From NCBI RefSeq assembly GCF_028502605.1, contig NC_079237.1, positions 4,006,012 to 4,070,011 on the forward strand: DNA of 64,000 nucleotides, in the 5' to 3' direction. The first letter of the stretch is position 1; each line of letters begins with the position of its first letter. The notes below the pieces were generated by a model. That model ran no database searches, was not told the origin of the DNA, and was given only the letters and a program-made list of their open reading frames with translations. The position numbers and the translations under genes were made by a program. Of the stretch, positions 1-64,000 are shown piece after piece. The stretch comes from Trichoderma breve (Eukaryota > Ascomycota > Sordariomycetes > Hypocreales > Hypocreaceae).

Positions 1-1619
1 AGTGGTCCCGTCCCGATGGCTGCATTAGGACCTAGCATCATGAAATAATTAGGAAAGTCGTCGGTAGCCAGAGATAGGTACGTCTCGGGGTACGGTTCAA
101 ACTTCTTCATCATGGTTTGACCATGTTTTCCAACGACCGAGAAAGGCGGCGGCGCCGAAGTCTGAAAACCAGTTGCGCAAACCAAAATGTCCAGCTCCTT
201 GATTTCTCCATTTTGTAGCACAAGACCAGTGTCTGTAGCTTCGGAAATGGGTGTATTGATGAAATCGACATTATCTTCACCAAGTGCTTCAAGATAACCA
301 GGACCAGGTGTCAGCCTTCGGCAGCCCACACTAAAGTTTGGCATTAAAACTTCAAGGATGTGTGGTTTCTTTGCCAACTTTTCTTTCATAAGCGCTGTAA
401 AATCCTCACGAGCGAGCCTCTGCGTTTCTGAGTCCTTGAAGGTAAGAGAATGAGCCGAGTTGCCGTCTCTCTCGATAATGGTTCGAAAATTCAGGTAGTA
501 CTGAGGGTCATTGGTGAATTTTGCCTTGTGCTCCGGAGAAACTACAAGAGGTTAATCTTCCCAGTCTTCTTTTCGTAGCATCGCGACTCAGAATCAATTA
601 AAATGAGTAAAACTTACAATCGGTGCTTCCTAATCCAAGAGTCGTCATTACGGAATCTCCAAAGGGTCTGGAGATCCATGTCGTGCTTCGGATAAAGCAG
701 CTTAAATGCGTGCCACATACTCGCTGTAAAGCAGGAATAATCTGGATGGCGCTACTTCCACCACCAATAATGCCAATTCTTTTCCCTTCAAAAGTAATAC
801 TAAAGATAAAATTAACGTTTCCTTGTTTCCAAAAAAATTAAAAATAAAAATAAAAATAAAGAATTGTATGTACCTATCGTCCCATACTGCTGAGTGAAGT
901 ACGGGGATTTTCATTTCACGAAGTCCTGGAATATCTGGCCAAGAGGGTTCGTTTAGCATTCCCCGCGCGCTGATAACAACATCGACTATGTCAACTATAG
1001 TCTCTCCAGTTTTCAAATTCTTAATCGTAACCTCCCTAATAAATTGTTAGTCTGAGACATAAGAAGATAGGTATATAAATATCTCGAACCATTTTGAGAT
1101 ATCCTCCTTCCACTTTGCGTTGGTTACTTTATGTAGAGTCTTGATGAATCGGTTCACAGAATATCGTTCCGCAACCGACTCCAGATATTTACATATTTCT
1201 GCCGCGGGGGCATAAAACCGGCTCCAATTCGGGTTGGGTGCAAATGTGTACTGATATGAATGTGCTGTCGGATGGTGTTACACACTAATGAGATCTCTTC
1301 AATAGCCGGCATAAAACATACCAGGAATGTCGCAGGCACAACCCGGGTAGCGGTTCTCATGCCAAGTGCCTCCAATCCCGGAGTTCTTCTCATATATGGT
1401 TAGTCTCACGTTGCGTAGTCGCTCTGGTATCCGAACGCCGCAATAGATTCCCGAGAAACCGGCGCCGATGATGACCACACTCATTGGTCGAAAATTCTCC
1501 ACGACTCGAGGGTAAACTGTAGACACCTGAGGCTTGGGTGACATCGTGTCAATTCTGGAACCGTTGGTCTTCTCATTAGTAAGACCAAGGTCGACCTCTG
1601 TCGTTGATGGAGGAACCAT
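1..1619 (-). CDS. Flavin-binding Baeyer-Villiger monooxygenase, C-terminus cut by window edge
   Basis: FAD/NADPH enzyme that inserts an oxygen atom next to a ketone carbonyl, giving an ester. Exons on the minus strand: 1619-1322, 1264-1090, 1035-874, 778-618 and 541-1; all introns are GT-AG with phases that match. Visible: the N-terminal dinucleotide fold VVIIGAGFSG, then GGTWHENRYPGCACD, typical of BVMOs, then a second nucleotide fold IGIIGGGSS (NADPH site), then the late ATGFQT block. The start is ATG 1619; the open frame extends upstream only through a TTG. The last 100 or so residues lie outside the window. It is on the same strand as the dioxygenase at 2212-3353. Likely substrate is an aryl ketone, inferred only from neighbours. 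An N-hydroxylating or other flavin monooxygenase role cannot be excluded. Confidence 0.9.
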
Positions 1620-2211
1620 GATTTCCAAGGCTCTTAAGTCACTCCCAAGAAACGACTAGCAATTCCGCGAAACCTAAGTCACTGAATGGCTCTTTTTTTA
1701 CGAAGTTAGGAGAGAATGAATCCAGAGCAATTAAAGCAATTTAAAACCTTTACTGGGCCTCTTTACATGCTCAGAGTTGCTAGATGACATCACATGGCCA
1801 GATTCCTCATGCGCATGAATCGACCAATACCGAGAACCGGGCCGAGAACATTTCATTTGCCGCGGGTCATCGCCTACCCACGGAAGCAGGATCCGTAATA
1901 CTGGACACCGTGAGGGCTGAGGTGGAAGAGGGGTTCCCAAAGCTCAAGTCATCTAATTTCCTCTTATTGTCTGGCAGCGTCAGGGCGTTTCTAGGGAGAC
2001 AGGAGCGGCTGTTACAGAAAAGCTGAAATGATTCAAGCCTGACTACATGTAATTTCATCCTGAGAACCAAATTGAGATATGTCTTCGATTAAACTACTAT
2101 TTTTCTCTACTCTAAGCATCATTGTCGAAGTACATCTTATAAGCGCAGCCAATTGAAGATTGAAGGGCTCTGTTCGATGCTGTCAGCCTTTTAGCTACAA
2201 TCTATCATCTC
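1620..2211. other. Intergenic, BVMO promoter side
   Basis: Gap of about 590 bases between the BVMO start and the dioxygenase stop. It should hold the BVMO promoter and the dioxygenase 3' end. Open frames in it are short and unlike known proteins; I see no gene. Confidence 0.5.
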
Positions 2212-3353
2212 TTAATCTATATCCGGTACAGGCAGACCGTTTATGTACTGCATTTGCTTCCCCTGAGCCTTCATCGCTGCCTCTGCGTTTTGGTATCGCA
2301 AATCAATTGCCTCCTGCTTTGTAACAAGAACAAATTCATATTTCAACAATGCACACCCGACATCGACACCATACTGTTCAGCCGTTTCTTTGTCCTGTAC
2401 TGTCTTCAACTCCACCACAAGCGTCCTCTTAACACCAAAAACTGCATCTGATGTTTCATATGGATCATTTTTTAAGTATAAAGCACTGCATGCAATAGTT
2501 AATTGGGAACTTTACAACAGCGTAGAGCGAATGTATCAGCGCCATAAACGTACGTGACGAGAGGATCATAAATCGGATGGTCAAACATAAAGTGCATGTG
2601 ACTTGGCCGGTAACAATGTCGATTGAGGGTTCCAAGAAGTTTTCCAACCGGTCCATCACTTGGAATTGGATATGGGACTGGGACAATGCCTTTGAACCAG
2701 AAATTCCCGTCCTTGTCGCTCGTAAGAACAGCTCGTCCGTTAGGACCGTCATGATCTGCGTATTGAACATCATAAAATCCCTTGGAGTCAGTCTCCCAAA
2801 CATCAATTCTGGCATTCTCGATTGGCTGCCCTGCCAAGTTGCGAACTTGGCAGATGACGAGAAGTGGGTTTCCCTGAGGATCAGTCGAGATGTTGGCACC
2901 ATTGGTAACATACTCCGCTTCGTGAGTGTGGAATGGTCCTAATACTGTCCCTTCTGTCGAGCCTTTTGGCTTGGGGTGGTCAATCGCATCAACAAGCAAT
3001 GAAACTCCGAGGACATCCGAAAGTAAAATGAATTCCTTGCATAGACACGTATTAGTCGTGATTGATAGGATTGAGCGAAATGTATCAGCACCTATCCGTG
3101 ATACGCTTACCTGACGTGTATCAGTACATTTTTGACCAACTTTAGTGAGGAACTCTATTGCAGCCATCCACTCTTCCGTACTGAGTCTCGTTTCCCGTAC
3201 TAAATCATGGAGATGAACAACAAGTCTTTCAAACAGATACCTAACGCGTCTATCGGAACAGCTAGAATTCACGATTTGAACATTCTCTGTGATGTTTTCA
3301 GTGGTGAGGTCCAGCATTTCGACCTTTGTATTGGGCGTTTTGTGAGCCGACAT
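2212..3353 (-). CDS. Intradiol ring-cleavage dioxygenase (catechol/hydroxyquinol 1,2-dioxygenase family)
   Basis: Non-haem Fe(III) enzyme that cleaves the ring of catechols or hydroxyquinol between two hydroxyls. Exons 3353-3111, 3035-2554 and 2485-2212 give 332 aa. The first intron (75 bp) is a multiple of three and open, so it is easy to miss; removing it gives the expected CTDTRQ-EFILLSD junction. Removing the second restores VTALYLKNDPYETSDAVFG. The N-terminal helical dioxygenase domain is followed by the beta-sandwich. Probable iron ligands are Tyr169 (GFYDVQY), Tyr203 (PVPYPI), His227 and His229 (RPSHMH). It faces the phenol hydroxylase across a 628-base promoter region, so the two probably act in sequence. 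Hydroxyquinol is the likelier substrate because of the pathway context, but catechol is possible. Confidence 0.93.
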
Positions 3354-3981
3354 GCTGATGGTGGTAGATAGTAGAAAGCAGAAAATAGTTGTTTGACTTA
3401 GTTTGGTAGACTCTCCAGTTGAGGTTGCGTAAAAAGTGAATGAAGAAGCGTACCAAACGAATTTAGAAGCGGATCTTCTTCAAACGTCTATAAGGCATAG
3501 TACAACGCTACAAACACTTGATACTCTGCTATTTGCCGGGTAGCCCTCTTCCCCCTTGCCCGCTTATTCAAGGCGCCAGCTCTGCACCCTAGACAGCTCT
3601 TTGCTTAGCGGCACGGAGTACAGAAAACGGATCTGTGAGTTCAGCGGGCCGTTGAGGTGTGGGGCGGATGCGTTCCGGATGGTTCTGGTGTTCTTTCCGA
3701 CCCGTGTCCGAGCCATTGCTGTCATGCAGTTCGATTCGATTAGCCTGAGAAAGCCAAGTTCGTCACTGAGGGATGTCCGTTTAACAGCCATGAGAACGCT
3801 AAAGCCAGACAATGCCAAAAGCCACCAAAGGACACTTCCACGTCTGGCAACATACTCAAGGGACACACATTTATCCCTTCGGTATTATACAAGATGCCCT
3901 GCTAGCCTTGAAACATCCTACAAAAGGCAAAGCGAAGTATCCGTCGATTTTAATACCCTAATCACTCAAACGTCAGCAAAA
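3354..3981. promoter_or_regulatory. Divergent promoter region, dioxygenase / phenol hydroxylase
   Basis: Non-coding stretch between two head-to-head genes whose products would act on consecutive intermediates. An open frame runs through it from 3556 but resembles nothing and joins the hydroxylase only by chance. Shared regulation is an inference from the layout. Confidence 0.5.
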
Positions 3982-6149
3982 ATGCCCGTCTTTCAAGAAA
4001 CCTCCTACAATGATCGCGACCTTCGAGTAAATCCAACAAAGGAACCGCCTTTGCCAAGACTGACTTCACAGCCGCCATTATCCACCGGTGGTGAAGATGA
4101 AAAATATGAAGTCATCATAATTGGTGTAGGTCAGGGTTCACCCAAATTTTGTGCAGGTCAATTGATAAGATAATGTCAAGGCCGGCCCTGCGGGAATGAT
4201 GTGCACATTGATGCTCGCTCGTTACGGACTTGGAGATACCATTGTATGCTACGATGCCAAGCCTGGAACGCTGAAAGCTGGCCAGGCCGATGGTCTTCAG
4301 CCTCGCACGTTGGAAGTACTGAAAAGCCTGGACGTTGTTGATGAGATCCTCAACCATGGATGCCATATGTCTGAGGTCGCTTTTTGGAACCCCAAAAGAA
4401 ACACATCGCCTGATGATGCTCCCGGAATTGAGCGTACATCTTTTGCACCGGACGTGGCGGTGGCAGCGAGATATAAGCATGAGGTTACCATACACCAGGG
4501 CCGGATCGAACGGATCCTCGAAAGCAATCTCAACCACTATGCACCGGACTGCATTCATAGAAACGCCCGATTCATTGACTTTCAGATGGACGAAGTAGGC
4601 GATACTGAGTTTCCTGTCAAGGTGGAGATTGAGCTTGAAGATGTTGTTGGCGCCAAGACACGCAAGGCTGTACGCGCCAAATATCTTGTTGGTGCTGACG
4701 GTGCACATTCCGTAGTTCGACGGCGGATGGGGCTAGATCTTGTTGGTGAAACAACGGACCACATCTGGGGTGTTGTTGACTTCGTGGTGGAGACAGATTT
4801 CCCAGATATACGGAAGCGCTGCGCTATTCACTCCGATGCTGGTTCTGTCATGATCATCCCTCGTGAGCGTATTCAAGGTGGGGGGTATTTGACACGTCTC
4901 TATGTACAGACAACAGAAGAAGTCTCTGTTGAAGGCTTAGAACAAAATGTCGAGGGAGAAAAGCAAATGTCAAAAATGCGGAGAGGCAGGATCACTCTCG
5001 ATTCTATTCTGAAACAAGCTCAGCGTGTCTTTGAGCCCTATGAAATAGGTCTCAAGGATGGAACTCATGTTGATTGGTGGGCTGCATACCAGATTGGACA
5101 GCGCATGACACCCAAGTTCTCTCTCAAGGATAGCAACGGTCAACCCAGAATATTTATCGTTGGAGACGGTAAGTAGAGCTACGTTTTAACTCGGGTGTTT
5201 CAGTAGCTAATATTAAGAAGCTTGCCATACGCATAGCCCCAAGGCTGGCCAAGGTATGAACGTTTCCATGATGGATTCATACAACCTTTCCTGGAAGTTG
5301 GCCCATGAAATTCATGGGCTAAGTCCCAAAATAGCTGGCCCAACCATCCTCTCCACATATGAGGACGAGCGACTCGAGATTGCAAAAATGCTTATAGAGT
5401 TTGACACCAACTTCTCGTCCATGTTTTCAGGAAAAGTCCACTCTGATAAAAACGTCGAGGGACTGACGCATGATCAATTTCTAAAGGTCTTCAGAGACGG
5501 TAATGGCTTTACCAGTGGGTGTGGCATTGAGTACTCACCGGGAGTTCTTGTTCAGCACCCTGCTCCTGAAGATTACCCAATCTATGGGGACAACTATCTC
5601 AATGGGGTCCTGAGACCCGGCCGACGGTTACTCGATTCAGTGGTATTGCGATATGCAGATGCTAACAGGCGACATCTGCAAGATGGTGCGAAATTGAGTA
5701 ACCCATGCATAGGGATGTCATCGCTAACAACTGTAGATTTTCCCTCCAATGGGCGATTTAGGATCCTTGTATTCACAGCATTCGATCTTTGTGAGAAAGA
5801 CGGCAGTTCATCTCAGGCTGTAAATCAGATTTGTCAAGATTTAATACCCGTGTTTCCATCCTCCACTATCGAACTAGTCGTGCTCCATCCTTTCTCAGAA
5901 AGAAAGTTTGAATGGGGGGATATTCAGCCATCGATCAAGAAGTATGCGGAAATGAAATTCCACGGCCCAGCGGATGAAGGGTTATACGCCACGTACGGAG
6001 TTAATGATCGTGCGGGTGCCGCTGCCGTCATTCGGCCAGACGGCTATGTTGGCATGGTCACATCACTTCAAGGGATTTCTCAGGTGGAAGAATACTTGGC
6101 TCGTTGCTTAGTTAAAGTTGAGCATGATCAACTGTCTCCTCAGGTATAA
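3982..6149 (+). CDS. Phenol 2-monooxygenase (FAD-dependent aromatic hydroxylase)
   Basis: Class A flavoprotein that adds a hydroxyl ortho to an existing phenolic hydroxyl, using NADPH and O2. Exons 3982-4125, 4181-5168 and 5221-6149 give 686 aa, close to the usual 650-670 of fungal phenol hydroxylases. Visible: the FAD fold GAGPAG at residues 48-53 (rebuilt exactly across intron 1), the GADGAHS motif near 219-225, and GDACHTHSPKAGQGMN near 376-390 (rebuilt across intron 2). A C-terminal thioredoxin-like dimerisation domain fills about the last 200 residues. ATG 3982 is chosen because conservation begins just after it. Substrate could be phenol, hydroquinone or a hydroxybenzoate; with the adjacent intradiol dioxygenase, hydroquinone to hydroxyquinol is reasonable. 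That choice is inference. Confidence 0.93.
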
Positions 6150-6890
6150 ATAAGATAACTAATACGTTGGCCATAATACATATATCGATCTCCGTGCACT
6201 CTCCGAAGTAGAAAAGGGGCTCTTGCAATACCAGGAAACTTATACGTTAATGCAAATCAAAGCATATATGAGCACAGTTCTAGAAGCGATACGGCTCAAA
6301 TGACACTCAACAGGACGAAAAGCTGTTATACGGGCCACCTATAAGAGCTCTGAATATCATTCCATATGATTGCTCGCGTACAATCATGCGGTATGCAACC
6401 TCCCTGAAATGATGATCATCGTAGCATGCTAGTCACCAGCCCTGTCTACAGTTGCTTCCGAACCTCGGACCAGAGGCCTGTCGTGTGGTTCCCAGTCTCG
6501 ATCCGGGGGTTTTAACATAGATATTACACTGCTCCACTTCCCCAGGCGAGATTTCTAATCGGCTCTGTTCGGATACGGGCTTGTTCAGTGGGTACGCGAT
6601 ACTATACATACTGAGCTTCGGTTTCCGGGGTTATGGCTCACATATATGTTCAGGGTTGTATACAGAGGTGCCCGGAATTCCCAATAATATCTTTCCTAGT
6701 TGAGTATTCTATAATATAACTTCCATTGGGTTTGTGCGTCAGTCCATTGAGCTTACAACCCTCATGCGTGGGTTATAGAATCTACTTTCTTTATTCCTCC
6801 TCTCCTGTTTCTTTCTCCCTGTTCTTGAGTATATCCTACAGATAAGCTGCATTCCGTCTAGACGTATTTCGGCTTCTGAAACCGTTCAGA
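6150..6890. other. Intergenic, promoter of alpha/beta-hydrolase
   Basis: 741 bases without a credible gene. A pyrimidine-rich tract (about 6790-6830) lies shortly before the hydrolase ATG, as is common in filamentous fungal promoters. Confidence 0.4.
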
Positions 6891-7965
6891 ATGAGCGACT
6901 ACTCAGAGTCATGGCTCAAGGCACGTAGATGTCAATGCATATACTTACCAATGAAAGGAGGTGCCTAACAAATCCAGTTCGAGGAACACCTAGGCGTTCG
7001 ACCAGTTCTCAACGGCACTGCTGATGAAATGCGCGCCATGCAAGAGGGGATGATGACAGCACTTGCAGCACAATATCCCCCCATCCCTGATTCTATTAAG
7101 ACCTACGAGGGCGTACATGATTCTTTCAACTATCGTATTTTTTGTCCGGCTGCCGACAAAAGCGACAAATTCCCCGTTGGAGTATACTATCACCCCGGGG
7201 GGCTTGTCATTGGACCGTCCATTGCAGATGACTATTTTTGCGCCACTGTCGCGGGCAGCAAAATCGTCGTCATCTCCATAATGTATAGATTATCACCAGA
7301 GCATAAGGCACCAGCACACCTTGAAGATGCGCTCAATGGGTTTGAATGGGTAGGACTTATGTCACAAATAAGTAGAGCCGAAACTGATATAGCTAATACC
7401 CACGCAGGCGTATAAGAACGCTGCTAAATTCGGAGGCGATTCAACCAGAATATACGCCATAGGCGTCTCGGCCGGAGCTGGACTTGCTTTTTCCGTCACT
7501 CGCAAGGTACTTTTGGGTCAGACTTCACTGCGACCTAATACGGTCAAAGGCATTGCTGTCTTCTGTCCCGTTGCGTTGCACCCCGACCACATCACGAAAT
7601 ATTACAAGTCAACTCATACATCTTACGCCGAGATGGAGAAGAATGTGCCACTTTTGAACGCATCAACGATGCGTCTATTCTTCGACCTTGCAGGAAATAA
7701 TGCTGAATATGAGGACTACTTTCCAATTAGAGATTCGAACATCTTGGGGCGATTACCACCCGTGTATGTATGTACCAGCGAATTGGATCCAGTGAGAGAT
7801 GATGGAAAGGTGTTGGTGGCATCCTTGAAGGATGCTAGGATTCCCGTCAAGTCTGACCATTATCCTGGCCTTCCACACTGCTTCTGGATAGTTCCCTCTT
7901 TACCCGAGACTGAGACATTTTATAAGAATGCCATTAATGGAATGCAATGGGTTATTAGGATATAG
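6891..7965 (+). CDS. Alpha/beta-hydrolase fold-3 esterase (HSL-like)
   Basis: Serine esterase of 319 aa. Exons 6891-6920, 6978-7349 and 7408-7965. The first exon codes only MSDYSESWLK and joins FEEHLGVRP only if intron 1 uses a GC donor (GC-AG); a GT three bases downstream would break the frame. Visible: oxyanion-hole motif HPGG (residues 82-85) in place of the usual HGGG, nucleophile Ser155 in GVSAGAG, Asp261 in SELDP and His291 in LPHCFW, so the triad is complete. No signal peptide, so probably cytosolic. Given the BVMO nearby, a plausible job is hydrolysis of the aryl ester that enzyme would make. That role is inference; other short-chain esters are equally possible on sequence alone. Confidence 0.9.
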
Positions 7966-8575
7966 CTACTACCTCCTCAAGTGTTCTGCGATTAACGTGG
8001 AGATAGAATTAAAAGGAAGGTTTAAAAAAAAATCTCTTAAAGATCTGTACATAACAACATTGAACATTAGCTATGGGTTATCTAGGGGGTCAGCTTAACA
8101 CACTTCGAATTGATTAGTTCCTCGACACTGAGTATCTCTCGGGGATTCAGCTCCAATCTAATGTAACGTGTGTACTGTCACATGCTTTTCTTAGAGAGGC
8201 CAAGAGCCCAGACGCTATCCGCTACAACAATGGTGTTGACCAGGCTCCCATTCAATGCTGACGCTACCCCACAGGATATTCCGAGTATAGTTGCAGTTAA
8301 GGCAAGCATTCAGATAATGCCGCAATGCAAACTCTGCTTAGTTCGTGGATAAGGGATTAATGGTAAGTCATTAGAATTACACCTCTATCTTTATCTTGGA
8401 ATAATGTGTCCTACCTTATCTTTCAAAGTGAGCCATCTTCTTCACGACGACAATCGCGAGCGAGTCCTTAATCACGGAGAAGCTTGTGACTAGAAGATAA
8501 TGGGAAAGTTATAAACTAAACGTATTGCCAGTATAATTGCGACTGAATAACCGCTAAGTCTGAATGGGCTTTGGA
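7966..8575. other. Intergenic between convergent genes
   Basis: 610 bases between the 3' ends of the hydrolase and the MBL-fold gene. The short frame at 8170-8352 has no recognisable features. Nothing else seen. Confidence 0.4.
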
Positions 8576-9594
8576 CTACAATATGTAGCCTTCTAAAGTC
8601 TCTTTCGTCCTCTTCTCAACAGCATGATGGCGATTCTCTTCCCAGATCTCTCCTCCTTCGCCAAACTGATTGCTCAAGTGACCCAAAAAGAAGTCCAAAT
8701 TTTTCACAGCTTGTGGGAAGGCATTTGCGAACGTACTATAGATGTGCTCCACGGTCGGCTTCGTAGCAGCCTGCGAAATCTCGTCTTTGAAAAGCGCAAG
8801 ATACTTGCGATTGTGCTCCAGGTCGGCGGCAGTATCAAGTGACCATCCATCTTGGAGATGACCAACAATGATTTTGGTAGGCTTAAGCGACTCAATCAAT
8901 TCAATGACCTGCAGAAATCTCATTGTAAGTGACCTCCTTAGAAAGCGTTAATACATGGAGTTCTTACCGATTGCCACGCATGGAGAATTTCTGGTGTTTC
9001 AATTTCTTCTGCCCTACCCGGTATCTATAAGTACACTATATGGCAAGTGTCAATTAGGCACTCTTACCAGAGATGTGTGCTTCTCCCATACAACGCGTCA
9101 CCCGTGATTACGGTCCTCTCCGTTGGCAGCCAGAAAAGCGTGTGGTCCACTGCGTCACCTTGTACTGGCCCTAGAAGCATAATTGGGCTTTCTGGATCTT
9201 TGTCGAGGATGACAAAGCTGTACGGGTAGGGATCAGGTTTCCTAGGTACCTGTGGAATCTCGTCTCTACCAAAGATGGTCGGCCAATATTTAACCTTCTC
9301 ATCGTATTCCCTGTCAATTCCGGCCCTAACATAAGGTGCGGCATAAAATTTCGCGGATGGGAATGCCTCCAGGATAGGATTAGCACTGAAGTAATGGTCG
9401 GGGTGGTGGTGCGTAACAAAGACAGCCTGCAAAGCATTCGGGGTTTTGTCCTTGATGAATTGAACAACGCGAACAGCATCCGAGACCAAGAATGGCGGGT
9501 CAATCAGCATAGCAGATTTGCTGCCAACAATAAGTGTCGTGACACTTGACAGGCCCTTTTCAGATGAGGATATGTGATATGTTTGAAGTGGCAT
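8576..9594 (-). CDS. MBL-fold (metallo-beta-lactamase superfamily) hydrolase
   Basis: Predicted metal-dependent hydrolase of 301 aa. Exons 9594-9068, 9013-8968 (only 46 bases) and 8908-8576. The small exon gives AEEIETPEILHAWQS and keeps the frame; skipping it would lose this segment. Visible: the metal-binding signature THHHPDH at residues 61-67, then GDAVDHTLFW, VITGDALYG and late VGHLQDGW supplying the remaining ligands. No signal peptide. It sits between the esterase and the vanillyl-alcohol oxidase. The substrate is unknown; a lactone or thioester from aromatic catabolism is a guess from context. Confidence 0.87.
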
Positions 9595-10256
9595 GGTGGA
9601 TTTTTAAGCGTTCGACCAGGTATTAGTTACCAATTATTCGAGAAGTATGCACTGCTATTTGGACAACAATGCCGGCCCACGAAGTTATATACTCAATAGC
9701 GAAGTCTTCTGTTGCCGAATACGCGATGAAGTTGGTGCATTAGGCGATAATAAATGAACAGCGGGGAAGGGTTTCATCCGGAAGGGGTCTGGTGTGACGG
9801 AACGAGACCAGTATATCTGGGCATTCGCTTTGCTCCTGGGAATTTGGGTCATATCCGGTGTCTTAGCCGGCTGCGGCGTAAATCACATTTGTTATGCTAT
9901 ATCTGGATGCAACATACGGATAAGGGTCTCCTTCCGTTCAACCCAAACAACCCTCCAATGCCCCAGAGTCTTCCGTATAACCGTCATTGGTTTCCGGAAG
10001 CTGCACATATTATCGTGTATGTCACCGTCCTAGACGACATGGACGTAATATATATTTAGGTCTAGGCCTAATGGGTTCAGCGTTATAGAACGTCAGCTTT
10101 TTCTTATGTCAGTGATCACTTCAACATTTTGACGTATCAATTTGCAATTTATATTTATTTATATTTTCTGTATCGTTACTGAGCCAACCGCCCGCCATAA
10201 CGCCAATCACCGCCTCGACCTCTTCTTAGATAACCTCAAAATCTAAGCAGGGGGAT
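9595..10256. promoter_or_regulatory. Divergent promoter region, MBL hydrolase / vanillyl-alcohol oxidase
   Basis: 662 bases between two head-to-head genes. Frames inside (9754-10059) look like noise. The layout permits joint control; no motif can be assigned with confidence. Confidence 0.4.
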
Positions 10257-12478
<2,222 letters not shown>

Positions 12479-12968
12479 AAAATATAAGTCTATATATTCT
12501 GGTACCTGCAGCGTATACTTATATATATATAAGATCTAAGAAGCTGAAGGGAAGTATCTAGGCTTAGCTAGTTATAGCTTGAATAAAAAGCTTTTGAAAT
12601 ACAGAATTAGCCCTTTTTAGGAGGTGTTAAGAAACGAGTACCGTGGTCATTATATTATAGCTGCAGTTTTGTAGATAGTTATTCAATATCTCTTTGACTT
12701 CTTTAGTACTTTTCTTGTTCTTAAATGTTAGACGATATATTTAGATTGTGCAATAAAACGTACTGAGTTACTGTAATGTTTTAATTTAATGTTTTAATAA
12801 TATAATGTAAGTTCCTATGGTTATAAGCTAAGGTTAATTAGTTTATATTCTCAATATTCCAAAGGGGGTTATTTTACACTTCTAATTATTTAATAGAGGA
12901 TCATTGGACTATTGCAATGATCTGATGATTTGTTCCTGCCTGCACGGCCCGTTGTCGCAACCAGCAGA

Positions 12969-12982
12969 GTTGGGTCGTGACA
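12969..12982 (-). repeat. LTR-retrotransposon end fragment
   Basis: Read on the minus strand this begins TGTCACGACCCAAC, the kind of TG-initiated end seen in fungal LTRs. The same 14 bases occur at 34443-34456, and the next 33 bases align without gaps at 19 positions, so the two are related copies. The other end of the element is not recognisable. Confidence 0.45.
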
Positions 12983-12998
12983 CTTTCAGCTTAATTTA

Positions 12999-13070
12999 GC
13001 CAACGGAAGCGGGAAACCAAAACGCATAAGGTGCATCTTCCGGCCCACTTTTGCCAACGGCAGCGGGAAA
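12999..13070. promoter_or_regulatory. Two copies of an 18-base motif upstream of SDR
   Basis: Copies at 12999-13016 and 13053-13070 differ at one base (A/C) and lie 54 bases apart on the same strand. Each contains a CGG triplet and a GCGGG core, compatible with a zinc-finger regulator site. Function is inferred. Confidence 0.4.
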
Positions 13071-13236
13071 TTGTAGGCCTAGAGAGGATTCGCTTTCCGC
13101 TGAAGCCAATACTCGCATATATATAGACAACTCAAATAGCTTGTGATTTGGAAGATATACCACTTTGGATTGCTAATCTACTCTTACTATGTGCATTCGA
13201 CATTTAGTAATCAAACTCTGTTAGTTCCTTGAAGCA

Positions 13237-14172
13237 ATGTCAGCCTTCTTGTTCGACCGTCAGAAGCTCCCGCAGCTCAAAGATAAAGTCGTTGTACTAA
13301 CAGGTAGATCCACGTACCAACTGCTGCGGAACAGAAATTTTACTAACATCCCTACTGGCGGCGCCAACGGTATAGGTGCGGAAACGGTGAAACTGCTTAG
13401 CTCCCATGGAGCAAAAGTGGTCTTTGGCGATATTGCTAAAGAACAAGGGATGACCCTCGCAAACTCTCTATCTCCTAATGTCTGTTTTGTTGAGACCGAT
13501 GTGACTTCATATTTATCGGTTCTGCAGCTATTTCAAAAAGCTTTTGAGCTTTATCAACGTGTTGACATTGCCGTCTCGAACGCCGGTCTTGGGGAAAAAC
13601 CGGAGTGGTTCGAGCCGTCCATGAACCTTGTCAGCGTGCAAAAGGAGCCAAATACAGTCACCCTTGATGTTAACTTGAGAGGCTCCTTATTTTTTGCTCG
13701 CGTGGCAACTGTATATTTACGCCAAAATGCCGCAAGAGAAGACAATAAGTCGCTGATACTTCTTTCGTCAGTAGCCGGATTTGAAGAGAGTCCAGGCATC
13801 TTCGTGTACCAGGCTGCCAAGCATGGTATCATCGGTCTAATGCGAAGTTTGAGGAAATACTCCTCTACTGTTTATGATGAGGCAAACATTCGAGTAAATT
13901 GCGTTTGTCCATGGGCAACGAAGACAGCCATGATCCAAGAATTCCAGACTGCGTGGGAAAAAGAAGGCCTCCCACTAAACACCTGCCTTGACGTGGCCGA
14001 AGTTGTCGCGGCCATTGCGCTGGAAGGAAATTTGAATGGAGAGAGTGTGTATGTGGAAGGTGGAAATTCGTGGCTCTTTGAGGAGAACCTCCAACGCCTT
14101 CAGCCTCAATGGCTCGGTGAATCAGCCTTCCAGAATTTAATGAAAGGACAAGCTTATCTAGCCACAGTATGA
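13237..14172 (+). CDS. Short-chain dehydrogenase/reductase with disturbed intron in the cofactor motif
   Basis: NAD(P)-dependent SDR, 311 aa if read straight through. Visible: VVLTG...GGANGIGAETV (the TGxxxGxG cofactor motif), SNAG (NNAG-like), LSSVAG serine and catalytic YQAAK. The cofactor motif is split by 18 extra codons (13304-13357). These look like an intron: GTAGAT donor, branch site ACTAAC at 13342-13347, but the expected acceptor CAG reads CTG. Removing them gives a textbook VVLTGGANGIG. Either splicing uses a TG acceptor, or the insertion is translated, or the gene is damaged. In the cluster a likely substrate would be the benzylic alcohol made by VAO; that is inference. Confidence 0.85.
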   Translation: MSAFLFDRQKLPQLKDKVVVLTGRSTYQLLRNRNFTNIPTGGANGIGAETVKLLSSHGAKVVFGDIAKEQGMTLANSLSPNVCFVETDVTSYLSVLQLFQKAFELYQRVDIAVSNAGLGEKPEWFEPSMNLVSVQKEPNTVTLDVNLRGSLFFARVATVYLRQNAAREDNKSLILLSSVAGFEESPGIFVYQAAKHGIIGLMRSLRKYSSTVYDEANIRVNCVCPWATKTAMIQEFQTAWEKEGLPLNTCLDVAEVVAAIALEGNLNGESVYVEGGNSWLFEENLQRLQPQWLGESAFQNLMKGQAYLATV

Positions 14173-14382
14173 TACAACTTTACCTTCAGTCTCAAGCTAC
14201 CTAGCCCTTTTATAATGGCTAACACATTTGCAGGGTTCGAAGTGGAATATATCCAAGGAACTCTAGTTTCAAATATCTGTGACAAGCCGGTTTCCGACAT
14301 GTTAATACTAGGAAGCATTCCCCAAGGGGGAAACTATGTGCTAAGTTCATGTTGGCGGATAGATCAGATTATAGGGCGCATA

Positions 14383-15738
14383 TCATGGTTGTCCTTCCCA
14401 CACCTCTACTAGAAACTCTATAGCTTTAGTGTACTTAAAATCAGGAAAGAGCCGATTCATCTCGCCTGACGAATCCCATGCCCCTTTGGTACTACTCAGG
14501 AGGATACCAACAGATACAGCTTTGTGCATATCTATTGAATCGTCCTTGGAGGCGGCATGATGAGTGGCTTCAATATTCCAAATAGTTTTCAGCTCACCAG
14601 CCTCTAGATCTTCAATCTTTACTTTTTCGATCGCGAAAGGGTGTCCTGTAATAGATAAATTTGAAAAGTTCAGTCAGCAATGCTTCACACTGAGAATCTT
14701 TTATTTTCTGGGCAACAATTATGCTTCTATTGTTCTTACCTCTCACAGACTCTCCGATGGCCAAAACTTGTGCAAACGTCAATCTGTTGCCTCTGATCCC
14801 TCCAATAATCGGCCATCTGCCTCCTTCATAGTCAACTGCACGGGCAACAATAGCTGCAAAGTCCTTAACTGAAGTAAAGTTTATAATGGCGTCCTCATGG
14901 CCCTCGACAACGATACCACGCTTGTTCTGGAAGTCAAAGATGGTTTGTAGCGGGTCAACGTACTTGCTGGTTTTGTACGGATAGGCTAGGTAGTCCAAAA
15001 ACAGACCCGGCTGGAATAAAGAATACTCAAGAACCTGTGAGTTCCGGGAAAGTGGGTTAGCAATGTCGTGTGTGGCTCGCTCACCAAACTCATCAATTTT
15101 CAGCTATTATACTTGAAGAAAGGTAACTTACGATCTCCGACTTGTTGATTTCTCTCAAATATTCCCGGATTATTTCTTTTTGCCCTGACCAGGGCATATT
15201 CACAGTGTCTTTGCTGTTGATTCGGTCATTAGCCGCTCAAAGGAAACTGCAATGACCATGGTGTTACTTGATGACTAGACTATTTACCTTCCATACTCGC
15301 TGGGCGAAAACCGTTTGACACCAGCTTCAATGGCTGCATCGATGAGGTTCCTCTGCACTTTTTGTTCGAAATCTCCCAGGGTCTGGATGAATGACAAGAG
15401 AGTGTGAACACCGTTGAGCGCTGTGGTGAGGCTTTGCACATCATTGTAGTCCACAATTTGCCAATCGAGGGTCGATGTGAAGTCCTTAGATGGCACAGTC
15501 TGTACATGGACATCAGTTTCCGCTACTTTCTTTTATTTGAGGCACGTAAACAATGTCCCATACACCTCTGCTCAAAATGGTAATATCATGGTTTTTGGAT
15601 TCAAGTAGAGCATCGATGACTTCTCGAGCGACCTCTGCATCGTAACAACATGATGATTAGCAGTTGTATACCGCCACGTCAAGCCAAGATGAACTTTTAC
15701 TTACGCCCGGAACCACCAGCAATTGCGACTTTGACCAT
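14383..15738 (-). CDS. NmrA-like / isoflavone reductase-like NAD(P)-binding protein
   Basis: Atypical SDR of 325 aa. Six exons: 15738-15705, 15634-15566, 15522-15288, 15213-15132, 15034-14740 and 14645-14383; lengths sum to a whole number of codons. Visible: N-terminal VKVAIAGGSGQVA (GGxGxxG nucleotide fold), the VKRFSPSEYG segment typical of the PCBER/isoflavone-reductase/NmrA group, and the following lysine-containing helix. Members either reduce phenylpropanoid ethers or act as redox-sensing regulators. It is tail-to-tail with the SDR and head-to-head with the Zn2Cys6 gene. Both a lignin-dimer reductase role and a regulatory role fit; the sequence does not decide. Confidence 0.9.
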
Positions 15739-16506
15739 TTTGAACTCTGCGTTGTGTAAAAGCGAAGAAATTAGTTTCGCTAATACAGCGAGAGGATAGA
15801 GATAAGAAAAAGCGATGTAAAAGTTGAGCAACATGGAAAAAGGAAGTTATAACGTGGCGAGCCTACCTTGTGGAATATATATGTATTTGAATTGAGGTTA
15901 CTAGTAACTTTTGACCACGGAGGAGTACCCTGCCGGCCTTTGTACCCAGCGGGGGTCTCGGAGTCTTTAGTTGAATAACTAGTATAGACCTGCATGTTGA
16001 CTGGTGTTCGACCGCGGTGCATGCGGTAAATGAATCCTACCCTAGCTTGATCGATCCTTTGTCTATGATGATAACCTGCTGTGGAAAAACGCCAGTACTA
16101 TTACGGAGAACATATTGCGCTGCAATTCGTAGATTATCGTACTAAAGTTTTATCTGAATACTCTGTCTGACGGTGAAATGAGGCACTGTTATCCACGCTC
16201 CCCTAATTTCCACATAATTAATCCTCGATTCTAACAGAATCTTGCATGGTTTTCCATCTCCGCGCGGCGCAATGGCGTGATTACGTAACAATCATTGTGC
16301 TATGGAAAGTATTGATCTACGGAGGACCATACTGCCGAATCTTACAACGCCGCGGCGGAGACTTTAACGTCTTTCTCAAACCGAGTTCAAAAAAGAGAAA
16401 CTGACACTTTCAGGAAAACTATATGGAAGACATTGTCAACGTCTTTTTATCTAATTAGTAAGGGGATTATTGTGACGTTCGTGGCTGGAGTCGTTATCGA
16501 CGGGAA
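15739..16506. promoter_or_regulatory. Divergent promoter region, NmrA-like / Zn2Cys6 regulator
   Basis: 768 bases. It includes CGG/CCG-rich palindromic patches near 16258-16270 (CTCCGCGCGGCG) and 16350-16365 (CGCCGCGGCGGAG), of the inverted-triplet type bound by Zn2Cys6 proteins. Autoregulation by the adjacent regulator is possible but unproved. Confidence 0.4.
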
Positions 16507-18706
16507 ATGTCGGAACAGCAGAATCAACGCTGGGCATCCTCCGCGGCGGAAGACAAACAACATCCGCCCAAAAGGCGAAAGGTCCGCAAGGGCACATTGA
16601 GCTGCTGGGAGTGCAAGCGCCGTAAAACAAGGTGCTCCTATGCAGCGCCGTCAAACAAGAAATGTGATGGATGTAGGAGCCGACGGACAAAGTGCATCAG
16701 CCAAGAGTTTCGGGACGAGGCGGACGACAGAGTCGATCATGAGGAATCTCCGACAGTACAGTTGACCAGGCACGGCGGCGACAATACTGGATCAAATGCA
16801 TCACTCCAGTATCAACCCGATCAGGAGGGGATTACTTTGTCAGCGGTACGTTCCTTAAATGCCTTGATTGCGATTTTACTTCGCTAATGGCGAAGGAAAG
16901 AAATATCCGGGGAGAGATGATCACACTTCGAAGTCCAACTCAGAGTCACACTTATCTGTTAATGCGACAATTTCGAATATTGGACCAGAAGCACAGTTAA
17001 CAAAAAGACTTGACGAGATATCCGGCATCCTCTTGGGGAAATGGCCTGACCAGGATGATCTCGACTTGATATTGAGCATTCCAGTCGATATTTCGATATT
17101 ATTCCATGGAGTTATATACAAGCCGTACTCTACATTCTATTCTCAACACATGGAATCTCCAAAAGAGATGCTTCAATTGCCTCCGCAGGGTTCCAGGGCT
17201 CATCCTGTGCTCATAGCTAGAAGACTCTTGCTACTGGCAACATACCTTCAAGGCATTCCGCCCTCTTCAGCCAGCAAGCTTGATGGTTTGAGCTCAGATT
17301 ACCGTGCCATCATGCGTTGCCTCGTCGATGCTGTCTCTAAGCTGGTGACTAGCAATGATGAACTTACCAACTCACTCGAGGGCATAGAATGCATCATGAC
17401 CGAGTCTATGTACCTCAATAATTCTGGGAACCTCCGGCGCGCATGGATGACGAATCGCAGAGCTATGCTCACGGCTCAATTACTAGGGCTACACACGGGA
17501 ACAGGCGGGCCGGTAAACATAACACTAGAGCCAAAAAGCCGGGACCGGATTGATCCTGATTATATGTGGTTCCGCATCGTCCTCTCGGATCGCGCTCTGT
17601 CGTTAATATTGGGGCTTCCCCAAGGCTCCTCGCTCGATGACAGCTTTGCTTCTCCGAATGCCTTAGAGTCATGCATGGCTCTGGAGCGCATAGAGCGTAT
17701 CCAGGCAGTTGCTGCCGGGCTTATACTGCGTCGTAACGGCGCTGAGACGAGCGAACTGTTAGAAACTTACAAGATTGACAAGATGCTCCAGGACGCCGCA
17801 GCCCTGATGTCGCCACAGTGGTCTGTAACGATACATAACACTGCTTTCGTTCCCGACAATGAAGTGAAGATATTAGAAGATGCGATCCGCCTCATGCACC
17901 AGTTTACGCATCACAACCTCTTACTACAGTTACATCTACCATTCATGTTGCAACCTTCTTCGGCAGACGGTCCAAATCATGATTACAGCAAGATGACTGC
18001 TAGCGCCGCAAGCCGTACCATCATCTCTGATTTCGTGGCCTTCCACAATTCCAATCCTCTTCCGTATTATTGCCGGATGATTGATTTTGTAGTTTTCATT
18101 GCCAGCGTGACGCTGTGCATCGCGCATATTGATGCTCGGCATCAGCATCATCCTAGCAGTGACAACAACTGCGTCGGAAGAGGCAGCTTCACTGCTCTGG
18201 ATTCACTGCGTCATCAGCGACTAAGGGATCGAGGACTGCTTGACTATATTTTAGAGATCATGGAGATGAAGGCGCGAGTCAATCACGATATCGTAGCTCA
18301 GAAGATCTCTGCGATCATCCGACCTCTCCTCGCGGCTGAGAGCGATTCCGATAACGGGCGATACTACCTAACCACTGCATCTCGGTCGGTTGATCAAAGA
18401 ACTTATAGCCAGAAATCACAACCTCAGAGCTTGGGCGAAACTGGCGAGACTCCTAATAAGTTGCTAATCTATATTCCACATTTCGGCACCATCAATATCG
18501 AAGCACATCCAGAGATTACCAATGGAGGAAATGTATCAATCTTAGGTAACAACGCCTCATCTTCGAGTGCTGGGCACGAAATTTTGCAGGACGCGGCGAT
18601 AGAAGTGGATGATATAGGACCCAGCGATCTCGACTGGCAAGCAATCCTCTCAACATATTCCAACGCATTTTTAGGGAGCGACGATTGGTATATTGCTGGG
18701 ATATAA
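16507..18706 (+). CDS. Zn2Cys6 transcription factor
   Basis: Nuclear regulator of 714 aa. Exons 16507-16845 and 16901-18706, joined through the acceptor AAAG so that SA is followed by KYPGRDD. The binuclear cluster cysteines are at 33, 36, 43, 53, 56 and 63, preceded by a basic stretch (PKRRKVRKG). The middle region, with RAMLTAQLLG and LSDRALSLILGLPQG, matches the fungal-specific transcription-factor domain; the last 120 residues are acidic and Ser/Asn-rich, as in activation regions. It sits amid the aromatic-catabolism genes and is the obvious candidate for their pathway regulator. Confidence 0.92.
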
Positions 18707-18785
18707 GCTATGTTGTGATTTTGCAATACCAAACCACCATAAGTCCAATACTCTTGCAGGATTACTCCTACTTGACTCTTTGTAG

Positions 18786-19052
18786 ATTATAACCCTAAGC
18801 GGAAGTTTGTCGTCAAGCGCGCTGATGGAACTCTTGGATTCAATGGAACTGTCGATGTTTGCAGTTTGAATTCTCCTGCGTCATATGATGTAAGACTTTC
18901 TCCTTCTTCATTATGCCACAGTCACCTCTTACTAATGGAAAGGTCAGTATTACCTTAGTCGCCCCATCCAACAAGACAGTGTTTTTGGAACATCCGCATT
19001 TGTCCTTGCAAGCCTCGAAAGAGAACGCTATACGGGCGTAGCATTATATTAG
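18786..19052 (+). pseudogene. 3' remnant of a GH105-type glycoside hydrolase
   Basis: Two exons (18786-18889 and 18948-19052, with an intact 58-base intron) encode only a C-terminal tail: DGTLGFNGTVDVCSLNS, then PIQQDSVFGTSAFVLASLE. This is the conserved end of fungal unsaturated rhamnogalacturonyl hydrolases (YteR/GH105). The catalytic (alpha/alpha)6 barrel is missing, as the Zn2Cys6 gene ends only 79 bases upstream. A 5'-deleted relic, probably left by rearrangement. The family call is by recognition and is moderately sure. Confidence 0.6.
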
Positions 19053-19307
19053 CTGTCGATTATATAAATATACCAGCAAAACTAGCCGTCGACAATTAGT
19101 TTGAGAAGCTGTCATACTGTCATCGACCTGAACAGTTAATAATGAGGATGGAAAATTTATACATGGAGATGATTTATACATAGACATGCACGGTTACTAG
19201 GGGCATTTAAGAAACAGAGGCCGTCTCCATTAGAGTGTTTGCTACCTGCTAAATATCCGATGTCAGAAAGACTCTCTGTCATTGATTGAGAGTCTTTGAT
19301 TTTGACA

Positions 19308-20161
19308 CTATTCTACATTCCTTGAAGCCAACGGCCAACCGCTATTTGTTCCTATCACTGTTCCAGTCACATTTGCATCTTTCATGGTGTATAAGTAGGC
19401 TTCCTGCGCTGCGAGTTAGCCTCTTTCTGAAAACGTTTGCAAAAGATATACTGTGGCCTTACTGCTACATCCTCAGCATAAGCGAAGATTCCAGTCAAGG
19501 TGTCCTTAGCGATGTCCTTGCCTATCTCCTCTAGTTCCGCTTCTGTCTTGTCACCCCACATTTCGGTCCTGGTAGCGAATGGATCGACTACATTGACACG
19601 GGTCGGCTTCAAGTCAATGGCCAGAGCTTTAACGAGGCCATGCATGGCAGAAGCATACGCAGTTTTAACAGCCCATCCAGGACGGGGCTTTTGCGTTAAT
19701 GCCGCTCCGGTGAAGGTAATTGATGATCGAGGACCAGGGTTCAGGTATTGCGAGCCAACCTTGGTTACAATGAGAGGGGCAAAGAAACGGACTCTGCCAG
19801 CGTCGATGATTGCATCAAGACTCCAGTCCTGAATGCTGGGAAGATAAAGACTGTCTCCCGCTGTGAAGATAATATGGTCTACTTTTCCATGTTTCTTGAA
19901 CAGCTCATGAAGAGAATTCTCAAGGTCCGGAGAGAGCAGATTGCAGGCGCTGCCAGCTACTGCGCTTTTGGCATTTGGATAACGAGACTTCAGACGTTCT
20001 ACTGCCTTGTCTACGCGGCTCTGCTGCGACGACGATATAATTGCATGGCCGCCAAATTCGATAACGCCTTCGGCCACAGCTAGCCCTAAGCCTGACGACC
20101 CTCCCAAAATGAGTACGCGATGTCCGCGAAGTTTAGAAACATACTTCCCTTGAGCTAGCAT
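19308..20161 (-). CDS. Short-chain dehydrogenase/reductase
   Basis: SDR of 264 aa. Exons 20161-19463 and 19403-19308; without the 59-base intron the frame continues into unrelated residues, whereas splicing restores AEDVAEAYLYTMKDANVTG, a normal SDR C-terminus. Visible: cofactor motif ILGGSSGLG near residue 18, then the IIFTAGD segment (NNAG-like). The usual YxxxK is not obvious: the region reads TAYASAMHG with Tyr but no Lys four residues on. That is typical of a subgroup of small fungal SDRs, or it signals altered catalysis. It lies between the first Zn2Cys6 gene and the quinate genes. Substrate unknown. Confidence 0.85.
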
Positions 20162-20582
20162 CTCGAATGAAGTGATGATGTAAAAGTGATAGAGAAAATA
20201 GGTCCAGAGTTTTGGCTATTATGTGCTCGAGTTATCGAATAATGGCAACGATCCAGCGCTATAAGGCAAGCAAGTATAAATACGGCTGAGATTTATCTGA
20301 TGAACTTGGTGAACAGCGGAGCGGTATCAAGGCGGAGAGTCAGATAATACCTTTTGAATGTGAATAAAATCTGGGTATTCAGATTGTATCTTCTTTATGT
20401 GGTCGTCACCGCCACACATGTCCAAAAATTGGGTCGTGTAGACGGAATAGATAAGGATAAAGTCAATTTGCAGCCGTTTACGGTTACTACCTAGTACCCA
20501 TGACCTTTGCCGTATTTCCTTTCCCGTTCAATCAAGCCACCTTCCTACATTTTTTCTTAGGGAGCGGACGGTTTGGGTGTTC
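20162..20582. other. Intergenic
   Basis: 421 bases containing the promoter of the minus-strand SDR. No other feature recognised. Confidence 0.35.
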
Positions 20583-20768
20583 ATGGACAAGAAAGCCAGA
20601 TCCAAAGAACAGCTTCTTCACGGAGATCTCTCAGATGGGACCAAAATGGCTGATCAATTGAGGGAAATGCTCAAGAAAGGTTCAAACAAAGCCCTGGATG
20701 ATGCTGAGGCTGCCGATAGTTCGGCTGCCAAAGAGATCTCAGACACACACGACGAACATGCTACATGA
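20583..20768 (+). CDS. Small hydrophilic ORF, possibly a gene remnant
   Basis: ATG-initiated frame of 61 aa, rich in Lys, Asp, Glu and Ala; it starts MDKKARSKEQLLHGDLSDG and ends DTHDEHAT. I do not recognise a family. The same frame is open upstream to an AG at about 20560, so this may be a terminal exon of a degraded gene. Coding status is doubtful. Confidence 0.25.
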   Translation: MDKKARSKEQLLHGDLSDGTKMADQLREMLKKGSNKALDDAEAADSSAAKEISDTHDEHAT

Positions 20769-21501
20769 AGGGGCACTGCCCAGTCTCTAAACAAGATTTT
20801 GGATAGCTACTTTCGGCACAAGCCTTTAAATGATCACGGTCCTGATTTTGTTGCTTCACTATGGTGCGGTGGCTTCCTCAAACTCGGCGTTCATAGGAAG
20901 TAACAACTATTAAACTTGGACGCATGCCGCAGAGCCAGCCCTAAGACTCTCTGATATTAGACAATAGCACATAACAATTTTTGAGCACAAAGCTAATGAA
21001 TATTAAAGTAAGGCTATTAAAAGGTTCTACGATATCCGAGTGGAAGACATATCGAGATATGGGTGAAGACCTTCTCCGTTTTCCCCAAAATGAGGCAAAG
21101 GCTTCCTACAATGCTAAAAACAGTCTTACGCCAGCTTAATACATCTCGTGACAAAACGTGGCATATACGCGAGGAATTCCACCAGCCAGTTTCGTGAGAG
21201 TGATTAAGCCTTTATTATTAATGCCCTCCAGGATTATGTCGATTTGTATTTCGACGGAATAGATCTACTCCGTTCGTGGAGATAATTATGGGTCGTCAGC
21301 AACATCCGGGTGAGATCATTCCCGTCTTTGAGAAGCTAGCATTCTATTATACAAATTTATCTAAACGGGCTTACTATGTAGATTACAAATGAAAGGGCCT
21401 GCTGCTAAGCGCTTTGGGTACGCACATCAGTTGTTGCTCTTATTCATAGATACTAACAGTACATAATAAACCTCGGTTCATTCCATAATGCCTATTAGCG
21501 G
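20769..21501. other. Intergenic, no gene seen
   Basis: 733 bases of moderately AT-rich sequence with many stops in all frames. No gene or repeat that I can support. Confidence 0.4.
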
Positions 21502-23823
21502 CTAGATATTCTGCAGAAGCTCTTCTTGTGCGTACGCTTTCCGAGCCTCTAATAGCATTGTATGCCTTGGCGCTCTGCGACCTGTCAGTAATTCGAATTG
21601 TACACTGCCTTGCTCTGTCAGCATTTCAAGGCCATTTACTAGAACCCAAGCTTGACCAGTCCTAGCTCGCAAATTTTGCACCTCTCGTAGCAAGGGAGTC
21701 AACAACGGTTTGTAGCACATTTCTAGGATGACACCGCCTGTCTTGCTTTGCAGCCATTGAGTAGGTACTGCGGCCGTTGTGGCGATTGGCTCTATCCTTT
21801 CTCCGGGAACCGGACACGAAACAATGATGGTTGGCTGCTCCATGTCGGCTGGCCATGACTCTTGGGTATGCAAAAGAGTCCGCACATGTTTTACTCCCCG
21901 CTGCTGCGAACCGAACATTGTATTGAAATGATCCGGAATGATGCTCTGATCTCGTGCAACAGGATTGAAGACGCAGACGGCATGGACCCCCAGCCGTAAC
22001 ATGGAATATATCGCTGCACGCGCCATACCACCGCTACCGATGACAAGCCCAGATGTCTTTTCCGGATTGATTGCATTTCTGGGTGACAGATTGCGATTGA
22101 TACACACAGTCATGCCGATCCAATCCGTATTGTCCCCGTACCAACTTCGTATTGCGCCGCTCCCGGGTAGGTTGGCATGAATATTCCCAAGACATGGAGC
22201 AGGGTTTGTCTCTGTAGATAGCGGCATCAATGTATTTATGGCTCCTATTGCCATCGCTTGCTGACTTTTTTTTTCCACGAAAGTCGCGGTGATGGTTTTC
22301 AGTCCATAAGTGATGGTTGCCCCACCCGTCTTCTTATCCATGGCAAGATCTTCAAAGGGTGGAGAGCCAAGGCTTTCTTGCTGAATGTAGTCAAAGCTGA
22401 GGCCAGTGGCATCTAAAGCTGCCTTGACCATAGCTGGAGCAACACTGAGAGGGGCTTTCCCAATGGAATAGATCCGCTGAGTCTCAAGTAGGCCTTTTTG
22501 AAATCGTAATTGCATGATCTGTCGTGTTGTCATAAGAGAATCAAGCCCGTCTGCTTTTGGGTGAAAGTGAGGATGATGCACAGGTGTCAAAATGGTATTA
22601 GATAACAGCATCGACTGGGAACCTAGAAGACCTTGCCCATATGATATCAAAGCTGGGCCTCCGCGGAGTTTGACACTGCTTCTGAGCGCCATAACACAGT
22701 CATGTAACGCTTTTTCGTCCTGGGTACTGGTACCTTTGACAAAGATAAGTCTAGTCATAGAAAACCCATGATCGGAGGCTTTGTCGTACATGCGCCTGGC
22801 TTTTTCAATAGCGTCAGCATCCAATGGAATAGCGCAGTGTCCTATGAGCTGAGTCGATCGCCGTTCTGAAAGGATTTGTTTCAACCTAAGATTGATGCTT
22901 TCCAATGGGACGACGACATAGTCCACAGCTAACCGGAACGCACTCCAAAGGAGACGAGCCTGGAAATCTTCATCATCTTGACGGTCCACCGCAGCGACTC
23001 TATGACGAGAAAGGTCGTAAATTATAGGCACAGAAAGGTACCTCCGGAGCGTCGCTACTTTTTCGCCAATGATTTGGTTGGCGTCGCTTGAGGGGACATC
23101 GTCTATTAGCTCGATAGCATCTTCAATGAAATCGAAGTTGTCCAGCTGTGGAGGTAATTGTATGAGTGTTGAGAGCTCAACACGCACCACATGAGTGAAG
23201 CGTCTCTCTGCGAGAGGGATGGCAGATAGTGGACGGTTTATGCATGGACTCAGTCTTTCCACGCTTTTGCTACGGACCAAGTCAAGGAAAGAGCAAAAGT
23301 GAGTTTTTGCATCTTTCAGACGGAATGGAGAGCATGAGATGTCGCCTTTCCTGTCGTTTGTAGCGGAATCCTCGGTCCAGTCTTGTATGTTGTAGAACTC
23401 ATAGTTTGAACAATCTCGATGGGTTTCTTCAGCTCGTGTAAAAAGCGCTATTTGCTGTTGATCGAGTCCGAGTAGAGTTTGGACTTGTTTTGGCGAACGC
23501 GTTACTTGAATGACGGGGTTTGTAAGGCACAGTCTTTGGAGCAACAAGTGAATATCGGATGTCAAGCTGCTCCATCCACATTCAATTACATGTCGCTCTC
23601 GACAGGTCAAAAGCACTCTGCGGACGGCTTCCACGCTGTTCTCATGGAAGGCTTCAATCCCGTATTTCTCGACAAAGGTCGCGGGAGTCATCTTCGTAAA
23701 CTCTTTGAAGCAACGGTCCTCAGTCATAAAATTCCAGTTCAACTCAGTAGCTGCAATCAGGCCCAGCGTTCGCTTGCCCGCACCACGCACCCCAACCAGA
23801 ATAATGGACGCTTCAGGGTCCAT
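21502..23823 (-). CDS. qutR: Quinate repressor (QutR/QA-1S-like, AROM-derived)
   Basis: Protein of 773 aa, homologous to the last three domains of the pentafunctional AROM protein. It is thought to bind the QutA/QA-1F activator and hold it inactive without quinate. Domains in order: shikimate-kinase-like (Walker region GVRGAGKRTLG, residues 11-21; the usual catalytic Lys/Ser context is altered), type I 3-dehydroquinase-like (about 200-440), and shikimate-dehydrogenase-like (about 450-770, with VIGSGGMARAAIYSMLRLGV). Start is ATG 23823; the frame upstream offers only a TTG. Family members are usually near 900 aa with a longer N-terminus, so a 5' exon may be missing. It is head-to-head with the activator, the arrangement expected for this regulatory pair. 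Confidence 0.9.
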   Translation of the reverse strand: MDPEASIILVGVRGAGKRTLGLIAATELNWNFMTEDRCFKEFTKMTPATFVEKYGIEAFHENSVEAVRRVLLTCRERHVIECGWSSLTSDIHLLLQRLCLTNPVIQVTRSPKQVQTLLGLDQQQIALFTRAEETHRDCSNYEFYNIQDWTEDSATNDRKGDISCSPFRLKDAKTHFCSFLDLVRSKSVERLSPCINRPLSAIPLAERRFTHVVRVELSTLIQLPPQLDNFDFIEDAIELIDDVPSSDANQIIGEKVATLRRYLSVPIIYDLSRHRVAAVDRQDDEDFQARLLWSAFRLAVDYVVVPLESINLRLKQILSERRSTQLIGHCAIPLDADAIEKARRMYDKASDHGFSMTRLIFVKGTSTQDEKALHDCVMALRSSVKLRGGPALISYGQGLLGSQSMLLSNTILTPVHHPHFHPKADGLDSLMTTRQIMQLRFQKGLLETQRIYSIGKAPLSVAPAMVKAALDATGLSFDYIQQESLGSPPFEDLAMDKKTGGATITYGLKTITATFVEKKSQQAMAIGAINTLMPLSTETNPAPCLGNIHANLPGSGAIRSWYGDNTDWIGMTVCINRNLSPRNAINPEKTSGLVIGSGGMARAAIYSMLRLGVHAVCVFNPVARDQSIIPDHFNTMFGSQQRGVKHVRTLLHTQESWPADMEQPTIIVSCPVPGERIEPIATTAAVPTQWLQSKTGGVILEMCYKPLLTPLLREVQNLRARTGQAWVLVNGLEMLTEQGSVQFELLTGRRAPRHTMLLEARKAYAQEELLQNI

Positions 23824-24263
23824 TTTTGCAATTAGCTGTAGCAGAGGACGGAATTGAAGACTTTTTCCCGATTCATACAACGTATTTGGTGTCTAACAGA
23901 GACAGAAAGGATAAGAGAAGCATTTTTTCAGGCAATGCCAAAATTGAAAGTCCAGGATAGGTCACATAAGCACAAAGTAAGAAAGCTTCTTTGTGGCGAG
24001 CCGCGACGGCAATGACCTATGCCGACGACTCTGGCGGTTAACAAGCTAACGAGACACTAACGGAAACTTTGGAGCCAAACACGAATGTGATGCGAAAGCA
24101 GCACCCCACACACCGTGGAGTCTGCATCTGGGGCCCTGCTTCTTTAATAATTATCAACTGTACTTCCACATTTCAAGAGCTTCCAGCTCTCTAAAAGAAA
24201 GGTTGATCCCAGAACATGATCCATTCTTTCCCCATTTCCGCAGGATTCAAGACCTGATGAGAG
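23824..24263. promoter_or_regulatory. Divergent promoter region, QutR-like / QutA-like
   Basis: 440 bases between the start codons of repressor and activator genes. Co-regulation of the pair is expected from the family; no binding site is assigned. Confidence 0.5.
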
Positions 24264-26480
24264 ATGGGGACGCGGGTATCAAAGGCATGTCAGCGGTGTC
24301 AACGACGCAAGCTGAAATGCGATGGCAGTGATGAGTGCCTCGCGTGCAAGGCAGCAGGACAACGATGCTTATACGTAAGTGTCAACAGAAAGCGTGGCCT
24401 TGTCGAAGGCTACGTGAAAGGCCTAGAGAGACTTTTAGGCTTTGCAATCCAGCGCGATGCCTCATTAACTAGCGACATCCAAAGGTTCTTCCATCGTTTC
24501 CCAGGCCAAGAATCGCAAACTGTGGTGCCCGAAAGCCAAACCATGCTTGATTCCTGGAAACAAAGTGTGCTTGCCAAAGACGTTGAGAGGCTTCTGCCAG
24601 CGTTAGAGCAAGGTGAAAGACAGAAATGGAAGTCTCTCTTCACTGACCATGACATGGAAATGGGGGGTTGTGCAGAGGGTGACCATAGCGCTGTGGCTTC
24701 GATCATCACACCAAGGCGAATTCCAGAATGCAACATAGAGCTTCCTAATATTGAGAGTCAATCAGGTAATATGAGCGCAAAAGAAAACGTCCACACCAAC
24801 GAGAGACTTTCCAGCAAGACCAAGCAGTACAGACTTCCCACTTCTACGATCCACAATTTGGCTCTGGCCAGACTGCCTTTGGATGCTAAAAAAATGGTGG
24901 ATTCTTATCTTACATATACGAACTGTTGGTTCCCAATACTGGAACCCCATGAGCTATTAAGAACTTTCTATCAATATCACCGACATACGGAGGGTTCTCG
25001 GGATGGTCAGACCGCTGTCCTCTGGGCCACTCTTGCTTTTGAATCATGCTTGACAGCGTCAACTGAGACTGTGCCACATATCGATCTTTCCCAGCAACCG
25101 CTTTATCAAAAGGCACGAGCTTTGATACCAACTGAGGAAGCCTCTCATGACTTCGGACACGTACAGGCGTTGCTTATTTTGGCAATGATGAATATGGGCT
25201 ACAACAGGCTGAAGTCATGCTGGCTTCTCGTTGGCCATGCATCTCGACTGATGAGCTACCTAGAGCGGCGCACGACACCGAGCGGCCTGAAGGCAGGATG
25301 CATTGATGCATTCTCAACAAGGAGAGCCCACCTTCTGGTCGGCCTCTCAATCCTTGAAACATTACTTACTTTGCGTACCGAAGCTTTGCAGATTTTTGAA
25401 AGAAGGCATTGCCATGCATCTCTCCCCGAGGACGGGTTGGAAGAGTGGGAGAATCCAAAGGTGTTTGGTCAGGCAGACGAGGTTGCTCAGCAGTATAATG
25501 AGATTCCAGGCAGAATTGCAAGCACATTTAACACTCTGTCACACGCAATCAGCTGTCTGGAAGCAATATCCACTACCAAACCCGACCGGATCCATTCCGA
25601 GTCCTCCAATGCTATTCTCTTGGCCAATGTCCAGTCTAGGATGGCTGAACTTCAGCCGCTACCAGCCCGTTCAGCGTATCCGCATTTCTTCCTGAGCTAT
25701 ACGGCAATCCAATGTGCTATACAAACTGAAAAAAGCGCGAAGTTGAGCGCATCACAAGCCGAATCTGTCCCAGACATCGGTTCACCGGAGACCGATGACA
25801 TATTTGATTGCTTTGCTAAGGCGTCCATTGCCTTGCAAGAATTCCATCGGATTCATAAGCCAGAACGGACGCCGGTACTGCTGCTTGCGATCTACGATCA
25901 AATGATTGAGTGCATATCTCGAACCGCGAGAGATCAGCTAGAATTGAAAAGCAAGGACTTCATGCCGACGATCGAGGCCTTTACAGATTCAATGCAGGAG
26001 GTCAGTAAGTTTTGGCCAGCATTTCAACGCGTCCAAACGAATCTACTGTCCCTGGTTAAGGCTGCACAGCGGACAGACTTAGCAAGTTGCGCGGCGCCTG
26101 GCATTAATGATGAATTTTTTGGATACTCAGATTCTAGCATGTGCATAAGCGTAGCACCACGAATGAGAGGCGGCAGTATGCGTCCGTTGCCAGTCGTCAA
26201 TGCCGCCGGTATAAATACTACAGAACAAATTCTAGGGTGGTCTCACAATTCTCATCAGGTTGCAAACTCGCCGGCGGTTGATATGAGTTCACCGTCGCAT
26301 GATACAATTGGGAGCCTCGACGTGCTGGACCCAGCCTTATCGGAAATAGAGAATCACGAATTGTATTATAAACTCGCTGAAGATGATATACTACACTGGT
26401 CAGGAGTATGGCCCGAAGCTGGGTTACGAGAGCTCGGATTCGACGCCAATGCTTTTGAACAAATGCACAGGCCTGGTTGA
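24264..26480 (+). CDS. qutA: Zn2Cys6 activator, QutA/QA-1F-like
   Basis: Intronless frame of 738 aa. Zinc-cluster cysteines at 9, 12, 19, 25, 28 and 35. After them comes NRKRGLVEGYVKGLERLLG, which resembles the linker of QutA (KKRG..TGYI..LE), unlike most Zn2Cys6 factors. The fungal-specific transcription-factor domain spans roughly 200-560. The very C-terminus, with DDILHWSGVWPEAGLRELGFD, is acidic and aromatic and could be the repressor-contact or activation region. Its neighbour is the QutR-like repressor and downstream lie two quinate-pathway enzymes, supporting the assignment. If it is not the quinate activator, it is a paralogue. Confidence 0.82.
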   Translation: MGTRVSKACQRCQRRKLKCDGSDECLACKAAGQRCLYVSVNRKRGLVEGYVKGLERLLGFAIQRDASLTSDIQRFFHRFPGQESQTVVPESQTMLDSWKQSVLAKDVERLLPALEQGERQKWKSLFTDHDMEMGGCAEGDHSAVASIITPRRIPECNIELPNIESQSGNMSAKENVHTNERLSSKTKQYRLPTSTIHNLALARLPLDAKKMVDSYLTYTNCWFPILEPHELLRTFYQYHRHTEGSRDGQTAVLWATLAFESCLTASTETVPHIDLSQQPLYQKARALIPTEEASHDFGHVQALLILAMMNMGYNRLKSCWLLVGHASRLMSYLERRTTPSGLKAGCIDAFSTRRAHLLVGLSILETLLTLRTEALQIFERRHCHASLPEDGLEEWENPKVFGQADEVAQQYNEIPGRIASTFNTLSHAISCLEAISTTKPDRIHSESSNAILLANVQSRMAELQPLPARSAYPHFFLSYTAIQCAIQTEKSAKLSASQAESVPDIGSPETDDIFDCFAKASIALQEFHRIHKPERTPVLLLAIYDQMIECISRTARDQLELKSKDFMPTIEAFTDSMQEVSKFWPAFQRVQTNLLSLVKAAQRTDLASCAAPGINDEFFGYSDSSMCISVAPRMRGGSMRPLPVVNAAGINTTEQILGWSHNSHQVANSPAVDMSSPSHDTIGSLDVLDPALSEIENHELYYKLAEDDILHWSGVWPEAGLRELGFDANAFEQMHRPG

Positions 26481-26840
26481 ACGGGGAAAGTCAAGGGGTT
26501 TCCCAAAGCTGTGGGTTGCTACAAGACGAACTACTCCACACAAAGTAGGATGAAGATTCTCAGGGATTTCAGATTTTGGTAGCAACAGTCTCTTACTTAC
26601 TGTTCTGGGTGAGGACTCCCGGCCTATATTGGCACAGAGAGATAAGTCAGCTTTAGCCATGGTGAAGTAGGATCGTATGACTGAGAAATATCTTGACAAT
26701 ATCCAATATCGAATTAGCTTACAGTTCCCACCTGCTTCTTCATATAACTAAGGATAAAGTAATCAGGGAATGGTTGTCAGGCTGATACTATACTCTCTTG
26801 ACACATGTTCTAATTACAGATATTGAGCCACGCCTCCTTT
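26481..26840. other. Intergenic between convergent genes
   Basis: 360 bases between the activator stop and the dehydrogenase stop. No feature seen apart from presumed 3' ends. Confidence 0.4.
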
Positions 26841-27755
26841 CTATTTAACAAGAGATAGGGTACTCGACCACGCGTCTGTAATTGGCAACTGATCGACAGC
26901 CACATGAGTCCAAATTGAACAAGCTTCAACGGCTTGGAAGAGAAACATTTCAACGCCCGATACTACTGTCCATCCATGTTGTCTCGCTAAGGAAAGTATC
27001 CGTGTTTCTGGAGAGGGGTGGTAGCACATATCCAATAGAATCCCCTTGCAAGGCTTGTCAAGAAAGGCTGTGGTCAAATCCCTAACCAGAATTTCGCCGT
27101 CTGATTGCGGCGTGATATCTGGGATGGTACTTATAATGACGGCTGGTGCTTCAAGTGTCATTGCCTGGTCGACGGTGCGGATACAAATGCATCTTGCATC
27201 AAACCCAGCAATTTCGAAAGAACGTAAAACCTGCTCCAACTCTTTCATATCTCTATTAACAAGGTAAATCTCGCTGCAGCCCAACATCTTGCAAAGCGCG
27301 TAAACCGCGGCTCTGCAGGCGCCGCCACCTCCAATAACCATACCAGGTCGACCATGAGTAATTTGAATGACCTCTGGTTGAGCTGCAATAAGGGCATTGC
27401 ATATACCAACGCAATCCGTATTTGTCCCAACTATCGTCTTTCGATTGGTTTGTGAATCCTGTTCAACGTATATATGGTTGACAGCCTGCGTCAGCTTAGC
27501 CGCATCTGTGAAGGAGTCGATGTGTTTCATAATTGCGACCTTGTGTGGCATAGTAACAGACGCTCCAACAAATGCAGGGTCTCGCATCAGAGGGATTAGG
27601 TCTTCTGGGGCAGACGTGTCTAAAAGTTGAAACTTCCAACGTAGTCCGAGAGTGTCGAAAAGTTGATTATGAAAATGCGGAGATAAGGAGTGTGAAATGC
27701 CTTTGCCAAGCAGGTACAGCTGCCCTGCAAATGATGATTCGCCATGTCGACTCAT
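26841..27755 (-). CDS. qutB: Quinate/shikimate 5-dehydrogenase
   Basis: Intronless frame of 304 aa. NAD(P)-dependent oxidation of quinate to 3-dehydroquinate or shikimate to 3-dehydroshikimate. Visible: substrate-binding SHSLSPHFHN near residues 21-30, VTMPHK with the catalytic Lys near 69-74, NTDCVGI near 113-119, and nucleotide fold GGGGACRAAVYAL near 143-155. Length fits the monofunctional quinate/shikimate dehydrogenases. It is head-to-head with the dehydroshikimate dehydratase, the next enzyme of the route. Cofactor and substrate preference cannot be read with certainty. Confidence 0.92.
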   Translation of the reverse strand: MSRHGESSFAGQLYLLGKGISHSLSPHFHNQLFDTLGLRWKFQLLDTSAPEDLIPLMRDPAFVGASVTMPHKVAIMKHIDSFTDAAKLTQAVNHIYVEQDSQTNRKTIVGTNTDCVGICNALIAAQPEVIQITHGRPGMVIGGGGACRAAVYALCKMLGCSEIYLVNRDMKELEQVLRSFEIAGFDARCICIRTVDQAMTLEAPAVIISTIPDITPQSDGEILVRDLTTAFLDKPCKGILLDMCYHPSPETRILSLARQHGWTVVSGVEMFLFQAVEACSIWTHVAVDQLPITDAWSSTLSLVK

Positions 27756-28246
27756 TATATGGAATGAACTGGCGAGGTGACAAGACGGCCAATTTAGTTG
27801 CCACTATTGAGAGATGATTTTTGAGACTGTAAACACAGAGCCTTGTGCTTATTCAGAGATAACTTAATCGCTTCGCGTTAAATGGAGTTGCCGTTGAAGG
27901 ATATGAGCGAGGTGTATTTCTTCTATCTGTAAAATTTAGCGGGATAAAAGTTCACTCTTTCGGTTCAATGGTTATGATGGACATGGGGTTATTCTCACCC
28001 GAATGTTATCGTACGTCCCAAGAGTGGATTGATCCTTGGCTCGTACTATCTTGTGGTGCCGGGTATAGACTTTTCCGAAACGGCCACCCGGCATTAATGT
28101 CGTACATCTAGTGTCTAAAGAGCTGCTGCCGGTCATCTAGGTAAGTAAAGTTTTTTTTTTGGATAGGTCCAATTTTGAATACTCTACAAGATAGAATCCC
28201 ATTGGATTTCTCTTCACTATTGTTTCTTTCTTCTTTGGACGCAAAA
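27756..28246. promoter_or_regulatory. Divergent promoter region, quinate dehydrogenase / dehydroshikimate dehydratase
   Basis: 491 bases between two enzymes of the same pathway, so probably a shared control region. A run of ten T (28151-28160) lies about 90 bases before the dehydratase start. Confidence 0.5.
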
Positions 28247-29317
28247 ATGGCCGCGAAGTTATTCCCTACTATAAACCTCAGCCCAGCAATCGCGACGATG
28301 GCTCTGGGCAGCGCCTCAGCTGGTCACTCTCTTCTAGAGAAGATTAGAATCGCTGCATTGCACTCTTTCAAAGGTGTTGAAGTCTATTTTGGGTGTCTTG
28401 AAGCGCATGCTTATGTCACAGCCGGAGTTGTAGATCATCAGAGCTTACTTCAAGCCGCCGTGGAGACCAAGGAAGTTTGCGATCAGAACGGGATTTTTGT
28501 TGTTTGCCTCCAGCCGTTTCTGTTTTTTGATGGTCTTACATCTGATAGTGCACGAATTGATGCGTTTAAGAGACTCAGACTATGGTTCAATATCTCCCAC
28601 GCATTAGGTACTGATCTCATCCAGATACCAACCAATTTTCAGCAACATGACACAACTGGAGACCTAGGCCGCATTGTGGAGGACCTCAAAGAAGCTGCAG
28701 CCCTTGGACTAAAGGAAAGTCCCCCCATACGATTAGCTTACGAGGGAGTCTCATGGGGGACACATATAGACACGTGGGAAACCACCTGGGAGGTAGTCAA
28801 GAGGGTAAACATGTCCAACCTTGGCATTTGTATCGACACGTTCCATATCGCTGCAAGGGTCTGGGGAGATCCAACTTCAGCCTTTGGATGCCTTAAAAAT
28901 GGAGAGGCTGGCCTCACAGCTACACTGGAAAGGATGATACAAGAGCTTAATCCTCAAAAGATTTTTTACATCCAGATTGGAGATGCAGAGAAATTATCCC
29001 CGCCTCTTGGTCCGGGACATGAGTTCTGGGATGAAAAAATGCCACCCAGGATGAGCTGGTCAAGGAATTCCCGATTATTCCCATTTGAGAACCAGGGATA
29101 TCTCCCGATCGGCAGGATTCTTGCTATTCTGGTCCAGCACATTGGTTATTGTGGCTGGGCAAGCATGGAGATATTCAACAGGAAACTTTTTGGTGGAGAC
29201 CCAGCTATCCCAGAGCAATATGCCCGGAGAGCTAAACAGTCATGGGCCCTTACTATACGATTCTTGGAGAAAGAACACGAGAATGATAGAGCGAGGCAAG
29301 CTGTCACTGCGTTGTAA
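28247..29317 (+). CDS. qutC: 3-Dehydroshikimate dehydratase (QutC/QA-4 type)
   Basis: Intronless, 356 aa from ATG 28247; the frame extends upstream only via a TTG. Converts 3-dehydroshikimate to protocatechuate. The whole length matches the xylose-isomerase-like TIM barrel of fungal dehydratases: early LSPAIATMALGSASAGHSL, then KGVEVYFGCLE, then the metal-ligand region LAYEGVSWGTHIDTWE with Glu, then IDTFHIAARVWGDPTS with Asp and His, then YIQIGDAEKL, and late GWASMEIFNRKL supplying the last Glu. Cytosolic. It links the quinate genes to the aromatic-ring genes on the left. No protocatechuate 3,4-dioxygenase gene is present in the window. Confidence 0.94.
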   Translation: MAAKLFPTINLSPAIATMALGSASAGHSLLEKIRIAALHSFKGVEVYFGCLEAHAYVTAGVVDHQSLLQAAVETKEVCDQNGIFVVCLQPFLFFDGLTSDSARIDAFKRLRLWFNISHALGTDLIQIPTNFQQHDTTGDLGRIVEDLKEAAALGLKESPPIRLAYEGVSWGTHIDTWETTWEVVKRVNMSNLGICIDTFHIAARVWGDPTSAFGCLKNGEAGLTATLERMIQELNPQKIFYIQIGDAEKLSPPLGPGHEFWDEKMPPRMSWSRNSRLFPFENQGYLPIGRILAILVQHIGYCGWASMEIFNRKLFGGDPAIPEQYARRAKQSWALTIRFLEKEHENDRARQAVTAL

Positions 29318-29696
29318 GGTGGAAGGGAGAATAAACAGTATTCAGCTTTTACTGCTAGGCTGCTTGTGGCCAATGGTAAAGAACATACAGTTGCAACTCT
29401 AATATACAAATCAGGTGCTATCGAAGGCAGATAATAGTTTGACAACAGACACTCAAGCGTTCAACATGCAGTATAGTTTAGCTTATTGTGACTGGTTACG
29501 CGTACTATTGGTATAATAAACCTCTTGTCTAGAGTAACTTAGATAACAAGTTCCTACGAGCTTGTATTTGTTAATAAAGACGGCATTTAATCCAAGGTTT
29601 GGATGATTTTGTATTCTCTTCCCATTTACACTAAGATATTATCTTTCAGTTGTGTAAGAATAGGGAGTTGTAGCAACAGAATCTGACCTGCCCCCC
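29318..29696. other. Intergenic between convergent genes
   Basis: 379 bases, AT-rich, between the dehydratase and the CVNH gene. No feature seen. Confidence 0.4.
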
Positions 29697-30229
29697 TTAT
29701 AAATTTCCCTGGTTAAAGCAATACAGGGCACCATTTGCATTTCCAATAACATTATCTTTGTAATAATATTAATAAAAACGATAGAAACAATGGCATGTTA
29801 TGCTGGTAATCAACTTACTTGTATCTATTGACGTATCGACACTGGCGCCTCCTTGATTGCGACAACTGGCGCTGAGAACCGTGCCCGTGAGTATTATATT
29901 CGTACAAGACAACCCAAAAGAGCCACTATATATTCATGTGAGTAATGTCTTCTAAACTGATTGACATTGAAAGGTAGTTCTTACTCTAGCTGAGCAACAA
30001 GAGATCCGTTCGAGTTGCTAAAACATGAATCGATGTTGACTTTGGTATTAAGATTAGTCTGCCCTGCGTTATTTTTGCAATCCGCAGCAATCTTCCAGTA
30101 GTTGGTGTTGCCATCCGGTGGATATATTTGTATATTTGTGCAACTTCCTGCGAAACCCGAGTTGGCAGATGCTCCTGCTATGAACTGGCTCATGGCAACT
30201 GCTAGTGCAGTGAAACTCTTTGTCTGCAT
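29697..30229 (-). CDS. Secreted cyanovirin-N homology (CVNH) protein
   Basis: Small secreted lectin-like protein of 136 aa. Exons 30229-29985, 29925-29819 and 29755-29697. Residues 1-22 form a signal peptide (SFTALAVAMSQFIAGASA). The mature part shows the two CVNH half-repeats: GFAGSCTNIQIYP...ADCKNNAGQ...SNGSLVAQL and DGSFGLSCTNIILTG...ASCRNQGGA...NANGALYCF. The pattern of paired cysteines and N-G turns is conserved. Without the two introns only the first half-repeat would be read. CVNH proteins bind mannose-type glycans; the role in this fungus is unknown. It stands alone between AT-rich gaps. Confidence 0.85.
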
Positions 30230-32062
30230 GATATGCGATTACGAAGGGAGTTCAAGGGATACAATATACAAAAGAAGTGCAGAGATCGTGGGGATAGCTT
30301 TTCCTTTAATATATTGGGGCATTAGTTAAATCAGGAAGCCAAAAAGCTTAGGGAGTAGTTGTTTGCTTTTTCTATACTAGTCTCTTTAGTTAAACAGTTT
30401 GAGCACCAGGAATAGTATTAATCTGACATTTCTCATTTACCATATATTTAATAAGACACACCGAATAAATACGATAACCAATCGAAAACCTATAAATTGT
30501 TAACACTGTCCCTTAAATTACAATTGGGGGCTTAGTGGAATGGCCTAGGCGCTGAAACTATTGTTTTCGAATCACCGGGAAATGTAATTGATACCCCGGA
30601 TTTCAGTAGCATTAGGCAGCCACAATAACTCTGTAGAGTATTGTTAAGAGGACTTTAGGCACATCGAAGGATTCAGAATTGCAGTGTTGGGCCTAGCTTC
30701 TACTGGATATATGGGACGAAGGAATATAGACAAACAGGCACTTGCCAACACCTTCCACTTTGAGCTGGCCTAAAAAAGAAATTATTCGTCTCTTTTAATG
30801 CTGGTATTAATAGTTAATGATTGCATGGTCAATTGTCCCTCATTAGCAGGTGAAATGCCGCTCGTTAGTCCTAGTAGTGTAAACAAGATGATGTTAGGGG
30901 CTCTATTTTGGTTTGCCGTCTCTATTTTTCCCCTACCATCGTATTGAATCCATTTGTTCCGGCATGTAAATGATACGTAATAATATCAAAGCTAGATGTC
31001 AAAAGAGCCTGAGTTTTCTTCTACTTACAGCCGTTCTCAATTTCTTCAAATGTAGTCCCTAAAACAATTCAACTGCTGGGGTCTCCCCCCTGCAAATTGA
31101 CATGGGATATGAGAAAAACTCCCGCGCCAATGAGAGCATGCAAACAGTCAATGACTAGGCCACGACAGGAGCAATTGAAATCGGATGCATAAATGTTACT
31201 TGTCTGTATTCGGAAGGATAGCCCATTTGGTTGTATCGTGCGTCAATACATGACTGTCTAGCGCCTAATGGCGCCGTGGACGATGTATGTACCATTATCC
31301 CATGTCTTGGTGCCTGCCCTTTGTAGGCGTTCATACTTTTCTCATGGTACACCAGTCGCCTGCCGCTATTTTACAGGCTCTACTGTAATTTAGTAGTACT
31401 TTCTATGTGGCTTATTGCCGCTATCTCTTAGCAAGTTCAAGCTTCATATACATGAAGTATTTGTGATACGTGCGCATAATCGAAGCAGAGAAGAACGATG
31501 AAGTGGAGCCGCAGGGACATACAAGTCGAATGTAACCATCGAAGATAAACTGCGACTTGACGATCATTTGTTAGTTGGATTGTCAACCTTGCCATGAGTG
31601 CCGAAAAGTGGGCTGACAGCTGCTCGCCATAGTATTAACATCGGGCCTTCACAAACAGGCTGAATCAATACTAATGCTAGCTATAGGAGGATAGTGAAGG
31701 AATTGTATACATGCTTTTCGTATTGATAGCCTGCCAGCTCCCCTGTCCCGTCTATGGTATATAGGACAGGGAGTTGTTTCGCCCGCCGCCTAGGTTCCTC
31801 GTGACCACGGCATACCGGAATACAACGTTTCACAAATATACTCACACATGCGTGAATTGCACTGAAGTATGGGGTACTTTATTCTTTCATTGAAGGAACA
31901 TCATTTCCTTATTAGATGAACTATGAATCTAAAAAGGATAAAGGGACATAGGTGGGTATAAATTTAGATGCCGCAGCACCCACATCAATTACTGTGGGAG
32001 CTGGTTCTTTGAGATTTGTCGTTATATCGAGTTATATCTTCTGGGAAATCTTTAGACGCGTT
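30230..32062. other. Long AT-rich intergenic stretch
   Basis: 1.8 kb with no gene I can support. Open frames (for example 31155-31352 on the minus strand) show no conserved pattern. A weak Pol III-like A box (ggcttagtgg) at about 30530 and a B-box-like tttcgaatc at about 30567 do not fold into a tRNA. Confidence 0.4.
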
Positions 32063-33488
32063 ATGGCAAGAAATACGCTTCTTGCTTTGACCGCCCTGGT
32101 TGCGGCTGGAGCCTATGCTGATAACACGTCCTATGATGTCAACGCTGGTTGCTCCAAGTAAGCTTCCTGATATTTCCGAGCTTCCTTCACTGGCCTTCTG
32201 CCCAATGACTTATTCCTCGAGTTTGTATTAATAATTTATTTTTCAAGTGACCAACTCCTCCGATGGTATGACGAAGATATCGGTCTCTTCCTTTACCCTA
32301 ATGGGGCCTACTACTTCTGGCAAGCTGGTGTCATGATCACAGCGGTTGCCAGCCTCGCTGCGCTCGATAGTGGTGTCAAGAGCAGAACCGCTGCGATGTG
32401 GCAAAACACGTATCTCAAGGGGGGTCAACCTTCTCATGGTGTCATACAATTAGACAGCACCGGCCGTAAGATTGTTGTGCCAAAGGGATCAGCGAGCAGC
32501 ATTCCAAGCAAATTCAGGAAGAGAGAACAAGGCTTTCTAGCAAGTCACTAGTAAGTATTTTTGCCTGTTTAAAGGAATATACACAATTGAACAGAGGCTG
32601 ATGGACAATGAAAATATGTAGCGACGACGAAGGTTGGTGGGGTTTGGCGTGGCAAGATGTCTACGATCTCACCGGAGTCCAGGACTATCTCACAGAATCT
32701 ATTGCCATTTGGCAGGATATGAATGCTGGTTGGGGCAATCTCAACTGTGGTGGTCTCCCTTGGTTCAAAGGCGAAGCTAAGACCGACAACCCGTTAGCTA
32801 TTCCCAATGGTAAGTTCTTTCTCCGTCTCGCGGATGACAACAGGGAGATATAATAGGCTTACATAGAATAATAGAACTGTACCTTGCTATCAGTGCTAGT
32901 CTCGCCAACCGTGTCCCCAGCAGCCAAAAGCAGACATACCTAAGTGCCGCACAAACAGCTTGGGCCTGGTTCCAAAAGGTTGGCTTCATCAACAGCCAAG
33001 GTCTTGTCAATGATGCTGTAAATGGTAACACCTGTGTGAATGATAACAATCAGCCAACTTGGACCTACAACCAGGGTGTTATCATCGGTGGTCTTGCAGA
33101 CCTCTATATCGCCACGGGAGACTCATCTTACCTCACATCAGCTAGTCGGATTGCCAATGCTACTATGGCTCACCTGGTTGACAATAACGGCATTCTTGCT
33201 GACAGCTGCGATCTGTCACACAGCTGCAGCGGTGATAATCTCCAGTTCAAGGGTGTCTTTGCTAGGAATCTCCAAAAGCTATACCATAGCCAGCCTTTCC
33301 CTGCCTACAAGGCGTTCTTGGAAAAGAACGCCCAGTCCATTTGGCAAAACGATCTCGCTGTGGAGGCAGGAGACTGCTTTAATGGGGCTGATTGGGGTGG
33401 TCCCTACGTTCTTGGCTCTGCTACGGCCAGCAGCCAGAGCAGCGCCCTTCAGTGTCTTGTTGCTGCCCTCTATGTCTCTCAGAATTAG
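32063..33488 (+). CDS. Secreted GH76 alpha-1,6-mannanase (mannan endo-1,6-alpha-mannosidase)
   Basis: Secreted glycoside hydrolase of 399 aa. Exons 32063-32157, 32248-32550, 32622-32809 and 32875-33488, all GT-AG. Signal peptide LLALTALVAAGAYA at residues 5-19. The hallmark catalytic pair Asp134-Asp135 (YDDEGWWGLAW) is created at the exon 2/3 junction. Other GH76 landmarks: YFWQAGVMI, NLNCGGLPWF, TWTYNQGVIIGGLADLY and ALQCLVAALY. Family members cleave alpha-1,6-mannan of cell walls and glycoproteins. There is no clear C-terminal GPI signal, so it is probably a soluble secreted form rather than a Dfg5/Dcw1 wall transglycosidase. No clear link to the flanking clusters. Confidence 0.92.
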
Positions 33489-33649
33489 AGATAATGAAAT
33501 GCTACATGAATATTTCAAATAGTAGACAGCGCTATTGTTTTCTTTTTAAATACTAAATATAAGGATATGTTATCCATTCTCTTTCTCTAAGCATTCAACA
33601 TATAAAAAACCAGACCTGTTGCTAATCTGAGGATACGCGAAAGAACGAT

Positions 33650-33979
33650 ACTCTGGCAAGAGACCTTGAAGACTACGTCGGGACGAATTGGGATAACATC
33701 CGTACTTTCAACATCGTAGCCACCTTGGAGCAAGGCAAACTTCACTGGGCATCTCAAGGCCTGGACTCAGAGAAGTTCGAGCTGAATCACTATGAAGATG
33801 ACGCCTTTCTTTGGCTCGCACTGCGAAACGAGCTGTCGAGCTGAGGTAGGTGGGATGGCTCAGATCAAGGGCCAGATTTCTGGAAGGTTAAGTTCAAGGC
33901 GGCATTCGATGCCAAGGTAGACAAGTTATATTGGTCCTATGACCAAGGTGTACCACCTGTGGAGTACACAAAACAGTAA
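33650..33979 (+). pseudogene. C-terminal remnant of a beta-lactamase-like serine hydrolase
   Basis: One frame reads DLEDYVGTNWDNI, then EQGKLHWASQGLDSEKFEL, HYEDDAFLWL and DFWKVKFKAAFD. This is the C-terminal domain common in fungal beta-lactamase/transpeptidase-like proteins. There is a TGA at 33842-33844 where the frame otherwise continues, and the catalytic N-terminal domain is absent upstream. The nonsense change fits a C-to-T transition of CGA. A relic. Confidence 0.55.
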
Positions 33980-34456
33980 GGTAGAGGTAAAGTGGGTGAT
34001 CAGACTCTCTAGGAATAGTATCTAGGGATAGATCCTACTGTTCTCTATAGTTTGTGTTGTTGAAGCAAGACTATGCGAAAGAGCTAACAGTTGACCATCT
34101 GCATTTGATGTAAGGAACTTGATCTACCGCATAGTAGGTCATACATAACATTCCTCCGTTGTTATCATGAAGCCACTAAGTGATTACCTCTAAGGCTTTG
34201 GCAACAGGTTACCCTATATTATTATACTTCACAACCAGCTATTTAACTACTCTAAATAAGCGTAGAGAATGAAACTTATATACTTAGTTAAATCGAGGCT
34301 TATATAGCTCATTAGACAAGCGTGAAGAGCATAAGCTTGTTGAGCTCGTTAAGCGAGTAAGACAAGCGAAACCTGATTAGTTCGTTGGATTATTGTTAAT
34401 CCAGTCGTGTCTGTTCAGTAGGCCCATGGTTACGACCATAAGTGTTGGGTCGTGAC
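33980..34456 (-). repeat. LTR-like element overlapping the 3' end of an SDR gene
   Basis: On the minus strand, TGTCACGACCCAAC starts at 34456, the same end as at 12969-12982, and the next 33 bases align with that copy without gaps. The AT-rich body runs leftward without genes; its far end is not recognised, so the left limit is approximate. Confidence 0.45.
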
Positions 34457-35521
34457 ACTAACCCTTTGTACTTGCAAAGATGTCGTGCTCTCAGACAGGC
34501 CATTAACGCCAACTTTGAGGAAGTTCAGGTCATTCGTAAGCCGCATTCTAAAGCTGCCGGTCATAAGCTCTTCGATGTCCCAGTTGGCCAACACAAATCG
34601 TCCGTGCAAGAACTCAGCCTCAGGGGTTGACGCCCACACGACGGTCTGCCCAGCTAGGTTTTCTGCTCCAAAGTCAATATATTCAATCTCATAAGAGATT
34701 TGGAGAATACCATGTCTCGCGTCAATGGCTCAGGAGTAGCTCACCATCATCCCATGAGAGACTACTCTCGTTTAATCCAGCAGCACGGGCAGTATCTGAG
34801 AGCACACTGCCAGGGTGAATGCTGACGATCTGCAGCTCTTCAGGCCTTACGTCTTTGGCAATCTGTTGCATCAGAGCCGTACCCGAATTCTTGGTCAGGC
34901 CATATGATGGAATCTGAGGGGTCACGCCAGTCCACATATATATGGCCACTGTGGAAATATTAATCAGATACTACCGCCTAGTTAGTAGCAGTTGTTTCGT
35001 CACACGAAGAGATCCAACATTACCTTCCGTCCTGGAGCACCTTGTCCCTTTTGTTTGTACAGTCGCTCCGCAAAGTCAAGGTGGGATTGGACGTTGGTGA
35101 TATATGACTGCCAGACCCGATCACGACCTGCTTCCAACAGCGACTTTGCATCTCCAAAAGATGCGGCGTTCATGACAACAACATCAACAACAATGCCCTC
35201 CCCTTCCAGACGATCCCAAAGAGCCGCAGTCGCATCAATATCACTCGTGTCGCAGATGCGCCCGTCCACGATGGTGGAGGACTCGATCGCCTGGCCCTCT
35301 GCCATGAGTCGGGAAGCAGCGAGCTCGACCTTCTCCCTACCGCGGCCAACGATGATAACACGCCTGGCGCCAGCGGTGATGAAGTTCCTGGCAATAGCGA
35401 GGCCGATACCGCCATTCCCTCCAGTCACGAGAACTGTCTTGCCTGCTTGACTGAGTTTGGGTTGTCTGGGGTCAATGGCCGGGTAAGGCGTCTTGTGAAA
35501 GATCTTCAGGCCTAGACTCAT
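34430..35521 (-). CDS. Short-chain dehydrogenase/reductase with LTR-derived C-terminus
   Basis: SDR of 318 aa. Exons 35521-35024, 34970-34745 and 34662-34430. Visible: cofactor motif VTGGNGGIG near residues 33-41, the NAAS segment, ISTVA serine region, YGLTKN (catalytic YxxxK), and HPGSVLSDTA. The last codons (SVTTQHLWS) are encoded by the start of an LTR-like repeat, so the original C-terminus has been replaced. The catalytic domain is complete, so it may still work. It is head-to-head with a Zn2Cys6 regulator at the left edge of the RiPP-type cluster. Confidence 0.85.
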
Positions 35522-36258
35522 CTTTTCTTGTGCGAAATGTCCTGGAATGGGGAGGTGAGGGGCGAATCTAGAAATAACAAGAGTAAGCAGTACAGTACGA
35601 TCGATGCATTAAAAAAACAGTCTATTGATTTCGATGCGTCCCGTGTATTTTATACTGTTCCGCCAGCGGCTAACATGAGCAGATGGATGCATGCGGAAGC
35701 TGTAGGTTCTAGTTGGCAGAATCGGATATGAACTCCATACGAAGTCCGCAGTTGTGGGAGCATGGTTGGTCGTATCTCACCCTTGCGCCCGGCGCAATTG
35801 AAGTACAACTCCTTCTCAGAATAACGGTGCATTGCGGACAGTCGGTGGCGAGAACAGAACGAAAGAGCTTGAGTACGGCCTTGGAATTGCGGCGGGGGAG
35901 GTTCGGAGGAAAACTGCTGCTGGCGGCCACGGTCGGGGATGGGTGGGGTGAATCTGCGGAGGTAACTCTCGCATGTAAGGGTTTCTGGGGACTTTGCGGA
36001 GGGAGTCGGTTATCATCCGCCTGGTTCGGGGACAGATTCGGCGGACTCTGCGACTCAAGGCGGCCTTGCTGATGTCAGGTCCGTATGTTTGTGTGTTTTT
36101 ACTAACAGCAACACATCCGCACCCCGCCCCGCATGCCCGCCTCTAGCACAGTGACTCCAACAGTATTTCCCTCTGAACATCTTCCCAAATTCCTTCCCTG
36201 TCAAGCAAGCCAGCTCCGCGACCCCTACGCTCCGTCCTGAGGGTCGCAGATCTTCACG
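35522..36258. promoter_or_regulatory. Divergent promoter region, SDR / Zn2Cys6 regulator
   Basis: 737 bases, notably GC-rich around 35870-36060. The frames there are by-products of composition. No motif assigned. Confidence 0.4.
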
Positions 36259-37542
36259 ATGCAGCGCAGCTCTAAACAGAAGTCATGTTTCAACTGCAAG
36301 AACAGTAAGAGACGGTGTGACCGGACGCTCCCCAGCTGCACCCGATGTATCGACCATGGAGTTGAGTGTGCATATCCCTTCTCGCAGGACCTATCTGATC
36401 GCGGCTCTCTCGATTCCCGGCACAGCAACAGCGGGAGGCAGAAAACTTTTGATGTCCGCTCTACACCAATACAGCCACGCGATGCATTTGACCCAGATGA
36501 TTCATCAAGGATAGCCAGCAGCCACCAAGCTTCTGGATCATCGTCATCGTCGGCGCAAGCCCCGACCATAGTGACCCTCGCCAAATCACACACCCTGTCT
36601 GGTAGGGAATTGAAATGGTTCACACCGCCCTCCACCTGGGTTGTCGTCCATCATTACCACCCGCCTGGTTCTCTGCCATCACCGCAAGTCTTTACAGAAT
36701 TCTTCCGCGGACTTCAGAGATGGCTTGTCCGCTTCCAGAGGGAGGGGCACAACCCATTCATCCACCGCCAGCTGTACCCGCCGCGAGAAATACCAGACTG
36801 TATTCAAGATGCCTATGCTGCCATTGCAGTCTCAATTGGGAGCTCTACTGAAAATCAAAACATGACTGATAGTACAACGATATCATATGCTGAAAAACTA
36901 ATCGCCCAACAGGCTACCTTGGTCAGCCAGCCCCTCAACATAATGACAGCCAAGGACCACTTGGCCCGCACCCAGGCCCTCCTCATCCACCTCATTCTCG
37001 CCGTCTCGTCGGCTTCAATATCCCGTCAGGCTAAAGCCAATGGCTGGATAGAAACTCTCCACCGCTGGAAAACTGAGCTGTTAGCGTCGGCTGAGCAGGA
37101 GTCCAGCCTCGCGCAGCTGTTCCCTTGCGAGCCTGCTCTTGCCCTAGATGGTGCTGTATCGGATACCGATCCTATCCCGGACCTTCATCGGGCGTTTCTT
37201 ATCTGCGAATCAATCCGCCGGACGTGGCTATTATGTTCGGTGTCTATAGGAATGTACCGCAGTCTCAAAGGAGACTGGATCAATGCCTGTGGCGGCGACA
37301 TCTGCTTCACGGCCCGTGCCAGCCTCTGGAGTGCTGCCTCATCCGCCGCCTGGGCAAGTATTGCCAGAACGACGGATCCATTATTCGAGTACAGTCTTCG
37401 CGGAGAAGAAGTAGCAAAGCGAGGGATCCCTGCTATGGAAGTTGACGAGTTCGCCCGTCACATATTCACGCTTATGTGGGGTGCGGACAAGGTTGAGAGC
37501 TGGGTTTTCCGGACCCGACAAGTTCAATCGGCTGGCCATTGA
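36259..37542 (+). CDS. Zn2Cys6 transcription factor near the RiPP cluster
   Basis: Intronless frame of 427 aa. Cluster cysteines at 10, 13, 20, 27, 30 and 37 (SCFNCKNSKRRCDRTLPSC). A Ser-rich linker follows near residues 90-97. The remainder matches the compact C6-factor type often found inside secondary-metabolite clusters, with a middle region around LARTQALLIHLILAVSS and RAFLICESIRRTWLL. Being the nearest regulator to the UstYa genes, it is the best candidate for cluster control. This is inferred from location. Confidence 0.9.
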   Translation: MQRSSKQKSCFNCKNSKRRCDRTLPSCTRCIDHGVECAYPFSQDLSDRGSLDSRHSNSGRQKTFDVRSTPIQPRDAFDPDDSSRIASSHQASGSSSSSAQAPTIVTLAKSHTLSGRELKWFTPPSTWVVVHHYHPPGSLPSPQVFTEFFRGLQRWLVRFQREGHNPFIHRQLYPPREIPDCIQDAYAAIAVSIGSSTENQNMTDSTTISYAEKLIAQQATLVSQPLNIMTAKDHLARTQALLIHLILAVSSASISRQAKANGWIETLHRWKTELLASAEQESSLAQLFPCEPALALDGAVSDTDPIPDLHRAFLICESIRRTWLLCSVSIGMYRSLKGDWINACGGDICFTARASLWSAASSAAWASIARTTDPLFEYSLRGEEVAKRGIPAMEVDEFARHIFTLMWGADKVESWVFRTRQVQSAGH

Positions 37543-37810
37543 TATGGGGGTTAATCCTGGAGCTAGCAGGTGGCAATTTTCAGTAGTATGGCATTGTCAG
37601 TGTCTGTGAATGTCTGCACTGGCCTTGTCGTGGCATCTCCGCGCGCGGTCGGACTGCAACTCCGCAAAGGATTTGAGTTACACGGCAGAAGTTTTATTTT
37701 TTCCCTTCAAATATAGCCTGGTCACCACAACATGTCCCCACTGCCACTGCTCTGGCCAAACTACTTGATTACCTACCATCGATTAAGCTGCCAAGTTTAC
37801 ACCGTTCACA

Positions 37811-38979
37811 ATGTGCGCTTGGAGCCCAACAACCGACATGCCAAGCCTCCGGGGCAAGGTCGCTGTCGTAACAGGCGCAAGGTATTTACTTTGAGACAAG
37901 CGGCTCTGTTTGGAAAGACTTGCTCATCAGCTGTAGTGTCGGCATTGGGCTCCAGATTGTTCGCCAGCTCGCGCAGCATGGAGCTAAAGTTTACGCCACG
38001 ACAAGGTCCGCAAAGAGCGCAATGAAGGCGCGAAATTCCTTCCTCCAGTACCCAGAAATCGCTCCTGAAGCGGTGGAGTGGCTACAATTGGACCTGACAG
38101 ATCTGAGGAGCATTACCCAGTTGGCGGAAGAGGTGAAGAAAAGGGTTAGCAGCCTCGACATTCTGGGTAGGTCCCTCGCTTCTATGCAGTCAACCTAGAC
38201 TCACTGGCATGGCAGTCAGCAATGCTGCAACTATCACCACCTCGAAGGAGATCGTAGCCGATAGATGGGAGAAGAACATGGCAGTCAAGTATGTTCCGTC
38301 CTCTAAAATGGGAAATCTTCGCTGACAACCGCTTTCAAGTGTCTTAGGCTCGTTTCTACTCATTGACCGTCTTATGCCTCTGCTCGAGACTACCTCCAAG
38401 CGTTCAGGTGCCGACGTTAGGATCGTGACCATCGCTTCTACAGCTCCAAAAGCCTTCCTCCCTGCCAACTTCCAATTCCAATTTGACTCGGCTGCTGGGC
38501 TCGTCACTCCTGTAACTTGTTATCCCCCGGCCTGGCGTTACTTTCTGAAGTTCCTCTTTGCTAGCGACATGATTCTGTACAGCGTCTCCAAGGCTGGAGC
38601 AATGATCTACGCCTCAAAGATGCAGGAGTTGTTCGACAAGTACGGCCTCAACATACTTTCACTCATCGTTCACCCCGGTGAAGTAGCCACCGAGGGAGTT
38701 GCCGAGGCTAACAATGCCTTCATGCGGATGATGGCCCGCACGTCTTTTATGAGTTCAGAGCAAGGTGCTGCTTCTCCACTGTTCGCAGCTACTTCCGATC
38801 AGATCCGCGCCGACCCAGATCAGTTCAAAGGTAAGCTGCTCATGCCCGTTGGTAAGCCTTCGAGTTTGCATTCCGTGGTAAACGATAGGAAGCAAGCTCA
38901 GGGCCTTTGGGATGTCATGATGAAAGAGCTTGCCCGGCATCTTGAGGCGGATGACCTGGCCCCCATGCGAAAATGGTGA
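37811..38979 (+). CDS. Short-chain dehydrogenase/reductase
   Basis: SDR of 337 aa. Exons 37811-37881, 37937-38166, 38216-38288 and 38340-38979. Splicing rebuilds VAVVTGASVGIGLQIV (cofactor motif, residues 17-32) and LDILVSNAAT (NNAG region). Later YSVSKAGAM gives the catalytic YxxxK, and HPGEVATEG follows. The C-terminal extension (about 60 residues after the core) resembles retinol-dehydrogenase-like fungal SDRs of metabolite clusters. Substrate unknown. Confidence 0.9.
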
Positions 38980-39563
38980 TTGCTCAAACAACTCTATCCA
39001 CAACTTGAAATATACTCGCAAAATTGACTTGCAAGTGGCGTGTTCGCATATATCTTCCGCTCCTACCAATTTTGTTTACCGAGCGCAGTTACGTAACTCG
39101 TCTCCGAGAAGACCATGCCCAACCTTTGCCTATTCAGTGATTACTTGGAAGTGAGATAAATTGTCCCACAAGTAGCTGTCACCAGGAGGATACAGGGACA
39201 GCTTGAAATGCCAGCGCGCGGCAGGAAGGCCTATAGAGCCGTAGGGTAGAATCCATTGGATAGGCTGATTGAACTGCGTCTGGAGAAGCCTCTGACCGAT
39301 AAATGCTTCCTTTCTGTAGTCTCAACCATGTACGTGATTCAAGAAAGTGGCCCTTGGATCACCCTACTTTGTCTAGGCTCTCTTGATAGATTTCCCATCA
39401 GCCACCATCTCAAGCACCTGGATGATTCTATGTTGGGTATATACAAATTTCATTCAGTCAGAGAGGCACACACCAAGTTAGAACATATTTGAGCCACAAT
39501 CTATTGAGTTATTAAGGGTCAAATTATTGAGGTACATAAATAAGACTAAATAATTATTCTATA
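38980..39563. other. Intergenic between convergent genes
   Basis: 584 bases between the SDR and the first UstYa gene. No feature seen. Confidence 0.4.
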
Positions 39564-40425
39564 TCAGCCCTCAAACTTCTCGGCGTCATGCCCATTACTA
39601 TACCGAAATTTCTCACTCCACTCATACAGCTGTTTGAAATCCCTACACTGATGCACAGTTCCAAAGCCATCGACCCCATTACCTTTAGTACCTCCATCAA
39701 ACGGAGAGCGAAAGGGCTCAAGGGCACTGTCTGCGGCACATAGAATGCTTTCTCGGAGATAATCAAAGCAGTGTAAAGAATGCGCGTCATGCAATTTCTG
39801 GGCTTCGTCATGTGAGAGCTTACCAGTCAGGGCGCGGCGAAAGTCGGCATAAATGAGAAACTGATGGTAAAATCAGAAAAGAAATTGCAAGTCAAGTTAA
39901 CAGGAAGGCTCACGAGACAATGGAGTTGATGAAACGCGGCAACACAGAAGCGCCCTGAACCATCCGTGCTCATATCTTGTACGATCCGAGGAATATCTCC
40001 TGCGGCTTTTATATTGTCCATGGCAACGTAACCCATTCCCGCTGAGGCACAATTAGTATCAGCAATGGCGATTAAAGACAAAACAGCATACGAGGAAACA
40101 ATGACATCCAGGCTTCGCGGCTGGCGTTCATGTCTCGATCAAAGTAAGCACCTCCGCCTACGTAAGTTCGAAGAAGGTTTCCGAGAGGCGGAACGTTCAA
40201 GGATGGAAGAAGTTCTTGTCGCGAAGCACCTCTATTCGAAGATAATAGAAGAAGATTATGGGTAATAATGGTGCCAAGGGCAGAAACAACAACACTGACC
40301 AAAGCGACGATGATGATCAAGCGTCGAGTTGTTCTGCGGCTCTGGCCGTCGTGTTGTGTCATCAATCCATCTTCATCATCTTTGGTGAGAAATGGCACCT
40401 CGTTCTCTGGGACCGAGTCGAGCAT
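39564..40425 (-). CDS. UstYa/DUF3328 oxidase-like protein 1
   Basis: UstYa-family protein of 252 aa. In ustiloxin-type pathways such proteins oxidatively cyclise Kex2-released peptides. Exons 40425-40092, 40041-39914 and 39860-39564. One transmembrane segment at about 36-58 follows a short cytosolic N-terminus. The family signature is present twice: HQLHC (149-153) and HSLHC (181-185), the latter followed by FDYLRESILC. Further family landmark: HQCRDFKQLYEW. The start is ATG 40425; the longer frame begins at a TTG. Divergent to UstYa 2 over a promoter with a triple tandem repeat. Confidence 0.93.
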
Positions 40426-41043
40426 TGCTCCGAATCGCCAAGTGATTGTTGATAGGAGCAAAAAGTGAGTCAAAGGTGAATTCTCTGGCGAAAGCGGGAA
40501 ACCGAGGGGTATTGGAAATGTTGGTCAACGTAGTGATTCTTGACTTCTCCTCAATGATACGTGGGCAATGTCTCGGCATTATTTCTCGTTACCGTACGTG
40601 TAGTTGCTGCGGCTTACTTACGTGATTGCGGCTTACTTACATGATTGCGGCTTACTTACGTGATTGTGCCTTGTTGATAGGGACATATGCTATGCATTTG
40701 GCTGCCACCTGCCTTTCTAGATCAACTATCGACGAGATACATAACCGAAGCCATCAGCCGATCCACATCCTTTCCATGGAACTTTGTTACGATCCCAAAG
40801 GTGTGCGTGTGGACGGATGGGTGGTGCATGCATTAGCTAGAATGCGGTGGAGTGACGGATAGTGTTGGAGGGGGAGGGATCGAGAAGCCAAGTTCGAGTA
40901 ACCTACCCTAACCCCCGCATCTCGAGCTGCCGAGCCATGGCCACAACAAGCCTAAAGGGACTTGACTGCCTCTGTCACTCGACAACCTTTCCTTGTTGAT
41001 GTTTGTTCATTTTCCTTGACTCGCACATGCATCACCCTCTACA
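40426..41043. promoter_or_regulatory. Divergent promoter region of two UstYa genes
   Basis: 618 bases between head-to-head UstYa genes. It contains three tandem 19-base repeats at 40608-40664, listed separately. These could serve both genes. Confidence 0.55.
40608..40664 (+). repeat. Three tandem 19-base repeats in UstYa promoter
   Basis: Units 40608-40626, 40627-40645 and 40646-40664 read tgcggcttacttacgtgat, with a single change (g to a) in the middle unit. Each has a CGG triplet and a TTACGTGA-like half-palindrome, and may be a clustered regulator site. Confidence 0.7.
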
Positions 41044-41863
41044 ATGACAGTGCCAGCCCCGCTTCACACATGTCTTGTCGCATCTTTCTCCTCAGCGGTA
41101 ACCATCATCGTACTTCTTCTCCTCATCCGCCCGGGTTATGACAACATAATCACCACCGTCGTTGATCGCGTACGGGCCCCGCCTTCGGCCGACGTCAGCC
41201 ATTGTCCTCGGCCGAAAGAGTGTCCCGCCCTCACGCCGTCGCAAGAGCTCTCCCCAACCAAGTTTGTCAAAGATCCATGGATGCATCCGATATACAGCCG
41301 AAAGGGCATTTCCAACCAGACAGCTTTTTGGGATTCGCTGCTTACACCAAATGGAGGTTTCCTAATGGTCGACTTGGGCGACCATAGAAACCATAGTGTG
41401 GGGGTGTCCATGTTTCATCAGCTGCACTGCTTAAGCATAGTGTGAGTATTTTTTCATTGCCAGTTGCCCCAAAGTACCTAACTTGATTCTAGTCGAAGCG
41501 TGGTGGTGGGCGGGGGCATGCACAAACATCCCAATGACGGCGGAGGAAACAGCGCCATGGAAGACGATCAACACTTTATGCACTGCTTCGACTACATCGT
41601 TCAGGTGATGCATTCCAGCCAATGCCTTGAATCTCAATCCACAATTCTAATAGAGAACTTAGGCCATCCTGTGCTCAGCTGATGATGCTTTGGAAAACTC
41701 AGTTAACATACTGGACGGTGAGGGCGGGGAGGAGGACGGAATCAACGGAATGGGGCAGACACACAAGTGTCGCAATGCCACAATGCTCTATGACTACGTG
41801 CTGCAGTCCGTGCAGGTCCCCATAAAGCCAGCCTCGCTTGGGAAATATTCTGTATTCTTATGA
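41044..41863 (+). CDS. UstYa/DUF3328 oxidase-like protein 2
   Basis: UstYa-family protein of 236 aa. Exons 41044-41441, 41493-41604 and 41663-41863. One membrane segment very near the N-terminus (about 9-28, with VTIIVLLLLI). Signatures HQLHC at 125-129 and HFMHC at 160-164, followed by FDYIVQAILCSADDALE; the last part appears only after splicing. Landmark THKCRNATMLYDYV near the C-terminus. The region between the two signatures carries a Gly-rich insertion (VVVGGGMHKHPNDGGGN) that the neighbouring paralogue lacks. Convergent with UstYa 3. Confidence 0.92.
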
Positions 41864-42735
41864 GTGCTGAAACTCGTCAAGACGTTGTGTAGCAAGAATA
41901 GATGAATCACACACGAGAATTTGTACTCGAATGAGGTCATGGCTTGGCTCGACTGAGCAGCCCAAGTACTCCGTACAACGATTAAAAATGGCAGGGACCG
42001 GGATTCCGATCTGCCCCCCACGTGGCTGTTAATCGTGCAACCAAGACTATCGGTACTCCATATGAAGCCGCCGGCCCGTACCTTTGTACTAGTAGGATAC
42101 GAGCAAAGAGCGCTACTGCAGATGTAGTTCTTTTTCCGAAAACGACTAAAGGTGTGCCGCTGACCCGCGCCGCAGTTGCTGACGCTCAATCGACGGAAGT
42201 TTCCTTGATCACATTCAATATTTGCTGTATGTACACGTCCTCTTATTGGAGCAATAACATGGTGCGGATAACCACCATGGGGCAAAACCTGACAAATGAT
42301 CTCTGTTGAGCCATAGACCAAGGGTGAGTGGTCTGGCTGCCTATCCCTTCTCACGCCTAGCAGGGCGCCGATCATTTTGACCAGGGGTAAGTGGTTGTTA
42401 CCCAGAGAGGAAGCCGACACAGGTTCCGTATCACCCCATTGGCTGCGGCGTATGGGCATCCCGCCAAAGACCAATACTACTACTATTACCCGAGCCGAGG
42501 CGGGGGCTGACTGGCGGTAGTTCCAGCGTCACCAGCGACACCAGCGTCACCGGCGTCACATCGAAAAGTGAGGACTGGCACAGGTTTCAATCTACAGTAG
42601 CGATTTGCGCCTGCATACTTTTCGTTTGGTCTATTCTGGCTGCCTTGGGAATTCTATCCTTTGTACTAGAGGGGTGATGCGGAGGTTTCAGCCACCAACG
42701 GCTTGCTTTGCCTCCTCGGCATGTTTCCCGTATCC
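41864..42735. other. Intergenic between convergent UstYa genes
   Basis: 872 bases. Contains four 9-base repeats at 42523-42558 (ccagcgtca, ccagcgaca, ccagcgtca, ccggcgtca). In one plus-strand frame these read SSVTSDTSVTGVTS and run on into a hydrophobic stretch ending at TGA 42677 (CACILFVWSILAALGIL). This could be the tail of a broken membrane protein; no start is evident. Confidence 0.35.
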
Positions 42736-43971
42736 TTAGGGCGCCTTTTCCCAAACCTTGGAATCTGCTGGCATCGGATATCCAGTTTCTGGTGGAGGTG
42801 CTACCTCATGGTCTTCAATCCACTTAGCCACACTGTCCAGGTCGCGGCATTTATGCACAGTGTTGAAGTTGGCAAAGGGATCCGGGATGTCCTTTACCCA
42901 GTGGTGCGGGATGACGCCGACGTCGGCGCTGCACATGATGTTCTGCCGAAGCATTTCAAAGCAGTGGTCTATATATCTGATTAGCAAGCGATACGTATCC
43001 ATCCATGATAGCAGCGTGTGTGGGTACTCACTGATGTGCACTTTTACGGTAATCGGTCTGTCGTTCAGCCAGGTTGCCCATTTTTTGTTTTCTGGTCTTT
43101 CGTAGTACTCTCGGTGATATGCTTGCCGGATTACATTGAGACACTATCCATATGTCAGCCCGCTCATGGCATGATAGCAACAGCTGCATGGAAAAAGACA
43201 TGTGCTTACATGCATTTTGTGGCTGATCTCGAGGAATCCAATATACCCTCCTCCGTACTCTTCAGTGAACCTGGCAGACCCTTCCAAGTCCATGCCCATT
43301 GCGGCAAATTCGTCACGAGAAAAACTTGCATATTTGACTATACGGATTGTCAGTGAAACTGGTGGGTGAGGGCTGAATGGGCAAAGGCCTCCACGAACCG
43401 AACTTACCAAAACCCCATTTGTTCCATTCGCGGTCCATGGCTTCGTTTGGGTCTCCCCAATGGCCAGTGAACTGCGAATTCTTCCCGAGAGTGCCTGTTG
43501 AGCCGATTAGCTTACCGTCGTGGAGATTGAATATTGTTGGGTGGCTAGGAAATACCGTTGAACTTGACATCATGTAGCTTATTACTGACCTGCTTCATTA
43601 CGGTCGCTAAAACCACGTTAGCATCATTTGCGACATATTGGAAATCTTTGGCAGAACTAACAGTAGGTTGAGCTGTGCCTCATGCATTTCTCGTCAAGAT
43701 GAGGTTGCCATGCCTTTCCAAGCAGAAAGGCTCCAGCTGCGGTAAGAGCCAAGACGCTGACAGCCATGATGATGCTGAAGACGCCAAAGCGTCGATAAGG
43801 GTGGTAGAGAGGGTAAACATCATCCCCTAAGAGAGCACGCGCACCCTCTTGGTCGTCAAGACTATCTTCGTCTGAAGTTCGTAATGACTTTTCAAGATTT
43901 GAGGATGGCACGGCAAAGTATATATGCGGCCGACTAACTAGATCTTTTACGACTTGTCTCCAAGGTCGCAT
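42736..43971 (-). CDS. UstYa/DUF3328 oxidase-like protein 3
   Basis: UstYa-family protein of 306 aa, the longest of the four. Six exons: 43971-43662, 43606-43556, 43494-43408, 43337-43210, 43143-43032 and 42968-42736; total is a whole number of codons and each junction restores family sequence. One transmembrane segment at about 66-88 (VFSIIMAVSVLALTAAGAFL). Signatures HKMHC (189-193, formed across an intron) and HINHC (228-232, also formed at a junction), followed by FEMLRQNIMCSADVG. C-terminal landmark VHKCRDLDSVAKW. ATG 43971 is used because the upstream extension begins at TTG. It flanks the precursor gene on its left. Confidence 0.92.
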
Positions 43972-44982
43972 ATTGATGGTTATATTCAATATCGCTGCTT
44001 AGTAGAGATGGAAAGGTAGGTAAATAAGTGAGTGAAAGCCAAGATTGGCGGGATGGAGAGGCGGGCGTAAGTTGAGAGCTGCGTAGAAGGGGCAATTGGA
44101 AGCCAGGTTGAGCAAAGAGAATTGACTATTTCCCAATCCAAATAAGTGAACTGGTATATAAGTTTCTGCGGGGCATGTCCCTAAGCCCCTAGCCAAAGTC
44201 TTCCGACTTTCGTCGCTCATAACTTCCGGGGTAGGACAAACTAGTGTGAGAGTCAAATAGTGGAGCTATGTTCCAGATCATCTGCCGTGCGTTGACGACG
44301 GGCGTCTTTTCTCTGCGACTGAGTGATTTCCTTCATACTCCGCACGAATCGGGTGGTACAACAGGGTGATGAGAGTGCATTTCTCTGAGTCGGGGCGAAG
44401 TAAGCTGCATGCAGGTATGCATGCAGCTGAAGGTGGCGTTGTGCTATCACCTGCTTGTATATTGCCAAATAGATTATACCATATTCCTCCAACTCTCCCT
44501 CTTAGAATTCCAAGAGATACTATTTATTTCGACAGTACTATACCATTTCGGGGAGGAGAGTTTGTGAACTTCTCATCAATGTCTCGGCGATACCCCTCTA
44601 TGTCATCATGTAGATAACAAGCGAGGGAACTTTTGATTTGCTTCATGGCAACTAAGCACCTTGAATAGGTCAACTTCGTGGGTCGCTAGTCCTCTTTCAC
44701 TATCAAAGTATTACATTATGTTTTGCCACGAATGCAGATACGAGGTGAGTAGGGAAACAGTACGAAGAGGAAGCGTAGTTCCATCAATGCCCCAAAGTAT
44801 GAAGGGCCCCGTCTCTACTCACATAAAAGCACAGATGATAGGCGTCCAGGTTTACCACAATATATCTCAAAGTCATCATTCCAGATTGTAATTCACTTAC
44901 CAAACGGTTAGTTCGTCATCAAGCCTTTACCAAACATTCTTTCCAAGCTGAGACCAATTAGCACATCAGCAAGAAAGACACA
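43972..44982. promoter_or_regulatory. Divergent promoter region, UstYa 3 / RiPP precursor
   Basis: About 1 kb between UstYa 3 and the precursor gene. It holds an inverted repeat at 44403-44428 (10-base perfect arms, 6-base spacer), listed separately. Other frames are noise. Confidence 0.5.
44403..44428. promoter_or_regulatory. Perfect 10-base inverted repeat upstream of precursor gene
   Basis: Arms agctgcatgc and gcatgcagct are separated by aggtat. A dyad of this length in a promoter could be a dimeric regulator site. It is 555 bases before the precursor start and 432 from the UstYa 3 start. Confidence 0.5.
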
Positions 44983-45498
44983 ATGGTTAAATTTACATCC
45001 GCCATTGTCATTGCCTTTGCGGCTTTGGCCACCGCTGCACCTACCAATGACTACCCCAAGTACGGGAAATTCGGGGAGTTTGAAGCTGTCAACAATGAGA
45101 AGCGAACCAACGACTACCCTAAATATGGAAAGTTTGGAGAGTTTGAAGCTGTCAACAACGAGAAGAGAACCAACGACTATCCCAAGTATGGCAAGTTTGG
45201 AGAGTTCGAGGCTGTCAACAACGCGAAACGAACCAACGACTACCCCAAATATGGAAAGTTTGGAGAGTTCGAGGCGGTGAATAATGAAAAACGAACAAAT
45301 GACTACCCTAAATATGGTAAATTCGGGGAATTCGAGGCTGTTAACAACGAAAAGCGAACCAACGACTATCCTAAGTATGGCAAGTTTGGAGAGTTTGAGG
45401 CCGTCAATAATGAGAAGAGAACAAATGACTACCCCAAGTATGGAAAGTTTGGAGAGTTTGAAGCTGTCAACAACGAGAAGCGTACGGATGCCGAGTAA
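44983..45498 (+). CDS. Secreted multi-copy RiPP precursor with Kex2 sites (UstA-like)
   Basis: Intronless frame of 171 aa: signal peptide (residues 1-19, FTSAIVIAFAALATAA), then seven tandem 21-residue repeats from residue 21 (45043-45483), then a tail TDAE. Each repeat is TNDYPKYGKFGEFEAVNN plus Glu-Lys-Arg (Ala-Lys-Arg in copy 3). Lys-Arg is a Kex2 cleavage site, so seven near-identical 19-mers would be released in the Golgi. Each carries two Tyr and two Phe that UstYa oxidases could cross-link. The layout matches precursors of the ustiloxin, phomopsin and asperipin class, but this repeat is unlike their published cores as I know them. The core boundaries and any cross-link are not visible in the sequence. 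A plain secreted repeat peptide is the alternative, less likely with four UstYa genes around it. Confidence 0.92.
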   Translation: MVKFTSAIVIAFAALATAAPTNDYPKYGKFGEFEAVNNEKRTNDYPKYGKFGEFEAVNNEKRTNDYPKYGKFGEFEAVNNAKRTNDYPKYGKFGEFEAVNNEKRTNDYPKYGKFGEFEAVNNEKRTNDYPKYGKFGEFEAVNNEKRTNDYPKYGKFGEFEAVNNEKRTDAE

Positions 45499-46174
45499 AT
45501 CCTCAAGAGGATATACATAAAGATACTTACTATGTATTCACCAAAAAGATGAGAGCTCAATCCATCGATAGCTAGCACAGTTGATGTAAATGGAAACTAC
45601 GTAATGAACTTTTCTGCGACTACCTACACTATCAAACAGCATTGTAGCTTCTTGAAACGGCCGCTATCATAAGAGCCACCCTTGCCTAGATAGATTGAAG
45701 AACTCAGTGTCCCAAACGGTAGGAAATCTCGGAGTCGCCTCACTGAGTGCGGCACAGTTGCTCCTCGTGACTGTATACCGGAGATGAATGCAGAAATGTT
45801 GCCAAGCCATACGCATACCTCAATGTTATTTGCTTCATAAAGTAGTATACATGGATTGAAAGCTTCCTGACATGAAATAATGACCGACATAAGCAAATGC
45901 CGGGAACTTTTGACGGAGGATTGCAACTTGGTGTAAGTCAGTTCCCAAAGTCGACCCCGCCTGCTGACCTTTTAACCGCCCCGCTACAGCCGCGAGGACA
46001 GCAAGGATTCCAGTGACCCATGCAGTACTCACCGAAGAAGAGGTCACTTCTATGGGTCGTCGGCTAAGTCCCCAAGACCAGCGGCCATCATCTTTATGTT
46101 CTGCATCTCTATTTTTTATTTTTGGTTTATTTTACGAGTAAGTCTATTCACACAGTAGCACACAATTTCTCACA
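45499..46174. other. Intergenic, precursor 3' end and UstYa 4 promoter
   Basis: 676 bases without a credible gene. Confidence 0.4.
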
Positions 46175-46961
46175 ATGGCGCTGTCTTCGTATGTTCAACT
46201 TGCCCATCGCCCATAAGCAAAGGGTATTCACTGACTAATACAGCTCGACCTCTTCTTCAGATCCATTCATAGCCAATGCTGAAAAGCATGGATATTCGAA
46301 AATCAAGACCAGTGACGATGAGGAGGCCGAGCTTTACATACCTCGTGCTCGGCAAAGTAGTCGTCTTCTCACAGTCCTGTCGTACGTTGTCAAGCTCGTC
46401 ATAGTGGCCATGGCCGTGTATGGCCTCATCACCATGGGAATATCTGCAGTAGTCCGACTCCGAAAGGCAGCAGTGCCGCCATGCAATTGCGGCTCGTCCA
46501 TCGCCGAGGCACTCACTCTTGATTGCAAATACGATTCACTATCCACGTCCTGGCTTCCACCACATTGCCGCGACGACGAAATGACTTCCCTCTTCGAAAA
46601 ATCTGGGCCTGGCCCAAATGGCCAATGGAACTACTACGCTTCCAACTTGAACACGTCCAAAGTATTCACGATCGAAGAAATGGCGCTCATGGCGGAGAAG
46701 CCCGACTCGGAACGACAGGCATGGGCGACGATAGAGTGGCATGACAAGCATTGCTTCTTTACGCTGCTCAAGCAAGTGCGAGGCAGGGCCAAGATGCAAT
46801 ACACGGGATTTCCGAGCGGAACGGCACACGCAGAGCATTGTGCCATGGGCATGGCCGAGCGCCGTCCAGGAAAACAAATTGTTGTTTCAATGAACCCCGG
46901 ATTTGGAGATGCAAAGCCCGGCGAGTTGAAGATGATGATAGTGCACATGGGGCACCAATGA
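46175..46961 (+). CDS. UstYa/DUF3328-related protein 4 (divergent)
   Basis: Protein of 243 aa. Exons 46175-46188 (just 14 bases: MALS plus two bases) and 46244-46961. Cytosolic N-terminus rich in Ser and charged residues, one transmembrane segment at about 50-73 (YVVKLVIVAMAVYGLITMGI), then a lumenal domain starting with paired cysteines (PPCNCGSS). It has HDKHC at 171-175 and HAEHC at 200-204, fitting the double HxxHC rule, but the surrounding sequence (EWHDKHCFFTLLKQ) belongs to the divergent branch of the family. It is in the same orientation as the precursor and may be a structural partner rather than a catalytic copy. Confidence 0.85.
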
Positions 46962-47752
46962 TGCTTGTAAATAGATAGGCATCGAGTTCCTCTCCTCCTC
47001 ACAGGTAATAGATTGAGGGATAGGAGACATCAAGCGCTTTGTTCTTGGAAACAAAAACCGCCTGGAACTCGGTCTAGAATGAATGTCTCGCATGAATAAG
47101 GTACAGGGATTGCTTGTAATTGGTAACTAGCAGACATAAGTCAGTCTCAACAAACTGGTTTTCCAGGTCTAGAGATAGGCAGGGCCTGCCTGAGCTGGAA
47201 TCACCATGATCTGTTCTTGTGTAATTAGCGTATAGAAATGATGATCCTTTCATTGACGCATGCCCTTGGAACTAGACAAACAATTCTTTTTGTTCATAGA
47301 GCGCGTCAGATAATCGAGCAATGCCCTCAGCCTAGAGGATGCGGAATGCAAAGAGGTTTGATGTGAGTGAAGGCAAAAATGAAGATGGCTAGGAGACGAT
47401 CCAGCCGCTGCAATGTTCGCCCAAATATTGAACATGCGGATGGAGCAGCATTGAACGGCCCCCTGCAGCTGAGCCCCTCATGAGCCCTCCAAAAGACCAT
47501 ACCTGCTGCGTGTGCGTGCGCATCCAACACAGCATACCAACGTATGAATGAATCAGCCCGTCATTTAGCAAATATTACTAAATGCTCCCTTTTGGGAAGG
47601 CCAACATCTATCTACTATCGAGACATATAAATACCCCTCCAACCACTGCCACGAGTTGTAACACACCAAAAGCCCTATTTACTCTCAATCCTTCCACCCC
47701 GCTATCACAACGGGTCAAAACGAGCCACAACTTCTCTCTCTATACCGCAATC
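46962..47752. other. Intergenic, promoter of GNAT gene
   Basis: 791 bases. The segment 47630-47750 is rich in C and T, typical of a fungal 5' leader. No gene seen. Confidence 0.4.
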
Positions 47753-48529
47753 ATGTCTTCCAGCAACCGCCTCTCGGTTTCCGTCCAGCCCCTCAATTAC
47801 GCAGATGTCCACGCCTGTGCGCAGATAACCTCTGACGCTTTCGCCATCGACCCGCACACCATTGTGAAGGGCCTGGGCCGGAAGCCCTATGATATGTACG
47901 ACATCATGCGCTCCATGCTCCTCGATGGCCTGGAACGAAAAAAACAAATCTACGTGAAAGCCATAGATGAGGAGACGGGCGAGATTGTGGGCCATGCAGG
48001 TTGGGCGTTCAAGGACGTAGATGAGGCGGCCATTCCTTGGAGCCGACCCAGTGATGATAAGGCGGCGGCTAAGGAAGAGCCACGTCCGAAAAAAGATGAG
48101 CCTGAAAACGAGGACACTGGAGACGTTGAAGAGAAAAGAGAAGAAGATTCAATTGACCGCCTCAAGGCCCTCGAGTCTCGTGACATGCAATACTGGCAGA
48201 CCAACATCATTCCCCAGGACAAACCCTGCGTCTTCATCACCGGTCTGCACGTGTCGGTTTCGCACCAATCCCGCGGTGTAGGCACCGTCATGCTCCAGTA
48301 TGGCAATGCTATCGCCAACAAACTGGGCCTCACTATTTGGGTACATTCATCGCACCAGGCGTATGAGGCATACCAGAAAGCTGGGTTTGAGGCCGTGAAG
48401 GAGCTGGACCTGGATTTGGACGAGTGGGCGCCAAGAGGGCCAAGAGTAGGTGAAGCGGTTATGGGGGACAAGGGGAGCGAGAAATGGGGTAGATATATCA
48501 TCAGGTACATGAAGAGGGATCCGAAATAA
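47753..48529 (+). CDS. GNAT-family N-acetyltransferase
   Basis: Acetyl-CoA-dependent acetyltransferase of 258 aa, intronless. ATG 47753 is chosen because the upstream frame is leader-like; a longer start is possible. Visible: N-terminal beta strand region VSVQPLNYADVHACAQI, a charged low-complexity insert around residues 95-140 (KEEPRPKKDEPENEDTGD...), then the acetyl-CoA-binding HVSVSHQSRGVGTVMLQYG (Q/RxxGxG/A type; here SRGVGT) at about 165-183, and the closing YEAYQKAGFEAVKE motif. No signal peptide, so cytosolic. It lies next to UstYa 4. Peptide acetylation as part of the pathway is a guess; a housekeeping or detoxifying role is equally possible. Confidence 0.9.
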   Translation: MSSSNRLSVSVQPLNYADVHACAQITSDAFAIDPHTIVKGLGRKPYDMYDIMRSMLLDGLERKKQIYVKAIDEETGEIVGHAGWAFKDVDEAAIPWSRPSDDKAAAKEEPRPKKDEPENEDTGDVEEKREEDSIDRLKALESRDMQYWQTNIIPQDKPCVFITGLHVSVSHQSRGVGTVMLQYGNAIANKLGLTIWVHSSHQAYEAYQKAGFEAVKELDLDLDEWAPRGPRVGEAVMGDKGSEKWGRYIIRYMKRDPK

Positions 48530-49397
48530 TTGCTTATGTAGCTATATTTAAAATTATGCGAAGTCCGTGTATCTAATAGTTACCCCGCCCCTTGTGTCTC
48601 CTCTAGATATCCGAAAGCTTAACACTGGCGCACGTAACTTATCGTAGTCCACCATTAGCCGGTAGTTCAATAGTCTTTGGATCTCTTACTTACTCTAATA
48701 GCGCCAAGTAGTCTTTAATATTCTATAAAATAGTACCTGAAGTTTAATGCTTATTTCGGAGATAGGTAATTGCTTAATCTCCTGGCGTTAATGCTCATTT
48801 GCACTTTACACAGACTACTAAATTATAAGTTCTGTTTATTTAAATGTACCCTTCCATCATGACTTCCTTTTCTTTATAAACTATAATAGTAAATTTATAT
48901 TATATATAGTTTGGTATTTTTATTATCTTACAGTTTACTTACATTTTTAGCCCCTTTTGTAGTTTATTCTTATACTCTAACCCCTACTCTGACTCTCGTC
49001 TACGATACTCTGACCCTTACTTTGGCAATACTCTGACCCTGCCCCCAGAAACCAGTTTGAAGAACCCAGAGTGAACAGGGAGTACTCGAATCGGATCTTT
49101 GAAGTTCATGATTGCCAACATCGGCTACACGACCAAGGCGACAGCTTTAGCTCTATCGAGCATTTCCGATCCAGAGCATGCGATTCCAGCCAACAATGCC
49201 TTCGAAAAAATCTCAGAGTAATATCAGACCAACTTCCGAGCAAACGGAGAAGCCGTAGTCATGTGCAGAACAAGAACGGCAACATCCAGTATCCCGAAAA
49301 GGCTTCTTGATGGTACGAAAACCCCAGTCCACTTACAGTAAATACCGCAAAACCATGTAGTCAATAAATGCCCTTTTAGGCTGCGCAAAAATACATA
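48530..49397. other. AT-rich intergenic stretch
   Basis: 868 bases; strongly AT-rich at 48700-48960 and with repeated CTCTGACCCT-like phrases at 48975-49040. No gene seen. Confidence 0.4.
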
Positions 49398-50801
49398 TTA
49401 GCCATCTAAACTTGGCTTTCTCATATACAAGGTTTCACCACGAACTGGTCGCAGCTCCGTCTGGCTATCACTCCCCTGTATTGTTGCTTCGTTGGTTGCG
49501 CCATGCTGCCATGGTCTTGATCGTGACCCGCCAGTGCCTCCAATTGTAGCCACAGAATATTTGTTCGTCGTTCGCGTCGTGTTGGCTTTCTTTTCCTGAG
49601 GAAACGGAAAGCCGGCAACGTGGCTACGATCATGGATACGGTAGACTCGATGTGCGACCACATGCTCAGCAGCACTGGACCATTGGCGGTTGTGGTAGGA
49701 TCCTCCGCCGAGTCACCCGTAGCTTTCGTTACTTGAACAAGACGCACGAGTGCGATGGCGACGATGATGGCACCAAGGGAGAAGAGGATGGCCAGCCCGA
49801 ATGTGTGTGGTCGCGAGATGGTCAAGTTTCGCAAGAGGTGAAGTGGGAGAATCATGGCTGTGATGATGGCAAAAGTTTGTTAGTCAAACTGCGTACTATG
49901 GATGATCTTGCGCGTCACATACTTAATACGTCTGCGACAATGTCGGTACTCGTCGCAAACTTGATCGACGCATCGGCCCGGAGTAGGTCATCCGGTAAGC
50001 TGCAGCCAGCTATTAGTGCATCAGTTGGTGGTTCTTGGTCTCTTGTGGAATAATGCAGGGATAATTTCGTTTGTGACCTACCTGGGCTCCAATATCGGTA
50101 TAATGGCGAGCACGTCAAAAAGTTTGAGAACATGCAGGCCAAGTAGAGGGTGAGGACGGCGGCGAAGCAATTCCACCACTAGCGTATGTAGTTGGGTAAA
50201 CCGTAAAAGAGCCGTCTAATAAACCACAGAATAAAGAATTTAGCTATGACACTGGTATTAGTCTCGGTATTGGTAGTTTGGTATAGCTGTCCTCGATAGT
50301 CTAGTGAGGAGACCATACCTGCCCACAGGGTTGTCCAGAACAGCAGCATCTGGCTGAACATTAACTTCAGCGACATAACATTCCGGGCTGTCATCTCGTC
50401 CGCGGGTAGGGGCGAAGGTGTCTTGGGATTTGCCACGAGGGCTTTGCTGTACTCGGCTATAAGGAACTACTGTGGTAGGATCCTCGTGATAAGTGCCGTC
50501 AAAGCTGTCAAGCTTACAAGGCCCGCGAGGACGAAATAGTCATCTCCGTGCAGTCGTCGCTGAAGTCGCCATTGGAAGATAACTCGGAATGCAGTTATGC
50601 CAACTGCAACGCCCCATAACACCCAGATGAGGACCTGCGAACAGCGTCAGCGTCAGAGTAAGACAGCAAAACTTGTACGTGGAAAATAGTCAGTGAGATT
50701 GCGGTGGTGAGATTTGCCTCGATAGGCTTGTTCAGACCTTACACAGGCCAGAAGAGCAACCTACGTACCATCATCTCCGTGTAATTGGGAATGGACGCCA
50801 T
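49398..50801 (-). pseudogene. Broken gene for a fungal multispan integral membrane protein
   Basis: Start MASIPNYTEMM at 50801. Later coding blocks match one known type of fungal multi-helix membrane protein: VLIWVLWGVAVGITAFRVIF, DEMTARNVMSLKLMFSQMLL, FFILWFIRRLFYGLPNYIR, CMFSNFLTCSPLYRYWSP, DASIKFATSTDIVADVL, FGLAILFSLGAIIVAIALV and SMWSHIESTVSMIVATLPAF. Damage: in-frame TAG after RILPQ (about 50471-50473) and after NYIR (about 50180-50182), and a frame change near 49590-49600 between AFRFLRK and TTNKYSVATIGGTGG. Each stop could be hidden by an unusual intron, but three faults together suggest a dead or dying gene. The family resembles PTH11/SAT4-like proteins. Confidence 0.7.
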
Positions 50802-51651
50802 GGTTGGTGTCTAGCGTGTCCGTTGCTGGTCTAAGAACCGGAATGTCAATATTGTCGAAAACGCCAAACACCCAATAGTGGTTGTTGAGATAATTGTGGC
50901 GGACGGAGTGGGCGTGAGCAATAATTATCTCCCGAGACTTCAGCTTTCATTTTACATCCTATCAGCAATTCCTAAAAGCTATTTCTAAGACAGTCAAGGT
51001 GTTGGCCGGCAAGGGTTGATCCCAGCAGCAAGACGATTTTCTGTCCCTGTAAACGGGGCAATTTTTCCGGTGGTTAGGTTAAATACTCGCAGATGAATGC
51101 ACCGCCCAACAGCACTGGCAGCCTAGAACGACAACCCAGCTGGGGTACTTGCAGTAGTTCTCACCACCCTAACGAGCGCTGAGAGGTGAAGGCAGAACTT
51201 CTGAGTGGTGGCGTTGAACTTGCAGGCCATCAATTGCTCCCGCATGGAGCCTTACCCGAAGGATTTAGCTTTAGCCAGTTGTCTGCTGGATATTCTGCAG
51301 GTCCCATGCTCAGTTCCACCATCCCGGACGCCACAAAGGGCCGCCGTATCGCGCTTCGCTCCGATAGATGGGCGACTACGCCGCATAGAGTCTAGACAAG
51401 GGGGCTCAAAATTTCTCATATAAAGTTCATCAAGGTCATTCATAGGCCCAGGACGATATGTTCCGATCATCCCGTCGAAGCCGTCGCATCGTTGCTGCCA
51501 CACCAGCTCGAGTTGACATGAAAGAAAGGTGTTGACACCAGTGCAGCCTAACCCTTTCACCATCTTTTCCCTTTTCTCTCCTTCCCTTCGGAGTAACCTA
51601 ACCCATCAGTCTTCTGCGCCCCAGATTCAGAGGGATTGCAGCTGTAATACA
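50802..51651. promoter_or_regulatory. Intergenic, BBE-like oxidase promoter
   Basis: 850 bases between the broken membrane gene and the oxidase, which are head-to-head. Pyrimidine-rich leader at 51560-51600. No gene seen. Confidence 0.4.
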
Positions 51652-53253
51652 ATGGGTCGCGTATTTCTCATCGCCGCATGGCTGCTCGCATGCGCCGTTC
51701 CTCATCACGGTGCATGTGCAGCAGCTACTGGTCCTGTTTCTGCAATTGCTGGTTCTCAAAAAATTGCGTGCAAGCTCTTGAGCCTCACACACCCAGACCA
51801 TACCTTTTTTGAGGGCTCCGACAACTACAAGTATGAAACACAGACGCAGTACTGGTCGTCGACAGCCTACAACACACCAGCATGTGTCTTTGTGCCTCAA
51901 AATGCCCAGCAGCTCTCTTTCGCGGTGACCACGCTGACGCTGACTTCGACTAAATTCGCGGTTCGCAGCGGTGGTCATATGCCTGTCCAAGGCTATAACA
52001 GCATCGGCAGCTCGGGCGTGTTGCTATCCAATTCCAACCTAAGCACTCTCGCTTTGTCACACGATCATGCTACCGTCTCTGTTGGGCCAGCCTACCGGTG
52101 GAGGGACGTTTATTCGTATCTGCAGCCCTACAACCTGACGGCTGTTGGAGGTCGTGTCGGCCATGTTGGAGTTGCTGGTTTGCTGCTGGGAGGCGGCATT
52201 TCATTTCACTCGAGCCAATACGGCTTCGCTGCTGATAATGTCGTGGCATACGAGACCGTCCTCTCCAGCGGTCTCATTGTGGTGGCCAAAGCAGATAATG
52301 CCTATTCGGACCTGTATTGGGCTTTGAAAGGTGGCGGCAATTCCTTCGCTATTGTCACGCGTTTTGATCTCAGGACCGTTCCGTCTCCCGGCGTCTGGAT
52401 TGGAATCGCGCAGTATAACGAGACCGACAAGGACAAGTACCTCGATGCCGTCTACAACTTTGGCAAATACGGATCCGCCGACAGCAAGGCCGCCATCATC
52501 CCTACAATCGTTGGTTACCCCAGCGTTGGAATGATTGCTTACGCGGCATCAAGATTCTACGACTCCTTGACCAATTCTCCTACTGTGTTTGAGAACTTTA
52601 CGTCGCTCAAGACTGTGGCTGATCAGTACGCGTTTGGGGCCCTTGCTACATATATCAGTGCCGTTGACGCACTGCAGCCCAATGGACTTCGCCAGGAGTA
52701 AGTTTTGACTCTCTCTTCAGTCAACCGCGTGTCATGGACGCAAGCGCTAACTTGATACTTTTACAGCTTCCGTGTTGCGTCTTTCATGGTCAATCGTGAA
52801 GGTCTTTCCACTGTGCACGACACATTTTTCGGAGACGCCAACTCGCAACTAGCAAACATTGCTGGATTGACTGCTTCCATTACCTTTCAGCCCGTCACCA
52901 AAGGGTTTATTGAGAATGGCCGCAGTCGTGGCGGCAGCAACCCCCAAGGCGTGGATGCTCACAATGCCCCCTACTTCTGGATCGTGCAGAACCTGTCCTG
53001 GCAGAACGCTGGTGACGACGACACGGTGCGGGCTTTTGCCAAAGCTACCATTGCCAAGATTGAGGGAACCATTACTTCTCATGGCGTTGCTGGCAGCTAC
53101 TTATATATGAACGACGCGGGAGATGGCCAACCTGTGTTCCAGAGCTATCCAAGTGCCAACTTGAGGCGCCTCAAGGATATTCGGACTAAATATGATCCTT
53201 TTAGGATTTACACTAACCTCCTGGTTGGCGGTTGGAAGGTCTTGGATGCTTAG
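51652..53253 (+). CDS. Secreted FAD-linked (BBE-like) oxidoreductase
   Basis: Protein of 510 aa. Exons 51652-52697 and 52767-53253. Signal peptide at about 1-25 (FLIAAWLLACAVPHHGACA). FAD-binding type 4 domain with RSGGHMPVQG, in which His109 should link FAD covalently; the second, cysteinyl attachment seen in bi-covalent members is absent (the region reads GGRVGHVGVAG). Closing YDPFRIYTNLLVGGWK is the BBE-type end. Such enzymes oxidise alcohols, sugars or carbon-nitrogen bonds with O2 and are frequent in secondary-metabolite clusters. It lies about 6 kb from the precursor. A role in the RiPP pathway is possible but unproved. It is the last intact gene before the AT-rich subtelomere. Confidence 0.93.
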
Positions 53254-54052
53254 AAACGTTGATTGTGACAAGCTGAGCTCCTATATGGTTAATATAGAAG
53301 GGATTCCTAAGGGATAAACTTTATACTAAGTTTATATTAGCGGATAAGCTAGGCTAAATTAATAAGTAATTAATAAAAATAAAGGTTTTATTTATATAAT
53401 TAGTAAATAATATATTTATATTATAATTAAGTATTATTTTATATTTATAATTAATTATTTACATTTTATTTTAAATAAGTATTATAAAATAAATATATAA
53501 TATAAAGCTTACTTAAGTTTATTTATTTTAAAATAAATTAGTTTTTTAATTAAAAAGTAATTTACTTTAGCTTATTTATTATTATATAAGCTTAATTATA
53601 ATTAATTTATTAATTTATTATAGTTTTAGGTAATATTTATTTTATAAACTTTATTATTATAATTATAAATATATCAATTTATAATATAATTATTATAACT
53701 TACTTTAGTAATTTTAATAAAAATATACTTTATTTCCCTTTTTTTATTAATTAACCCCTATATATCTTTCCCCTTGTTTACTATTGTAAAATATCCTCTG
53801 TTACTAATTTTACTTTTTTTTAATATAAAATTTAAATAAAAACAGCTTTTATTTTTAACTTATACTTTATACTATAGGCTAATTATATTTTTACTTTTTA
53901 ATAAACCTTTTTTTTTATATTTAACCTTTAGTTTTTTAAATAAGCTTTATTTCTTTATTTAACTTTTTAAAAAATATTTAAAACTTTATTATTAAAAAAA
54001 AAAAAGAATTTAAAAAAAAAAAAAATAAAAAAAAAATATTAAGTAGTAGTAG

Positions 54053-54102
<50 letters not shown>

Positions 54103-55220
54103 TTATTTTTTTTTTAATTTATAAATTAAAAAACTTTATATTTTTTTTTTATTTATAAATTAAAAAAACTTTTATTTTTTATTTTTATTTTACTTTTTTC
54201 TTTTATTATATTTTATAATATAAAAAAAAAGCTTTATTTATTTAGTTTTTATTTTAATAAGCTTAAATTTATTATTATATTTATTTTTTATAAATTTATT
54301 ATTATATAAGGTAAATATTAATTATATTTTATTATACCTTAAGGAAAAGTATAAACTTATATATAAGGTTTATTATAAATTTAATTAACTTATTTAATTT
54401 TTAAATATATTAAACTTAAGTAAATTATTACTTAAACTTAATAGCTTTAAAAAATACTTTTATTTTATAATATAAAAAAAAGTTATTTATAAATATTATA
54501 TATTTAAGTTAATAAACCTAAAGGTTTTTTTATAATACTTAAGGTAAAAATATAAATAATAAATTACTAAGTTTTTTAATAAAAGTAATTAATTATAAAA
54601 TTATATTTATAATAAAATCTTTTTTTAAAGTTAATTTATTAATAATATATTATATTTATAAAAAATTAATATAAGCCTAAAGTTATAGTAGTTAACTATT
54701 ATAATATTACTTAATTATATAGTTTTTATAAAAAAAATATTTATTTATTTATATTTATTATAACTTAGCTTTTATAGTTATAATAATACGTCTATAGGGT
54801 AGTTTAATTTAAATAAATATTAAACTAATTAACTAATTAAAAATAAATTATTAAATTATTATAATAATCTAATAATTTATAAATAGATTATTAAAATTCT
54901 AAGATAATTTATAATTAAATTATTACTACTTAGTAATAATTTAGCCTAGCTAACTAAATATATAAGTTTACTTTATACTACTTATTAAAATACTTAAATA
55001 ATTAATTATTATTAATACTATAGTATTTAAATTAAATACTTAAATACTTTACTTTAGAAGCTAGTAATAAAATTACTTATTTATTAACTTAATTACTTTA
55101 CTAATATAAATTATAAAACTATTCTAAGGTTTATCCCTTAGGAATAATTAACTTATAATACTTATAGGACCTAGTTTATTATATAATAATAACTTTTATT
55201 TAAATAGTTACTTTAGACCT
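53254..55220. other. Extremely AT-rich, RIP-like subtelomeric DNA
   Basis: Almost only A and T, with poly-A and poly-T runs and a (TA)n tract at about 54056-54098. No coding frame. Strong depletion of CpA/TpG and excess of TpA is visible by eye and fits heavy RIP of a former repeat. Confidence 0.75.
54056..54098. repeat. (TA)n microsatellite
   Basis: About 20 uninterrupted TA units within the AT-rich block. Limits approximate. Confidence 0.8.
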
Positions 55221-55340
55221 AACCGAGAGGCCGCTGGTAGTTTGGGCCAAACTACCAGCTGACATAAGCAGGTTGGTATACTGCCATTGGCTAAAATAGA
55301 AGTAGAGCAGGTAGCCAGGGTAGTAAACTACCACTTCCTA
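55221..55340. repeat. GC-richer island with perfect palindrome in the AT block
   Basis: About 120 bases of ordinary composition inside the AT desert. At 55234-55258 the arms ctggtagtttgg and ccaaactaccag flank a single G: a perfect 12-base inverted repeat. Could be a transposon end or other escaped segment, just upstream of the helicase relic. Confidence 0.5.
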
Positions 55341-55799
55341 AACTACTAGTTCCTATAAAAAATTATATTTTCAGTTTAGTATAAATATAGGTTTAGCGGA
55401 AATAATCCGAAAGAATAAAAAGTAATACTTATCTATCTAACTTATACACCCGTTTAACTACTAATTTTATCTACTTATTTTATAAAGGGGTAGTTTAGCT
55501 TAACTAGCTGTTTTATTTATTAATTTAATTAATAATCTATTTATTTATACCTTTTTATTTATTTATTTTTATCTTCCTCTATAGCTATAATACTCTAACT
55601 ATTTACTAAACTTATGTAAAAGGGCACTTTACTAAAGCTCTTTACTAATTTTCCACAAAAGGTCTAGTAAATTAGTAACCTAACCCCTATATACTACATA
55701 CGCTAACTGTTTTTCTTAATCTTATATATATATATATAAATATATATACCTATTTATTTATTATTTACTTTTATTAGGTTATTTTACCTTCTACTACAG

Positions 55800-58700
55800 T
55801 TATAATATTATAACTTAATAATACCTAACCTAAACTTAAGGTAGTTAAAGATAAAAAAGGTATATAGTAAGGATTAGTTATAGGGCTAAAGGTTGCTAAA
55901 ATAAAGGAAGCTGCAGAAGATAATGTTAGCTAGTTAATATATTACAAAAAGTATTAGTATCTGGTATACTAGGTCTATAGATATACTTTACTTAGCCTTA
56001 AAAGCTACCTTAAATACTAGCATAAAGATATTAAAAGAAAATCCTAGGAAGCTATTATAGTAAGGTACTTTTAGCTAAATTTACAGCAGCCGCTAGATAA
56101 TAATTTCTATTACAGCCTGTTAAACTTAAGATTACTTATTAAAGGTATATTAATACTTAATGAATAAGCATACAATTACTGCAGACTTCTTACCCTAAGC
56201 TAGAAATAGCTTAAGGTATACTATAATAAAAAACATAGTATATAAGGTAAAATACTAAAGGAGCCTATTATAAAAATATAAATACTTTTTACAGGGCCTA
56301 AGTAGGCTATCTATTACTTCTGTATTACAGCCTCTAGTACTACTGCTAACAGGGACGTAGGTGTATATAAAGGTATAAAGCAGCAGCTTAAGATAGAAAA
56401 GGAAGGTAGGGTAAAGTACTACCGCTTAAAAAGAGGAGGATAAAATAACCTAGAGTACTTAGATAAAATAATTAACAGAATTAAAAAGCAGTAGGTATAT
56501 AATTAAGGCTAATAGGAAGAAATACAGAAGGTTCTTGCCAATAGGGCTGTAAAGTATAAAATTACTAACTAGCTAAAGTATTCTAGCTAAACCGCCTATT
56601 TTATAGGCTAAGATCTAGGTAAAATCTACCTCTACAGCCGTATACCTAGTTTAAAAGATAACCAACTATAGAGGTTAGTTACTGCCGTTAACTAAATATT
56701 TTTTAGCTGCTATATAACTGGTTTTAAAAGTATACCCTTAATAGTAAGGCTACTCCTTACTAGCCCTTACTTAAAGGATACCTACAGCTAGTTGTTTAAG
56801 CTGCTATAGGAAAAGATAAGTATAGATTAATATCTAACGTACTAGAAGAGGTTCCTATACTATTATATAAACGTTCTTTTGCTGGAATTAGATATATTAC
56901 TAAAGAAATACAGCTTTAGTTTTACTAGTGGCTAAAGGTAGGGCCTTAAGACGTTATAAAAGTACCTGCAGGATGGTAATTAGTAAGAAAAAGATTTAGA
57001 AAAGGAGCTGCTTTAGGTATTAGTTAGCTTTTAAATATAGTATTTAAATAAAGACCTTTTTACTAACCTACTTTAGTATTTTATTACTATCCTAAGTATT
57101 AATGGTAAGTCTAAATAGCTTAGGCTAGCTTACCTCTTTATATATATTTTAGCAGGTATAGTATATATTAGTAGGGCGTTACTAGCGGAGTATACTATCC
57201 TAACCGCTTAGCAACCTAGTATAAAGGACCTTAAGAGGCGCTTTACCTAAGTCTAGGATACTTAGCTATATAAGGTAATGTACTTACCTATAGGCTATAC
57301 GCTTAGCCTACTTCTCTATAGTTATAAAATTACAAAGGAAACGGGCAGCTGGCTAATAGTATCCTAGAGTAAGTAGGGTAACTTAATATACTTTATAGAG
57401 AAGCTAATCCCTATAGATACTATCTGGGCTATAGTATATAAGATAATTATGAATACGGAAACTTTACTTTAGATAGAGCTAATATTTAAAAAAAGAAAAA
57501 GTAATAGAAATAATAACTATTTTATAATACCGCTGGCTAATGTTAAAGATAACTTAATGTAAATATAGCGGGGCTAGTTTTTTATATATATTAACAGTAG
57601 CTTAGCTGAAAAAGAAGGTAAAATATTAAAGGACCTTGTCTACGGAAACCGGAGGTAAAACTTCTTAAATAAAGATAGCTACTGGAATTAGGAAGGTATC
57701 CGAAAGTATTTAAAAAGCGTAGACTAATTTAAGGAGCTATTTATACTATTAGTACACATAGGGGGAGGTACTTTAGCATAAGGTAATAAACTTAAAGGCC
57801 TGTATTAAGTAAACGGTATTAATTATAACTGCAGTATATTTATTATTAATAGTGAAATAGTAACGGTAATGCAATACTATAAGTTGCTAGTATACTTTAA
57901 TTCTCTAAAGGTTATACTACGCTTCTTACTTCCTTAAGTTGCCTAACTTATAGTAATATACTTTATATATATTAGACTACTTACCAACTACTAGGAGGTA
58001 AAGTAGTAGGCCTTATATAGCAAGACGAAACCGCTAAGTAACTTTATCTAGTATAACGAAAATAGGCCGTAGGATGGAACCCAAATATTAAAGGTAATGG
58101 TAAAGTAGTTTTATTATTATATAGGCCGTAGGATTACCCTACAGGATTAGCAGTATATTATAATTACAATTAGCAAAAAGTATACTCGCTAGCGTAATAC
58201 CGCTAGGGTAAACTTCGAAGAAGATAATAACGATAATAATAAGGTAGAGTAGTATAAAATACTAAACGACTTAGCCGCTGCCTATATAACTAAGACGGCC
58301 GCTAATTACAGTATTACCATTAATATACTTAGGCGTTTAACTACTAAATCTTTTAAGATATTTAACTAGGTTAGTTATTAATAGTATAAATTCCTTAAGC
58401 TTAACTAGCTATTATTTAGGCTACTACTACTGCTATTAAAGTAAGAGGCAGAGGCTAATATTAAGCTGCAAATGCCTTAGCCTTTAAAATAAGCTAGGGT
58501 TATATATTTAAAAAAACAGAAACTTAGTTTAGGGTAGGACTAGCTTATACTAAAAACTTTATAGGCAGTTTTTTAAAATAATTATATAAGGTTTTATATG
58601 CCTTAGTAAGAAAAAGCCATATGGATAGCTGCTGTAAAAGTAATACTGCTAGTTACTATTTTTTCTACTAATAGAGGAAAAAGCTTAATCTTTATAATAT

Positions 58701-60361
58701 TAGCTATATTAACCGGGGCCGGAGTTATTATTATAGTAGCGCCTTATACTAAGCTTAAGAGGTAGCTTATTACGTACTACCTTAATATAAGCATTAACTG
58801 TAAGCATTAGCCACAGGTATATAACTCCTAGCCCTAGGTTGTAATTATTTCCGCAAAGGCTGCTATAGGTAATAATTTTATATAGTAGGCAGCGGATTTA
58901 AGCGTCCGGGGGAAGCTGGACTATATAGTTATTAATAAGTATTATCTTATATTTACTACCGCTTACAAATACTAAAAAAAGCTTTAAAGATTAATATATT
59001 TACGCAGCCTAGGTTACCCCTTTATATTTTTAACTAGTATACTACTGCCGTTTACTTAGCGTAACTTTAAGGAAGCTATATAATTATAGTATCCCCTTTA
59101 TATTAAGGCCTTAAGCTACTGTATAAATATCTATTACTTAATTTTATAGATTTACAATAGGTATAGCTTAATAAAGGTTAAGAAGTTAGTTAAGGCTTAG
59201 GCTAGCTTACTTACGCCTAAAGAGAAAGGCGTAGTTTACTATATAAGCTATATAAAATATAAGGCATTAGCTTAGTTAATAAGCTACTACTACTACTACA
59301 GCAACTTAAATAAAGGCAGTAATATACATTTCCTCGCTTAGTAAAAATCTAGTTTCTAAGCCTAGCTCTAAGGTAAAACCCTATATATTATAACTATAGC
59401 TGCACTAGGAATAGGGATTAATATACTAAGTATAACGTATATTATCTACTTTAAGGTATCGTATAGCATTATTAACTATATATAGAAGGCTAATTATATA
59501 GGAAAAGTTAAAAAGTATATAGCGGCTGTGATTGTAGTTAAGGAGAAAGACTGGCTGTTTAAAGATTTAAGGATAAATAGCTGCTTTAAGATAAAAATAC
59601 GCAAGGTAAACTTTTTAATTTAGATAAAGAGCTGCTGGAGGTATATTTTTAGCTAGTACTTAGATAATAATACTTAGGACTGTAATTAGATTAAGGACGT
59701 TGTATTGTGTAATAACTACTAGCAGTAGTAAATAGCTTAGAAAAGTAAGCTTTTAGCCTAGGGAATTATTACATTAGTAGTATACAGGCGGAAGGTAGTA
59801 TATAGTCTGGAATAATTAAAGGTAGTACTTACTAAAGTATAAGAGCTAAGGAAAATAGTATATTAGATCTACTAGATGTTTAAAAAAGCATAAGCTATTA
59901 AATATAGCTAATATAATTACAGCTAACTTTAAAAATCTTTTACATTTAAAAAATATATAAAGTTTTAGTATAAAGTAAACTATTAGAAAGATAGATAAAC
60001 TAAGTTTTTTAGCTACTTTTATTACTATATCTCTTAAAGTTTTTACTTAAATAGCTACTAGATGCAGGGGTTTTAGTATTAGTAGAAATATATAGTAATC
60101 TTAGTAGTATTTACTATTTATTATAATAAAGGCCTCTGGGGTTAGGTATAAGGGCTTGCTAAGCGGGAGTTATATAGGCAGCAGGAGTATATAAGCTAAC
60201 TAGGCTATAAATACAGTAGGCTTATTTACGGGTAAGAAATAACTAACGTAATAGTAGTATTTAATCTAGTATTAAATTAGCGTATAAAGTAGCGGATTAA
60301 GTAAGTTTTAAATATTTAATATATATAAACTTACTTTAAGCAAATTCCCTTTAGTAAGTAA
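55800..60361 (+). pseudogene. RIP-degraded telomere-linked RecQ-type helicase
   Basis: A single plus-strand frame can be followed from about 55895 (AKIKEAAEDN) through 56351 (RDVGVYKGIKQQL), 57323 (YKITKETGSW), 58640 and 58928 to a stop at 60359-60361, interrupted by dozens of TAG/TAA codons. Recognisable helicase blocks: STNRGKSLIFIILAILTGAG at 58664 (Walker A region), VAPYTKLKR, the DExH box position at 58934-58945 now reading NKYY, FLTSILLPF (motif III), GVVYYISYIKYKALA, and ALGIGINI (late motifs). Changes are the G-to-A and C-to-T transitions typical of RIP; CAG/CAA to TAG/TAA makes most stops. This matches subtelomeric helicase genes (TLH type) near telomeres of many fungi. Non-functional. 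The 5' limit is approximate. Confidence 0.8.
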
Positions 60362-61470
60362 AATAATATAACGTATAAATAATTAAGCTAATATATAGGG
60401 TAAACTAGTCTAGGCTATAGTATATTCTAAAGATATATACATAAGTATATTAACTATACTTATTTATATATTATATAAGAGAATAGTAAAGAATATAGTA
60501 ATTATTAATCTTTATTATTTATATAGCTAGTTCCTTATTTTATAAACTTAAAGTAAATATATAAAAGCCCGACTTACAATCATTAATATTATTCTAGTTT
60601 TTAACCCAGTTACCTTTTATTTATTTTTAATTTTCTACGAAAAATATCCTAATTATTCTCTTCTTTATTATAACTAAGATTCTCTTTCTCTTTCTCTTTC
60701 TCTTTCTTTTTCTTTTTCTCTTTCTCTTTCTCTTTCTTTTTCTCTTTCTCTTTCTCTTTCTCTTTCTCTTTCTCTTTCTCTTTCTCTTCCTTATTTTTAT
60801 TCTTATTCTTAATTAATTCCCTAAAAGAATTTAGTATTATAATCTTTAGCCTTACTACTTAGTATATACACAGTTTCAGTAATATAAAGCTAATGCAATT
60901 ACTTTTGCTTATATACTAAAGATTAGCTACTAACTTTATTTTATAAGAAAAACTATATATAATAAGATAAAGGACCTAAGGATTTAAACTATATACTTTA
61001 TAGCCACTACCTCTTTATTTATTTTACTTAGCTTGGTTTATATTACTACTAAAGCTTACGTAATATATATTATAGGTTCTTTTTCGAAAAGACTAAGTTA
61101 CTTAGTTAGTGTATTAATACTCTTAGCTAGTAAAGTAAGGTTTAGTTTTATTTTATCCTAGTCTAATATTATTTTTAGTTACTATGCCCCTAAATAAAGA
61201 TTAAATAAAAGTTTTATTTATAATATAATATAAATAAAAAGGAGGAGTATTATTAAAAAAAGAAGAGAAGCTAGGTAGTAGCGTTTTATAATAGATGTCT
61301 TAGATAAAACATATAGCAACTTAAGGTATATATAATAAAATACAATAGTACTTAAATAATATTTAGCAATTAGTAAGTAAGTTATACCGTAATTAATTAG
61401 TGTAGTTAATAGTTTATAAATAGCTAGGATAGATAGCTTAAGCTTTTGTATTATTAAAGTTATAATATAA
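60362..61470. other. AT-rich region with pyrimidine microsatellite
   Basis: No gene seen. Holds the CTTTCT tract listed next. The rest is RIP-like AT-rich DNA. Confidence 0.5.
60681..60788 (+). repeat. (CTTTCT)n pyrimidine tract
   Basis: About 108 bases of hexamer-based CTTTCT/CTTTTT units, pure pyrimidine on this strand. The absence of purines would itself protect it from RIP on this strand. Confidence 0.8.
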
Positions 61471-61479
61471 CAGCCTGTT

Positions 61480-62830
61480 AAAGTAAGATAAAAAAGGAGG
61501 AGGGTTATTTATATAAATACCTATTATAAAGCTAAATAATAAATAATATCTCTGCCTATAACCCTATTTTCCACTAAAAGATTATTTACTTCCTAAACTT
61601 AAATAAATTACTTTATATATTTATAGGATACCTTAGTAATAATATTACGTAATTCTAAGTTAAAATTATTTATTAATACATAAACCTTATAGACGAGAGC
61701 TAGGAAGGTAAAAAGGTCTTTAATATTTAACTACCTCTCTAGGATAATAGTATTAAATTTACGGAGGGTAAGTTACTTTAGGTCGGGGATATTATAGTAG
61801 TTAGTAAGTATATAGACTTTTGTATATAGTAAAAGCAGAGAGATATAAGGAAGTAAAGCAGTATCTTTCTTAACTGAATTAATATAATCTTTATTAAGAG
61901 AAGGTAAGGGATTATCCTTTTCTTAGTAATAGTCCGTAAACTTATAAAGTAACTGCGTAACCTTAGAAGGATAGTAATTATTAAAATAAAGGAATTAAAG
62001 AAGGTAGCTAATAGTTTATGGGTAGTTAAAGGAGAGGTTAAAGGTTTTAGTATAAAGGTTAATAGGTTGTTAGGTAGGAATTAAGGTAGCAGAGGTATTA
62101 GGCTAATGTTCCTACTTAAGATTATAAAAGAAGAGAAACGGGTTAAAATAGTAGTAGTCGTAGATATAGTGTAAGGTATATTAGTAATTATTAGTAATAA
62201 TAAGTAGTATATCTTAGATTATAGGGATTTTTATGTATTTAACAGAAGGGTTTATTTTATTAAGATATATAGTAGCTAATAATAGTATACTACTTTTATT
62301 TTATTTCTATATAGCTAAAATAAAGCTTAGTTAAGTAAAAACTGCTGTTTAAAATTCGCCCAGTAGTCTGTTTATACTTTTATAATTTAATTGAAAGTAG
62401 CTATATAGCTACTAAAACTAGATTTTATAGTTCCAGCGGGGAAGGACTAGTATTAGGTAATATTCCTAGATATACTATTTAGGCTAACTTTAGAAATAAA
62501 AAGCCGAATATTAAACTAGCTCTTTAAGCCCTTTATAACTAGCGCTATTATATAAATAACCTCTTACGTTAACCAGTTGGTACCTGCTATATTCCCCTCT
62601 TTATAAATTTTAATAGTTAGCTTTTCTAGATTATTATATCTAAAAAGGTACTGTAGCTGCTTTACTATTTCTTCGCCCTCCTTCTTAGACTTTTTATTTA
62701 AACTATGAGTTATAATAATAATAGTAAGGTCCTGGATTAAGCTTACTACTAGCCTAGGAATACGCATAGCCCTATTAGTACTATAAAGGAAGTTATTAAG
62801 TAATTCCAGCTGCACTATAAACTAGTTATT
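61480..62830 (-). pseudogene. RIP-degraded ORF of unknown identity
   Basis: The only open piece is 62564-62815 (minus, 83 codons from a TTG or CTG-like start), with AMRIPRLVVSLIQDLTIII and KEGEEIVKQLQYLFRYNN. The frame goes on leftwards past RIP-type stops (GNIAGTNWLT, then EVIYIIALVIKGLKELV). It looks like a degraded protein-coding gene, but I do not recognise the family. Confidence 0.35.
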
Positions 62831-63897
62831 AAAGTAATATATATCAGCAGCCTTCTTTAGTTATTATTTAACGGCTTTATTATTTATAAAAGGAAAATCT
62901 CCTAGGTCTTATGTAAAAGGGCTAGGTGCAATAGCTGTTTAAATATACGTCTAATATATAGCGGTATTATATATAATTAAACGTATAGGTTACATAAGCT
63001 ATTAGCGAAGAGTTATACTATATTCTATACTATTAGGATTTATAATTACGGTCTTAGTATAGTTATTAAATATTACATTGTTAAGACTTAAACTAGTAGT
63101 AGGTATTATTAAGTAGGAGATTCTATAGTTATTAAAAATTATTATATAAATAAATATTATAGGATATAAGTATATAGGAGAATTTAAAACTATTAGCCCG
63201 CTAAGTAATAAATATACTGGTATAGCTATAAGGTAGTTTACGTAGTAAATATATAAAGCGGAATTAAGAGGCTGGAAAATAAGATATTATATTTTAAAGT
63301 AGCTTTTAAAATACTTAGGAGATATTTTAAAGTAATAATAGTAGTAGTAGTAATAAAGGCTATAAGTAAGGGGCGGAGATAGAATATAGGGCAGGCTACT
63401 TAGCACTAATAGTTAGGGTTAAATAAGGTAAGGTAAATAGGGGTTAGAATAGTATAAGGCCAGAGTCCGGACTTTTTAGCAAATTTTTTTCTTACTACTC
63501 ATTAGCTTAGCTTTATTTAATATACTGTAACTACTATACTTAGGAGACGTTATAGTTAGCTAAACTATACGTAGGGTTAGGTTAAGCCTACTATTAGCTG
63601 CTTATAAGGCAGGTAGTTTATAGCCGGTAGTAAAGTTAAGATAAGGCTTAAGGTTTACTAAAGTAATAGGGAGTAAGTAATAGAAGAATAAAGCCTAGGC
63701 TTTATAGAAGAAAAAGTTAAAAGCAGCCTAGCCCAGCTTAGAAGTATACTTAACCCTAAGCTTTACCCCAACCCCAATAAGTACTTTTAACCTTAACCTA
63801 CTTCCTTTTACTTATGCGTAGCTTTGTTTTACTCTTTACCTTTTACTAGGTCGCCCTTTATATAAGCTTAGGCCAGAACTATTATAGGAGCCTAAGT
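62831..63897. other. Subtelomeric AT-rich DNA
   Basis: No gene seen. Near 63740-63800 are C-rich phrases (ccctaagctttaccccaacc) reminiscent of degraded telomere-like repeats. Confidence 0.45.
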
Positions 63898-63931
63898 AAA
63901 CGCTGTGTAAGGGTAAACGCTGTGTAAGGGT
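63898..63931 (+). repeat. Two 17-base subtelomeric repeats
   Basis: aaacgctgtgtaagggt occurs twice back to back (63898-63914 and 63915-63931) immediately before the telomere. Its last bases blend into the telomeric unit. Confidence 0.8.
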
Positions 63932-63996
63932 TAGGGTTAGGGTTAGGGTTAGGGTTAGGGTTAGGGTTAGGGTTAGGGTTAGGGTTAGGGTTAGGG
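63931..63996 (+). repeat. Telomere, (TTAGGG)11
   Basis: Eleven perfect TTAGGG units in the G-rich orientation expected at a right chromosome end. Four further bases (AACG) follow, which may be an assembly remnant or a sign that sequence continues. Confidence 0.97.
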
Positions 63997-64000
63997 AACG

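Follow-up and report, generated by a model that had tools for sequence, protein, structure and literature searches.

What does a fungus make from a gene that spells out nearly the same tyrosine-containing peptide seven times, within a few kilobases of four HxxHC-type genes? This question is raised by a Kex2-processed repeat precursor (KEP) of Trichoderma breve (Table 1), found in the window, meaning the whole 64,000-nucleotide stretch analysed, which forms one end of a 4,070,011-base contig in the 38.5-Mb genome and carries telomere repeats at 63927-63996. The cluster sits just inside an AT-rich subtelomeric stretch (53300-63996, with a 2-kb block of 17% GC) that runs into these TTAGGG-type repeats.

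Table 1. Features of the precursor locus and candidate KEP-like open reading frames (ORFs) elsewhere in the T. breve genome.
Feature	Position	Strand	Details
Zn2Cys6 transcription factor (PF00172)	36259..37539	+	possible cluster regulator; end uncertain
Short-chain dehydrogenase (PF00106)	37937..38979	+	possible cluster member; start uncertain
UstYa-1	39564..40425	-	252 aa; three exons in our model; PF11807 E 1.1e-24; HQLHC and HSLHC
UstYa-2	41044..41863	+	236 aa; three exons in our model; PF11807 E 2.7e-18; HQLHC and HFMHC
UstYa-3	42736..43971	-	340 aa; four exons in our model; PF11807 E 1.2e-36
KEP	44983..45498	+	171 aa; single open frame; from sequence and relatives
Signal-peptide-like region	44983..45042	+	MVKFTSAIVIAFAALATAAP, residues 1-20; read by eye and by lineage comparison
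Seven 63-nt/21-aa repeats	45043..45483	+	TNDYPKYGKFGEFEAVNN(E/A)KR; from TRF and unit starts
Repeat unit starts	45043, 45106, 45169 (AKR), 45232, 45295, 45358, 45421	+	
Tail	45484..45498	+	TDAE and stop; from sequence
Conserved partner	46175..46961	+	243 aa; exons 46175-46188 and 46244-46961; CxCG...C...CRD region; HDKHC and HAEHC
FAD-linked oxidase (PF01565)	51652..53253	+	possible but weakly supported member, at some distance
KEP-like ORF, paralogue locus	C2, 7.10 Mb		repeat AGDEAWKEANL
KEP-like ORF, paralogue locus	C6, 3.20 Mb		repeat TAVDPTNNQAGWG
KEP-like ORF, paralogue locus	C6, 3.31 Mb		repeat DTVVPDKQHYDKR
KEP-like ORF, paralogue locus	C3, 3.50 Mb		repeat CNIPWTKNYGEYDEKR
KEP-like detector hit	L024, 573-1103	-	repeat DKLQNLFYVPAGAEGE(S/T)PEKR
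KEP-like detector hit	L020, 7998-8519	+	repeat GGGCGYYGKR

The precursor and its repeats

The precursor has exactly the coordinates, strand, frame and copy number given in the initial annotation, and TRF returned a period of 63 with 7.0 copies; with seven near-identical repeats spaced by KR, the gene goes well beyond the three that define a KEP. Glu-Lys-Arg had been placed after every repeat, which holds for six of the seven copies, whereas the third ends in AKR; the last copy runs directly into the tail. Read by eye, the start of the protein fits a signal peptide, and its pattern is conserved among relatives. Across the copies, 22 of the 63 nucleotide positions vary, 21 of them silently and one with an amino-acid change, against a silent share of 18.8% expected for single changes in the repeat (binomial tail 1e-14, positions taken as independent). 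The repeats are therefore neither chance nor a recent DNA duplication: the peptide is kept constant while the DNA drifts, and because nearly all of the variation is silent, the peptide is under strong selection.

Genome-wide, the precursor has a single match (E up to 0.001), and no annotated T. breve precursor protein was returned by two protein searches for its relatives. An NCBIfam himA match was dismissed (18 bits against a cut-off of 120). Matches to a P-domain proprotein convertase (P_proprotein) occur at one place in the genome, and this convertase, the KR-spaced repeats and three PF11807 genes nearby all support the earlier proposal that the gene encodes a repeat precursor of Kex2 type and belongs to a UstYa cluster.

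Relatives of the precursor in distant fungi

The core, unrecognised at first, is no orphan but a member of a family with the consensus TN[DSG]Y[PI][KG]Y that occurs in six lineages. The two protein searches yielded seven proteins (P0001-P0007), among them a four-copy precursor with the same repeat as T. breve in Trichoderma SZMC 28011 (P0001, model marked partial), P0002 from Trichoglossum hirsutum, P0003, and P0004 from Rhypophila, of whose start P0005, a 57-residue piece, is a near-identical version. P0006 and P0007 were set aside as precursors, as neither displayed a signal peptide or KR-spaced repeats by eye; P0007 (113 aa) carries the core-like LNDYPGYKGIET four times, yet without KR sites. 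Two further precursors came from the partner search described below, fused within P0015 of Annulohypoxylon stygium and P0022 of Xylaria telfairii, public models that look like mis-fused precursor and partner genes. Taxonomically, Trichoglossum belongs to the Geoglossomycetes, Rhypophila to the Sordariales and Trichoderma to the Hypocreales, and Annulohypoxylon and Xylaria are Xylariales.

When the first repeat from each of the six lineages was compared over positions 1-16, T1, N2, Y4 and Y7 were the only invariant positions. Position 5 is P in four lineages and I in two, position 6 is K or G in three each, position 8 is G in four of six, and an aromatic residue (F or Y) occupies position 13 in all lineages but one. 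F10 is not conserved. The two Xylariales relatives carry NSYIGYG and NGYIGYG, and so a Y-I-G, or YIGY, within the core. Y4 and Y7 are not the sole constrained part of the repeat, since its tail, [GE][ED][FY]E[AS][VA] or [ED][FY]E[AS][VA]N, is common to five of the six lineages, Trichoglossum being the exception; the same five share the start pattern MVK[FY]...AAP, which in Trichoglossum reads MLKL...ATP.

UstYa genes and other neighbours

Four UstYa genes had been reported within 6 kb of the precursor. Three are confirmed by PF11807, and all four HxxHC-type genes lie even closer, at gaps of 0.68, 1.0, 3.1 and 4.6 kb, but the fourth is PF11807-negative and only remotely related to UstYa. The precursor thus has three genes above the DUF3328/PF11807 cut-off beside it, one of the features that define dikaritins, and in our gene models nothing else intervenes between these and the precursor. 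In UstYa-3, HKMHC is followed by YIDHC, in which the first His is replaced, so that one of the four motif histidines is missing. The promoter common to UstYa-1 and UstYa-2 holds three tandem copies of the 19-bp unit TGCGGCTTACTTACGTGAT (40608-40666); a search of the cluster promoters for Zn2Cys6 palindromes and common 9-11-mers gave no convincing shared motif.

At greater distance from the precursor there are genes for a Zn2Cys6 factor, a short-chain dehydrogenase, a GNAT acetyltransferase, a fungal rhodopsin-domain protein and an FAD-linked oxidase, whose membership in the cluster is possible at best or doubtful; our own gene model fuses the dehydrogenase to the Zn2Cys6 gene upstream of it. 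The rhodopsin-domain membrane protein (49421-50801) is about 4 kb from the precursor, and a receptor role for it is only a thought. The genome's only PF00264 tyrosinase matches are on contig C4 and its only S41 peptidase match on C2, with none of either on the precursor's contig.

Elsewhere in the window, 21502-29317 holds a quinate/shikimate-type group with a repressor-like protein that combines shikimate kinase, dehydroquinase and shikimate dehydrogenase domains, together with a transcription factor, a shikimate dehydrogenase-like protein and a xylose-isomerase-like TIM barrel. Genes of aromatic-degradation type occupy 2212-12478 (intradiol dioxygenase, FAD monooxygenase-type protein, FAD-linked oxidase).

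A conserved partner gene outside PF11807

The fourth HxxHC-type gene, hereafter the partner, encodes a protein identical to T. breve T069G_10171, our splice model being the same as the public one. The protein (P0008) had no match in Pfam even at E 10, did not reach the curated PF11807 cut-off, and had no match in NCBIfam; among solved structures, a sequence comparison up to E 1 matched nothing and a fold comparison gave no match either (best E 4.1). With its database relatives it forms a family of 31 proteins, which shows an invariant CxCG...C...LP..CRD region followed by WHxxHC and then HxxHC, both motifs being present in 30 of the 31 (the exception, P0033, is short). Structurally, the AlphaFold (AF2) model (mean pLDDT 81.6) begins with an extended helix at residues 44-81, near the N-terminus, which from its hydrophobicity would span the membrane, and places the two motifs on successive helices (168-183 and 197-209). 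The partner therefore has the UstYa layout of HxxHC(x)nHxxHC behind an N-terminal membrane helix, the helix as modelled and its membrane span as predicted.

Profile comparison points the same way. Against just the three window UstYas, hhalign gave 50% (E 1.6e-4), and against a UstYa-only profile of this genome 89% (E 2.3e-6 for one comparison) with both motifs aligned. An initial value of 92.5% (E 4.7e-7) was discarded in favour of this one because the first UstYa profile had absorbed partner-family members; ten column-shuffled controls, run against that first, partner-containing profile only, gave E 0.13-0.98. Single-sequence scores with the UstYa-only profile were weak (12.5 bits for P0008, 22 bits for the best family member), and eight of the 31 proteins matched PF11807 weakly (best E 1.2e-4), the T. 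breve protein not among them. On these comparisons the partner is a remote relative of UstYa.

Co-inheritance of precursor and partner

The partner accompanies this type of precursor in T. breve and five further lineages. Consecutive locus tags on contigs of equal length establish the pairing in Rhypophila (V8F33_012884/012885) and Trichoglossum (GP486_002006/002007), fused models in Annulohypoxylon (P0015) and Xylaria (P0022), and a presumed common contig in one case (partner P0012 and precursor P0003, each on a contig of length 103531). Evolutionarily, all six KEP-linked partners fall within one 18-member clade (support 95/95) of a 36-sequence tree of the 31 family members and five T. breve paralogues, rooted for drawing only; the paralogues lie outside this clade, where several branches are very long. 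Of the neighbouring genes, the partner alone is shown to be co-inherited with the precursor, and the pair is either old or has moved as a unit between lineages.

Paralogues and other KEP/UstYa loci in T. breve

Five partner paralogues were found in the T. breve genome (E up to 1). A PF11807 match lies no more than 10 kb from four of them, yet the stretches that are this close to such a match, as derived from 35 of the 46 UstYa segments, amount to 1.05% of the genome. At each of these four loci there is also a candidate KEP-like ORF, its repeats unrelated, at about 3, 3, 6 or 12 kb from the paralogue; around the fifth (C6:887030), the nearest 700 kb contain no UstYa and the nearest 15 kb or so no convincing KEP. 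Because four of five paralogues are near UstYa genes and KEP-like ORFs, the branch looks as if it accompanied KEP pathways in general, one of its members being specialised on TNxYxxY.

The 46 UstYa segments form 18 loci when 35 of them are merged at 10 kb. Our KEP detector gave hits in eight of 21 10-kb stretches (L018-L038) and in the window, and two hits in 96,203 bases of control: L041, lysine-rich and taken as false, and L039, a real-looking KEP that is no true control because it adjoins the C3 UstYa array. Candidate KEP-like ORFs with unrelated repeats thus occur at nine of the 17 UstYa loci outside the window (L018-L037, L039), and from these detector hits T. breve seems rich in KEP/UstYa clusters. 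The C3 array itself (C3:3495100-3524800; L039, L021, L022) contains many UstYa segments and one partner-family gene, and at its edge lies a KEP-like ORF with at least five copies of the CNIPWTKNYGEYDEKR type.

Proposed biosynthesis and alternative explanations

We posit that the gene is the precursor of a fungal RiPP, Kex2-processed, then oxidised and probably cross-linked between Y4 and Y7 by copper-type UstYa-like enzymes, an account that we consider probable though well short of certain. The signal peptide would direct the precursor to the secretory pathway, where Kex2 would cut after each KR and a carboxypeptidase trim the K/R to release seven TNDYPKYGKFGEFEAVNN(E/A) peptides; the cleavage sites themselves are present in the sequence. 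Membrane-anchored lumenal enzymes with double HxxHC motifs, of copper type like CctR, would then oxidise the repeats: first the partner and probably also UstYa-1 to UstYa-3, all four being adjacent. The likely target, to judge from conservation, is the Y4-x-x-Y7 pair, which may receive an oxidative side-chain cross-link. Repeat residues 11-18 would either be recognised by the enzymes and trimmed afterwards or stay as part of the product, and maturation may leave less than the full 19-mer. Because Y4 and Y7 are invariant and F10 is not conserved, a Y4/Y7 modification appears better supported than a general Tyr/Phe cross-link; position 13, aromatic in five of six lineages, is still a possible site.

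One alternative concerns which of the four enzymes take part. The partner alone might serve the precursor, with UstYa-1 to UstYa-3 belonging to a neighbouring pathway; co-inheritance speaks for this, and so do the many places in the genome at which UstYa genes cluster, but the three UstYas all lie within 4.6 kb with no gene modelled between them and the precursor, and we hold the division somewhat unlikely. Another concerns the type of oxidation. An HxxHC enzyme does not by itself mean cyclisation, since CctR is a C-H hydroxylase and the DUF3328 reactions listed in the available text of PMC12435403 are halogenation, hydroxylation, macrocyclisation and isomerisation; the peptide might accordingly be hydroxylated, dehydrogenated or halogenated on its side chains and stay uncyclised. 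Two invariant Tyr three residues apart argue against this, as do the UstYa-linked KEP products ustiloxin, phomopsin and asperipin-2a, described in the excerpted PMC7329392 as rings closed at Tyr, and we judge such an outcome unlikely.

Improbable, in our estimate, is the release of the repeats as linear, signal- or effector-like secreted peptides, with the UstYa-type genes acting elsewhere. Linear KEP peptides are well known, 6120 of 7878 KEPs have no DUF3328 gene nearby (PMC7329392, in excerpt) and most of the 19-mer is conserved in five of six lineages, but an HxxHC gene of one clade goes with the precursor in all six lineages having an identifiable partner (in one by presumed common contig), and Y4 and Y7 never vary. 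That the precursor is a ustiloxin/phomopsin-type dikaritin is so improbable that we reject it, for although the signal-like start, Kex2 repeats, PF11807 genes and the Y-I-G of the Xylariales relatives would suit it, the T. breve core is YPKY and not YxIx, and tyrosinase and S41 peptidase matches lie on other contigs, outside the cluster.

Returning to the cross-linked RiPP, we further propose, tentatively and as a possibility that we would not yet call probable, that an old co-inherited precursor-enzyme pair constitutes a fungal RiPP subclass of its own, ranging over the Geoglossomycetes and three orders of Sordariomycetes. Its TN-x-Y-x-x-Y precursors would be served by a dedicated branch of double-HxxHC copper oxidases, missed by Pfam, that link Y4 to Y7 with the repeat tail as a built-in recognition segment, and related branches would serve unrelated KEP cores. 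If so, KEP pathways would have in the partner family a marker of general use that has been overlooked. More broadly, T. breve probably makes an undescribed modified peptide, because a Tyr repeat precursor adjoins genes of cross-linking type, and relatives of the precursor and of one such enzyme are paired in distant fungi.

Comparison with known systems

The core of asperipin-2a, FYYTGY, differs from ours but likewise has several Tyr, and as here no tyrosinase is known from that system. Its cluster in A. flavus has no peptidase gene in the account available from PMC12048977, a further likeness to the present locus, and it has 8-residue repeats and one DUF3328 gene (PMC7329392, in excerpt), whereas in T. 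breve the repeats are of 21 residues, the PF11807 genes number three and an HxxHC branch of its own is present. The dikaritins (UstA, PhomA) resemble our system in the signal peptide, the tandem Kex2-cleaved Tyr repeats and the adjacent UstYa/DUF3328 genes. They differ in their YxIx core and 13-14-residue repeats, as given for ustiloxin and phomopsin in the same excerpt (PMC7329392), which bears out the earlier claim that the repeat is distinct; in T. breve the core is TNxYxxY, the contig has no tyrosinase or S41 match, and the conserved enzyme lies outside PF11807.

CctR, a DUF3328 protein, binds two copper ions per chain, mapped to HxxHC(x)nHxxHC as a binuclear site, and has been proposed to reside in organelle membranes with a lumenal orientation (PMC12435403, available text). 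The partner shares with it the N-terminal membrane helix, as predicted, and two HxxHC motifs on neighbouring helices, and by analogy with CctR, a copper oxidase that faces the lumen would suit a precursor that is secreted. In contrast to CctR, the partner family has the invariant CxCG-C-CRD region, the T. breve protein falls below the PF11807 cut-off, and its substrate would be ribosomal.

No paper on the repeat or its relatives was found in the text of the open-licence literature (figures and supplements lying outside that text), and the available portions of PMC7099791, PMC6339444, PMC12048977 and PMC10989895 do not mention this type of precursor. The form as such is already known: a KEP beside DUF3328 genes is common, with 1758 of 7878 KEPs having such neighbours and Tyr in 65.6% of the repeats from these KEPs (PMC7329392, as excerpted). 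Few KEP/UstYa clusters have known products. The T. breve precursor has the same genomic form, with the difference that its partner does not belong to PF11807 and might go undetected when genomes are screened for DUF3328; should the partner family prove a general KEP enzyme, screens by PF11807 alone would miss pathways, and the family could locate unannotated precursors. As a minimal conserved unit from Trichoglossum to Trichoderma, the precursor and its HxxHC enzyme make a good pair for testing enzyme function. Three things set the T. breve system apart from the known ones: its core is other than YxIx, its precursor family is conserved in fungi that are only distantly related, and it has a dedicated branch of enzymes unrecognised by Pfam.
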